NCBI GenBank assembly: GCA_017502435.1
Contig: JAFVUZ010000171.1
Span: 1-43,454 of the forward strand
DNA: 43,454 nt
Reading direction: 5' to 3'
Origin: Lentisphaeria bacterium
Lineage (GTDB): Bacteria; Verrucomicrobiota; Lentisphaeria; Victivallales; Victivallaceae
This document shows positions 1 through 43,454 of the stretch, piece by piece. The notes beneath the pieces are model-generated. The model was not told where the DNA came from. It searched no databases and worked only from the letters and a program-made list of their open reading frames with translations. How positions within the stretch are numbered: the stretch's first letter is position 1; each line of letters begins with the position of its first letter. The position numbers and the translations under genes are program-made.

Positions 1-21
1 ACGCGCCAGCGTAATATCGCA

Positions 22-73
22 CCGGGTCGTACCCGGCGCCGGGGATACAAGGGGGCGGCGTAAGCCCCCTTGT
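22..73. repeat. two short perfect hairpins
   Basis: Two perfect inverted repeats lie back to back. The first has a 6-bp stem (22-27 with 31-36, loop CGT). The second has a 10-bp stem (47-56 with 64-73, loop GGCGTAA). Neither is followed by a T-run on either strand, so they do not look like ordinary intrinsic terminators. They adjoin a dispersed 33-nt repeat at 74-106 and may belong to the same repeated element. The element probably continues left of the window. Confidence 0.5.
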
Positions 74-106
74 AATAAAAAATCAGTCTACGTTTAGTAC
101 ACAGCG
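74..106. repeat. 33-nt dispersed repeat, copy 1
   Basis: This stretch matches 13158-13190 in the same orientation with one mismatch (A at 90 versus G). Both copies lie downstream of a minus-strand gene (the cstA-like gene and the aldo/keto reductase gene). In both, a GGGGCTGTTGCAAAA motif is nearby, at 198-212 on the minus strand and at 13112-13126 on the plus strand. The order and orientation of the two parts differ between the loci, so the copies are rearranged relative to each other. It may be a remnant of an insertion sequence or a REP-like intergenic repeat. Confidence 0.6.
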
Positions 107-161
107 AAAAATTTAAACTCCCGCATAGCAAAATAAACCATTATATTCTGTCTTGATTTAA

Positions 162-212
162 CAATAAAAAATTAAGGGCATCGCAAACTTTTTTAGGTTT
201 TGCAACAGCCCC
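162..212 (-). terminator. intrinsic terminator of the queF-cstA operon
   Basis: Read on the minus strand, an imperfect stem (GGGGCTGTTGCAAA paired with TTTGCGATGCCC) is followed by a T-rich tail at 175-162. It lies 35 nt beyond the stop codon of the cstA-like gene. The stem has an internal bulge. Its left arm shares the GGGGCTGTTGCAAAA motif with the repeat at 13111. Confidence 0.5.
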
Positions 213-246
213 ATTTTTTTGTATGAATAAATTTTTTCAGACAATA

Positions 247-1725
247 TTATTTGTCGTCAGTTGCAGAACATTTACATTTATTTCTGATAATGAGATATGC
301 AACGATGCCTATTGAAATTATTGTACTCAGGACATAGGCAATATTCAAATCAAGACCGAATCCGAGCGGACCGTTTTTGCTTTTATCGGTCCAGAGGATA
401 TAACAGAAAATAATGAATGTCATAAAAACTCCGGGAACAGCCGCAATCCAGAAGAATTTTTTTTCTCTGATAAGCCATACTGTTGCTGCCAACAGAGTCG
501 TTGCGGCAAGAATCTGGTTTGCCCAGGAGAAATAGTTCCAGAGGATATTGAAACTTTTGGCATCCTGATTTGACCAGTACAAAAGACCGAAAACGATCGC
601 AATGAGCGGCAGGCACAGCAGAATACGGTTGCGGAGACTTTTCTGACTGATTTTAAAGGTTTCTGCTACACTCAAACGAAGACTTCTCATCGCTGTATCA
701 CCTGAAGTGATCGCAAGGATAATAACACCGATAACTGTTACTCCGCCGATAATTGAACCGAGGAAGTAGGTGGTAATATCATTGAGTACCAATGCCGGAG
801 CCTTGAGCATATAATGCGGAAAAAGATTGTAAATCGCCATGCCTGCTCCTGCCCAGATCATGCCGATAATACCTTCAAGAACCATCATTCCATAGAAGGA
901 AGAGCGTGCTTCACGTTCAGTTTTCATGGTGCGGGCGATAATCGGCGACTGAGTTGCATGAAATCCGGAAATAATACCGCAGGCAATCGTCACAAAAAGC
1001 ACCGGCAGAATCGGATTATTGTTTGCTTCAGTAAATTTACCCAGTTTGAAAGCCATGCCTTCTGTTAATATTTCAGGTGCTTGAATTCCTTTGATCATCA
1101 GTGCTATAAAAATTGCAAAAGAACTGATGATGAGAATCGCTCCGAAAATCGGGTAGATTGAGCCGATAATCTTGTCAACCGGAAACAATGTTGCAATAAT
1201 GTAATAAATAAAGATAATTGTTACTGCAATCCAGAAAATTGTATTCGGTTCAACATCAATATTTTTTAAAAGAGGCTTGAAAAGTGCAGCAGGAACGTTG
1301 ATGAATACTGCAACAACCAGCAGCAGCAGCAGACTCATGAAGGCATTGAAAAATCTTGCATAATGTTTGCCGAGGTTGTCTTCCACAATTTTCGGCAGAT
1401 TGCAGCCGTTGTTGCGGATGGAAATAATTCCGGCGAGAAAGTCGTGCACTGCACCCCCGATAATATTGCCGATGGGCAGGATAATAAAGACTATCGCACC
1501 GAATTTAATACCCAGAATAACTCCGATCACCGGTCCGATACCGGCAATATTGAGGAGCTGGATCAACATATTTTTCCAATGCGGCAATTCAACAAAATCC
1601 ACGCCGTCATGCATACGGACAGCGGGAGTCGGATTGTCGGTTGGAGCGAGAATTTTTTCAACAAACTTGCCGTAAGTGAAATAACCGACGACAAGTATTA
1701 CCAAACCGAGGAGAAAAAGCAGCAT
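247..1725 (-). CDS. cstA: CstA-family carbon starvation / small-molecule transporter
   Basis: This is a 492-residue, highly hydrophobic inner-membrane protein with about a dozen or more predicted helices. The N-terminus (LLGLVILVVGYFTYGKFVEK) and the segments PHWKNMLIQLLNIAGIGPVIG and FHATQSPIIARTM are characteristic of the CstA family. Known members take up pyruvate or peptides when carbon is limiting. The protein is much shorter than E. coli CstA (about 700 residues) and matches the compact form. A GTG at 1734 could extend it by three residues, but the ATG at 1725 places the weak AAAGAAAG ribosome site at usable spacing. It is the last gene of the queF-argJ-purQ-cstA run and starts 24 nt after purQ. 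The substrate is not determinable. Confidence 0.85.
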   Translation of the reverse strand: MLLFLLGLVILVVGYFTYGKFVEKILAPTDNPTPAVRMHDGVDFVELPHWKNMLIQLLNIAGIGPVIGVILGIKFGAIVFIILPIGNIIGGAVHDFLAGIISIRNNGCNLPKIVEDNLGKHYARFFNAFMSLLLLLVVAVFINVPAALFKPLLKNIDVEPNTIFWIAVTIIFIYYIIATLFPVDKIIGSIYPIFGAILIISSFAIFIALMIKGIQAPEILTEGMAFKLGKFTEANNNPILPVLFVTIACGIISGFHATQSPIIARTMKTEREARSSFYGMMVLEGIIGMIWAGAGMAIYNLFPHYMLKAPALVLNDITTYFLGSIIGGVTVIGVIILAITSGDTAMRSLRLSVAETFKISQKSLRNRILLCLPLIAIVFGLLYWSNQDAKSFNILWNYFSWANQILAATTLLAATVWLIREKKFFWIAAVPGVFMTFIIFCYILWTDKSKNGPLGFGLDLNIAYVLSTIISIGIVAYLIIRNKCKCSATDDK

Positions 1726-1749
1726 TTCAAACACACTTTCTTTGGATTA

Positions 1750-2556
1750 TTAAAGATTTGCTTCAATGTAATCGATTGCATTTCTGAAGAATACGACACC
1801 TTCACCTTCTGCGGGCAGCGGGCCGTTGATTTTGTCGGCGGTCCAACTCGGAGAGTTGAAGGGGGACAAAAATGCTTCAGGATGCGGCATCAGGCCGAAA
1901 ATACGGCCGGTTTCGTCACAGATACCGGCAATTGAATTGAGTGAGCCGTTGGGATTGGCGGGAAATTCAGTTGCAGGTTTACCGTCAGCATCGACATAGC
2001 GAACAGCGACGAGATTTTTTGCTTCGATTTCGGCGAGGATTTCCGGAGTTGCAACAAATTTGCCTTCGCCGTGACGCAGAGGCAGACGGACTTTGTCAAT
2101 GCCTTTGGTAAAGATGCAGGGGCTTGCGGATTCGGCTTTGAGGACGCACCAGTCATCACGGAAAAGTCCGCTGTCATTGTGTGCCAATGCACATTCCTGT
2201 TCAAAATAGTTGCCGTTGAGGGCGGGAACAAGTCCGAGACGGGTCAAAGTCTGGAAACCGTTGCAGATGCCGATGATAAGTTTGCCGTCGGCAATGAATT
2301 TTTCCAGCTGATCTTTGAGATTGAATTTGACACGGTTGGCAAAAACAGTACCGGAACCGAGATGGTCGCCGAAACTGAAGCCGCCGATAAATGTCAGCAT
2401 CTGATATTCGTCGAGAGTTTTTGTGCCGTTCAAAAGATCGGTAAGATGTACCAATTCAGCCTGGGCACCGACAAGGCGGCAGGCGGCGGCAGTTTCTTTT
2501 TCGCAGTTGAGACCGAATCCGGTAATGACCAGAACCTTGATTTCATTTCTTTTCAT
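1750..2556 (-). CDS. purQ: phosphoribosylformylglycinamidine synthase, glutaminase subunit PurQ
   Basis: This is a class I glutamine amidotransferase of 268 residues. It supplies ammonia for converting FGAR to FGAM, the fourth step of purine synthesis. The nucleophile elbow GICNGFQ contains Cys98. The catalytic His225 and Glu227 lie in GLMPHPEAF. The N-terminus VLVITGFGLNCEKETAAA is the usual start of the family. The protein is longer than Bacillus PurQ (about 227) and matches the roughly 260-270-residue form. No PurL or PurS gene lies in the window, so the partner must be encoded elsewhere. It lies 52 nt after argJ and is probably cotranscribed. Confidence 0.92.
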   Translation of the reverse strand: MKRNEIKVLVITGFGLNCEKETAAACRLVGAQAELVHLTDLLNGTKTLDEYQMLTFIGGFSFGDHLGSGTVFANRVKFNLKDQLEKFIADGKLIIGICNGFQTLTRLGLVPALNGNYFEQECALAHNDSGLFRDDWCVLKAESASPCIFTKGIDKVRLPLRHGEGKFVATPEILAEIEAKNLVAVRYVDADGKPATEFPANPNGSLNSIAGICDETGRIFGLMPHPEAFLSPFNSPSWTADKINGPLPAEGEGVVFFRNAIDYIEANL

Positions 2557-2608
2557 AATAAAATTTCCTGTATGTTAAGTTTTTATAAAATTCTGTAATT
2601 TCGGGGCA

Positions 2609-3838
2609 TCAAGTATGATAGTCAGCATTGATTTTGACATATTCATAGGAGACATCGCTGGTCCAGACCCAGTAATCTGCATCACCTGCATTCATATCGC
2701 AGAGAATGGTAAATTCACGCTGATGCATGACACCTGCAAGGTCTTCCTCCGGAGTTCCTGCATCTCCGCCGTCGCGGACAACCGGGATTCCGTCGTAGAA
2801 AATATTTACAAGATCGGGATCAAAATCGACTTTTGCATAACCGAGAGCAGCAACAACGCGTCCCCAGTTGGGGTCACAGCCGAACCATGCGGTTTTGCAG
2901 AGCAGGGAATTTGCGACTGCTTCGGCAAGTTTTTTGGCATCGTCGTAATTTTTTGCATTGGCAATTTTGATTTCGATGAATTTTGTTGCACCTTCACCGT
3001 CCATAACCATTTTGCGGGCAAGAGCTTGCATTACTTCGAGCACTGCATTGGCAAAAATTTCAAAAGATTCTGTTCCGTAAGCGATTTTGACACCGCTTGC
3101 TCCGTTGGCGAGCAGGATTGTGGTATCATTGGTACTCATATCGCCGTCAATGGTGATACGGTTGAATGAACTTTCGATTCCTTTATTCATAACTTTCTGT
3201 AAATCAGCATTTTGAACATCTGCGTCAGTGGTAATGTAGCAAAGCATGGTGGCATGGAGGACTTTCATGGCGGGATCGATCATGCCTGCACCTTTGGTCA
3301 TGGCACCGATACGGACTTTGCCTTCGGGGAGTTCAAGTTCAAGAGCGACACTTTTGTTGACGGTATCGGTGGTCATAATGGCTTTTGATGCATCGATGCC
3401 GCCTTTGTCAGAGAGTGCAGCAGCAGAAAGAGTTACGCCTTTTCGGACAACTTCCATAGGCATTTGCACGCCGATACGGCCGGTACTTGATACGAGAACT
3501 GAATCTGCAGAAATATTGAGGGCTTCTGCAACCATTTCACAAGTTTTGCGTGCATTTGCCATACCGTTTTCGCCGGTACAGGCGTTGGCATTGCCGCTGT
3601 TGATGAAGCAGGCGTGGATCGGGGTATGTTTGGCAAGCTGTTCCTGACAGACACGGACGGGAGCGGCGGCAAAAACGCATGAAGTGAAAGCACCTGCTGC
3701 ATTGCAGGGCAATTCAGAATAAATCATTGCACAGTCAGCGGCACCGCTTTTTTTGAAACCGGCAGTTACTCCGGCGGCTTTGAAGCCGGCGGGTGAACTT
3801 ACAGAGCCGTCTTCAATCCAGAAAAATTTGTTATTCAT
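2609..3838 (-). CDS. argJ: bifunctional ornithine acetyltransferase / N-acetylglutamate synthase ArgJ
   Basis: This 409-residue protein transfers the acetyl group from N-acetylornithine to glutamate in the cyclic arginine pathway. The self-cleavage site is intact: Ala196-Thr197 in HATMLC, where Thr197 becomes the N-terminal nucleophile of the beta chain. Other family blocks are SGNANACTGENG, STGRIG, MTKGAGMI and TIDGDMSTNDT. The length is normal. The ATG overlaps the end of queF by 8 nt (ATGAATAA), which implies translational coupling. Whether it also uses acetyl-CoA cannot be read from the sequence. No other arginine genes are present. Confidence 0.93.
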   Translation of the reverse strand: MNNKFFWIEDGSVSSPAGFKAAGVTAGFKKSGAADCAMIYSELPCNAAGAFTSCVFAAAPVRVCQEQLAKHTPIHACFINSGNANACTGENGMANARKTCEMVAEALNISADSVLVSSTGRIGVQMPMEVVRKGVTLSAAALSDKGGIDASKAIMTTDTVNKSVALELELPEGKVRIGAMTKGAGMIDPAMKVLHATMLCYITTDADVQNADLQKVMNKGIESSFNRITIDGDMSTNDTTILLANGASGVKIAYGTESFEIFANAVLEVMQALARKMVMDGEGATKFIEIKIANAKNYDDAKKLAEAVANSLLCKTAWFGCDPNWGRVVAALGYAKVDFDPDLVNIFYDGIPVVRDGGDAGTPEEDLAGVMHQREFTILCDMNAGDADYWVWTSDVSYEYVKINADYHT

Positions 3839-4259
3839 CTATCTTTCCTCCGAAAGTTGCTTTAACGTTGATCGCAATACCGCCGCGGGGTCTGAAAAGC
3901 CCGGTGACTTCGGCTTTGCGGGGGGAACACTCTTTGACGACAGCATCAAGGATGTGATTTACTGATTCTTCATGAAATGTATTGGTGTTACGGAATGAGT
4001 AGAGAAAAAGTTTGAGAGATTTGCTTTCAATACATTTCTTGTCCGGGATGTAACGGATGATTATGTGACCGAAATCAGGTTGACCGGTGACGGGACACAG
4101 ACTGGTATATTCCGGACAGTCAAAAGTAATTACATAATCTCTGTCCGGGAATTTATTCTGAAAACTCTCAAGATGGGCTTCATCGGGAGATTTGGGATAA
4201 TTATGCTCTGAATGTTTGAGCAATGTCAGATCCTTGAATCTTGATGTATCATTTTGCAT
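3831..4259 (-). CDS. queF: NADPH-dependent preQ0 reductase QueF (short type)
   Basis: This 142-residue enzyme reduces the nitrile of 7-cyano-7-deazaguanine to preQ1 for queuosine tRNA modification. It is the unimodular, Bacillus-like form. The catalytic Cys55 and Asp62 lie in EYTSLCPVTGQPDFG, and the NADPH/substrate motif ESKSLKLFLYSFR follows. The ribosome site is GGAAAGG, about 8 nt before the ATG. It is the first gene of the minus-strand operon and diverges from the small exported protein gene. I saw no preQ1 riboswitch in the 178-nt upstream region. Confidence 0.93.
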   Translation of the reverse strand: MQNDTSRFKDLTLLKHSEHNYPKSPDEAHLESFQNKFPDRDYVITFDCPEYTSLCPVTGQPDFGHIIIRYIPDKKCIESKSLKLFLYSFRNTNTFHEESVNHILDAVVKECSPRKAEVTGLFRPRGGIAINVKATFGGKIDE

Positions 4260-4352
4260 AAAAAATACCTTTCCAAAAATAGAATAAATAATTGCACTTT
4301 ACATACTGTACCCCGAAAAGTAACAAAAATCAAAAATATTTTCAAAAAAATC

Positions 4353-4381
4353 TTGCTTTTTTACAATAATGTGATTATATT
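4353..4381 (+). promoter_or_regulatory. sigma-70 type promoter for the exported small protein
   Basis: A TTGCTT box at 4353-4358 and TATATT at 4376-4381 are separated by 17 bp. Transcription would start about 50 nt before the ATG at 4438. The flanks are AT-rich. The promoter is read by eye from consensus. Confidence 0.55.
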
Positions 4382-4437
4382 TGTATTGTGTAATTTTATT
4401 TGAAGAGTTTTTATTAACAAAAAAAGGATAAAAAATA

Positions 4438-4854
4438 ATGCGATTCAAACAAATTTTGGCAGGACTGCTTCTTTGCAGTGTTCTTTTCAGTGCACCCGCA
4501 CTTCAGGCCGGTAATCCTATTGAGAAACTCGGCAGAGGCGTTGCAAACATCGCTTTCGGTCCGTGCGAACTGTTGATCCGTCCGGTCGATACCGCTCAGG
4601 AACAGGGGAATGTTGCAGGTATCACTGCCGGTGTTTTCTATGGTGTTTTCTTTACAGTAGCACGCGTAGTCGTTGGTGTTGCGGATGTTGTGACTTTTCT
4701 GATTCCTCTTCCCGGCTGCACTGACAACAAATATGACACCGGATGGGGGTATGGTCCGATGGCATTCAAAGACAGCCCGTGGGTGTTTGATGCTGAACAT
4801 AACTGGGGCAATTTCTTCTACGATTCAGAAGATATGGTGACAGACAGATACTGA
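4438..4854 (+). CDS. exported small protein, TIGR04073-like (exosortase-system associated)
   Basis: This 138-residue protein has a clear Sec signal peptide: positive start MRFK, hydrophobic core to about residue 20, and likely cleavage after LQA at about residue 24. The mature part begins GNPIEKLGRGVANIAFGPCELLIRP. It continues with a glycine- and valine-rich amphipathic stretch and ends with an aromatic-rich tail (GWGYGPMAFKDSPWVFD). This layout matches the TIGR04073 family of small proteins reported in Verrucomicrobia and Lentisphaerae genomes that carry exosortase systems. The function is unknown; the protein is probably periplasmic or membrane-associated. The ribosome site is AAAGGA. It has its own promoter and terminator, so it is likely monocistronic. 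The family assignment is from memory of the pattern. Confidence 0.65.
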   Translation: MRFKQILAGLLLCSVLFSAPALQAGNPIEKLGRGVANIAFGPCELLIRPVDTAQEQGNVAGITAGVFYGVFFTVARVVVGVADVVTFLIPLPGCTDNKYDTGWGYGPMAFKDSPWVFDAEHNWGNFFYDSEDMVTDRY

Positions 4855-4873
4855 TATGTCCCGTTGAAAATTC

Positions 4874-4912
4874 AACCGTGCAGTGCTGTAAATGACATTG
4901 CACGGTTTTGTT
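4874..4912 (+). terminator. intrinsic terminator after the small exported protein
   Basis: A 9-bp perfect stem pairs AACCGTGCA (4874-4882) with TGCACGGTT (4899-4907) and is followed by TTGTTTTG. It lies about 20 nt after the stop codon and before ychF, so ychF probably has separate or read-through expression. Confidence 0.75.
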
Positions 4913-4946
4913 TTGCTAACTGTTTTATTACAAAGGATTTCTGACT

Positions 4947-6047
4947 ATGAGTTTTTCATGTGGTTTCGTAGGTTTGCCGAATGTCGGCAAATCAACTCTT
5001 TTTAATGCTCTCTGCAAAGGCGGAGCAGAAGCTGCCAACTTTCCGTTCTGTACTATTGAACCTAATACCGGTATCGTTGCTGTTCCTGATGAACGCCTGA
5101 AGGTGCTTGCTGAACTTGAAAAGTCCGGCAGAATTGTTCCTTCATCGTTGAAATTCATTGATATTGCGGGACTTGTGAAAGGTGCAAGCGAAGGGCAGGG
5201 GCTCGGTAATCAGTTTTTGGGGCATATCCGCAATGTTGATGCTGTGGCTCATGTCGTACGCGTTTTTAAAGATCCCGATGTCGTTCATGTTGAAGGAACT
5301 ATAAATCCCGTCAACGACTTGGAAGTCATTATGACTGAGTTGATGCTCGCAGACTTGGATATGCTGGAGAAACGCCTTGAAAAGAGCAAAAAGTCTGCCC
5401 GCTGTGTTGATCCTGAAGTGAAATTTGAAACTGATCTGATAAAAGGCTTTATTGAAAATCTTTCCAATGGCCGGTTGCCTGAATTTGACCGTGAAGACCC
5501 GAAAGTTATGGAAAAAGTCAAATCTTACGGTCTGATTTCAACCATGCCTTCTTTTATCTGTGCCAACTGTGATGAAGAAACTTTCAAAAATTTCTCCTCC
5601 AATCCGGAGGCTCAGAAACTTTGCGAATATGCTGCAACTCATGGACTTGAGGTTGTTCCTGTCTGTGCAAAACTTGAAGAAGAATTAAGCCAGCTCGACG
5701 AAGAGGAATGTGCTATGTTTATGGAAGAACTCGGTATTAAAGAAACCGGTCTTACCAAAGTCATCCGTACCGGATACAGATTGCTCAATTATATTACTTT
5801 CTTTACCGCAGGCCCCATGGAATCAAAGGCATGGACTGTAGAAAAAGGAACTCCTGCACCTCAGGCTGCAGGCAAAATTCATACCGATTTGTGCCGCGGT
5901 TTTATCCGTATGGAAACCGTTTCATATGACGATATGGTTGCCAACGGCGGTTGGAATAAAGCCAAAGAAGCCGGAAAACTCCGTATAGAAGGAAAAGAAT
6001 ATATCATGCAGGACGGTGACGTTATTCACGTGCGTTTTTCTGTCTGA
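4947..6047 (+). CDS. ychF: ribosome-associated Obg-like GTPase/ATPase YchF
   Basis: This 366-residue cytosolic P-loop NTPase has the usual YchF length. G1 is GLPNVGKST (9-17). The G3-type segment DIAGLVKGASEGQGLG follows, then the coiled-coil region, and a C-terminal TGS domain ends in KEYIMQDGDVIHVRFSV. Family members bind ATP in preference to GTP and associate with ribosomes and translation stress responses. The ribosome site AAAGGA (4932-4937) is well spaced from the ATG. It is a housekeeping gene with codon and base use unlike the AT-rich island that begins just downstream. Confidence 0.95.
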   Translation: MSFSCGFVGLPNVGKSTLFNALCKGGAEAANFPFCTIEPNTGIVAVPDERLKVLAELEKSGRIVPSSLKFIDIAGLVKGASEGQGLGNQFLGHIRNVDAVAHVVRVFKDPDVVHVEGTINPVNDLEVIMTELMLADLDMLEKRLEKSKKSARCVDPEVKFETDLIKGFIENLSNGRLPEFDREDPKVMEKVKSYGLISTMPSFICANCDEETFKNFSSNPEAQKLCEYAATHGLEVVPVCAKLEEELSQLDEEECAMFMEELGIKETGLTKVIRTGYRLLNYITFFTAGPMESKAWTVEKGTPAPQAAGKIHTDLCRGFIRMETVSYDDMVANGGWNKAKEAGKLRIEGKEYIMQDGDVIHVRFSV

Positions 6048-6060
6048 TTTATTTAGTTTC

Positions 6061-6088
6061 TTGTTATTGTCCGAAATTTTGTGAAAAT
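6061..6088. repeat. 28-nt direct repeat, left boundary of the glycan island
   Basis: This stretch is identical in sequence and orientation to 12737-12764. The core from 6064 is also the terminal inverted repeat of the MITE-like element at 12740-13092. Here it stands alone, 13 nt after the ychF stop. The two copies bracket the whole AT-rich glycan operon, as expected if the island was mobilised or inserted by recombination between repeat copies. Confidence 0.7.
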
Positions 6089-6158
6089 GTCATACAAGTT
6101 AAGTGTCTTTTTTTTATGTTTGTTAAAAAAATATTTTTACAGGGATCCGGCATAATAT

Positions 6159-7055
6159 TTAATTGGTTTTGATAATTTTATCTTCGGGGATATTCAATTC
6201 AGAATATTTTTCTGCATAACTGCGAGTATACATATCTGAAAAAATACCTTTCAGTCCTACGGGGTTGATAGAGATTATTTCTGTTTCAGGATAGTGAATG
6301 GCGGCAAATTCTTTAAATATCTTGTACCCTTTGAGCATTTTTTTATCAAGATATCTGCATACTCCATCTGCATTAAAAAAATTCCCGGTTTGTGCCGTAT
6401 CCAATCCTACTAAGTAAATTTTATCAGGGTAAGTATATAAGGCAAATTGTAATGCGGCAAACGATATAGAATAAAAATCTGCAAGCGGATATGTCGAAAT
6501 ATCGGTATGTAATTCATCTTCAAATTTTCTGAGATTTGGAAACCCGTGTCTTTTGGCAGCGTAATATCTGTAAATTTTGTATTGTTCGGCATGTTTTATT
6601 TCAGGAAAATTTTTTTTGATATCCGGATGTAAAAATTTTCCTATGAATTTTATATATTTTTTGTTTTTTATGATATCGATATATCCCGGACAGGTTTCTT
6701 GCAGTTCCCCGTCGAAAGCAAAACTGTATTTAAAATTAATATTATCCAATAAAATAGCTTTATTCAATGCTATGTTTATATAATCTGCTTCATTATTGTA
6801 AAATTGTACTGTAGGACCGCATCCGATAATTGTTACATTTTGATCAATGTTGCAATGTTTGAAAGGCGGAAATACTTTTGAATGAAGTTTTGATACCTCT
6901 ATTGCGGAATAAATTTCCCTTGCGGCACAATCGGAGATGCGTGCTGATCTTTTGCTGTGTTTTCTTATTCGGATTTTTATCCCTAAAATATAAATAATTT
7001 TATGGATTGTATCTTCCTCAATAAAAAATATTTTTTTTAATATATTTCTTTTCAT
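6159..7055 (-). CDS. putative glycosyltransferase, GT42/DUF115-like Rossmann fold
   Basis: The protein has 298 residues. The N-terminal part carries a motif common in LPS and capsule enzymes (IHKIIYILGIKIRIRK, about 17-32), probably a membrane-contact tail. Then comes a Rossmann-like start, NVTIIGCGPTV (73-83), resembling the GxGPS segment of GT42 sialyltransferases and of DUF115/motility accessory factor proteins. The segments YSFAFDGELQ and KIYLVGLDTAQTGNFF (near 220-236) also fit that fold. It is the last gene of the sialic-acid-type operon, with ribosome site GAGGAAAG directly ahead. I infer transfer of an activated sugar, possibly the CMP-nonulosonate made by this operon, but cannot assign donor or acceptor. 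An alternative is a DUF115 protein of another role. Confidence 0.5.
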   Translation of the reverse strand: MKRNILKKIFFIEEDTIHKIIYILGIKIRIRKHSKRSARISDCAAREIYSAIEVSKLHSKVFPPFKHCNIDQNVTIIGCGPTVQFYNNEADYINIALNKAILLDNINFKYSFAFDGELQETCPGYIDIIKNKKYIKFIGKFLHPDIKKNFPEIKHAEQYKIYRYYAAKRHGFPNLRKFEDELHTDISTYPLADFYSISFAALQFALYTYPDKIYLVGLDTAQTGNFFNADGVCRYLDKKMLKGYKIFKEFAAIHYPETEIISINPVGLKGIFSDMYTRSYAEKYSELNIPEDKIIKTN

Positions 7056-7068
7056 ACTTTCCTCGTAA

Positions 7069-7533
7069 CTATTTTAGTAAAAATTCAATAAATTCTCTAA
7101 CAGCACCGTTTCCACCTTTATGTTTAAGTTTTTTTATACCCTTAATATTTTTGACTTTTTTGACAGCGTTCTCAGGGCAAGCTTTGTATTTTACAGCATT
7201 CAAAAGCTCAATGTCATTAATATCATCGCCAATATATGCAACATCTTGCAGAGAAATATTTAATTCTGAGCATATATTTTTAACAAAACCTAGTTTATCC
7301 CAATTACCCATAGAAAGATAGTCAACTTTGAGCTTGTCTGCGCGTTTTTTAACAATTGCAGTATTTTCAGAAGTGATTATTGCAGTTTTAATCCCCGCAT
7401 CACGAAGAATTTTAAAACCCATTCCGTCTTGGAAATTAAATTTTTTCAATTCAATACCGTTTTCTGCATAATACATACAGCCATCTGTCATTGTTCCATC
7501 TACGTCTGTAGCAAAAAGTTTTATTTTAGCCAT
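7069..7533 (-). CDS. KdsC-like HAD phosphatase of the nonulosonate pathway
   Basis: This 154-residue cap-less HAD-family phosphatase resembles KDO-8-phosphate phosphatase. The nucleophile motif is ATDVDGTMTDG with Asp10 and Asp12. Motif II is TSEN, a Lys follows in KKRADKL, and motif IV is GDDINDIELL. KdsC relatives in nonulosonate clusters remove the phosphate from a 9-phosphate product; the Bacteroides KDN-9-phosphate phosphatase is the precedent. It overlaps the neuA-like gene by 8 nt (ATGGCTAA) and sits between it and a putative glycosyltransferase gene. I therefore infer a role in making the CMP-activated acid rather than KDO. A plain KDO-8-P phosphatase remains possible. Confidence 0.75.
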   Translation of the reverse strand: MAKIKLFATDVDGTMTDGCMYYAENGIELKKFNFQDGMGFKILRDAGIKTAIITSENTAIVKKRADKLKVDYLSMGNWDKLGFVKNICSELNISLQDVAYIGDDINDIELLNAVKYKACPENAVKKVKNIKGIKKLKHKGGNGAVREFIEFLLK

Positions 7534-8200
7534 CTTTATGTTTCTCCATTAATTTTTCAATTAAAAGGAAATCGTCAGGTTCGTCAATTTCAACGGATGT
7601 ATATTCCGGCATTTCATAAACCGATATTTTTCCTGATAAGCGATTATTGTCTCTAATAATATTTGAAACAGAATTTATATAGCAAGCACCATTTTCCATC
7701 ATTAAACCGTCAAAATCTTGTCTTCTTGGTCTGTTTTTATAGTCATAATTCAAAGCTTCGCCTTTTTCTGTCCAGAAAAACCTTTTTGTTCTAACACAAG
7801 ATAATGCAGAGTCTGCATTATCATTAACATATTTTTCATACATTTCATCAATATGTTTAGCTTTTAGTAAAGGAGAAGTTGCTTGAATTAAAAAGAATTT
7901 ATCATCATCATTTAACCCTGATTTTTTTATATATTCAAGCATAACACTCTCAGTAGAAGATGCATCCTGAGCGTTTTCTGAATCTCTATCATAGACTTGA
8001 ACTTTGGGTAAGTCAAAGTTTTTGACAACTTGTTTAATATTTTCATTGTCAGTAGCAATAATAACTTTATCAATACAATTTGCATCATTAGCAGCTTTTG
8101 CTGTCCAATAAACAAGAGGTTTTCCTGATAAAATTTTTATATTTTTAAGAGGTATTGATTTGCTTCCGCCTCTAACCGGTATAAATGCGATGTTAGTCAT
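7526..8200 (-). CDS. neuA: CMP-nonulosonate (N-acylneuraminate) cytidylyltransferase, NeuA-like
   Basis: This 224-residue protein activates a sialic-acid-type sugar with CTP. The nucleotide-binding start IPVRGGSKSIPLKNIK (7-22) is the NeuA/KdsB-type signature. QATSPL and ENGACYI are further family blocks. The length fits the single-domain cytidylyltransferase. The gene overlaps the upstream one by ATGA, so expression is coupled. With NeuB-like, KdsC-like and GT29-like neighbours, the product is probably CMP-Neu5Ac, CMP-KDN or a derivative. Legionaminate is not excluded, since the substrate cannot be read from the motif. Confidence 0.85.
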   Translation of the reverse strand: MTNIAFIPVRGGSKSIPLKNIKILSGKPLVYWTAKAANDANCIDKVIIATDNENIKQVVKNFDLPKVQVYDRDSENAQDASSTESVMLEYIKKSGLNDDDKFFLIQATSPLLKAKHIDEMYEKYVNDNADSALSCVRTKRFFWTEKGEALNYDYKNRPRRQDFDGLMMENGACYINSVSNIIRDNNRLSGKISVYEMPEYTSVEIDEPDDFLLIEKLMEKHKDG

Positions 8201-9744
8201 TTTGCTCCTTGTAAATTATCTGCCAATTTTTGTTTATATAATTTATAAAAATAATCTGTGAGAAATAGTTTTGTTTTGTTATATTCAAAAAATTTTATAT
8301 TATTTAAAATATATTCATAATGCTGTTTTTTGGTTGGAAATTTTAAATATTCAACCAAGCGGAATATTAGTTCATCTTCTATTTTTGGGATAAAACAAAT
8401 ATTATTATGTTCTTTTCGTTTTAAACTGGTATTTAAAAAAGTTTCATTCAAACCATAATAATAAGAAGAAATGTCAAAAGAATAGATTAAAAAGCCATTT
8501 AATTCAACTCTAACTTTTGTGTGATAATCATCAATTTTAATATTGTTTATATGGTAGTTGTCCAATAATATGTTTTTTAAAAACTCTTCTGTTTTTTTCA
8601 CTAAAATAGAAAAATCTTTTTTATTGCACAATATGTCAATATCTTTTGAAAAAGGGAATGTTTTTGGAAAATCCTTAGTCATATTTTCAGTTTCATATTT
8701 TATAATCATATAATCATAATTTTTAATTATATTGAAATATTTTTCCAATTTTAAATCAACATTATAAAGCTTGTTAATATATTCAGTTTGTACTGTATTA
8801 TCAGCTGTATGAACAAGGATATCATAGAAATAATTATTGATTTTGTCTTTATAGCAATTCCTGAAAATTCTTTTTAATATTTCTCCTTGAACTAAAATTG
8901 TGTTAAAATTGCTTTGCTTAAATCTAAAAATTGGATATTCTACAAAAATATTTAGAAATCTAATTTTTTTTAAAGGATAGTTTTGCATGTATTCAATTTT
9001 TTTTTCTATCTTCCAATCTGCAATATCATCAATCTTATATATACCTCTAACCATTCTTGTATAAGTATCATTAGAAAAGCTTATATCTTTAACATTTGAA
9101 ACAGGAAATATTGAATTAATTTTTTCTGTAACTTCTTCAAAATATTCAGCCATTGGAGCCCATAAAATGCAGCTGATATAAACTCCTTTATTGTATTCTT
9201 TAAGCAATTTTTCTAAACGAGATTCAATTATATTAATTTCTTTTAAAGTAAAATCATTTTCATAAAACCATTCGATACCATAAAAATGTGTATCGCTAAT
9301 ATCGTTTATTGAAAGTGAAAGTTTTTTTATATTATGAAATAATGCTAATGCTAAACGATGAGAGCCATCCCATAATTTTATTTTACTATTTACTATGATT
9401 GAACTGTTTACATCATAACCATTTTCTTCCCAAGATTTTATTAATTTTATAAAATTTTCTTTAGATTCAATAGAATAACCTTTAAATTTTCTTGAATCTT
9501 GCATTTTACAATATAAATTCCAACCACAATTATTTAATCCATAATAATTTTCAATTGCAAGCAATCTGACAATTGTGTCATAACGATTAAAAGAGTGAGC
9601 TTGATCGAATTGTTGTAAAAAAAGTTCAATCAGCGAAATGTTAGTCACATTTATATTATTTTTTTCAAAATGTGCCCGGAATTTTTTCCGCCATTTTTTA
9701 TATGGTATTAAACAACTAATAATTCTAACTGATATTTTATTCAT
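8197..9744 (-). CDS. unknown three-part protein: ParB/Srx-like motif plus nucleotidyltransferase-like region
   Basis: The protein has 515 residues and very AT-rich codons. Residues about 45-165 contain IVNSKIKLWDGSHRLALALF, with Trp125-Asp-Gly-Ser-His-Arg130. That resembles the DGxHR nucleotide-binding motif of the ParB/sulfiredoxin fold, seen in some small-molecule kinases. A middle part (about 185-300) has an aromatic-rich MVRGIYKIDDIADWKIEKK stretch that I do not recognise. The C-terminal part contains FSKDIDILCNKKDF (Asp368, Asp370), like a nucleotidyltransferase metal site. No signal peptide or convincing membrane helix is visible. It lies between the GT29-like and NeuA-like genes in one operon, 6 nt after the former. 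I infer a role in modifying or transferring a glycan component, perhaps phosphorylation, but assign no function. Confidence 0.6.
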   Translation of the reverse strand: MNKISVRIISCLIPYKKWRKKFRAHFEKNNINVTNISLIELFLQQFDQAHSFNRYDTIVRLLAIENYYGLNNCGWNLYCKMQDSRKFKGYSIESKENFIKLIKSWEENGYDVNSSIIVNSKIKLWDGSHRLALALFHNIKKLSLSINDISDTHFYGIEWFYENDFTLKEINIIESRLEKLLKEYNKGVYISCILWAPMAEYFEEVTEKINSIFPVSNVKDISFSNDTYTRMVRGIYKIDDIADWKIEKKIEYMQNYPLKKIRFLNIFVEYPIFRFKQSNFNTILVQGEILKRIFRNCYKDKINNYFYDILVHTADNTVQTEYINKLYNVDLKLEKYFNIIKNYDYMIIKYETENMTKDFPKTFPFSKDIDILCNKKDFSILVKKTEEFLKNILLDNYHINNIKIDDYHTKVRVELNGFLIYSFDISSYYYGLNETFLNTSLKRKEHNNICFIPKIEDELIFRLVEYLKFPTKKQHYEYILNNIKFFEYNKTKLFLTDYFYKLYKQKLADNLQGAK

Positions 9745-9750
9745 AATATT

Positions 9751-10737
9751 TTATATTTCCTTATTTGAATAATAAAAATCATGTAAAAATGGTGTTTCTT
9801 GGAAAAAATCGTGTATTTTTGAAATTTTACATAGTTTATCGAAGAAATGTTTATTATCATTTATATCATTGGATAAAAATGCAAAGCCGTAAGCGTCAAC
9901 ATCCTTTAAATCCCCCAAAATCTCTTTTAAGTAATAAAATATTATCGCTCCGGAAGTCGGACGTAAAATGTTAGATTCTTTTCGCAGTTTATTATAATAA
10001 TCTTTCTCTATTGTTAAAAGTTTATCATTATATTTTTCAAAATAGTCTCCGATTACATCTAAAATTTCTTTTGACTTAATGTTAAAAGATGTAAAATCAT
10101 CAGCCCAAATTACATAATCATAAATGGATAAATCTTTTTTATTGACAGTATCTTTTGAAGACTGTCTTACCCATATATTTGTTTTTTTACCGTAATCACA
10201 ATGGTATTTTTCTTCTTGAGGATAATTATTGAAACGGATAATTATATCATGAGAATCAATTTCCTGCCCTTTATTTTTTCCTATTTCACAAGGACTGCCT
10301 CCAACAACAGCTATAGATTTACCTTTTAAATATTTTTTAAAGGTATCTAACTTTTCTTTTTTATAAAATTCATCATAATAATACGCTGATTTTTCAATTG
10401 ATGGTGATGTAATGCCTATAGAATTAGCAAATGAAGAACATAATAAATAAAGTTCAACAGGACATTTTTGAATCCCATTAAAGCCAATCAGCCTTTTAAG
10501 CATTATTTTTGCTTCATCCGTCTTTTTTTCCTCTACCAGACAAGAGATGAAAATCAACCATATTTCCGGAGAAATCGTATTCCATAAATACACTGAATCA
10601 GCACAAAATAAGGCTAATTTAATCAATGTTGCTCTGTCGGTCCCGCAGTTCCAATGTTCTTTTACCGCATTGTTAATTTCTCTGTAAAAATGCTTATTGC
10701 CAGCGTTGAAAATATGATTTTTAAGTATTTTAAACAT
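9751..10737 (-). CDS. bacterial GT29-like sialyltransferase homologue
   Basis: The protein has 328 residues. Residues 140-170 (KSIAVVGGSPCEIG...EIDSHDIIIRFN) match the sialylmotif L pattern, VVGNS...IDSHDxVIRxN. Residues 259-285 (RPTSGAIIFYYL...VDAYGF) match sialylmotif S, STG...VDxYGF. His309-x4-Glu314 (HDFFQE) matches the VS motif. These three motifs define CAZy family GT29, best known from animals and also present in some bacteria. The N-terminal 130 residues are helical and unassigned. No signal anchor is seen, so the enzyme would act in the cytosol. It follows neuB by 21 nt and shares its operon with a CMP-sugar synthetase, supporting transfer from a CMP-nonulosonate. The acceptor is unknown. 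Confidence 0.75.
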   Translation of the reverse strand: MFKILKNHIFNAGNKHFYREINNAVKEHWNCGTDRATLIKLALFCADSVYLWNTISPEIWLIFISCLVEEKKTDEAKIMLKRLIGFNGIQKCPVELYLLCSSFANSIGITSPSIEKSAYYYDEFYKKEKLDTFKKYLKGKSIAVVGGSPCEIGKNKGQEIDSHDIIIRFNNYPQEEKYHCDYGKKTNIWVRQSSKDTVNKKDLSIYDYVIWADDFTSFNIKSKEILDVIGDYFEKYNDKLLTIEKDYYNKLRKESNILRPTSGAIIFYYLKEILGDLKDVDAYGFAFLSNDINDNKHFFDKLCKISKIHDFFQETPFLHDFYYSNKEI

Positions 10738-10758
10738 AATACATTTTTATAAAAACAG

Positions 10759-11652
10759 TTACTCTGTTAATTCAAACTCACGTTTTAATTTTTTTCTTTG
10801 CACAGCTTCAATATCAAGAATTTCTTTTGGTTTGTATTCCAAAGCTTTGGCAGTTTGTCTTAAATCCCGTGCAAGTTTTTGCAGCCCTTGCGGTTCAAGA
10901 GATGCTGCATGGTCAGTACCTTTCCATGTCCTGTCCAAAGTGAAATGCCGTTCAAAATATGTAGCCCCCAGAGCCAAAGCTGCAATATCTACGGCAATCC
11001 CCAAATGGTGACCTGAAAAACCTATTCCTTTTACTTCGTTTCCATAAGCTTCTTTAATTCTTACAATCTCTTTCAAACAAATGTCTTCAAAAGGTACAGG
11101 ATAGCCGGATGTACAAGAATAAATTACTAAATCTTTTGCTCTGTCTTTTTCTTTGAAGAAGTTCACAATTTGTCTTTCTTCTACTTGTGTTGTCATTCCG
11201 AAAGAAAGGTGAATTTCGCCAGAATAATTGTCTCTTAAGTATTCAAGCATTGGGAAATTTAAATTACTTGCAGAAGGAACTTTAATCAGTTCAGGGGTCA
11301 GAGACACTATTTCTTTTGCTGCAGTTAAGTCCCAAGTAGAAGTAGAATATATTAAACCTTCTTCTTCACACCATTCTTTCAGTTGTCTGTTTTGTTCTAA
11401 ATCAAATTCCAGGAATTCTCTGTGTGCTCCGTAGGTCGCTCCATAACTGTTAGCCGGATTAGGGTGCGGTGCATTATATTGTTCATGAGTTAAAAGTTCT
11501 TTATTAGTTCTTTTCTGGAACTTTACAATATCAATACTGGAATTTTCATTTAACAACTTAAAAGTACCCAACAATTTAATCATTTGATGAGCAATTTCTA
11601 TATCACCTTTGTGATTACATCCGATTTCTGCAATAATAATTGGTCTTTGCAT
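10759..11652 (-). CDS. neuB: NeuB-family nonulosonate synthase, barrel domain only
   Basis: This is a 297-residue TIM barrel that condenses phosphoenolpyruvate with an N-acylhexosamine or its 6-phosphate. The start IIIAEIGCNHKGDIEIAHQM is the NeuB signature. IVKFQKR, STWDL, KVPSASNLNFPML, GFSGHHLGIA and YFERHFTLDRTWKGTDH are the remaining conserved blocks. Typical NeuB has about 345 residues and ends in an antifreeze-like SAF domain; here the protein stops after the barrel. A TTG at 11658 is possible, but the ATG at 11652, 2 nt after the GT2 stop, fits better. No epimerase (NeuC) is nearby. Substrate choice among Neu5Ac, KDN and their phosphates is open. Confidence 0.85.
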   Translation of the reverse strand: MQRPIIIAEIGCNHKGDIEIAHQMIKLLGTFKLLNENSSIDIVKFQKRTNKELLTHEQYNAPHPNPANSYGATYGAHREFLEFDLEQNRQLKEWCEEEGLIYSTSTWDLTAAKEIVSLTPELIKVPSASNLNFPMLEYLRDNYSGEIHLSFGMTTQVEERQIVNFFKEKDRAKDLVIYSCTSGYPVPFEDICLKEIVRIKEAYGNEVKGIGFSGHHLGIAVDIAALALGATYFERHFTLDRTWKGTDHAASLEPQGLQKLARDLRQTAKALEYKPKEILDIEAVQRKKLKREFELTE

Positions 11653-11654
11653 CT

Positions 11655-12536
11655 TCAATATCTTTCTGTATATTTTATTTTTACCGGAATTAATCCGAAA
11701 AGTAATTTTTTGGTTTTAAAAGTTCCTTTGTAAGTTTTTATGAAAGGAGATTCAAAATAACTTTCAATATAGTTTAATCTTTCCGGTAATGTTATATTTT
11801 TTTCTTTTGCAAATATTTGTAATTCGGTATATGCAGCAACATGATCCTGTTTTTTCTTTTCTGCTGCAGTTTTGGATTTAACTGTAGATGAAGTATTGGT
11901 AATGTAGTGATATGTTGTATTGGGACATGAAATTATTTTATTGGCGGCGTAAATTGTTTTTGCCATGAACATTACATCTTCAACATAACAGTTTTCCGCA
12001 AATAAAATATTATTTTTTTGCAAAAAATCATTCTTGAAAATTTTGTTTGTTACATTGAAAAATCTTTGTTTATTGTCTTTGCAAATATTAATTTTATCAA
12101 CTGTTCCGACGGCTTCTTTTATTTCTTTATATGATACATTATATCTGTTGTATTTCTTTTTGTGTTTCAATAAATTTGTGCTGACAATATCCGCATTGTA
12201 TTTTTCCGCAATATTGTACATTTTCTCACAATAATCAATGTCAATATAATCATCAGCGTCAACAAAAACTGTATATTTGCCACAGGCGTTTTCCAATCCG
12301 CGATTGCGGGCGGCACCTTGTTTTTGATTTTTTTGAGATATGATTTTTATTCTTGTATCAATGTTTGCATATTCAGATAAAATTGTTTCGGATTTATCAG
12401 TGGACCCGTCATTTATGCAAATTATTTCTATATCTTTTAATGTTTGATGGACTAAACTTTCCAGACAGTTTTTTAAGTATTTTTCTGCATTAAAAACCGG
12501 AACAATTATTGACACTTTTGTATCGTTCGATTGCAT
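11655..12536 (-). CDS. GT2 family glycosyltransferase
   Basis: This 293-residue GT-A enzyme has the start VSIIVPVFNAEKYLKNCLESL, the nucleotide loop CINDGSTDKS, AARNRGL, and the metal site Asp93-Ala-Asp95-Asp96. The C-terminus ends in KLLFGLIPVKIKY, a membrane-contact motif like the one at the start of the last gene of the operon. It would add one sugar residue to a surface polysaccharide or glycolipid on the cytosolic face. It is the first gene of the seven-gene minus-strand operon. Its SD (AGGA near 12545) lies inside a sequence that can pair with the 5' end of the leader RNA. Donor and acceptor are unknown. Confidence 0.85.
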   Translation of the reverse strand: MQSNDTKVSIIVPVFNAEKYLKNCLESLVHQTLKDIEIICINDGSTDKSETILSEYANIDTRIKIISQKNQKQGAARNRGLENACGKYTVFVDADDYIDIDYCEKMYNIAEKYNADIVSTNLLKHKKKYNRYNVSYKEIKEAVGTVDKINICKDNKQRFFNVTNKIFKNDFLQKNNILFAENCYVEDVMFMAKTIYAANKIISCPNTTYHYITNTSSTVKSKTAAEKKKQDHVAAYTELQIFAKEKNITLPERLNYIESYFESPFIKTYKGTFKTKKLLFGLIPVKIKYTERY

Positions 12537-12682
12537 TTTTTACATCCTATAAGATTTATTATCTATTTATTTCCCTGCTCATTCTCTCGAATCCTCGTAT
12601 TGCAATATTTTTTTTAATCCTCCTTTTTGAGTTTAATTTTACATTTTGCAACTTCCTATAATAAATCTTATCGGAAGTTAAT
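12537..12682 (-). promoter_or_regulatory. structured leader RNA of the glycan operon
   Basis: From the predicted start near 12682 the transcript begins with a hairpin: AACTTCC-x-ATAA arms at 12679-12668 and 12661-12650, loop of 6, one mismatch. The segment at 12674-12658 can instead pair with 12562-12546 (16 of 17 positions). The latter covers the SD of the first gene. The two structures exclude each other, so the leader could switch between exposed and hidden SD. Between them lie a strong AGGAGG (about 12612-12619) and a seven-codon ATG frame at about 12579-12559 whose stop falls in the SD-side segment. The alternative reading is a 129-bp MITE with 17-bp ends. All of this is inference from base pairing by eye. 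Confidence 0.4.
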
Positions 12683-12688
12683 AACATT

Positions 12689-12716
12689 ATTATAGCATAG
12701 AAATAATAAAAATCAA
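12689..12716 (-). promoter_or_regulatory. sigma-70 promoter of the glycan operon
   Basis: On the minus strand, TTGATT (12716-12711) and a perfect TATAAT (12694-12689) are separated by 16 bp. This gives a leader of about 145 nt before the GT2 ATG at 12536. It is the only good promoter ahead of the seven genes. It places the ATG at 12687 upstream of the transcription start. Confidence 0.6.
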
Positions 12717-12739
12717 ATAAATTGTTTTATTATTTGTTG

Positions 12740-13092
12740 TTATTGTCCGAAATTTTGTGAAAATATCAGATGAGAGAAAGCGGGGACGGTTTATCTTGTG
12801 TTTTTTGCAGATAATCCGGAATAAATTTACGTTGAAGTGTTTTTTTTCATAAACACCTCCATTTGATTGTAAAACACATTATTTAAAAGGTGATGAATAA
12901 TATAATTCAAGTATCAATAAATACGAATTTTATATAATAAAAAACTTTTTCCGCTTGACAAATTGATATTTTGATGTTAAACTTATTGTACATTTGATAA
13001 ATTCTTTACTTTTTTGTTGCTACTGTTAAAAAATAAAGGTCAGATGCACTTTTGTCAAGTATCTTTATGTTTCACAAAATTTCAGACAATAA
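12740..13092. mobile_element. 353-bp MITE-like element with 23-bp terminal inverted repeats
   Basis: The left end (12740-12762) and right end (13070-13092) are inverted repeats matching at 22 of 23 positions. The left end plus 5 flanking or inner bases is repeated exactly at 6061-6088. The interior has no long open frame. It does contain a minus-strand promoter-like pair (TTGTCA at 12961-12956 and TATA sequence near 12937), an SD and a frame-disrupted start of a small gene (12766-12850). I could not recognise a target-site duplication. The size and ends suggest a non-autonomous element, but no transposase family can be named. Confidence 0.5.
12766..12850 (-). pseudogene. frame-disrupted small reading frame inside the MITE-like element
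   Basis: An ATG at 12850 follows GGAGG by 5 nt, then a run of eight A. In the ATG frame translation stops after seven codons (MKKNTST). Removing one A opens a 27-codon frame, MKKTLQRKFIPDYLQKTQDK followed by PSPLSLI, ending at 12766. It then continues past the TGA into the terminal repeat (YFHKISDNN). The pattern suggests a decayed or slippage-dependent peptide gene. The protein is not recognised. Confidence 0.3.
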
Positions 13093-13110
13093 TGAAAAAC
13101 AGGAAAATCA

Positions 13111-13190
13111 GGGGGCTGTTGCAAAAACTCAAAAAAGTAAGCAGCAGTCCTTTTTGCAATAAAAAATCAGTCTGCGTTTAGTACACAGCG
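13111..13190. repeat. dispersed repeat, copy 2, with GGGGCTGTTGCAAAA end
   Basis: Positions 13158-13190 match 74-106 with one mismatch. The segment 13112-13126 matches the motif at 198-212 in inverted orientation. TTGCAAAAA (13119-13127) and TTTTTGCAA (13151-13159) form a 9-bp stem. The unit abuts the stop codon of the aldo/keto reductase gene. The end motif resembles termini of several bacterial insertion sequences, but the family is not identified. Confidence 0.5.
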
Positions 13191-13194
13191 TAAT

Positions 13195-14040
13195 TTATTT
13201 GAGGGGAACTCTGGAAATTTCACGCTGATCGGGGTATTCCCGACGCAAGAGTTCAATATCGTCTCCGTCGAGCTGCAGATTTACAGCAGAGATATTGTCC
13301 CATTGATGATTCCAATTTTGCGAAGCACTGATGGTTGTGACGCTGTTTTGAGCGACGAGCCATGCAATGGCGAGCTGTTGAAGCGAGATGGAATATTTTT
13401 CACAGAGCCGGTCAGTCAGCGGGCAGTTTTTCAGGTATTGCAGAGGACGCCATGCCTGCAGAATAACATCATTTTCCTGACAGAAAGGGAGTAATTCTTT
13501 TTCCGGCTCACGGCAGACCAGACTGTATTCGACCTGATTGACAACGATCGGAGCTTCTGAAATCTGCATGGCACGTTCAAGGCGTTTTGTATTGAAGTTG
13601 CTGACGCCGATATATTCAGCAATTTTCTGCTGAACAAGTTCATTCATTGCGTTGAGAGTTTCTTCAAGCGGTACGCTTTCGTCGATTTGATGGTACAAAT
13701 ATAAATCAAAGTGGTCAGTTTTTAGCCGGTTGAGGGAATTTTCCGCCGCCCGCCAGACATCATCGCGGCGGAGGTGGTTTTTCCAGACTTTAGAGCATAG
13801 CTGATAACTGTCACGTTTTGCCCCTTTAAGAGCAGTTCCGACCAGAGTTTCAGCATAGCCGTCTGCATAATATTCCGCAGTATCGATCCATGTAATGCCG
13901 CTGGTCATTGCATTTTCGATGGCTTCTATCTGACGGACATCATTATTTTCCGGATCGTGAAATTCCCTGCCGCCGAAGCCCCATGTTCCGAGACCGAGCA
14001 GGGGGATGGAAAAGCCGTTTTTGAGAGTTTTATTTTTCAT
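13195..14040 (-). CDS. aldo/keto reductase
   Basis: This 281-residue cytosolic NADPH-dependent oxidoreductase is of the classic TIM-barrel AKR type. The catalytic tetrad is visible as Asp53, Tyr58 (WIDTAEYY), Lys84 (SKVWKN) and His117 (LYHQ). The segments YIGVSNF and VVNQVEYS are family blocks. Its ATG follows the panB stop by one base, so the two are cotranslated. AKR-type ketopantoyl reductases are known in fungi, and a role in pantothenate synthesis is a reasonable inference from this coupling. A general carbonyl reductase cannot be excluded. Confidence 0.85.
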   Translation of the reverse strand: MKNKTLKNGFSIPLLGLGTWGFGGREFHDPENNDVRQIEAIENAMTSGITWIDTAEYYADGYAETLVGTALKGAKRDSYQLCSKVWKNHLRRDDVWRAAENSLNRLKTDHFDLYLYHQIDESVPLEETLNAMNELVQQKIAEYIGVSNFNTKRLERAMQISEAPIVVNQVEYSLVCREPEKELLPFCQENDVILQAWRPLQYLKNCPLTDRLCEKYSISLQQLAIAWLVAQNSVTTISASQNWNHQWDNISAVNLQLDGDDIELLRREYPDQREISRVPLK

Positions 14041-14041
14041 A

Positions 14042-14836
14042 TCAGAAACAGTTTTTTTCTTCAGGGAAATTGCCGTTTTTCACATCATTGACATAATTTT
14101 TGATTGCTTCACGCATTATTGAACCGCATTCGGCATAGCGTTTAGCGTGTTTGGGGAGGAAATCTCCGATTCCGAGAACGTCGGTCAGAACCTGAACCTG
14201 TCCGTCACAGAATTTGCCGCCGCCGATACCGATAGTCGGGATTTCGATATTTTCTGAAATCATTCTGCCGATATTTTCCGGCATACATTCAAGGACGACG
14301 GAAAAAGCACCCGCCTGCTGAACTGCGATGGCTTCTTCAAGCAGTCTTTTTGCATCCTCTTCGGTTTTTCCGCTCAATTTATAACCGCCGGAGGTAAGGA
14401 CTTTCTGCGGGAGCAGTCCGATATGAGCCATGACGGGAATGCCGCATTCGACCATTTTCTGCATAACGGGGAGGATGGAGAGACCGCCTTCGATTTTTAC
14501 GGCATCAGCGCCGCATTTTTGCAGATACATGGCGGCGTTGTCAATGGCTTTTTCCATGGAATTCTGGAAGGTCATGAACGGCATATCAGCGACGACAAAA
14601 GCATCGGGGGCACCGCGGCGGACAGCCTGAACATGAAACATTGATTCTTCGAGGCTCAGAGCGATAGTATTGGAATAACCGAGGATGGCATTGGCCATGG
14701 AGTCTCCGACCAGAAGCAGGTCTGCACCGGCTTCGTATGCGATTTTTGCGGTGACGGCATCATAAGAAGTTATCATTACGATTTTGTTTCCTTCGGCTTT
14801 CATTTTGCGGAAGGTGTTGACTGTATTTTTTATCAT
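14042..14836 (-). CDS. panB: 3-methyl-2-oxobutanoate hydroxymethyltransferase PanB
   Basis: This 264-residue enzyme makes ketopantoate from 2-oxoisovalerate and methylene-tetrahydrofolate, the first committed step to pantothenate and CoA. Mg2+ and substrate residues are in place: Asp45 (GDSMAN), Asp84 (ADMPF) and Glu116 (KIEGG). The general base is Glu183 (VLECMPE). MAHIGLLPQ and IGIGGG are further signatures. The length is normal. It starts 12 nt after the DtxR-like gene and is followed at once by the aldo/keto reductase gene. No panC, panD or panE lies in the window. Confidence 0.94.
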   Translation of the reverse strand: MIKNTVNTFRKMKAEGNKIVMITSYDAVTAKIAYEAGADLLLVGDSMANAILGYSNTIALSLEESMFHVQAVRRGAPDAFVVADMPFMTFQNSMEKAIDNAAMYLQKCGADAVKIEGGLSILPVMQKMVECGIPVMAHIGLLPQKVLTSGGYKLSGKTEEDAKRLLEEAIAVQQAGAFSVVLECMPENIGRMISENIEIPTIGIGGGKFCDGQVQVLTDVLGIGDFLPKHAKRYAECGSIMREAIKNYVNDVKNGNFPEEKNCF

Positions 14837-14848
14837 TTCAACATGACC

Positions 14849-15538
14849 TTAATTATTAAGCATGAATGTTTTTTTGACCATGATATGTTTTGCTTCTTTC
14901 TCCCGGATGGAGAGGCTGCTGCCCATGACACGGATGCGGAGCAGATCGCCGAAGGGGGCGTGTCCCTCAAGGGTCAGCATTGTGCCGCGGATAAGACCGA
15001 GGTCGGCAAATTTGCGGATACCGTTGAGTTTGCCGGAGATGCTGTCGATAACTGCACTTTCGCCGACTTCGAGTTCAGAGAGAGCTACGGGTATGCTGTT
15101 ATTGTCCAAGCCGATACACGGCATTTTTTCATCGATTACCTTGCGGAGTTTTTCGCATGACGGATCATCGGCAATGGTTTCAGCCAGAAAAGCAAGTCTG
15201 GAAGTGGTTTTTTCGCCGATGATGTGTTCGATTTCGCAAGCTACCCGGTTGGCGTGATCTTCATCAAGACGGATTATATTGACGAAGAATTTTTTCAGAC
15301 TGCGGTGGCGGCGGCGGATGACAGCCCCGATGGCGGCACCTTCGGGAGTCAGTTCAACGGGGGAGTGAGGTTGATAAACGATCAGTTTTTTTTCGCTTAA
15401 ATTCTGAAGTGCTTTGGTAGCAGACGGCATTTTCACTCCGAGACGGTCGGCAATATCTTTGGTATGTGCATGACCGTTTTCCTCAATGATTTCGGAGATT
15501 ATTTCAATATAATCTTCCAAACTGCTGGAAATTTTCAT
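14849..15538 (-). CDS. DtxR/MntR-family metal-dependent repressor
   Basis: This 229-residue cytosolic regulator has a winged helix in residues about 10-60 (HTKDIADRLGVKMPSATKAL is the recognition region). The dimerisation and metal domain contains His78 and Cys101-Glu102-x-Glu104-His105, the usual ligand pattern of iron- or manganese-sensing members. Residues about 150-225 form an FeoA/SH3-like domain. The presence of Cys101 favours the DtxR/IdeR (Fe) type over MntR. No iron transporter gene is adjacent; the downstream genes are for pantothenate synthesis. Its targets are therefore probably elsewhere. The ribosome site is AAAGGAA. Confidence 0.88.
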   Translation of the reverse strand: MKISSSLEDYIEIISEIIEENGHAHTKDIADRLGVKMPSATKALQNLSEKKLIVYQPHSPVELTPEGAAIGAVIRRRHRSLKKFFVNIIRLDEDHANRVACEIEHIIGEKTTSRLAFLAETIADDPSCEKLRKVIDEKMPCIGLDNNSIPVALSELEVGESAVIDSISGKLNGIRKFADLGLIRGTMLTLEGHAPFGDLLRIRVMGSSLSIREKEAKHIMVKKTFMLNN

Positions 15539-15630
15539 ATTTTGTTATTCCTTTTGAGATTTTATATATTTTTGCAGAAAATATACACTCAAATCATGGA
15601 AAATGCAAATTAACTGCGGCTATTTTTTTC

Positions 15631-16407
15631 TCAAAAAAGTTTCAATTTGCCGAAGATATTGAAAGCGGCATTGTTTTTTTCGCAGTTGACCGCCTTCAGA
15701 GAGAAATAATCATCACTGTTCACCGCAAGACTGCAGACCATGCGGTCGGGATATTTTTGAGCCTGCAAAAAGGCTGCATTAACTTCATTGAAGGTGAATT
15801 TCTGCTGCAATTTTTCATAAATCGCATCTTCAGCCATTGCTGCATATTGAGCGTTATTCATGTGCTGATTGATGTCCATTTGCGAGAATCTGACCGGATA
15901 TTCAAAAATTTCCTCCGGTTCATTCAGGTCTGCTGACGGAGGGGGGAATTGCGGAATGAAAATTGGAAGTTCAGGATTTTCCAGCTGCAGACCTGCCAGC
16001 ACATCACGGCGGAGGGGCCGGAGTTTTTTGGCGTCCAGCAGCAGCCAGTAACTTGATGCCTGCAGCAGAACTTCACCGCTTTGGCTGTCATGGATTTCAA
16101 ATTCACGGCGGAAAAAGATTTTTTCGACACCGCTTGGATAAGTACAGGCAGTTATTTGCTGTTCAGGCGAGAAACTGCCCATGATTTTGATACTCATTTT
16201 TGACAGGACCCAGATCATGCCTTTTGCATACAAATCGTTCATCCCGAAACCGAGACTGTTGGCATGGGCGGCGGCAATTTGCTGGAGATAGTCAAAAATC
16301 GCCTGCAGTTTGATAATGCCGAACTGATTGACTTCGCTGTATCTGACGGTGAAATCTGTTGTATAAATCTGATCGTTGGCGGGAAATTGTCGGAGAAGAT
16401 TATTCAT
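15631..16407 (-). CDS. acyl-ACP thioesterase (FatA/FatB-like double hotdog)
   Basis: This 258-residue protein releases fatty acids from acyl carrier protein. It has two hotdog domains. The first begins near residue 15 (FTVRYSEVNQFGIIKL). The second carries the catalytic block Asp178-x-Asn180-x-His182-x-Asn184-Asn185 in MDINQHMNNAQY, the D-x-N-x-H-x-N-N-x-x-Y pattern of the family. No transit or signal peptide is seen. The ATG overlaps the NtrC-type regulator by 8 nt (ATGAATAA), so the two are coexpressed. Chain-length preference cannot be read. Confidence 0.85.
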   Translation of the reverse strand: MNNLLRQFPANDQIYTTDFTVRYSEVNQFGIIKLQAIFDYLQQIAAAHANSLGFGMNDLYAKGMIWVLSKMSIKIMGSFSPEQQITACTYPSGVEKIFFRREFEIHDSQSGEVLLQASSYWLLLDAKKLRPLRRDVLAGLQLENPELPIFIPQFPPPSADLNEPEEIFEYPVRFSQMDINQHMNNAQYAAMAEDAIYEKLQQKFTFNEVNAAFLQAQKYPDRMVCSLAVNSDDYFSLKAVNCEKNNAAFNIFGKLKLF

Positions 16408-17767
16408 TTATACCGTAATCCTTCAAGCGGCGCTGCAAAGTGCGGCGACTGATACCGAGTTTTTCAGCTGCAAGAGTGCGGTTGTTGCCGCATTCTTCAA
16501 GCACTTTCAGTATCAATGCGTGTTCCTGTTCATTTATATTGTCAGAGCCGAGTTGTTTCTGCTCCTGATTTTGCAAAAGTTTTATTTCCTGAAATACCGG
16601 AGTGTAATTACGGATATTTTCGGGAAGATCATCTTCGGTGATTTCAGGAGTTTTGTTGAAAACAATCAACCGTTCAATGCAGTTCCGGAGTTCACGGATA
16701 TTGCCGGGAAAGTTGTATTTTTTGAGTTTCTGCATTGCTTCCGGGGTGAATACGGGAACTGTTTTGCCGTTTTCACTGGCGAATTCTGCGGCAAATTCAT
16801 TGGCAAGATGTTCAATATCCTCTGCGTGTTCACGCAAAGGCGGAATTTCCAGATTGACTACATTCAAACGGTAATAAAGGTCTTCACGGAAAGTTCCTTC
16901 ATCGACCATTTTTTTCAAATCTTTGTTGGTTGCCGCCAGCAAACGGATGTCGCATTGGATGGGATCGGAGGAGCCGATGCGTTCAAAGGTTCTTGTCTCA
17001 AGCACACGCAAAAGTTTGACTTGTGTTGAGAGCGGTATCTCACCGATTTCATCCAGAAAAAGAGTTCCGCCGTCAGAAAGTTCAAAACGTCCTTTGCGTT
17101 GGTCCAATGCCCCTGTAAATGCACCTTTTTCATGTCCGAAAAGTTCGCTTTCAAGCAGATTTTCCGGCAGTGCTGCACAATGAACTGCAACGAAAAGACC
17201 TTTGCGGCCGGACATTTTGTGCAGCATTTTTGCGGCAACTTCCTTGCCGCTGCCGCTTTCACCGGTAATGAGGACTGTTGAGCGGCTGGGAGCGACGGTT
17301 TCGATGACGTCGTATAATTTCTGCATTGCTTCGGAGCGGCAGAGATTGGCGGATTTGCGTGAAGTTTTTTGGGCCGGTTCAGCGGCATGATTTTCGATAT
17401 TTTCGAGAGCCTTGTTGATAACGGCTTCAAGTTTATCCAGTTTGACCGGTTTGGTCATGAAATCAAATGCACCTTTTTTGACGGCTTCAACGGCTTTTTC
17501 CACGGAACCGTAAGCGGTGAAAACGATACACTGCGGAGCATTTGCCTTGCTTAATGCGGCATCCAGAACGCCGATCCCGTCGACACCTGGCATACGCAAA
17601 TCGGTAAGCACCAGGTCATAATCTTTCTGTTTGAGGGCGTGAATAGCGACTTCGCCGTTTTCTGCTTCATCAATTTCAAAGCGGCGGCGAAGGTAACGCA
17701 CCAGAGCCATTCTGGTATTTATTTCATCATCGACGATAAGGATTTTTTTCATTTCTGCCATGTTCAT
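16400..17767 (-). CDS. NtrC-family sigma-54 response regulator
   Basis: The protein has 455 residues. The receiver domain (7-120) has acidic Asp13-Asp14, phospho-acceptor Asp56 and Lys106. The AAA+ domain (about 145-380) has Walker A GESGSGKE (169-176), an intact sigma-54 contact loop GAFTGA (215-220) and GGTLFLDEIGEI. A Fis-type helix-turn-helix lies at about 415-452 (NRTLAAEKLGISRRTLQRRL). All three modules are complete, so it should activate sigma-54 promoters. No histidine kinase gene is nearby, which makes it an orphan in this window. Translation is coupled to an acyl-ACP thioesterase gene, hinting at a link to lipid state. The start at 17767 has AAAGG ahead; ATGs at 17761 and 17752 are alternatives. 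Confidence 0.93.
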   Translation of the reverse strand: MNMAEMKKILIVDDEINTRMALVRYLRRRFEIDEAENGEVAIHALKQKDYDLVLTDLRMPGVDGIGVLDAALSKANAPQCIVFTAYGSVEKAVEAVKKGAFDFMTKPVKLDKLEAVINKALENIENHAAEPAQKTSRKSANLCRSEAMQKLYDVIETVAPSRSTVLITGESGSGKEVAAKMLHKMSGRKGLFVAVHCAALPENLLESELFGHEKGAFTGALDQRKGRFELSDGGTLFLDEIGEIPLSTQVKLLRVLETRTFERIGSSDPIQCDIRLLAATNKDLKKMVDEGTFREDLYYRLNVVNLEIPPLREHAEDIEHLANEFAAEFASENGKTVPVFTPEAMQKLKKYNFPGNIRELRNCIERLIVFNKTPEITEDDLPENIRNYTPVFQEIKLLQNQEQKQLGSDNINEQEHALILKVLEECGNNRTLAAEKLGISRRTLQRRLKDYGINE

Positions 17768-17821
17768 GAACCTTTAAAGATTGCAGATAATATACAGCAT
17801 GAACGGAAAAATTCAAATTCA

Positions 17822-18418
17822 TTAGAGGAATTTATCATTGATTATCAATGCACCCTGACGCAGAATCACTGCTTTGGTGCCTCTGGTATCCACAACTGTC
17901 GAGGCGAGCGAATCAGCAGAAATTCTGCCGCCGTCAATGACAATATCAACTTCACCGTCAAGTTCGGCAAGTGCTTCATCAATGCTTAATACATTCGGCA
18001 TTCCAGAACGGTTCGCACTGGTGCTTGAAAGCGGAAAATCCACGGCTCCGAGCAGTTGCAGAACAAATTCATGGTCAGGAATGCGGAACCCCAGAGAAGA
18101 ATCGGAATTTCTTTCGCTGATAATGGTTATTGCACCCGGGCAGTATTCTTTGGCAAGGTCAGTTGCAAGACCATTCAATTTTACGCCGAATTTTTCGAGT
18201 TTGGCTGTATCATCAACAAAAACACTCAATCTTTTTTCGGATGGACGGTGTTTCAACTGATAAATTTTTTCCTCCGCATTTTTGTCTTCAAAGCGGCAGA
18301 CCAGCCCGTAAACCGTTTCGGTCGGCAGCAGAATTACCCCGCCGTTATGCAGAACTTTGACACATTCGCTGATTATCTGTGCCGTATTGTCGTCAGCGAT
18401 GGAAAATATGCGGGACAT
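17822..18418 (-). CDS. tsaC: threonylcarbamoyl-AMP synthase (Sua5/YciO/YrdC)
   Basis: This 198-residue cytosolic enzyme makes threonylcarbamoyl-AMP from threonine, bicarbonate and ATP for the t6A37 modification of ANN-decoding tRNAs. PTETVYGL (32-39), LKHRPSEKRLSVFV, LGFRIPDH, STSANRSG and STVVD are the family signatures. It is the short form without the C-terminal Sua5 domain. Its ATG overlaps the symporter stop by one base (TAATG), indicating coupling. Partners TsaB, TsaD and TsaE are not in the window. Confidence 0.9.
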   Translation of the reverse strand: MSRIFSIADDNTAQIISECVKVLHNGGVILLPTETVYGLVCRFEDKNAEEKIYQLKHRPSEKRLSVFVDDTAKLEKFGVKLNGLATDLAKEYCPGAITIISERNSDSSLGFRIPDHEFVLQLLGAVDFPLSSTSANRSGMPNVLSIDEALAELDGEVDIVIDGGRISADSLASTVVDTRGTKAVILRQGALIINDKFL

Positions 18419-19989
18419 TAAACTTCTTCGTCCTCTTTGCTGCGTCCTGTGATGCGTTCGGTAAGGCGTTCGCCGAGATAACTTGCAAAGAATGCAATCA
18501 CTCCTGCTGCAAAACCGTAAACTGCACCATTGGTCAGAATAATATCAAATTTATCACTGCCCATGATTTCGGTAAAGTTTCCTTCTATTCCAACTGCTCC
18601 GATAAAACAGTATGACAGCCAGACTAAAGTTGCAGAAGACATGCACGCCCAGCAGCTGCTTTTGCCGGCCTTTTTGAAATACAAACCGATTATTACCGGC
18701 CAGAAAACAATGACCAGCTGCGATGCCCAGCAGTTTTTCATCAGAGAGTAAATGCTTTGTACATTCAATGCAATATAGGTCGCAAGCACCAGCAGTACAA
18801 CTGTCATTACACGGGTGACAATGAGAAGTTTTTCATCCGACAATCTCGGATTTATCGAACGGATGACGTTGTTGGTGAAAAGTGAGGATGCCGCCAGCAG
18901 TGAACTGTCAGCAGAACTCATAATTGCAGAAATCAATGCACTGAGAAAGAGTGTGAGGAAAATCGGATTCATTTTTCCGAGAGTCAGAACTGCCATGCGT
19001 GGAAGAACCTGATTTTCAAGGGCACTTTCTCCGCCCATGGATTCAACAGTAATATTGTATTTTGCCAGAACAATTCGTGCCGCAAAACCGATGGTGATCG
19101 GAACTACGGCGATTGCAAGATACATAAAACAGGAGATGATTGAACTGGAGATTGCAATTTTTTCGTTGCGGCTTGAGAGTGAGCGCTGGATGAGATCCTG
19201 GCCTACCATACAGCCGAATCCCATGATGATCCATTGTCCGATATAATAAGTTATACCGCCTTCGCCGCCCTGATAGGCAAGACTCAATTCCCCGGGTTTT
19301 ATATTTGCTGCAGAGAATACTGCATCGTAACCGCCAGCCATGGAAACTGCATTGGGAACTACGATGAAAAGTCCGACAATGATGAGTGATACCTGAATCA
19401 AATCTGTAAGAGTTACAGCCCACATACCGCCGGAAACTGTGTAAATCAACACGATCGCCGCTCCAATCAACGCTCCGTAAAGAATCGGAATGTTGAGCAG
19501 TACATTCAAAATCGTACCGATACCCAGAACCTGAGCTCCCAGCCAGCCGACATAAACCGGAATCATCCACAGTGAAGCATAAATGCCAGCCCATTTGCCG
19601 AACCTGCGTTCGATAATATCAGTAACAGTCAGGCATTTCAGCTTGCGGAGCAGTCCGACAATAAAAATCCCGGCCAGAAACAGACTCAATGATGCTCCAA
19701 ACGGATCGGCAAGCACTGCACCGATACCGCTTGAAAAAACAGTTGCGGCAACACCCATACTGGAACCGGCTCCGAACCATGTCGCCAGCAGTGTGCCTGT
19801 CGCCATCCAGAGCGGCAATCTGCGTCCTGCAACGAGAAAGTCACCTATCCCTTTGACTTTGCGTCCGGCATAGTATCCGATGAAAAGAATGCCGAGAATG
19901 TAAACTATGATTCCGATATAAAGAAAATAAGTCGCGCCGGAACTCAGTCCGAGTCCGACCGGTGACTGTACAGCTGCAGCAGCTTCCAT
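18418..19989 (-). CDS. sodium:solute symporter (SSF family)
   Basis: This inner-membrane protein of 523 residues has about 13 helices. The early block IGDFLVAGRRLPLWMATGTLLATWFGAGSSMG, read in pieces, is the SSS signature region. VSGGMWAVTLTDLIQ and LISAIMSSADSSLLAASSLF also match the family. A TTG at 20031 opens the frame earlier, but the ATG at 19989 has an AGAGAGG ribosome site 11 nt ahead and gives a normal N-terminus. The substrate (proline, pantothenate, sugar or other) is not decided by sequence. It is the first gene of the run ending with panB and akr, so pantothenate uptake is conceivable but unproven. Confidence 0.88.
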   Translation of the reverse strand: MEAAAAVQSPVGLGLSSGATYFLYIGIIVYILGILFIGYYAGRKVKGIGDFLVAGRRLPLWMATGTLLATWFGAGSSMGVAATVFSSGIGAVLADPFGASLSLFLAGIFIVGLLRKLKCLTVTDIIERRFGKWAGIYASLWMIPVYVGWLGAQVLGIGTILNVLLNIPILYGALIGAAIVLIYTVSGGMWAVTLTDLIQVSLIIVGLFIVVPNAVSMAGGYDAVFSAANIKPGELSLAYQGGEGGITYYIGQWIIMGFGCMVGQDLIQRSLSSRNEKIAISSSIISCFMYLAIAVVPITIGFAARIVLAKYNITVESMGGESALENQVLPRMAVLTLGKMNPIFLTLFLSALISAIMSSADSSLLAASSLFTNNVIRSINPRLSDEKLLIVTRVMTVVLLVLATYIALNVQSIYSLMKNCWASQLVIVFWPVIIGLYFKKAGKSSCWACMSSATLVWLSYCFIGAVGIEGNFTEIMGSDKFDIILTNGAVYGFAAGVIAFFASYLGERLTERITGRSKEDEEV

Positions 19990-20052
19990 ATTGCTTGTTG
20001 CCTCTCTTGGTTGTTTACGGTTGAATAGCAATAAAAAAATCGTTTAACTTTT

Positions 20053-20080
20053 AAAATACTGGATTTTATTGATATTTCAA
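20053..20080 (-). promoter_or_regulatory. promoter for the symporter-tsaC run
   Basis: On the minus strand, TTGAAA (20080-20075) and TATTTT (20058-20053) are 16 bp apart. The -35 box abuts that of the divergent ispH promoter. The two form a perfect palindrome, TTTCAA-G-TTGAAA (20075-20087). Confidence 0.5.
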
Positions 20081-20081
20081 G

Positions 20082-20109
20082 TTGAAAAACTATAATATTG
20101 TGATAAAAT
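20082..20109 (+). promoter_or_regulatory. promoter for ispH
   Basis: TTGAAA (20082-20087) and TAAAAT (20104-20109) are separated by 16 bp, about 37 nt ahead of the ATG at 20147. GGAG at 20132-20135 is a usable ribosome site. Confidence 0.5.
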
Positions 20110-20146
20110 GTATTATATTTGATAAAAAAACGGAGATTTTGCAGAA

Positions 20147-20992
20147 ATGAACATAAAAATTGCTCAGTGCTGCGGTATGTGCAGCGGAGTCAGAAGAGCT
20201 TTGAAAATTACAGAAGAAGCATTGGCAGAGTGTAATGGAAAGACACTGTATGTTTATCATGAAATAGTTCATAACACTATGGTTATAAATGAGTTGAAAA
20301 ACAGAAATGTCGTTTTTGTCCATTCGATCGATGATATACCGGACGGCTCATTGACGGTTTTCAGTGCTCACGGGGTAAGCCGCAGTATAGAAGAACAGGC
20401 CGCTGCAAAAAAACTCCGGGTTTTTGACGCAACTTGTTTATTGGTAAGGAAAAACCATAATGCAGCAGAAGAGGCTCACTCCCGAAATAAACGTATTGTC
20501 TTTATCGGCAAAAAATCTCATCCTGAATGCATCGGTACAGTTGGAAGAGTGCCGGCAGGATATGCTTATGTCGTTGAAAATGAAAATGATATAAAATCTT
20601 TGCCCGATTGCGGCGGCGAAATTATTTCTATTGCTCAGACAACACTTGCGGAGTCTGATGTCGGGAAAATAAAGTGTTTGCTTTCTGCTAAATATCCTCA
20701 AATCAAGCACTTGGACGGTATCTGTTTTGCAACATCCACCCGGCAGAATGCAATCCGTGAGTTGGCAAAAGAGTGCGGCTTGATATTGGTTGCCGGCTCG
20801 CCTGCAAGTTCAAACTCCTGCCGCCTGGTTCAGATTGCCAGAGAGTGCGGATGCCCTGCTGAACTCGTTGATAATGAAGATGATTTAAAAGAGATTGATT
20901 TCAGCGGTATATCAACTGTCGGCATCAGTGCAGGGGCAAGTACGCCGCAGAAACAGATAGATTGGCTGCTGGCGGCTGTCAGATTGAAATGA
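20147..20992 (+). CDS. ispH: 4-hydroxy-3-methylbut-2-enyl diphosphate reductase IspH (LytB)
   Basis: This 281-residue [4Fe-4S] enzyme makes IPP and DMAPP in the last step of the MEP pathway. Cluster ligands Cys12 (GMCSGV), Cys97 (DATC) and Cys193 (ICFATSTRQ) are present. So are His42 (HEIVHN), His75 (SAHGVS), His125 and Glu127 (SHPE) and the threonine pair in TTLAES. Two blocks differ from common forms: DATCLLV where most have DATCPLV, and ASSNSCRL where most have NSSNSxRL. Its stop overlaps the convergent methyltransferase gene by 14 nt. I still expect an active enzyme. Confidence 0.92.
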   Translation: MNIKIAQCCGMCSGVRRALKITEEALAECNGKTLYVYHEIVHNTMVINELKNRNVVFVHSIDDIPDGSLTVFSAHGVSRSIEEQAAAKKLRVFDATCLLVRKNHNAAEEAHSRNKRIVFIGKKSHPECIGTVGRVPAGYAYVVENENDIKSLPDCGGEIISIAQTTLAESDVGKIKCLLSAKYPQIKHLDGICFATSTRQNAIRELAKECGLILVAGSPASSNSCRLVQIARECGCPAELVDNEDDLKEIDFSGISTVGISAGASTPQKQIDWLLAAVRLK

Positions 20993-22160
20993 CGGCGAGC
21001 ATTTCGATATTGATTGTGCCCGGGAAGAAATCAAAGGGGATCAGTGCTTCGATTTTGCAGTTGTTGTTTTCGTAAATTTTGAGAGCGGGAACGATTTCAT
21101 CCGCACCGCAGAATAAATGGAAAATCTTTTTCGGGTGCCGTGAAATCAGATATTCAAGTACGCCTGCTGCACAGCCTTTGCGGGGCGGATCGAGAAAAAT
21201 CCACTCATTTTCATGTCGTGAAGGCGGCATTTTTGACCGCAGATAATCCGCAGTTACAAAGCCGGTTTCATAGTGAAATGCTTTTTCTTTGAAGTGAAAT
21301 TTGGCATTGCTGCGTGCCGATGCTATTGATTCCGGCGAAAGTTCCACGCCCCATACTGTTTTGAAAACATCTCCGAATGCCAGCGACCACAATCCGTAAC
21401 CGCAATACAAGTCCATCATGGAATCGTTGCCGGCAGGTTTGAGATATTCCGCAAGTTTCTGATAAAATGCGGGCAGAACAGACTCATTTATCTGCGAGAA
21501 AGAAGTCGGAGAATAGAGAAATTTTTTATCATTTAATTTCAAGGCGAGAAAATCTGAGCCGGAAAGTTTTTTGAATGCAACTCCTTTGGCGGGACGTTCC
21601 GCTTCAAGATAATAATCTGAAGTGCTTTCATCCACATACAGAAATATGCTTTTGACGACAGGAAATGCCGCTGTCAGGGCATTTGAAGCAGTTTTGAGTA
21701 TACGGACAATATCGCCTGATAAATGCCGCAGATTAAATATTACAGCGTGTTCTGAATAGGAACCGCGGATGATAATGTAGTTCAGAACGGAACTCGCTTT
21801 GAAGTTTTTCGGTGTGGAGAAAAATTTCTGCAGAAATCTGTAAATTTCAATATGACTGTCAGGTTCAAGTTCCGAGAGGGCAATCAGTTCATTGCCGGGC
21901 TTTTTGCCGAAATGCAGGACGATTTTTTTGCGGTCAAAAAATACACGCCGTTTGGTCGTCGTGCGGTATTTCCGGGGCAGGGGGCTTGGAATGATATTCT
22001 GCGGCAAAGTCTTGATGCCGTTATCTTTGAACATTTGCAATACGGCAGTGTTTTTCAAGTTGAGTTCGCTGTCGTAATCAAGTTCAGACAGTGCATCAGT
22101 TGAAGTTTTATTGATATTGAAACCGTTTGAGACGGCAGGGAAATATTCGTTGAATTTCAT
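20979..22160 (-). CDS. TrmA/RumA-like RNA (uracil-5-)-methyltransferase
   Basis: This is a 393-residue class I SAM methyltransferase. Signatures are YSPTSFSQIN (217-225), DLYCGYGLWSL (250-260), VWGVELSPESIASAR (269-283) and LDPPRKG (323-329). The catalytic Cys351 lies in HLFCGADEI and Glu386 in TINIE. In typical members the Cys block reads SCNPxTxxRD, so this one is divergent. There is no TRAM domain and no N-terminal Cys cluster, unlike RumA. The annotated start at ATG 22160 is preferred to a TTG at 22175, which lies in the terminator stem of the neighbouring gene. The target (tRNA U54 or an rRNA site) is uncertain. Confidence 0.7.
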   Translation of the reverse strand: MKFNEYFPAVSNGFNINKTSTDALSELDYDSELNLKNTAVLQMFKDNGIKTLPQNIIPSPLPRKYRTTTKRRVFFDRKKIVLHFGKKPGNELIALSELEPDSHIEIYRFLQKFFSTPKNFKASSVLNYIIIRGSYSEHAVIFNLRHLSGDIVRILKTASNALTAAFPVVKSIFLYVDESTSDYYLEAERPAKGVAFKKLSGSDFLALKLNDKKFLYSPTSFSQINESVLPAFYQKLAEYLKPAGNDSMMDLYCGYGLWSLAFGDVFKTVWGVELSPESIASARSNAKFHFKEKAFHYETGFVTADYLRSKMPPSRHENEWIFLDPPRKGCAAGVLEYLISRHPKKIFHLFCGADEIVPALKIYENNNCKIEALIPFDFFPGTINIEMLAVISI

Positions 22161-22202
22161 TGAAAAATAAAACAAGGGCGGAATTTTTTACGTTCCGCCC
22201 TT
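22161..22202 (-). terminator. strong intrinsic terminator of the giant gene
   Basis: On the minus strand a 10-bp perfect stem (AAGGGCGGAA with TTCCGCCCTT, 22202-22193 and 22183-22174, 9-nt loop) is followed by a T-rich tail (TTGTTTTATTTTT). It starts 19 nt after the stop at 22221. It ends at the start codon of the methyltransferase gene, so that gene needs its own promoter or weak read-through. Confidence 0.85.
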
Positions 22203-22220
22203 TGGGGTTGGTTATTGATT

Positions 22221-25200
22221 TTATGCGATGGTGATTAACTTGTTGGCAGTGTCGATATCCACATCGGAGAAGATGTCTGTTGCAGAGGTCAGGAAATATG
22301 TTCCTTCTTTCAATGAGGCGATATTATCATTTGTCAATTTGACATCGAAAAGTTTTCCGGTCGCTTCATTGAACTGCTTGATTGAAACATCGGCACCGAG
22401 GTTCTTGAATTCATATTTTCCGCTGCAGCCATTTTCGATAACAAATTCAAAGACCTGAACATCTTCATAATTGAATATGCTGAAATCATAGTCGCAATTG
22501 CCGCCTTTTTTGGCGTTGGTTGATTTAACCATTGCAATATATTGACTTGAATCATTAAGAAGGATACCATTGCCGTTTTTGTCCTGGAATATTGCATCAC
22601 CGACTGCATTTGTTTTTGCAGTATAACTTGCAATTGCAGTCAACTTGCTGTTGTCCGGATTGACGATGTACAGAGTCAACTGTGCGGCATCACTGTTGCT
22701 GAAGTTGAAATCATAGTACCCGTCGGCATCAACAGAGACATTGTAGTAATCATATTCATCGGTGTATCCGACCCAGCCTTTGACTTCGTCAGAAATGACT
22801 GATTCTGTGAGTGCAGTATCATTGAATTCCTGATCTGCTTTGGCAGTGAAACTGTCTTCTGTGCCGTCACCATTGATATTGAGAGTGAAGTCAGAATATC
22901 CCTGAGCGGTGGTGGATTTTACCTGAATGTAATAATCACCGGCTTCGAGGAGGAAATTCTTCATTGCTTCAGCGACGCCGGCTTTAACCGTGAAACTGCC
23001 GACGGATTTCAGAGAAATGCCGTTATCAGCCATTGTGTAAATGGTGACAGTCATTGCTGTTGCGTTTTGTTCGTTATCTTTGAGGATAGACAGATTGAAG
23101 TTTCCGCCATTTTCAAGTTCAAGTTTTCTCCAGCTTTCCAGATCGCCATAGCCGACCCAGGAGGAGAAAGCACCTGTTGTTTGTTCGTCGTTGAGAGCGA
23201 TGGTTTCGTCTGCAGTAAGATTTGAGAAATCGCTGTCTTTAACACAGTCAGTAATATCTTTTACTGTTTCGGAAATAATCTCAAAACTTGAAGCCGGGGA
23301 GACTTCAACAAAATAGGTTGTGTTGGCATCAAGATATGCAGTATCGGATGACAATTTGACTTTTGTCAGGTTTACAGCACCGGTTTTGAGGGTGTAAACG
23401 TTGACTACTGCACCGCTGAATTCGTATTTGCCTGTCATATTGCCGGTTTCAAATTTGTAGAATTTAGGACCATCTTCAGCAACTTCGATTTTCGTATCTG
23501 CAGCAACTGTGCCGGCGTTTACATAATTTGCAACAGTGTCCGGGATTGTTTCATAAGTCTGTGCAGTATTGACAGAGACATTATATTCTGCATATTTTCC
23601 TTTTGCCGCGTCGGTTGCAGTGATTTCAATGAAATACTGTCCGGCTGCAAGATTGTTTAATGTGAATACGGATGAATAGTTACTGTTTTTCAAAGTAATA
23701 CTCTTGACGGCGGTAAAGCCTGTGCCGGCAGCGTTGGAGGTATAGAGAGTTGCTTTGAGGGCACTGTAATCTGAACCTTTGGTATTCTGATTGCGGTTTA
23801 CTGTAAATGTATAATCGCCGTCTTTTTCCAGATTGACTTCAAGATAATTTACGTTTTCGCCGAATCCGATGTATTCATAAGACTCTTTGCTGTTGGTGTC
23901 GTTAAGATAGATCAGGCCTGTGGAGTTGATGGTATATTCATAGCCGGCTTCATAAATAGTTTCGGTTCCATTGGCTCCAAAGTTGACATAATCCATAACA
24001 ACGGCATATTCGACAGCAGTTTTTTGTGGTGCAGATGCTTTGACTTCGATGTAATATTCACCTTTATCGAGATATGCACTGAGTTCTCCTGCAAGAGCTT
24101 TGGCTTTGACTGTGATACTATTGACTTTTGTAAGAGCAGTTTTGCCGTCCTGCAATTCGTAAATTGTCATAGTCAAAGCACCGTCAATGCCAAAGATCCT
24201 TCCGTATCTGTCTTTGTCAAGGTAATAAGCTTTGCTGATAGCGAAATTGTACACCCCGGCATCACTTACAGTGATTTTGCGGAAATCACTTGCATCGCCG
24301 ATACCGACATAATCGTAATCTGCAACGGATAATTTACTTGTTTGTGCGGTGTCCGGAGTACCGAAAATGAAATTGTATTCTTCTTGGATATCATCTTTGG
24401 TAATCGAGATAATAGTATCAGCTTCCGTACTGTTGACGAATAAGTCATCTTCGTTATTTATATTGTCGAAATATTTATCTGCTTTTGAAGTGACTGTGAG
24501 GTCATAAATGACGTTGGCACCTTTGGCTGCACCGGTTGAATTTACCTGAATGATATAATCGCCGGGAGCGAGGTTCAAATCATTAATTGTGCCGTAAAGT
24601 TTATTGGCGGCAACAGTTATGGATTTGACTGTTTTGAGAGCGGTTGCTCCGGGCAGCATTTGATAAATTGTAAGTTTGAGTGCAGAATTTGTCTGAGTTG
24701 ATTCTTTGTTGAGGTTGAATGTGTACAAGCCGTTGTCGCCAATGTGCAGTTTTGTGAAATTGCTGGGGTCTGCGTATCCGACACGGGCATCGGTTGCGAG
24801 TTGAAGCTCATGGCCGGGTAATACATCATAATTCAAACTGTCATTTTGTGCCGGATTCCAGAATGCATTATATTTGCTGACCGGATTTGAAGTGCTATCT
24901 TGGTTTTCTTCTGCAAAATCTGCCTGATCTGAAGTTATGATAGAATTATTATCATTTGTAATATCAAACCAGTTGAAATTGTAGTACAGATCGTATTGCA
25001 TTATAGAATCGGCTTTGCCGGATGTGACTTCAAAACGCAAGTTATTGCCGGAATGCTCAAGCAGATGGGTGATTGTAATACCGCTGCTTTGTGAAGCGGC
25101 ATTGAGTTTGAAGGTATAACTTCCGATTTTGATATCTCCGCCATTGTCTTCATAAATATCAATGATAATGGAGTTGCCGGAACCGGAGATTTTTTGCAGA

Positions 25201-28200
25201 TTGTCAATTGAAATTTGTATTTCTCCGGGAGCATTGTTGATACCATTGTCGGTTGATACATAGATATTGTCATAAGTATCACTGCCGCCGATAAGCTGAT
25301 TGTGAATTGCAATCGGACCTGTGCTGAAGGGAGTGTAACCGGGATTGTCTTCTCCGGTACTGTCCTCGTCAATATCTTTGTATGAAATATAGACACCTTC
25401 GATAACGGTTTCTTCGCTGTAGTTGCCGTTATTGTCGATAGCATAGATGGCAAAGTCGTATGTTTGATCTTTGAACAGCGTGATCTGGCATGAATTTTCA
25501 GTGATCAGATCTGTACCGTTAATATATACTTTCTGCCATTGATTATTGATGGCGGCGCATCTGTAAGAGAGAACGTATCCTTTGATACCGTATCTATCCA
25601 GAGCAGCGGGCCATGAAACGGTGGTCAGAATGCGGGGATCGTCATCTGTGGGTTTATCAAATGCGACTTTGATAGTGGTATTGATTTTGTTGGGAGATGT
25701 ACCGACGGAAGTTTCGGGAATGACCGGGCGTGTAAGATCCTGAATGAAGGTGTATTTTTCACTTTGGGCATATTTGCCGGTACTGTCATAAGCTTTGATA
25801 GTCAAAGTGTAATCGCCTTCATCAAGAATTGCCCCGTTGTTGTTTACTAAAAAAGCATTGTAGCAGTGAGTTACAGGACTTGAAATTCCATTTTCTGAAA
25901 TGATTTCATAGTATGCAAGAGCACCATTGTTGCCGCCGTTATTGCTTGAATATTCAACGATAAAGTAGTCATAACCGAGCAGCGTTGAGGTGTTTAAAAT
26001 ATCGAAACGCAACTCCTGATTGCCATCATTTTTTTGCAAAACAGCACCGTTGACCGAGATAAATTCGCGTGAATTGTCGATTTGTGCGATAACGGAAATA
26101 TTGTACGGGGCTGCGGGGGTTCGGGTTTCTGTAATTTTCTGATTGGTGAGATCGGATTGGAAATTAAGATCCTGAACTGCTTCAAAGTCAGTTTCATTAC
26201 CGGAGCCGTCAACGGCTTTGATCTGCCAGTAAGTCTGATTTTTGTTGGCGAACATACCGACAGGAACGGTCGGATTTTTATTGTCCATGATAATTGTTGT
26301 GGTATAATAATTTGAACCTTTACGCCAGCTGCCGGATGAAGTTGTGCTTGAATTTTCATCGTTTTCAGTGCCGGAAGAGGGCGAAGATGATGTAGTTGAA
26401 GAAGCATTGGCAACAAAAATACGGAGATTATTGTATTTGTCAGAAAGAGAATTGTATAAAGTAAAGACATCTGCATCAGGCATAGTGCTGGGAACGATCA
26501 GTACTGTATAAGTGCGGTTGGAGTCAAAGAATGCACTGTCGGAAACCTGCATGAGATAGTAAACACCGTTATCAGATGTAAATGTATCTGTCCAGGAAAG
26601 TGTGACAGTTGCTTCGGTGATTTCTCCGATGATTTGCTGTGTTGTTTCAGAAGAACCTTCACCGCTTCCGGGTATTGTATTTTCGATGATATTGTGAGTT
26701 GCTTTGACGACAGCTTCCTTGATATCGGTGAAAACACCGACAGGAGCTGAACCGCCGGTAGAACCGCCTTCACCGCCGCCGCCTTCGGGAGAAACATTGA
26801 GTTCCTTGTTAATAATGGAAGTGGTATTACCGATTTTATCGGAAACGGAGATTGAAACAAAATATTTTCTGTTGTTGTAAACGAAACTTTCAAATTCTTC
26901 GTTATAAACGGGGTTGCCGGCAGTATCAAGTTCATAATAAGTCATATTGCCGGTTCTTATCTGATAACCCTGATATTTGCTGTCGGGAACGAATTTGTTG
27001 TTTCTGGGAGTGACACCATTGATTCTGACATAGGTCAACTCACCGGTTTCCGGATCATTTGTCAAGCCCCAGAGTTCCCAGTCAACGGAATTTCTGGCAC
27101 CGTTAACGTCAGTATAATAGATATCAATGACATACTCATTGATGCCGGTACTCTGGAAAGTTCCGTTCTCTGAGGTCGGGTCAACAGCCGGATTGAATGA
27201 GAAAGTGTAGTTCCAGCCGAGTTGCTGCATGTAGTCACCTTCGCCGATGATCCAGGCATTAGCTTTTGTTTCGGTGAGAGTACATTCAGGTTTGACATTA
27301 TCGACAGCATAGATCGTGATTTTGTCAGAGGGTGTGCCGTAGTTGCCGGCGGCATCAACGGGACGCACACGGATATCATAAATGCCGGGGGCAATATTGA
27401 AGTTGAATTTCTGAATATCATCGAGTTCGTGAGCGTCAATGTGATAAACTTCGGTCCATTGATTTTTATCTTTGGGACTTGCTTCCAGGATATAGTAACG
27501 GACGCCGGATTTTTCATCATCAGCGGTAATGCCGCCCCAAGTGAAGTCTTTGATAGTGAATTCTTTGGAAGTAATGGCATATTCGAGTTCCTGGTTGTAG
27601 CTGAGGACAGTTTTATCAATGAAAGCGGGACCTTCGGTATCACCGAGGAAGATACGGAAGTCGCCCCCTTCAACGTAATTATTCTGAGTACCGAGTATGT
27701 CGGTGGCATTTACCTGCCAGTAGATATAACTTTGGTTGGAGAGACCGGAGGCGAGGAGTTCAGTACCGCTGACATTTTTGGATACGAAGTTGTAGTAGTT
27801 GTAAATATTTTCTTCTGTACCGTCAGAGAATTTAATGGAGCTGACGAGTTCACGGATCTGGATTTCGCCGTTGCCGAAATATATGTCAAAAGTGATGGTT
27901 TTGCCGTTTTCGTCATAAGAATGAACTCCGTTCTGCCAGCCGTCTTGTTTTGAAGCCTTGGCATAAGCATCAAAGATGGCTTTGCGTTTGAGGTCATTGC
28001 CGGAGAGGTCTTCGGTACTTGAGAAATACTGGACATTGTAATAGTCGACAGCATAATTGCTTTCGACGGCGCGCCATGTGAAGAGGGCAATACTTGAACC
28101 GATACGGCGGGTATTGTCATCGGGATTGACGGCGACCATGTATTTTGAATTGACATCCTCGACGAAAGCGGGATATTCCTGTTTCTGAGTATTGATGGAA

Positions 28201-31200
28201 GCATTGACCCATTCAGAGATTTCAAATCCGTCGCCGTAGTAGTCGCGGATCTGATATTTGACAGTGCTGCCTTCGGGGATATTGTCAATATCATAACTCA
28301 TTATATAATAAGCCCCGACGAAAGTTGAGGGATCAGAACCTTCTTTCTGATATTCAGCAAAAGTTTTTCCGTCAGCATTGACGAGATAAATTCTGCCGGT
28401 AACGGGATTTTTCTTGTTTCCGTCGATTTCAATAGTTCCGTTGAAAGCATCTTTATTGCCGTCAACAGTATTCAGACGCAGGAGCGCGTGCGAATATGCA
28501 TTGCCGTTGGCATCAACAATTTCATAAACGATTTCATAGGCGGAATTTTTGTAATCAGCAATATCACACATCCAGTAAAGTGTGGTAGATGCAGTTGATG
28601 AATAAGTTGTTTCATCTTTGCTGTAAGTGACATAGTTAACTTCACTGTCATTACGCCAGCTGATGTGATGTTCAAAAGCTTCCTTCATAGCGGCGAGTTC
28701 ATCTTGAGTTTTGAGAGAGTTGACAGTGTTGAGAGAAACGTATTCATTTTCGACTTTGACAGCGTTGCCGTTTGCATCTTTAACAACGTCACCGTTTTCA
28801 TCGAGCATATCTTCAATTTTTGTTTCAATATTAACGGCGGTCAAGGTCTTCGGAGTGAAGAACGGGTCTTCTTTTGCATTTTCATCTTTGAGTGCTTTGA
28901 CGGAGAGGGTATGAGTGTCTGTGTCGTAATTGACTTTGACATAAATTGATTCACCGTTTGAACCGTCGATCTGACCGAGACCGCTGTAATTGTTGAGGTA
29001 AATCAAACGGCTTTCTCCCATGTAGGAGATGGTAAGTGCACCGGTTTTCCAATGAGTATCAGCAAGATCGGTAACATCAGCACTTCCGACATATTCGAGG
29101 ATTCTGTAAACTTCACCTTCAGCAATATTGTTGCAGTTGATGGTGATGGTAGTATTACTTGAGAGAGTTGCATCACATTCATTATTTACGGTATGAATGG
29201 CGTATTCCTCGCCAGCGTATCTTGCTTGTTCATCATTGAGAGCATAGGTGAGGTTGATTTTGCCTGTATCATGGTAAACGTAACCGAAAAAGCGTGCATT
29301 ATCATCGAAAGTGAGGTCGTTATTGCCGCCGCCGAGAGCGATGATACCGAAAACAGTAGCATTTTCGCCCAGCTGGAGAATATCATTTTTGAATCCGGAG
29401 GCTACATCATTTCCGAAGTCAGTTTTTACTGCATAACTCAAATAGACGTAGTCAACAGTTTGTGACATATAATAGAGATTGTCGAGAGTAAAATCAGTAA
29501 CAACCACAGGATAGGTGCTTGAGAAAACAAGCCCGTCAACATAGATATTGGCTGTGTCAGGAGTTGCAATCGCATGCTGCTGTGAATAACCCTGCATGAT
29601 GATAGCGCCTTCCACAGTGAAAGTATCCAGAGCAACGACGATCTTTTTCTCTCCGGGATTTGTGCCGTAATCGTTACCGGCATCTTCACCTATGAATGTA
29701 TAGTAATATCCGAGAGCGGATTTGAATGATTCAGCATATATACCGAATGCATTTACTACAGATGAATAAACTTTTATGTCACCGGCAAATCCTTTTGCAT
29801 CAAGTGTTCCTTGAACATATATGCCTGATGCTATCCAACTTCCACCATCAGAGTTTACTGTAATTGTTGATTTAATAAAACCGTCAACAGTCATAGTATT
29901 GGCAAAAATACCATCGGAGTGAGTAGATGCTTTTTTGGTATCATTAACTGTTCCATGCTGGTCATTTCGAATTGTTTTACTTACTAAATGGCATGTGTCG
30001 TTGTTACTTGTATTTACTGTAATAATACCATGAAGATTTCTGTCAACATTGAGATTTGTGGCACGGATACCGGCAAAGGTATAAATACCGGTGCCGTTTA
30101 AATCATCGGGAAAATCAATGTAATTATTTTTACCTTCAACGTAAATAGTACCATAGAAATCATTAAGATTTACAGTGTTGCCGTAAATACCGATTGAATT
30201 TATCTGGTTGTCTGTAATTGTTCCTTTGCCGATAACCGCATACATTTCATTGTCATTAGCGTATGTTTCAATAATTGAACCGGCAGCAAAATCTTTGATT
30301 GTAAGGTTGTTTTCTCCGTAAATACCGACAGCCTGAACGATATTGTTCTGCATAGTATTTGAGGCGGGAGTAGCATCACCTGTTACTTTCAGAATATTGT
30401 CATTTGCTTCAGAATAAATCAGAATATCTTTATCAACGGTGATATATATATTGAAATCTTCATGTTCCAATGTGGTATATTCATAAAGGAGCAATGACGG
30501 CAATCCTGAATTATTATCTTTGGGATTGATGTTTTTCGGAGTAAGCCCATTAATTAAAGAAATATTACTGTTTGACAAACTTCCATTTTTACTGTCTTCG
30601 GCACCTTTAATGCTGTAATCAATAATGAAGTTGGGATCAGTACTGTCAGTGACAAATCCGAATTTGCCTGAGTTGTATGAAGTTGATTTATTGAAGCTGA
30701 CAGCTCCTGTAGTATAATCAAATTCGTAATAGCCTCTTATTTGATTGTCATTAAAATTCAAGGAGGTAAGATCAATTGTTTTATAAATTTCAGCATCTTC
30801 TTCAGTAAATGTATAACTGCAACGATTGCCGTTGAAGGTCACTTCAGAAGCTTCAATACGGACATATTCACCGTCAATATTCAGAATGTAACATCCGTCA
30901 GAGAGTTTGTTTTCACATTCCCAATGGACAGTGCTGTATTTGATATTTTCATTTTTTGACATATCTTCGGGATTATTGCTGTTCATTACAATCTGTCCTG
31001 CTGAGATATTGCCGACATCAGTAGAGGAAAATACGACTTTATTTATGGTCCATGATGTAATATCTGCATCAAGAACTTTTCCTTCATTGTAGAGTTGGAA
31101 TGTGTAGAAGGCAGAAAGAGAATCATAATTGCCGGAATCAATCAAAATAACATTAATGTTTTGCATACTGTAAGTACCATCGATGTTTTTTGTGTATACA

Positions 31201-32435
31201 GCGATTTCTCTTACAGTACCGTTACCTTTTACTCCACCATTTGTAAATTCAACTCTGGTGCCTTCTTCTACCTTCAAACCGGACGGCAGTTCAATGTAGT
31301 AATATTTATAACCGGATGCATCTCTAACGTAAGCATTATCGATTTTTTCTGTCATATCGGTAGCCGTAACCCCGTCTACCTTCAAATTTTCCCAGGTAAA
31401 TTCTGCATTTTTGTCAATGTATTCGATTTTTTTGCCGGATGCATGAGATGAATTGAAACTTGCATCAAGCTGATTGATCGTTACTTCTTTTGCCCGCAGA
31501 CCGGCGGCAGTGATGGTATTGTTTGAGAGGTTGCCATTTGAAGTACTATCGTCAATAGTTGCATCAAGATAATTTTTATTGGCAGTGGTAAAAATTGTTC
31601 CTGCATGAACATTGTCCTGAGTAATTCTCTCCTGACTGAAAACACCGTATGACCCGATTGTATTATTTTGCATTGACTTTCCAGCTGCAGTTTGGAAATG
31701 AACATGAACATTGGCTTTGATGCTGCCGAAGAAACTTCCGTTGAAGTTTACAGCATCATTGCCGCGCAGACCGGCAGCAATAGTACTGGTGTCATTTGCT
31801 GTGTTTTTTGTATTGCCGGAGGGGTCTTTCATGCCGATTGATTCATGGTAGCCTTCAACGTTGATATAACCATTAAAATGAGAGGCTGCGGTGAGGGTGT
31901 TTTTTGCATAAATACCGTTAATGTCAGCAATTTGTCCGGAAAAATTATACTTATCGTTATATTGTACATTTGCACCTGTTTTGAGGGTGATATTTACGCC
32001 ATTGATGGTGAATGAGTCTTCGATGGCACCTTCTGACGCTTTATATTGCTGCCAACCGTCAGTACCGGTATTTGCTTTGTCGTTAGAGAGGAAGTGGTAA
32101 GCATTGATTTTGATATTGCGGTCGTCATGCTTTTTGCCATCGGGAGCACCGATTTGAGAAGAGATATTGAGTTCGCCCTTGCCATTGAAGGAGACAGCGG
32201 CGTAAATCTGGTTGTTTAAGTTGGCTGTCAGAGATTGTTTCTGATAAATATTCCAGTCGTTTCCGTAATTGCCGCCGATGGTGAAGGTTTTGTCCGCAGT
32301 AAGATAAAAACCTTTGAAGGTTTGTATAACTTCACCGTTGAAGTCATGATAATTGCCGACATTGGCAAGCAAATAAACGTCTGCATTATGCACTGTTGCA
32401 ATGTGGTCGTCAGAATCAAAATAGTAGTAAGCCAT
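22221..32435 (-). CDS. giant (3404-residue) repeat-rich surface/secreted protein
   Basis: The ATG follows AGGAGG by 6 nt, so the start is firm. The N-terminus MAYYYFDSDDHIATVHNADV has no Sec signal. Residues 1 to about 1050 are Asn/Gly-rich short repeats with recurring GIYA...L.I..F.G.I motifs, like a right-handed beta-helix adhesin, closing with LGGGNNDLTF. Residues about 1250-2500 hold several Ig/FN3-like units (for example near 1625-1720, VDAAGNYGTPSDKITIYAVD). These are joined by Gly-rich (about 1880-1898) and Ser/Thr-rich linkers. Residues about 2545-3320 hold five repeats like prepeptidase C-terminal domains. The C-terminus ends DTANKLITIA. I infer export by a non-Sec route such as type I secretion, but no transporter gene is nearby. 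A cell-surface adhesin or matrix protein is likely; the ligand is unknown. Confidence 0.75.
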   Translation of the reverse strand: MAYYYFDSDDHIATVHNADVYLLANVGNYHDFNGEVIQTFKGFYLTADKTFTIGGNYGNDWNIYQKQSLTANLNNQIYAAVSFNGKGELNISSQIGAPDGKKHDDRNIKINAYHFLSNDKANTGTDGWQQYKASEGAIEDSFTINGVNITLKTGANVQYNDKYNFSGQIADINGIYAKNTLTAASHFNGYINVEGYHESIGMKDPSGNTKNTANDTSTIAAGLRGNDAVNFNGSFFGSIKANVHVHFQTAAGKSMQNNTIGSYGVFSQERITQDNVHAGTIFTTANKNYLDATIDDSTSNGNLSNNTITAAGLRAKEVTINQLDASFNSSHASGKKIEYIDKNAEFTWENLKVDGVTATDMTEKIDNAYVRDASGYKYYYIELPSGLKVEEGTRVEFTNGGVKGNGTVREIAVYTKNIDGTYSMQNINVILIDSGNYDSLSAFYTFQLYNEGKVLDADITSWTINKVVFSSTDVGNISAGQIVMNSNNPEDMSKNENIKYSTVHWECENKLSDGCYILNIDGEYVRIEASEVTFNGNRCSYTFTEEDAEIYKTIDLTSLNFNDNQIRGYYEFDYTTGAVSFNKSTSYNSGKFGFVTDSTDPNFIIDYSIKGAEDSKNGSLSNSNISLINGLTPKNINPKDNNSGLPSLLLYEYTTLEHEDFNIYITVDKDILIYSEANDNILKVTGDATPASNTMQNNIVQAVGIYGENNLTIKDFAAGSIIETYANDNEMYAVIGKGTITDNQINSIGIYGNTVNLNDFYGTIYVEGKNNYIDFPDDLNGTGIYTFAGIRATNLNVDRNLHGIITVNTSNNDTCHLVSKTIRNDQHGTVNDTKKASTHSDGIFANTMTVDGFIKSTITVNSDGGSWIASGIYVQGTLDAKGFAGDIKVYSSVVNAFGIYAESFKSALGYYYTFIGEDAGNDYGTNPGEKKIVVALDTFTVEGAIIMQGYSQQHAIATPDTANIYVDGLVFSSTYPVVVTDFTLDNLYYMSQTVDYVYLSYAVKTDFGNDVASGFKNDILQLGENATVFGIIALGGGNNDLTFDDNARFFGYVYHDTGKINLTYALNDEQARYAGEEYAIHTVNNECDATLSSNTTITINCNNIAEGEVYRILEYVGSADVTDLADTHWKTGALTISYMGESRLIYLNNYSGLGQIDGSNGESIYVKVNYDTDTHTLSVKALKDENAKEDPFFTPKTLTAVNIETKIEDMLDENGDVVKDANGNAVKVENEYVSLNTVNSLKTQDELAAMKEAFEHHISWRNDSEVNYVTYSKDETTYSSTASTTLYWMCDIADYKNSAYEIVYEIVDANGNAYSHALLRLNTVDGNKDAFNGTIEIDGNKKNPVTGRIYLVNADGKTFAEYQKEGSDPSTFVGAYYIMSYDIDNIPEGSTVKYQIRDYYGDGFEISEWVNASINTQKQEYPAFVEDVNSKYMVAVNPDDNTRRIGSSIALFTWRAVESNYAVDYYNVQYFSSTEDLSGNDLKRKAIFDAYAKASKQDGWQNGVHSYDENGKTITFDIYFGNGEIQIRELVSSIKFSDGTEENIYNYYNFVSKNVSGTELLASGLSNQSYIYWQVNATDILGTQNNYVEGGDFRIFLGDTEGPAFIDKTVLSYNQELEYAITSKEFTIKDFTWGGITADDEKSGVRYYILEASPKDKNQWTEVYHIDAHELDDIQKFNFNIAPGIYDIRVRPVDAAGNYGTPSDKITIYAVDNVKPECTLTETKANAWIIGEGDYMQQLGWNYTFSFNPAVDPTSENGTFQSTGINEYVIDIYYTDVNGARNSVDWELWGLTNDPETGELTYVRINGVTPRNNKFVPDSKYQGYQIRTGNMTYYELDTAGNPVYNEEFESFVYNNRKYFVSISVSDKIGNTTSIINKELNVSPEGGGGEGGSTGGSAPVGVFTDIKEAVVKATHNIIENTIPGSGEGSSETTQQIIGEITEATVTLSWTDTFTSDNGVYYLMQVSDSAFFDSNRTYTVLIVPSTMPDADVFTLYNSLSDKYNNLRIFVANASSTTSSSPSSGTENDENSSTTSSGSWRKGSNYYTTTIIMDNKNPTVPVGMFANKNQTYWQIKAVDGSGNETDFEAVQDLNFQSDLTNQKITETRTPAAPYNISVIAQIDNSREFISVNGAVLQKNDGNQELRFDILNTSTLLGYDYFIVEYSSNNGGNNGALAYYEIISENGISSPVTHCYNAFLVNNNGAILDEGDYTLTIKAYDSTGKYAQSEKYTFIQDLTRPVIPETSVGTSPNKINTTIKVAFDKPTDDDPRILTTVSWPAALDRYGIKGYVLSYRCAAINNQWQKVYINGTDLITENSCQITLFKDQTYDFAIYAIDNNGNYSEETVIEGVYISYKDIDEDSTGEDNPGYTPFSTGPIAIHNQLIGGSDTYDNIYVSTDNGINNAPGEIQISIDNLQKISGSGNSIIIDIYEDNGGDIKIGSYTFKLNAASQSSGITITHLLEHSGNNLRFEVTSGKADSIMQYDLYYNFNWFDITNDNNSIITSDQADFAEENQDSTSNPVSKYNAFWNPAQNDSLNYDVLPGHELQLATDARVGYADPSNFTKLHIGDNGLYTFNLNKESTQTNSALKLTIYQMLPGATALKTVKSITVAANKLYGTINDLNLAPGDYIIQVNSTGAAKGANVIYDLTVTSKADKYFDNINNEDDLFVNSTEADTIISITKDDIQEEYNFIFGTPDTAQTSKLSVADYDYVGIGDASDFRKITVSDAGVYNFAISKAYYLDKDRYGRIFGIDGALTMTIYELQDGKTALTKVNSITVKAKALAGELSAYLDKGEYYIEVKASAPQKTAVEYAVVMDYVNFGANGTETIYEAGYEYTINSTGLIYLNDTNSKESYEYIGFGENVNYLEVNLEKDGDYTFTVNRNQNTKGSDYSALKATLYTSNAAGTGFTAVKSITLKNSNYSSVFTLNNLAAGQYFIEITATDAAKGKYAEYNVSVNTAQTYETIPDTVANYVNAGTVAADTKIEVAEDGPKFYKFETGNMTGKYEFSGAVVNVYTLKTGAVNLTKVKLSSDTAYLDANTTYFVEVSPASSFEIISETVKDITDCVKDSDFSNLTADETIALNDEQTTGAFSSWVGYGDLESWRKLELENGGNFNLSILKDNEQNATAMTVTIYTMADNGISLKSVGSFTVKAGVAEAMKNFLLEAGDYYIQVKSTTAQGYSDFTLNINGDGTEDSFTAKADQEFNDTALTESVISDEVKGWVGYTDEYDYYNVSVDADGYYDFNFSNSDAAQLTLYIVNPDNSKLTAIASYTAKTNAVGDAIFQDKNGNGILLNDSSQYIAMVKSTNAKKGGNCDYDFSIFNYEDVQVFEFVIENGCSGKYEFKNLGADVSIKQFNEATGKLFDVKLTNDNIASLKEGTYFLTSATDIFSDVDIDTANKLITIA
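22480..24800 (-). repeat. five PPC-like protein repeats in the giant gene
   Basis: The encoded units begin near 24795 (ARVGYADPSNFTKL), 24310 (DYVGIGDASDFRKI), 23870 (EYIGFGENVNYLEV), 23165 (SWVGYGDLESWRKL) and 22785 (GWVGYTDEYDYYNV). Each has VGxxD, then GxYxF, TiYxM, LxxVxSxTVKA and a closing GDYYIQVKST block. Shorter, degraded units lie between the third and fourth and at the very end. Such beta-sandwich repeats occur in the C-terminal part of many secreted proteins. The divergence between units indicates an old amplification. Confidence 0.65.
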
Positions 32436-32481
32436 ATTGGACCTCCTGTTGGGTATTTTGTTATAATTATATACTCAATGC

Positions 32482-32510
32482 AATATAGCAGTGCAAAAAC
32501 GTTATGTCAA
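32482..32510 (-). promoter_or_regulatory. near-consensus sigma-70 promoter of the giant gene
   Basis: On the minus strand, perfect TTGACA (32510-32505) and TATATT (32487-32482) are separated by 17 bp. An A/T-tract resembling an UP element lies upstream (about 32525-32570). The start is about 40 nt before the ATG. This is the best promoter in the window and predicts strong expression. Confidence 0.8.
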
Positions 32511-32613
32511 GCGTATTTCAGGGGATTTTTTAATAATTTTTAATATTTTTTTTACAAAAATGGTACAATAATGTTTTCAGGAGTACGTTAAACCGGAAAT
32601 CCGGGCAAAAAAA

Positions 32614-32687
32614 TGGAGGCGTGGATCGGAGTCGAACCGATTTAAGCGATTTTGCAGACCGCTGCCTGACCGTTTGGCTACCACGCC
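32614..32687 (-). tRNA. tRNA-Cys (anticodon GCA), CCA encoded
   Basis: A full cloverleaf is visible. The acceptor stem pairs GGCGTGG with CCACGCC (32687-32681 and 32624-32618). The anticodon stem is GCGGT/ATCGC with loop CTGCAAA and anticodon at 32655-32653. The T-arm contains GGTTCGACTCC. U73 is the discriminator typical of tRNA-Cys, and a CCA end is encoded at 32616-32614. It lies between the giant gene and the terminator of the glycosidase-like gene. Confidence 0.96.
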
Positions 32688-32738
32688 TCAATTCTTGAGG
32701 AGCTGCATATACATTACACCACTTTCAAGAAAAATCAA

Positions 32739-32783
32739 GCCGTGTTTGCAAAAAAAATCGATTTTTTTTTGCAGAAACACGGC
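32739..32783 (-). terminator. long near-palindromic terminator of the glycosidase-like gene
   Basis: The arms GCCGTGTTTGC and GCAGAAACACGGC, together with runs of 8 A and 9 T around a central TCGA, form a roughly 20-bp stem with a 2-nt bulge. The A and T runs make it able to work in either direction. It starts 25 nt after the stop at 32808 and insulates the gene from the tRNA. Confidence 0.8.
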
Positions 32784-32807
32784 ATTTCGAGTACAGTGTA
32801 TTGCTGT

Positions 32808-34955
32808 TTATGCTTTAATATACTGACAGTTTATGATTTTTTCCAGCAGTTCGTTTACTGTGTAAGCGTAGTGATTTGTCGCTTCAAAACCGAGACGGGA
32901 GTCCTGACGTGCGAGTTTCAGGAGTTTGGCTGCAAGGGCGATTTCTTCATCCAGAAGTTTGTTCCGTGCAGCAGTATCGTTGCCGTCACGGAGTCTGTCG
33001 ATGAAATACGCCTGATTTGCGGCACTTGCATAGGCACAGAAACAGGCCTCTGCAACTGAACAGAGATCATTGTAATTGTCTTGAAATTCAGGAGTTATAT
33101 CGGAAGCGGCACTTTTCAGAATGTCCATACCCTGCTGCCAGATTTCACAGAGTTTGTAAAGAGAGTTGTAATAAGTTGCAGGTTTGTACGGACCGCACCA
33201 GCCTTTTAAATCGTCGTACGGAATGCCGACCATAGTGGCTTTGTACTTTGTATCTGCAGGATAGAGCAGATTAGCAGGGCCGATATTGTGGGGGGAATTG
33301 TACAAAACTTCAACATCAAACGGGAATTTTGTAAATGCTTCACTGAAAAGATTTAATGCTTTGTCTATTTTTTCTGCCGGTTGCTGACCGAAATTGTTTA
33401 TGACCATCTCTTCATGAGTCATTTGCAGCAAATCCATATTGAATGACGGATAGCCGCCGAGAGTCCAGTTGGTGACGTAGTTTTTGATGCCTTCATTGCG
33501 GAGTCCCTGCAGGTGTTTTTCGACCAGTTTTGTAGCGGGGATGTACGGTACGGCAGAGCCTTCCCAGGAGCATGACAACTGGGTTTTTGCAAAAGTTTTT
33601 AACCCGTATTCTGCGGCGATATGCCATGTTTTTTTGCTTTTTTCACCGGGGCCCGGACGTGAAATCGAGTAGTCTCGCACGCAGGTTTTAACGCCGTCGA
33701 TTTCGATGGGTATCTGACTTTCGCTGACTGCCATGAAAGCGGTTGATTTCGGAAGTTTTGCGGCGATTTCCGGAATCCATTCCTGACGCCATGCCCAGTC
33801 CCAGCAGATGATTTGAGCATCGGGATTTTCACTGCGGGCGGCATCGGAGATAATGGTTGCAATTTCTGCAATGACTTCAGGGACGGCACGTCCGGCACAG
33901 CGGGGACAGGAGGTGTTTTCTCCTTTAAGACATCTTGAATGACAGTGGGTCAGATATTCCGACTGGGTGATCATAAATGCACCGCCGAGCCCTTTGACTG
34001 AACCGAAAATGGATTTCACTGCATTTGCAAGATATTCTCTGACTGCAGGTTTTGCAGTACACATTGAGTAAAGATTCTGTTCCAAATCTTCGACTTCGAG
34101 ATATTTTTCCTGTATATTCTGATTATTTTTGAAAAGACCGATCGGCAATCCCCGGGGCTCATTGAGATAGAGAAATACTTTCATGCCGTATTTTGCGGCT
34201 TTTTTGACCAGATCGTTGAGCGAAGCAATGCGTTTCTCATAGTTTTGAGAGAGTTCAGGAGCATCCGCCCAGTAATGAAGCTGATACAGAACGCCCGGAA
34301 GCCAGATCGCATTTACACCTTTCTGACGCAGTTTATACAGAAGTCCGTCCGGATACGGATCAAGTTCAGGATTGGCAAGTGAATCCCCGTAAAGTGCTGA
34401 ATATGAATAAGCAATAAAAAGTCCGTCTGCAGTTTTGAATGTTGGAAGTTCTGACGGTGCTTTGAATTTTTTGATAAAGTCAAAAGGTGCTTCAACCGGA
34501 TAGTCAGGCTGGTATTTCAAAACAGTTTCCCGGATGACAGCGGTCTGTTTTTCCTCATCGGAAGTAAGTTCGCGGCACGGCTCGACCGGGCACTGCGGTT
34601 TCAGGCTGCCGAGTTTGATCCAGAGAAAGTCTTCATTCTGCAAAGTATCCGCCAGTTTTTCTGCACTCCAGCCCAGCATACGCAGTATTGCATCATAGTT
34701 GAGAAGCTGCCAGTTGGTGCGGATTATTGAAACATATCCTCTCTGCAGCCATGCGGGATCGGGATTTGCGGTTGGGAGTCCCATTTTTTCTGCGTGTTTT
34801 ATGACATCTTCAGCGGAGGAATTGAGAGCGGCGGCGATTTTTTCAACCGGCACGATGTTCCAGTTTCTGAAAATAACGGCTTGAAAATTGGTGGGGAACC
34901 ATGGGGTTGAAACCGCAGTTGGAGCGGAACCTGCAGGAAGTATATCCAAGTTCAT
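32808..34955 (-). CDS. putative TIM-barrel glycoside hydrolase, family not assigned
   Basis: The protein has 715 residues and no signal peptide. The N-terminal 150 residues look like an accessory domain. The barrel then has typical strand ends GVNAIWLPGVL (213-223), GMKVFLYLNEPRG (257-269), GGAFMITQSEY (Glu333 a candidate acid) and QIICWDWAW (381-389). A CX3CX7CX2C cluster (Cys338, 342, 350, 353) follows the putative acid and could hold zinc. The C-terminal 200 residues are helical. This outline resembles glycosidases related to hexosaminidases in Verrucomicrobia and Planctomycetes, but I cannot place it in a GH family. It diverges from the CE15-like genes, with a shared control region. The ribosome site is AAAGG. 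Confidence 0.6.
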   Translation of the reverse strand: MNLDILPAGSAPTAVSTPWFPTNFQAVIFRNWNIVPVEKIAAALNSSAEDVIKHAEKMGLPTANPDPAWLQRGYVSIIRTNWQLLNYDAILRMLGWSAEKLADTLQNEDFLWIKLGSLKPQCPVEPCRELTSDEEKQTAVIRETVLKYQPDYPVEAPFDFIKKFKAPSELPTFKTADGLFIAYSYSALYGDSLANPELDPYPDGLLYKLRQKGVNAIWLPGVLYQLHYWADAPELSQNYEKRIASLNDLVKKAAKYGMKVFLYLNEPRGLPIGLFKNNQNIQEKYLEVEDLEQNLYSMCTAKPAVREYLANAVKSIFGSVKGLGGAFMITQSEYLTHCHSRCLKGENTSCPRCAGRAVPEVIAEIATIISDAARSENPDAQIICWDWAWRQEWIPEIAAKLPKSTAFMAVSESQIPIEIDGVKTCVRDYSISRPGPGEKSKKTWHIAAEYGLKTFAKTQLSCSWEGSAVPYIPATKLVEKHLQGLRNEGIKNYVTNWTLGGYPSFNMDLLQMTHEEMVINNFGQQPAEKIDKALNLFSEAFTKFPFDVEVLYNSPHNIGPANLLYPADTKYKATMVGIPYDDLKGWCGPYKPATYYNSLYKLCEIWQQGMDILKSAASDITPEFQDNYNDLCSVAEACFCAYASAANQAYFIDRLRDGNDTAARNKLLDEEIALAAKLLKLARQDSRLGFEATNHYAYTVNELLEKIINCQYIKA

Positions 34956-34996
34956 TTTAAATACCTTTCGTTGTTGTTAAATTTAACATTCCAAGA

Positions 34997-35024
34997 AATA
35001 TAATACACCTTTTTCAAATAGCAA
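34997..35024 (-). promoter_or_regulatory. promoter and AraC-like direct repeats for the glycosidase-like gene
   Basis: On the minus strand, TTGCTA (35024-35019) and TATATT (35002-34997) are 16 bp apart. Two copies of AAAAAGGTG lie at 35034-35026 and 35014-35006, exactly 20 bp apart and overlapping or adjoining the -35 box. That spacing, about two helical turns, is usual for AraC-family half-sites. A related AAAAAGGTACTTG lies in the promoter of the second esterase gene. Confidence 0.5.
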
Positions 35025-35054
35025 GCACCTTTTTATCTTTTTTGCTTAAATAAT

Positions 35055-35082
35055 TTGCAAAAAATGTTATTGATGCTAAATT
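35055..35082 (+). promoter_or_regulatory. promoter of the first CE15-like gene
   Basis: TTGCAA (35055-35060) and TAAATT (35077-35082) are separated by 16 bp, with an extended -10 TGC directly ahead. The block at 35070-35090 is conserved ahead of the second paralogue (36418-36438). Confidence 0.45.
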
Positions 35083-35124
35083 AAATACGATTTTTTCAAC
35101 AACCTGTATATCAAGGAGTTTTTT

Positions 35125-36318
35125 ATGCATAAAAATACAGATGAATCATGCGTCGGCCCTTATACTCTGCCTGACGTTCTCAAGTGCAGTGACGGCAGAA
35201 TGATTGATAACGCTTTTGACTGGGTGAATACACGCCGCAGTGAAATTCTGGATATTTATCGCAGAACGATGTACGGTTTTCTGCCGCCGCGTCCGGACAA
35301 AACTGAATTTGAAGTCATTTCAGAGAAAAATGATGCTCTTGACAATACAGCTATCCGCAAAGAGATACGTCTTTCTTTTGCAATGAATAATGGCAGAAAG
35401 CACTCTTTTGTCATGCTCCTTTACATCCCCAAAAATGCCGCCAAACCGGTTCCGGTATTTTGCGGATTGAATTTTAAAGGCAATCACAACTGTACTTTTG
35501 AAGATGATGTTGAAATGACCGGCAGAAACAGCAGCGGAGAACTTGTGGAAACTGAACGGTCAGATCAGATACACCGCTGGCAGTTTGCTGAAACTGTCAA
35601 ACGCGGTTTTGCCAGTGCCACGGTCTGCTATCATGATATTTACCCTGATGAAAAAGATGAAAATTCATGGCGTAAAAGCGTTTATAATATGTTTTTTGCC
35701 GATGAATCCAATGAAGAATTTCATTCTCACGCAAGTGCAGTAAGTGCATGGGCATGGGGACTTTCAAGAATGCTGGACTGTCTGGAAAGTGAACCTTTGA
35801 TCGACAGTTCCAAAGCATTTGTTCACGGACATTCCCGACTTGGCAAAACTTCTCTCTGGGCGGGGGCAAATGATACCCGTTTCAAAATGGTTGTCTCAAA
35901 TGATTCCGGCTGCTGCGGTTCAGCACTTTTGCGTCGTGATTTCGGTGAAACTGTTGAAATTATCACTCACTATTTTCCGCACTGGTTTGTCAGTTCTTTT
36001 GCCGGATATGCCTGTTGTGAAGCGGAAATCCCGTTTGACCAGCACTGGCTGATTTCTTTGATTGCTCCCCGCTATGCGGCAATCGGCAGTGCAGAGGAGG
36101 ATTTGCACGCCGACCCGAAGGGCGAATTTCTGTCAGGAGCTCATGCCGGTAGAGTTTATAACCTTTTCGGCATTGAAACTTACAATGAAAATACTCCGCA
36201 TCCGGTCAATTCATGTATCACCGGTGCAGTAAGTTATCACATCCGCAGCGGCGGTCATGATCAGACTTTGGTTGACTGGAAACACTACTGGGAAATTGCA
36301 GATATTATCAAAGGATGA
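35125..36318 (+). CDS. CE15-like (glucuronoyl esterase family) hydrolase, paralogue 1
   Basis: This is a 397-residue alpha/beta hydrolase. The nucleophile elbow is GHSRLGK with Ser237, and the catalytic His378 lies in GGHDQT. Blocks LNFKGNH, WAWGLSRMLDC, GANDTRF, SGCCGSAL, LPF/IPFDQH and LIAPRYAAIGSAEEDLHADPKGEF match bacterial CE15 enzymes. Known members cleave ester links between glucuronoyl groups of xylan and lignin. The ATG has AAGGAG 6 nt ahead and there is no signal peptide, so the protein should be cytosolic. The protein begins at the point where the mature part of paralogue 3 begins (MHKNTDES). It is transcribed divergently from the glycosidase-like gene. Substrate unknown. Confidence 0.8.
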   Translation: MHKNTDESCVGPYTLPDVLKCSDGRMIDNAFDWVNTRRSEILDIYRRTMYGFLPPRPDKTEFEVISEKNDALDNTAIRKEIRLSFAMNNGRKHSFVMLLYIPKNAAKPVPVFCGLNFKGNHNCTFEDDVEMTGRNSSGELVETERSDQIHRWQFAETVKRGFASATVCYHDIYPDEKDENSWRKSVYNMFFADESNEEFHSHASAVSAWAWGLSRMLDCLESEPLIDSSKAFVHGHSRLGKTSLWAGANDTRFKMVVSNDSGCCGSALLRRDFGETVEIITHYFPHWFVSSFAGYACCEAEIPFDQHWLISLIAPRYAAIGSAEEDLHADPKGEFLSGAHAGRVYNLFGIETYNENTPHPVNSCITGAVSYHIRSGGHDQTLVDWKHYWEIADIIKG

Positions 36319-36403
36319 AAAGTAACCTTCAGTTTGACCTGTTTAAATCTTTCACAGAATTCAGACATTGACAGTAAATTTATACTTTTTCCGGTCAAAA
36401 TAT

Positions 36404-36431
36404 TTGTAAAAAGGTACTTGAATGCTAATTT
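36404..36431 (+). promoter_or_regulatory. promoter of the second CE15-like gene
   Basis: TTGTAA (36404-36409) and TAATTT (36426-36431) are 16 bp apart, with TGC ahead of the -10 box. AAAAAGGTACTTG (36408-36420) lies in the spacer and matches the sequence ahead of the glycosidase-like gene at 12 of 13 positions. The 158-bp gap between paralogues 1 and 2 holds no other feature that I see. Confidence 0.45.
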
Positions 36432-36476
36432 AATACGAAAACATTTTCTGTATTTGTTGTTTTAGGAGTTTACATC

Positions 36477-37664
36477 ATGTATAAAAATGAAGATGAATCA
36501 ATGGTCGGAGCATACACACTTCCTGAAGTTCTCGAATGTTCCGATGGTAAAATTATTGATAATGCTTTTGACTGGGTTCATATCCGCCGTCCGGAGATAT
36601 TGGAAATATACAAAAAGACGATGTACGGTTATCTGCCGGTGCGTCCGGACAAAACAGAATTTGAGGTCGTTTCAGAAAAAAATGACGCCCTCAACAATAC
36701 TGCTGTACGCAAGGAGATAAAACTTACTTTCAGTATGAATGGCAAAACCCACTCTTTTGTCATGCTGTTGTATATTCCTAAAAATGCAGTTGCTCCCGTT
36801 CCGGTTTTTGTCGGTTTGAATTTCAGGGGCAATCACACTGTTACGCCTGAAAATGATGTTATAATGACCGGAAAAACTCTTGACGGAGAGTTCGTTGAGA
36901 GCAGACGTTCAATACATATCAACCGCTGCTGTTTTGAAGAAACTGTCAAACGTGGCTATGCCACTGCGACGGTCTGTTACCATGATGTTTATCCTGACAG
37001 TAAAGATGAAAATTCATGGCGGAAAAGTGTTTACAATTTGTTCTATGCCGATGAAAGCAATGAAAAATTTCACACTCACGCTTCCGCGATCAGTGCATGG
37101 GCATGGGGTATGTCCCGTATGCTTGACTGTCTGGAAGGTGAAAAAATGATTGATTGCAGTAAAGCATTTGTTTACGGACTTTCAAGATTGGGCAAAGCCG
37201 CTCTCTGGACGGGGGCAAATGATACACGTTTCAAAATGGTAATAAGCAACGAGTCCGGCTGCTGCGGTGTAGCACTTCTGCGTCGTGATTTCGGCGAAAA
37301 TGTGGAAATTATCACTCACTATTTTCCGCACTGGTTCGTCAGTTCTTTTGCTCAATATGCCTGTTGTGAAGCAGAAATCCCGTTTGACCAGCATTGGCTG
37401 ATTTCTTTGATTGCTCCCCGCTATGCGGTAATCGGCAGTGCAGAGGAGGATTTGCACGCCGACCCGAAGGGAGAATTTCTGTCAGGAGCTCATGCCCGCA
37501 GAGTTTACAAACTTTTCGGTATTGAAACTTACAATGAAAATACTCCGCATCCAGTCGGTTCACATATCACCGGTGCAGTAAGTTATCACATCCGCAGCGG
37601 CGTTCACGACCAAAACCTTGCCGACTGGGAACATTACTGGGAAATTGCAGATAAAATTAAATAA
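36477..37664 (+). CDS. CE15-like hydrolase, paralogue 2
   Basis: This 395-residue protein is closely similar to the paralogues on either side. The elbow is GLSRLGK with Ser236, and the catalytic His377 is in GVHDQN. The usual first His of GHSR is Leu here and in paralogue 3. It begins MYKNEDES without a signal peptide; AGGAG lies 8 nt ahead of the ATG. Long stretches of DNA are identical to paralogue 3 (for example around 37029-37070 and 38348-38390), suggesting recent duplication or gene conversion. It is followed after 28 nt by paralogue 3, so they form an operon. Likely cytosolic; substrate unknown. Confidence 0.8.
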   Translation: MYKNEDESMVGAYTLPEVLECSDGKIIDNAFDWVHIRRPEILEIYKKTMYGYLPVRPDKTEFEVVSEKNDALNNTAVRKEIKLTFSMNGKTHSFVMLLYIPKNAVAPVPVFVGLNFRGNHTVTPENDVIMTGKTLDGEFVESRRSIHINRCCFEETVKRGYATATVCYHDVYPDSKDENSWRKSVYNLFYADESNEKFHTHASAISAWAWGMSRMLDCLEGEKMIDCSKAFVYGLSRLGKAALWTGANDTRFKMVISNESGCCGVALLRRDFGENVEIITHYFPHWFVSSFAQYACCEAEIPFDQHWLISLIAPRYAVIGSAEEDLHADPKGEFLSGAHARRVYKLFGIETYNENTPHPVGSHITGAVSYHIRSGVHDQNLADWEHYWEIADKIK

Positions 37665-37692
37665 AATATAAAACGTGAGAAAGGTTATTGTA

Positions 37693-38991
37693 ATGTTGAA
37701 AAAATTATCAGTTGTGATGTTGGGCTTGACTGCTGTTGTTTTTTGCGGCTGCCGGACAGAGCGTTTGACTTCTGCTCCGGGCAGAATCAAAAATCCTGTC
37801 ATGCATAAAAATACAGATGAATCGCTGGTCAAACCTTATATTTTACCTGATGTTCTGTTGAGCAGAACAGGTAAGAAAATTGAAAACGCTTTTGATTGGG
37901 TGCATATCCGTCGCCCTGAACTGCTTGAACTTTACAAAAAGGAAATGTATGGTTATCTGCCGTTGCGTCCGGACCGGACAGAATATGAAATTATTTCCGT
38001 CAAAGATGACGCTCTCAACAATACTGCTGTCCGTAAGGAAATTAAACTTACTTTCAGTATGAACGGTAAAAAACACTCTTTTGTCATGCTGTTGTATATT
38101 CCTAAAAATGCAGTTGCTCCCGTTCCGGTTTTTGTCGGTTTGAATTTCAAAGGCAATCACACCGTTACACCCGAAAAAGATGTCCTTATGACCGGCAGAA
38201 ATGTTGACGGAAAATTAATTGAAAAGAGACGATCAAGACATATCAAACGTTTCTATATTGAAGAAACTGTCAAACGTGGTTTCGCCACTGCAACGGTCTG
38301 TTATCACGATGTTTATCCTGATAACAAAGATGAAAATTCGTGGCGGAAAAGTGTTTACAATTTGTTCTATGCCGATGAAAGCAATGAAAAATTCCACACT
38401 CACGCTTCAGCGATCAGTGCATGGGCATGGGGTATGTCCCGTATGCTTGACTGTCTGGAAGGTGAAAAAATGATTGATTGCAGTAACGCATTTGTTCACG
38501 GTCTTTCAAGATTGGGTAAAGCCGCTCTCTGGGCAGGTGCCAACGATACCCGTTTCAAACTTGTAATAAGCAACGAGTCCGGCTGCTGCGGTGCGGCACT
38601 TGCCCGCCGTGACTTCGGAGAAACTCTGGAAATAATCACCCACTATTTTCCGCACTGGTTCGTCAGTTCTTTCAAAAAATATGTACATCGAGAGAACGAA
38701 TTGCCCTTTGACCAGCACTGTTTGGCAGCTTTGATTGCTCCGCGGTATCTGGCAATCGGCAGTGCAGAGGAGGATTTGCACGCCGACCCGAAAGGGGAAT
38801 TTCTGTCAGGTGCTCATGCCGGCAGAGTTTATAAACTTTTCGGCGTTGAAACTTACAATGAAAATACTCCGCATCCGGTCGGTTCACATATCACCGGTGC
38901 AGTAAGTTATCACATCCGCAGCGGCGTTCACGACCAAAACCTTGCCGACTGGGAACATTACTGGAAAATTGCAGATAAAATCAGGAAGTAA
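37693..38991 (+). CDS. CE15-like hydrolase, paralogue 3, predicted lipoprotein
   Basis: The protein has 432 residues. The start at ATG 37693 has GAGAAAGG 8 nt ahead; a GTG at 37675 is less likely. Residues 1-19 form a lipoprotein signal (MLKKLSVVMLGLTAVVFCG) with Cys20 as the probable lipid site, although the -3 and -2 residues (Phe-Cys) are unusual. The hydrolase domain starts at Met37 (MHKNTDES) and carries Ser272 (GLSRLGK) and His413 (GVHDQN). It is the only paralogue with an export signal, so it should act in the periplasm or on the surface. The EamA transporter gene follows after 3 nt. Confidence 0.82.
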   Translation: MLKKLSVVMLGLTAVVFCGCRTERLTSAPGRIKNPVMHKNTDESLVKPYILPDVLLSRTGKKIENAFDWVHIRRPELLELYKKEMYGYLPLRPDRTEYEIISVKDDALNNTAVRKEIKLTFSMNGKKHSFVMLLYIPKNAVAPVPVFVGLNFKGNHTVTPEKDVLMTGRNVDGKLIEKRRSRHIKRFYIEETVKRGFATATVCYHDVYPDNKDENSWRKSVYNLFYADESNEKFHTHASAISAWAWGMSRMLDCLEGEKMIDCSNAFVHGLSRLGKAALWAGANDTRFKLVISNESGCCGAALARRDFGETLEIITHYFPHWFVSSFKKYVHRENELPFDQHCLAALIAPRYLAIGSAEEDLHADPKGEFLSGAHAGRVYKLFGVETYNENTPHPVGSHITGAVSYHIRSGVHDQNLADWEHYWKIADKIRK

Positions 38992-38994
38992 AAA

Positions 38995-39900
38995 ATGACT
39001 TGGCTTGCTTTTGTACTGATATTGCTGTCTGCAATGCTTCATGCTGCGTGGAATCTGATTGCCAAAAAAAATACTATGACAGTGCCTTTTTACACGATTT
39101 TGTGTATTATGGGGGCGTTGGTCTGGCTTCATGTTCAATTTTGGACGCCGGTTGCGGTTTGGAGTCTGCCGCTGAAATTCTGGCTGATGATTGCAGGAAC
39201 GATTACTTTTGACGTTTTGTACTGCTTCAGTCTGGTGCTGATTTACAGAAAAATGGAAATGGCGACGGCATATCCCATGATGCGTTCACTGCCTATTCTG
39301 CTGACGGTATTGACGACGGCGGTTTTCGGACTTGGCAGTGCTATCGGCTGGGTACGCGGAATCGGTTTTATGGTTGTTTTTGCGGGAGCGCTGCTGATGC
39401 CGCTCAGAAATTTTTCGCAGATGAAACTTTCAACTTATCTCAACTGGAAAATGTTTTATGTTCTGCTGGCGGCCTGCGGAACGACCGGCTATACAGTTTT
39501 TGACAGTCAGGGGGTTAAAATAATCCGTTCATTGTACAGCGATGTTTCTGCAGTTACTGTTTCTTTGACATATTATTCGACAAGGGCACTGCTGCTGTCA
39601 ACGACATTGTGCATTTGCTGTTGTTTTATGGCTGAAGCGAGAAAAGTTTTCAGGGATTATTGGGAAAAACGCAATTTTTATCCGGTTCTGGCTGCCTGCT
39701 GTTCATCATCGACATACATATTGGTTCTGATTGCGATGAATTATGTTACGAATGTCTCTTATGTACAGGTCTGCCGTCAGTTCGGACTGCCGCTCGGAAT
39801 GCTGGCAGGCATTCTGATACTGAAAGAAAAAAGTGCAGTTATCAAATGGGTCGGCGTTTCGTTGATCCTTGTCGGATTTGCAATATCTTTTCTTGGCTGA
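38995..39900 (+). CDS. EamA-type (drug/metabolite superfamily) transporter
   Basis: This is a 301-residue inner-membrane protein with about ten helices in two similar halves. The first half opens LLSAMLHAAWNLIAKKN, typical for EamA members. The second ends in KEKSAVIKWVGVSLILVGFAIS, the usual closing block. It starts 3 nt after the third esterase gene and probably shares its transcript. Export or import of a sugar-derived product is a reasonable inference, but the family transports many compounds. Cys residues are frequent in the second half. Confidence 0.85.
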   Translation: MTWLAFVLILLSAMLHAAWNLIAKKNTMTVPFYTILCIMGALVWLHVQFWTPVAVWSLPLKFWLMIAGTITFDVLYCFSLVLIYRKMEMATAYPMMRSLPILLTVLTTAVFGLGSAIGWVRGIGFMVVFAGALLMPLRNFSQMKLSTYLNWKMFYVLLAACGTTGYTVFDSQGVKIIRSLYSDVSAVTVSLTYYSTRALLLSTTLCICCCFMAEARKVFRDYWEKRNFYPVLAACCSSSTYILVLIAMNYVTNVSYVQVCRQFGLPLGMLAGILILKEKSAVIKWVGVSLILVGFAISFLG

Positions 39901-39913
39901 AATACCCTCAAAT

Positions 39914-40771
39914 TTACCGCTGAAGGCGGTTTTGACTGCGGTATTGCGATGGAGTCATGCTGAATTTTTTCTGAAATTCTCTTGTCAGATAGTAGGAGTA
40001 TGAAAAGCCGCATTCTGCGGCTATTTCTGCTATTGGTTTATTGGAGAATTTGAGCAGCTGTCTGACTTTTTCCATGCGTTTGAAGGAGATTGTGTCGTGA
40101 ATGGTTGAATTGAGGTGCTTGCGGAAAAGATTTCCGAGAGTTGAAATACTTACGCAGGCGGCATGAGCGACATCCTGACGTGATAAATTCTGATTTTGAA
40201 AATGATTGTCAATATATTTTAAAGCTGCAAGCAGGCTTTCGGGGAGGGGACTTGCCGGAAGCTGATTCATTGCTTCATGGAGTAACCGGTAAGCATAACT
40301 GCTTATCATGGAATCATCTGCATCATTTGAGGTGATGCTGTCGCGGATATCTTCGAAACATTTTTTGAGTTTGCCGGGGGCGGCGGCTTGAAAAGCCGGA
40401 AGTTTTGAAGGAAACATTTCATCGAGCATATTCAAAGTAAGAGAATTGACTTCAAGCAGAATGAAATACCGCTCAACGGTATCTGAAATTGTCAGGAAAT
40501 CCCGGTCTATGTTGTTAAGGTTTATTATGGAAAAAAATCCGGGGGAGATTTTTATTTTTGTACCGTCTTTGAAAATCATTTGCTGATTGCCCGAAAGTAT
40601 CAAAAATGCAATAATATTCGGTCTTTGTGAATTGCTGTCGTTTTTCCAGCCGTACCGTGTTGATGAATGGCAGAAAGTCTGTACACGCAAACTGTTTGTT
40701 CCTTGCTTGAAAGGGGTTATGTTCACATCGTATGTCTCATGAAAGAGATTTGATTTCCAGATATTCTGCAT
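39914..40771 (-). CDS. AraC-family transcriptional regulator
   Basis: The protein has 285 residues. The N-terminal half is a cupin-like sensor (ILSGNQQMIFKDGTKIKISPGFFSIINL). The C-terminal 100 residues hold two helix-turn-helix motifs (LSRQDVAHAACVSISTLGNLFRK and KPIAEIAAECGFSYSYYLTREFQKK), ending in the usual TPSQYR. It converges on the EamA gene and diverges from the aminotransferase gene. The direct repeats ahead of the glycosidase-like gene would suit such a regulator; the inverted repeat at 40825-40846 could be an autoregulatory site. The effector is probably a sugar. The ribosome site is AAAAGGA. Confidence 0.9.
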   Translation of the reverse strand: MQNIWKSNLFHETYDVNITPFKQGTNSLRVQTFCHSSTRYGWKNDSNSQRPNIIAFLILSGNQQMIFKDGTKIKISPGFFSIINLNNIDRDFLTISDTVERYFILLEVNSLTLNMLDEMFPSKLPAFQAAAPGKLKKCFEDIRDSITSNDADDSMISSYAYRLLHEAMNQLPASPLPESLLAALKYIDNHFQNQNLSRQDVAHAACVSISTLGNLFRKHLNSTIHDTISFKRMEKVRQLLKFSNKPIAEIAAECGFSYSYYLTREFQKKFSMTPSQYRSQNRLQR

Positions 40772-40824
40772 AAATATTTATCCTTTTGTATTTTTTATTT
40801 ACCCGATTGTATTATTTTAATGTA

Positions 40825-40853
40825 TTGCAATTTTTTTGAAATGCAAGTATATT
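40825..40853 (+). promoter_or_regulatory. promoter and inverted repeat ahead of the aminotransferase gene
   Basis: TTGCAA (40825-40830) and TATATT (40848-40853) are 17 bp apart. An inverted repeat TTGCA-N12-TGCAA (40825-40846) covers the -35 box and spacer, a position suited to an operator for the divergent AraC-type regulator. Confidence 0.5.
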
Positions 40854-40910
40854 AGTACCGCAAAAGCACAAAATATACAGAATTTTTCAACTTTGAACAT
40901 GGAGGTTGTT

Positions 40911-42236
40911 ATGAGTGAAAAAGAATCATCCGGCGGCGATTTCCGCTATGCTGTCGGCGAAAGTAAAGTTCCGTGGCACGCAGTCGGAGAATTTTATGAC
41001 GGCAGAGATGCTGTTGAAATGATAAAATTTCTGCTGCCGGACGAAGGCAGGAAGGGGTATGAGTGCGAGTTGGCAAAAGTCGCAGAAGCTGTGAAATCAC
41101 TTGCTGCTGTAGGCGGCAAGGCAACTAAACTCACTCTCGGCAAAAAAGTTGCTGAAGCAGAGGAACTTTCCAGAAATTATTTTGGTACCAAATATGCCTG
41201 TTTCCTTGATAACTGGACCGGCGGTATGGAAATTGCATACAAACTTGCAGGTATCGGTCCCGGTGATGAAATCATCATGCCCGCAGTGACATTTATTGCT
41301 ACAATGGCTTATCCGCTGAATGTCGGTGCCAAAATTGTTTTTGCCGACATCGACCCTGAAACCATCAATCTCGATCCTGCAGATGTTGCCCGCAAAATCA
41401 CTCCTAAAACCAAAATGATCGTTCCGGTTCATCTCGGAGGTTATCCTGTTGATATGGACCCGATCATGGCACTTGCCGCCAAACATAATATTATTGTTAT
41501 GGAGGATGCGGCACATGGTATGGGCGGTGCTTACAAGGGGAGAAAACTCGGTTCCATAGGTCATTTCGGCGGCTTTTCTCTGCATGAGGTCAAAAATATT
41601 ACCGCACTCGGTGAAGGCGGCGTGCTTCTCTCCAATGAAGATTGGGCAGGTCCGCAGTTCCCCGGCGGCAGATTCCTCGGGCTGGATTTCACCCGCAAAA
41701 TCAAAGACTGGCTGTACGATATTTCACCGTTGACCGACCGTTTCGGCAAACCGCAGGTCGCACTCAATCATTCAGCAACAGAAATTCAGGCACTCGGCAT
41801 GATTCTTCAGATGCAGAGACTTGATGAAATTATTTCCATCCGCCGCAAAGCTGCTGAATATATGAACAGCGTTCTTGTGCAGGAGGAGGGAATTCTGGTC
41901 GAAAAAGCTGATACTGCAGAAACTTACGGAACTCACCACTTGTATCTGCTGCGTATTGATCCGGAAATCGTCGGCGGCAATATTCAGACTCTTTCCAGGA
42001 AACTGGCGGCAAAAGGTTTGACTAATATCACACATTTCGGTCCGATGTACCGCTTCAGGATAATGAAAGATTTCGGATATGACGAAGATGCTATTGCTGC
42101 AACTTGTCCGAATACAGAACAGATGTTCTATAACTCTTATACACATCTGCCGCTCTATCCGCTTACACAGGAACAACTTAAATATCAGGCTCACGCAGTT
42201 GTCGAAGCCGTTCGTGAAATGAAACAGGGAAAATAA
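40911..42236 (+). CDS. DegT/DnrJ/EryC1/StrS (ArnB-like) PLP aminotransferase
   Basis: This 441-residue enzyme normally aminates keto-sugars. The PLP lysine is Lys228 in SLHEVKNITALGEGG. EDAAHGMGGAYKG supplies Asp199 and the His stacking region, and PAVTFIATMAYPLNVGAKIVFADID is a family block. The ATG at 40911 has GGAGG 5 nt ahead; an upstream TTG frame is not used. The N-terminal 75 residues are longer than in ArnB. It is followed by a creatininase-family gene after 2 nt. This pair is unusual and suggests amino-sugar, aminocyclitol or amide metabolism. The exact substrate is not known. Confidence 0.88.
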   Translation: MSEKESSGGDFRYAVGESKVPWHAVGEFYDGRDAVEMIKFLLPDEGRKGYECELAKVAEAVKSLAAVGGKATKLTLGKKVAEAEELSRNYFGTKYACFLDNWTGGMEIAYKLAGIGPGDEIIMPAVTFIATMAYPLNVGAKIVFADIDPETINLDPADVARKITPKTKMIVPVHLGGYPVDMDPIMALAAKHNIIVMEDAAHGMGGAYKGRKLGSIGHFGGFSLHEVKNITALGEGGVLLSNEDWAGPQFPGGRFLGLDFTRKIKDWLYDISPLTDRFGKPQVALNHSATEIQALGMILQMQRLDEIISIRRKAAEYMNSVLVQEEGILVEKADTAETYGTHHLYLLRIDPEIVGGNIQTLSRKLAAKGLTNITHFGPMYRFRIMKDFGYDEDAIAATCPNTEQMFYNSYTHLPLYPLTQEQLKYQAHAVVEAVREMKQGK

Positions 42237-42238
42237 TT

Positions 42239-43099
42239 ATGGCTCTTGCACATTACAGAATGCTGGACTGCACTTTTCCTGAAGTGCAGGAATATTTGAA
42301 AACCAAACAAACAATCATCATCCCCTATGCTCTGAGTGAACAGCACGGGGCACATCTGCCGTTGGATGTTGATGTCCGCAATACTGAGTTTATCAGCAGA
42401 AAACTGGCGGAAAAACTTGACTGTCTTATCGCACCGACGTTGAATTATACTTTTTCCGGCGGGATGTTTCCCGGTACTATCAATGTCAAACCGGCGACTT
42501 TCTGCAATCTTGTCGGCGAGATCATTGAATCGCTCTATCTGCAGGGGTTCCGCAATTTTGTGATACTTCCCGGACATGGCGGCAGTGAAAGTCTGATGCA
42601 GCTCAAGGAATCTCTCCGTATTCTGAAGTGGCTCAATCCCACACTTTCGGATGCGATGATTCTGTTGACCCAGATATGGGATTTTTCACCGACATGGTTC
42701 AATATGTTTGATGAAAAGGATTATCACGCCGCCAAAGCTGAAACATCTCTTATGCTTTACTGGTGTCCGGAAGTTGTGAGACTTGACAAATTGACAATGG
42801 ACGAAGATGAAGTTGCAGAACGTCTCCGGCAGGACCCTGACAGTTATCAGCTCCGTGAAAGTTTTACCGAACTGCCGCAGGAAATCGTTCAGACTTCACA
42901 GCGTCAGGATGTTAAACTCGGCGTTATGGGTTATCCTGAAGAGGCTTCTGCTGAAATCGGCAGACGAATTGAGACCGAATGTATTGAAAACGGCGGCAAT
43001 GCCATTCTGCAAGCCATTGCTGATGCAGATGCCGCCCGCAAAAGCGGTAAACGTATCGTTCACGACAACGGAGCTCATTTGAAAATCAGAAGTGTTTGA
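42239..43099 (+). CDS. creatininase-family metal-dependent amidohydrolase
   Basis: The protein has 286 residues. Metal ligands are visible: Glu34, His36 (SEQHGAHLPLDVD), Asp43, His113 (GHGG) and Glu168 (HAAKAETS). Family members include creatinine amidohydrolase, formamide hydrolases of riboflavin/F420 synthesis and the mycofactocin protein MftE. The substrate here is unknown. It is coupled to the aminotransferase gene and so may remove an amide or formyl group from an amino-sugar. No signal peptide is seen. Confidence 0.85.
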   Translation: MALAHYRMLDCTFPEVQEYLKTKQTIIIPYALSEQHGAHLPLDVDVRNTEFISRKLAEKLDCLIAPTLNYTFSGGMFPGTINVKPATFCNLVGEIIESLYLQGFRNFVILPGHGGSESLMQLKESLRILKWLNPTLSDAMILLTQIWDFSPTWFNMFDEKDYHAAKAETSLMLYWCPEVVRLDKLTMDEDEVAERLRQDPDSYQLRESFTELPQEIVQTSQRQDVKLGVMGYPEEASAEIGRRIETECIENGGNAILQAIADADAARKSGKRIVHDNGAHLKIRSV

Positions 43100-43139
43100 A
43101 GTTTTTTTCAGACATTTGCATACAGTTTCAGTTCAAGAA

Positions 43140-43163
43140 GAGAATTCTTTCTCCTCTTTTTTT
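43140..43163 (+). terminator. weak intrinsic terminator after the creatininase gene
   Basis: A 5-bp stem GAGAA/TTCTC (43140-43144 with 43149-43153) with a 4-nt loop is followed by CTCTTTTTTTG. The stem is short, but the T-run is good. Confidence 0.35.
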
Positions 43164-43211
43164 GTTTCTGTGGATTGGAGATAAAAAAATAAAAAAATAT
43201 TTATAAAATGT

Positions 43212-43239
43212 TTGTAATTATTGAAAATTGTGCTATTAT
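43212..43239 (+). promoter_or_regulatory. orphan sigma-70 type promoter
   Basis: TTGTAA (43212-43217) and TATTAT (43234-43239) are 16 bp apart. No gene follows inside the window, so it probably serves one beyond the end or a small RNA. Confidence 0.4.
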
Positions 43240-43288
43240 TTGATAATGGCGGATAATGAGTTGTTTGTAATATGTTCATGTAATGTGC

Positions 43289-43306
43289 ATTATAGGAAGT
43301 TGCAAA
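43289..43306 (+). repeat. 18-nt motif shared with the glycan operon leader
   Basis: ATTATAGGAAGTTGCAAA here is identical to the minus strand at 12662-12645. In both places it lies downstream of a promoter (about 50 and 27 nt after the -10 box). Chance identity of 18 nt within this window is unlikely. Confidence 0.5.
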
Positions 43307-43360
43307 CACAGCATGACACGGCACAGCCGTATGCGTGCGGCAGGGCGTGACAAGCAATAA

Positions 43361-43393
43361 GGAGTTTAAGGAAGTTAAGGAATTTAAGGAAAA
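43361..43393 (+). repeat. 9-bp tandem repeat
   Basis: Three and a half units of the type GGANNNTAA (GGAGTTTAA, GGAAGTTAA, GGAATTTAA, GGAAAA) lie in a row just ahead of a possible ATG at 43399. Each unit contains an SD-like GGA. Confidence 0.6.
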
Positions 43394-43454
43394 AACAAAT
43401 GACTGCACTCCAGTCCGGCTGATGTGGACGCTGACGCGGCAGTCAAGCTGATAT

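Follow-up and report, generated by a model that had tools for sequence, protein, structure and literature searches.

Among the closest described systems are the giant type I adhesins of the LapA, SiiE and BapA type. These proteins are leaderless, very large, repetitive and acidic, carry their export information at the C-terminus, and are secreted through an ABC/HlyD/TolC exporter. The PPC, AIDA, FN3 and RTX modules that recur in the proteins discussed below are all extracellular types. Here we describe a giant open reading frame from a Lentisphaeria bacterium, found on a contig of 43,454 nucleotides (GCA_017502435.1, JAFVUZ010000171.1) that was analysed over its whole length and is referred to as the window. 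Our search of the literature turned up no account of this PPC-giant family, nor any of Lentisphaerae exporting giants by a type I route. Comparison with related sequences makes it likely that the product is a leaderless, adhesive surface or secreted protein, exported by a type I system whose ABC/HlyD pair and outer channel are encoded on two other contigs of the same genome (C63 and C114), with the C-terminal tail as the signal.

A giant frame with a firm start and no leader

On the reverse strand of the window, positions 22221–32435 (stop codon included) form one unbroken open frame of 3404 aa that begins with an ATG at 32435–32433. An AGGAGG ribosome-binding site lies at 32442–32447 and a sigma-70-type promoter match, TTGACA-17-TATATT, at 32482–32510, both on the same strand. 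The promoter match agrees at 11 of 12 positions, has a TG ahead of the second hexamer, and ranks among the two best promoter-like matches in 21900–33000. Because this region is richer in such matches than its shuffles (43, against a mean of 27.7 with a standard deviation of 5.0), the match taken alone is weak evidence. The ribosome-binding site and ATG are, however, kept in relatives G001 and G002, the promoter is conserved in the congener G001, and an upstream in-frame stop is just 13 codons from the ATG. The start is therefore firm, and the first-pass annotation, which had fixed it from the AGGAGG and the near-consensus promoter, was right to do so. Of its further idea that this may be one of the cell's most abundant surface proteins, the sequence shows no more than a good promoter that is conserved.

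The protein has no Sec signal, and there is no upstream room for one. In a heuristic hydropathy test with 19-residue windows, the best value within the first 40 residues was 0.32 and the maximum for the whole protein was 1.27; the N-terminus is polar, and no Sec signal or transmembrane-like segment was detected by this measure. The nine proteins of an alignment share one starting position, and none is extended at its N-terminus. The earlier description of a surface-type frame with a firm start and no signal peptide thus agrees with both the hydropathy and the 13 codons available upstream, and it survives the search for relatives with an extended, signal-bearing N-terminus, none of which appears in the nine-protein alignment. 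A crude signal-peptide test, applied to the 76 core-motif loci described below, was passed by 4 of the 54 PPC proteins whose N-terminus is complete, compared with 91 of 247 background ORFs that are 300 aa or longer. On visual inspection, the only true-looking Sec signal among the 54 belongs to a PPC protein of G016 (contig C201, L194:4782–8750), an exception that also lacks the LA tail considered below. The window protein is acidic (453 D + E versus 234 K + R) and contains no RTX motif (GGxGxD nonapeptide repeats).

Directly upstream of the giant gene is a tRNA-Cys gene. The genes around the giant read as household and sugar genes, and none of the genes within the window resembles a type I component. 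Positions 6159–12536, named by eye, look like a cluster for CMP-sialic-acid-type sugar synthesis (synthase, cytidylyltransferase and phosphatase) with glycosyltransferase-like genes. Positions 35125–38991, also named by eye, encode three tandem related esterase-like proteins, with a lipoprotein-type signal at the start of the third only.

Domain organization and distribution

Searches of Pfam and NCBIfam over cut-off and of PHROGs at E 0.001 gave no match for the window protein, and its organization was worked out from alignments, own-family profiles and structure models. All domains are given in reverse-strand coordinates. Alignment and profile define a conserved N-terminal cap (aa 1–150; 31986–32435) with a TIGG motif and no signal peptide. 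The cap is followed by a probable beta-solenoid (∼aa 160–1112; 29100–31958). The N-terminal model is mostly of low confidence (mean pLDDT 44.7), with only ∼aa 695–1110 modelled confidently; it has no PDB match at E 0.001, and its weak matches are mostly to beta-helical proteins. An attempt to name the N-terminal fold was dropped because the model is too poor. The middle of the protein (∼aa 1150–2500; 24936–28988) is Ig/FN3-like in that it aligns with homologous regions of Victivallis vadensis and G023 proteins that score for FN3/Ig models; the window protein itself passes no Pfam cut-off for these domains.

Five PPC-like units follow, at 24516–24851, 24018–24380, 23595–23942, 22896–23231 and 22503–22829, the fourth of which contains a WVGYGD motif. 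All five are supported by profile, with the evidence for four and a half of them coming from the family's own profile. We call the units PPC-like because the window protein falls short of the Pfam gathering score for PPC (PF04151); related proteins from G023 (34.9 bits) and from contig C202 of the same genome (32.3 bits) do pass it. A model of the last 345 residues (mean pLDDT 75.1) shows beta-sandwiches, and its best structural matches are the ColG collagen-binding domain (1nqj; Z 12.0, rmsd 2.1, 96 residues) and the PPC domain of 5sv5 (Z 11.6). These matches cover ∼aa 3076–3189, mainly the fourth unit, and barely reach the terminal domain, so that fold support exists for one of the five units that the profile supports. 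Within this segment the model supports a PPC/CBD beta-sandwich fold. The last unit, defined by alignment and model as a terminal PPC-variant domain (22224–22478), is unlike the inner ones and ends in the short hydrophobic tail LITIA, a candidate type I export signal. The first-pass annotation had described the body as beta-helix, Ig/FN3 and PPC-like repeats; the PPC-like repeats stand on the profile and one predicted fold and the Ig/FN3 repeats on homologous regions, and a beta-helix or beta-solenoid in the N-terminal part is plausible only.

A core-motif scan of a genome collection of 84,980 species returned 76 loci. Almost all carry the label Lentisphaeria, Lentisphaerae or Victivallales/Victivallis, one is labelled Akkermansia, and a few have no label; Victivallis vadensis DSM 14823, which has a homologue in L197 and an HlyB-type ABC gene in L090, accounts for two. 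The PPC-like unit profile matches 25 of 61 genomes, and the first 1200 residues match in five of the 61, the own genome counted. Of 137 genomes from the order, 20 match a profile of the cap (first 150 residues), and nine of these do so strongly (E below 1e-30), again with the own genome included. No relative came up when the genome contigs were first scanned using the full-length protein, and at E 0.01 the N-terminus found only the window protein itself in its own genome, leaving no paralogue of the kind that the earlier annotation had proposed to look for by a shared N-terminus.

A conserved C-terminal tail

We compared the C-termini of 78 non-redundant PPC proteins that have a stop codon with those of 870 other ORFs, each 150 aa or longer, using 150 loci (the window, L014–L018, L044, L045, L076–L115, L126–L145 and L169–L250). 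An LA or LAS end is found in 38 of the 78 PPC proteins and in 8 of the 870 background ORFs, statistics that, like those that follow, ignore relatedness and use a background that includes mechanical, possibly spurious ORFs. A [FLI][VAI] end occurs in 31 of 78 versus 26 of 870, and the same end with an optional S or G in 47 of 78 versus 33 of 870; among the 168 background ORFs that reach 600 aa, the three patterns occur 4, 7 and 9 times, respectively. The window protein fits [FLI][VAI] through its final IA and is not itself an LA/LAS protein. The [FLI][VAI] end has been described for RTX/type I substrates (PMC8861453). Among our five RTX-bearing proteins, similar tails are present in L218 (GMLAG) and L171 (VLIA), L245 ends in LASL, and L095 and the RTX-plus-PPC protein of L213 have no such tail.

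These comparisons support, as a candidate export signal, a conserved C-terminal element made up of the terminal PPC-like unit and its short hydrophobic end. The first-pass annotation had proposed that the acidic, then hydrophobic C-terminus might be the signal; the hydrophobic part of that proposal is retained, together with the terminal unit, and acidity as such is not.

A probable type I exporter and its linkage to PPC giants

In the own genome, contig C63 encodes, side by side, an ABC protein (918 aa) and an HlyD protein (479 aa), and contig C114 encodes an OEP (TolC-type) protein. The HlyD protein exceeds the TIGR01843 cut-off (284.8 versus 208.65 bits). The ABC protein scores best with HlyB (TIGR01846, 618.5 bits), under the curated cut-off of 725.55 bits, and is also under the curated LssB cut-off. 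All three components of the set are thus encoded, with the ABC protein below the HlyB threshold. The first 310 residues of the ABC protein comprise two C39-like domains. The second is a Pfam match (30.2 bits), and a profile over 32 ABC proteins relates the first to the second with a probability of 96.2%. By eye, in the rows where the motif was found, the presumed catalytic-cysteine position is not Cys, and both domains are, to judge from these alignments, degenerate.

We next consider where this pair lies in relatives. Of 41 transporter loci (40 from relatives plus the own locus), four lack a detected ABC frame (L084, L089, L108 and L111) and five have a PPC giant adjoining the ABC gene: L091, L093 and L099, from G005, G022 and G033 of one genus; L100, from G031; and L110, from G037, where the gap between the two genes is 19 bp. 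The core-motif loci add a further PPC giant beside the transporter in L183 (G097), a gene that we take to be the G097 cap-match gene because the frames are of equal length. At L094 (G007), the N-terminal 156 residues of a window-protein homologue, that is, its cap, lie beside HlyD. In total, six genomes place leaderless PPC giants next to the ABC/HlyD pair, and a seventh has the N-terminal part of a homologue there. By a rough estimate, ∼0.05 or 0.2 cases of adjacency would be expected by chance for 3 or 12 assumed PPC genes per genome.

The ABC protein has a close orthologue (E no higher than 1e-200, a cut chosen once a gap in the list had become apparent) in 35 of 61 genomes. This orthologue is found in 23 of the 25 genomes with PPC proteins, the two others (G036 and G044) being incomplete, and in 12 of the 36 without PPC proteins (p 3e-6, ignoring relatedness).

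The most likely interpretation of these results is that the giant leaves the cytosol in a single step through a type I secretion system composed of the HlyB-type ABC protein with its two tandem degenerate C39-like domains, the HlyD protein and the TolC-type channel. The last PPC-like unit and the short hydrophobic end would serve as an uncleaved C-terminal signal. Outside the cell, the protein would present its N-terminal cap, the probable beta-solenoid and an Ig/FN3-like stalk, followed by the C-terminal run of PPC-like beta-sandwiches, and would probably act as an adhesin or matrix protein. We infer its use of the C63 transporter, the signal function of the tail and the adhesive role from the machinery in the genome, the linkage in relatives, the conserved tail and an RTX-bearing paralogue (contig C202), which together make type I export likely. 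The earlier suggestion of type I export is favoured by these four lines of evidence, and neither linkage nor RTX repeats at the window gene itself contribute to it.

The strongest competitor is that the giant reaches the outside through a different leaderless path or through lysis (an undescribed exporter, vesicles or cell death), with the type I system serving other cargo. The window gene is unlinked to a transporter and has no RTX motifs, and PPC proteins are absent, at the threshold used, from 12 of the 35 genomes with a close ABC orthologue, as this reading would allow. However, homologues of the window protein adjoin the ABC/HlyD pair in three genomes (G007, G031 and G097, three of the nine strong cap matches), and the type-I-like tail is common to the PPC proteins and some RTX-bearing proteins. 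We therefore regard release by lysis or another route as improbable.

Paralogues and other secretion routes

Three further PPC proteins of the own genome, on contigs C202, C88 and C250, have no signal peptide at their starts by eye. The C202 protein (L171:6079–17724) is leaderless, has 3882 aa, ends in VLIA and matches AIDA, C11 peptidase (clostripain-type), CARDB, FN3, PPC and RTX models over cut-off; near its N-terminus, a YLDFDG stretch resembles those in other giants (L135 and L141). The C88 (1084 aa, ending in QQIN) and C250 (1520 aa, ending in EKTA) proteins both combine AIDA repeats with PPC-like units. On C88, a TIGR04414 autotransporter-type O-heptosyltransferase gene (L014:1372–2700; 584 bits) is directly followed by the gene for the leaderless AIDA-repeat protein that ends in PPC-like units (2727–5981), and a same-looking pair is present in G001 (L174:2826–4142 and 4166–5998). 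On C250, the gene for a leaderless protein, at least 1760 aa long and matching bactofilin in three stretches (74.8 bits; L169:8719–13998), runs divergent from a PPC giant, and a similar arrangement is seen on contig C274 of G001.

The AIDA repeats and TibC-type heptosyltransferase at the C88 locus, together with matches of a T9SS sorting-tail model to the G023 units, would suit a substrate of the type V (autotransporter) or T9SS pathway whose signal went unrecognised. We rejected both readings, as there is no Sec leader and no match to an autotransporter barrel model, and SprA is over cut-off in none of 61 genomes (the control genomes likewise gave no positive); either is very unlikely. The C88-type pair suggests heptosylated cargo of a type I system rather than of an autotransporter. 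That the giant stays in the cytosol, as the missing signal peptide would permit, is just as hard to credit given the RTX repeats of the C202 paralogue, the linkage of homologues to an exporter and the extracellular PPC, AIDA, FN3 and RTX modules of its family.

Comparison with known systems

If type I export is the correct reading, the giant would belong to a Victivallales class of very large proteins that leave by type I export and for the most part lack RTX repeats. More tentatively, and with slightly more doubt than confidence, we propose that one tandem-C39-like type I system could be a general route in Victivallales for a lineage-specific giant leaderless secretome. Its passengers would be interchangeable (solenoid adhesins, possibly heptosylated AIDA stalks and peptidases), and their mark, in place of RTX repeats, would be a terminal PPC-type unit with a short LA/LAS-type tail, in the manner of a T9SS sorting domain. 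If true, this would provide a predicted export route for the giant surface proteins of a little-studied gut lineage that has a cultured type strain in Victivallis vadensis, widen the cargo of type I export beyond RTX-marked proteins to a large family marked by PPC units, and make the C-terminal tail readable for finding such cargo in metagenomes.

The C88 paralogue shares with the O-heptosylated AIDA-I autotransporters (TibC/Aah) its AIDA repeats and the preceding TIGR04414 transferase gene, but it has no evident Sec signal or barrel match and ends in PPC-like units. With PPC (PF04151) and collagenase collagen-binding domains, the window protein shares a predicted fold (ColG 1nqj and 5sv5); it differs from PPC in scoring below the Pfam cut-off, in its conserved WVGYGD motif and in the tandem arrangement of its units, of which the terminal one is special. 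Like giants of the LapA, SiiE and BapA type, it is leaderless, huge, repetitive and acidic, with C-terminal export information and an ABC/HlyD/TolC route that are here predicted. In contrast to those proteins, it has no RTX block and no adjoining transporter, its C-terminus is built of PPC-like units, and the ABC protein proposed to export it carries two C39-like domains.

Follow-up and report, generated by a model that had tools for sequence, protein, structure and literature searches.

Tandem CE15-family esterase genes, the third with a lipoprotein-type leader, in a gut-type Lentisphaeria bacterium

The members of the CE15 (glucuronoyl-esterase) family that have been characterised all conserve a tryptophan, Trp358 in OtCE15A of Opitutus terrae, which hydrogen-bonds glucuronate (PMC6069808, PMC6937553). 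Two CE15 enzymes from pectin PULs of Bacteroidota, PvCE15 and PiCE15A, have been proposed to act on the uronic-acid esters of rhamnogalacturonans (PMC10807430). With respect to location, almost all lignocellulose- and pectin-targeting enzymes of Planctomycetota are predicted to be secreted (PMC11131199), and signals are present on 61% of the GHs of a Kiritimatiellota isolate (PMC10880615). In the literature searched, which left most subscription journals outside, no report was found of leaderless CE15 proteins, nor of Lentisphaeria keeping plant-polymer enzymes in the cytosol across the class.

The stretch of DNA analysed here (43,454 nucleotides in all, hereafter the window) originates from a gut-type Lentisphaeria bacterium and carries three CE15 genes in tandem on the + strand. 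The genome is a single MAG (87% complete, 5% contamination), and the triplet is known from this one genome. The CE15 proteins of the window are homologous over their whole length to OtCE15A and to SuCE15C of Solibacter usitatus (the fold alignment giving about 41% identity), and share with OtCE15A the same catalytic Ser and His, the Arg, the Lys and both acid positions (PMC6937553). The gene structure of the triplet, its assignment to CE15 by sequence and by fold and the presence of the catalytic residues are established, as are the nested position of copy 3 and the conversion-like tracts shared by the copies; it is likewise established that copies 1 and 2 have no room for a leader. The reading that we prefer, and to which we assign a probability of about 0.72, is a lineage-specific triplication of a leaderless CE15 gene, with copies 1 and 2 cytosolic and copy 3 having secondarily gained a lipoprotein signal. 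Judging from the sequences, intracellular hydrolysis of uronate esters would most likely be the rule, and one duplicated copy would have been re-exported via gain of a leader.

CE15 membership, active site and gene neighbourhood

Copy 1 (35125..36318, 397 aa) and copy 2 (36477..37664, 395 aa) are leaderless, and copy 3 (37693..38991, 432 aa), the ATG of which lies 28 nt beyond the stop of copy 2, carries a lipoprotein-type leader; this third gene was delineated from Pfam, PDB homology, an AlphaFold model and its Shine-Dalgarno sequence. All three copies matched Pfam PF22244 at 89-113 bits (cut-off 27). Copy 3 aligned over its full length with OtCE15A and SuCE15C in the PDB (E about 1e-90), and its AlphaFold model (mean pLDDT 80.8, residues 1-43 being devoid of confident structure) was matched best in the PDB by OtCE15A (TM-score 0.88 by target) and next best by the PvCE15 structure 8q6s. 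The nucleophile motif G-x-S-R-x-G-K reads GHSRLGK in copy 1 and GLSRLGK in copies 2 and 3; the canonical acid (position 295 of copy 3) is Asp in copy 1, within NDSG, and Glu in copies 2 and 3; and the catalytic His of copy 1 lies in GGHDQ. Ser272, Arg273, Lys276, Glu310 (the Glu305-equivalent), Asp361 (the Asp356-equivalent and non-canonical acid) and His413, in copy 3 numbering, are kept in all three copies. The alignment thus bears out the claim of a preliminary description of this DNA that the catalytic Ser and His are retained throughout the triplet, and the catalytic Ser, Arg and His were present in 156 of 156 CE15 homologues. Family model, solved members, nucleophile motif and catalytic His plus acid all place the three proteins in CE15.

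Where OtCE15A has Trp358, copies 1-3 and their closest homologue (L034) have His, at position 363 in copy 3, and the next closest homologue (L035) has Trp. We therefore claim membership of CE15 and leave glucuronoyl specificity unclaimed; with His at this position in all copies, the substrate may differ. The alternative that survives best, unlikely in our judgement and yet deserving of real weight, is that these are CE15-fold esterases with a non-glucuronoyl substrate, the copies differing in specificity more than in location. It draws on the His shared with L034, on the Asp or Glu found at the canonical acid and on a genome in which neither GH10 nor GH115 was detected, an absence for which incompleteness of the MAG could account. 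The retention of Ser, Arg, Lys, His and the Glu305- and Asp356-equivalents argues the other way, and the change to His, being common to all three copies, does not separate them. A link between the leaderless state and loss of Trp358 was rejected: 37 of 85 leaderless versus 7 of 71 exported homologues were without the Trp, yet independent pairs taken from the tree showed no association (differences in 0-1 of 9 pairs), and the Trp358 difference is therefore taken as a lineage effect and not claimed. The genome also holds 13 matches to GH28, along with a single uronate isomerase. Because of these, and with no GH10 or GH115 detected, the substrates seem more likely to be pectin-type esters, of galacturonate or rhamnogalacturonan, than glucuronoxylan.

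The gene located 3 nt past the stop of copy 3 (38995..39900, + strand) encodes an EamA/DMT-like membrane protein. Its scores fell below the cut-off with both Pfam EamA (22.3 bits versus a gathering cut-off of 28.2) and TIGR03340 (139 versus 288), and it is therefore called EamA-like only. No EamA-like gene was found beside the CE15 genes of the two closest relatives, and no link emerged between this gene and any uronate. The split pathway suggested in the preliminary description, in which de-esterification at the surface would be followed by transport and by processing in the cell, is for these reasons regarded as a conjecture. No transporter that would bring in the presumed oligosaccharide was identified. 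An AraC-family regulator, recognised by profile match, follows on the - strand (39914..40771). Upstream of the triplet and divergent from it (32808..34955, - strand) lies the gene for a leaderless 715-aa protein, a probable TIM-barrel-type glycoside hydrolase whose model is confident (pLDDT 92). GH89 and GH67 alpha-glucuronidase are among its nearest solved folds, with TM-scores below 0.4 for both; 3 of the 30 sequences in its alignment show a weak match to the GH67 middle domain, and its family is expanded in the lineage. A part for this protein in the release of uronic acids is offered only as a lead. A conserved operon partner of leaderless CE15 genes was sought across the family, and no widely recurrent functional neighbour was found; the divergent neighbour gene (716 aa) is shared within the genus. 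No relatives of the locus were found in the viral contigs searched.

Leaderless enzymes across Lentisphaeria

The Shine-Dalgarno sequences of copies 1 and 2 are strong (-8.0 and -6.8 kcal/mol, respectively), and the stop-to-stop frames of these two genes span 412 and 411 aa, leaving 15 open codons 5′ of the Met in copy 1 and 16 in copy 2, with no other start codon among them. Upstream frames this short make a leader impossible, barring a frameshift. The preliminary description had held that the third alone of three tandem CE15 genes bears an export signal, and that copies 1 and 2 have Shine-Dalgarno sequences of their own and no signal. Both statements agree with the ORFs, the closed upstream frames and the leader of copy 3; signal-bearing upstream starts for copies 1 and 2, which would have contradicted them, were looked for in the sequence, where no alternative start codon exists.

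Leaders were called with a simple hydrophobicity rule, which is a heuristic. In the window's family (sampled over 78 genomes), 73 of 85 CE15 homologues were leaderless and 12 carried a leader; the genomes compared are mostly MAGs. Among 20 further CE15 loci, drawn in Lentisphaeria at the level of order and class, 19 were leaderless, the twentieth call appearing spurious, and the homologue from a Victivallis vadensis MAG (L131) was leaderless as well. A leader was called on 59 of 63 CE15 proteins from named relatives outside Lentisphaeria, so that the rule does detect leaders; the same rule assigned signal- or membrane-type N-termini to 162 of the 525 genes neighbouring CE15 in the same loci. 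Cytosolic forms had initially been regarded as an oddity. Within the family and the wider class the leaderless state is instead the rule, and it is the exported copy that would be derived.

GH10 xylanases of the window's family, the ORFs of which were picked by a simple motif, comprised about 20 clear leaderless proteins versus about 6 with a leader. For GH28, 34 of 49 proteins were leaderless in the family and 7 of 7 at the level of order and class; elsewhere in the phylum, 16 of 18 were exported. With GH10 and GH28 leaderless in the same genomes, the trait is not peculiar to the CE15 locus. The commonest start of leaderless GH28 proteins is position -3 of a VxDFGA motif, and a Met occupies this position in 12 of 15 exported GH28 proteins of the family versus 0 of 16 exported from outside the class (Fisher p 3e-6). 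The 12 GH28 with such a fossil Met reflect at least 5 changes on the tree, at least 4 of them forced by well-supported branches, so that there were fewer independent events than the p value suggests. A leader gained before an intact leaderless gene would be expected to leave this Met pattern as its trace. Dual translation starts, with both forms made from one gene, were considered and found no support: some Shine-Dalgarno-like bases are present at the Met in about half of the exported fossil-Met GH28, but among internal ATGs of CE15 genes such a resemblance often arises by chance (8 of 24 at -5 kcal/mol or below), and Met37 of copy 3 has none.

The original proposal that paralogues predicted to be cytosolic, for want of a leader, coexist with exported ones, all with their catalytic residues in place, is supported. 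We give roughly even odds to a broader reading, according to which Lentisphaeria as a class moved CE15, GH10 and GH28 enzymes, which are exported in other phyla, into the cytosol, implying uptake of sizeable oligo- or polysaccharides, and members were repeatedly re-exported with a new leader before the retained start. Should this class-wide reading hold, copy 3 would represent a clear and recent case of re-export inside a tandem array. If the leaderless CE15, GH10 and GH28 enzymes do work inside the cell, the class must have a means of importing plant oligosaccharides that are bulky and possibly esterified, and the uptake system becomes a concrete search target, cultured Victivallis vadensis included.

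It may be objected that copies 1 and 2, together with the other leaderless enzymes of Lentisphaeria, are exported non-classically and that there is no cytosolic pathway. A 3404-aa repeat protein of the window is also without a Sec-type N-terminus, so another route may exist, and cytosolic uptake of large polysaccharides is undocumented here. We nevertheless regard non-classical export as quite improbable: the CE15 proteins, at about 395 aa versus 397 aa for a crystal construct, extend no further than the final helix of the fold and hence have no room for a C-terminal secretion domain, and neighbour genes in the same genomes plainly use Sec or lipoprotein leaders.

The copy 3 leader and the history of the array

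The mechanical ORF of copy 3 runs from a GTG (37675-38991). Only ATG 37693, of three candidate starts, is preceded by a Shine-Dalgarno sequence (AAAGG, -3.6 kcal/mol), none having been found at GTG 37675 or at the internal ATG of Met37 (37801..37803), and ATG 37693 is for this reason the credible start. Bacterial lipoprotein signals combine a positive n-region, a hydrophobic core and a lipobox ending in Cys within residues 15-35. The 36-residue leader of copy 3 (37693..37800), made of MLKKLSVVMLGLTAVVFCGC and a linker up to Val36, conforms to this sequence rule, a heuristic, through Lys3 and Lys4, a hydrophobic core at residues 5-17 and FCG-C20 (Cys20 at 37750-37752); it is disordered in the model and ends before Met37. 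The FCGC lipobox recurs in a lipoprotein adjoining the relative L042. When a donor of the leader was sought in the bacterium's own genome, the best match extended over only 20 bp.

Homology among the three copies starts at MHKN, MYKN and MHKN, which correspond to Met1 of copy 1, Met1 of copy 2 and Met37 of copy 3; copies 1 and 3 share the octapeptide MHKNTDES, which begins at Met1 in the former and at Met37 in the latter. The earlier proposal that copies 1 and 2 begin exactly where mature copy 3 does is thus correct insofar as the ATG of Met37 is homologous to their start codons. The mature lipoprotein, however, would begin at Cys20, with a linker of ~16 residues before the fold, which begins at Met37. 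There is little probability that the leader is something other than a working lipoprotein signal, for instance an extension that is left untranslated or an anchor in the inner membrane. The Shine-Dalgarno sequence at 37693 is modest and FCGC is a less usual lipobox than L-A-G-C, but the frame is open, the n-region charged and the core hydrophobic, ribosome-binding bases are found at the start of the leader and not at Met37, and FCGC is used in another lipoprotein.

In a tree of 156 CE15 domains built with the leaders trimmed off, copies 2 and 3 group together (99), and are joined in turn by copy 1 (93), leaderless L034 (99) and leaderless L035 (100). A relative from the same genus has a single leaderless CE15 gene adjoining the same divergent gene as the window's triplet. 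Since copy 3 is nested among leaderless copies and relatives, its leader would have been gained, and one gain is simpler than repeated loss because copies 1 and 2, L034, L035 and the same-genus CE15 are all leaderless; the polarity assumed at the outset is thereby reversed. An exported ancestor at the locus, from which copies 1 and 2 dropped the leader via the internal Met start, is very unlikely: export of 59 of 63 CE15 proteins outside Lentisphaeria implies an exported ancestor deeper in the family, but leaderless forms prevail in the class and surround copy 3, the same-genus locus has one leaderless gene, and several independent losses would be needed versus one gain.

The dN/dS ratio among the copies (0.21-0.22; 0.13-0.15 between the copies and L034) argues for purifying selection on them. 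Their identity is mosaic: over codons 361-390 copies 2 and 3 are 99% identical, and over codons 301-330 copies 1 and 2 are 97% identical. The longest run of identity was longer than expected from site permutation for copies 2 and 3 (p 0.0005), copies 1 and 2 (p 0.004) and copies 1 and 3 (p 0.0005), but not in comparisons with L034. These gene-conversion-like tracts between the copies have the pattern that would be expected from conversion within the array. The regions upstream of copies 1 and 2 align with a score of 49 (shuffled mean 26, maximum 43) and include a promoter-like element 5′ of copy 1, ATTGATGCTAAATTAAATACG (35069..35089, + strand), with a counterpart 5′ of copy 2, TTGAATGCTAATTTAATACG (36418..36437, + strand). 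As a genome-wide motif the element was rejected, with only 2 matches at 3 mismatches versus 1 in the control, and it is locus-specific or uninformative.

According to the triplication reading, then, a leaderless CE15 esterase would have been tripled in tandem within the lineage, and copies 1 and 2 would act in the cytosol. Copy 3 would have gained its N-terminal lipoprotein signal before the old start codon, and this leader, if functional, would anchor a closely similar enzyme in the envelope. The enzymes would hydrolyse uronic-acid esters on imported oligosaccharides. A start Met retained at the junction of leader and domain would provide a sequence mark separating gains of export from losses, and the triplet, with near-alike enzymes in two predicted compartments, would allow a direct test of the effect of location on function.

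Comparison with known systems

Compared to OtCE15A and SuCE15C, the locus stands apart in that copies 1 and 2 have no leader, Trp358 is replaced by His in all copies, and the genome is without detected GH10 or GH115. PvCE15 and PiCE15A resemble the CE15 proteins of the window in belonging to organisms with GH28-type pectin enzymes, and set a precedent for the pectin reading; their genes, however, reside in PULs with SusC/D, whereas those of the window are in tandem and mostly leaderless, with no PUL seen around them. Planctomycetota, like the Lentisphaeria described here, are PVC bacteria rich in plant-polymer CAZymes, and their secretion pattern is the opposite of the one found in this class.

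Leaders and start positions of CE15, GH28 and GH10 enzymes

A second pair of CE15 genes in which a leader-like segment ends at a methionine near the domain start was found in Lentisphaeria (loci L057 and L074 from relatives' genomes), and this pair probably represents an independent gain of export. Among GH28 enzymes of the Victivallaceae (family loci L231-L260 and L292-L351), 12 of the 15 predicted to be exported carried a methionine at the exact position where their leaderless relatives start; the corresponding count for predicted-exported GH28 enzymes from outside the class was 0/16. Most GH10 xylanases of the family (loci L193-L222) lacked a signal peptide at their start and were preceded by a good Shine-Dalgarno sequence.

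The divergent gene upstream of the CE15 triplet

The product of the minus-strand gene at 32808-34955 yielded no confident Pfam family, and belongs to a large family of leaderless proteins with matches in 50 of the 78 Victivallaceae genomes and up to 15 per genome. Its predicted fold was glycoside-hydrolase-like, near GH89 and GH67; the proteins may form an undescribed glycoside hydrolase family.

Other genes of the window

A repetitive surface-type protein of 3404 residues (22221-32435, minus strand) showed neither a Pfam match nor a Sec-type N-terminus. At 40836-43099, a DegT/DnrJ/EryC1 aminotransferase gene is immediately followed by a creatininase-family gene. Finally, a minus-strand cluster (6159-12536) looks like a pathway for nonulosonic (sialic-acid-type) acid synthesis: on inspection of its ORF sequences alone, it seems to hold NeuB-like and CMP-sugar synthetase-like genes together with glycosyltransferase and phosphatase-like ones.
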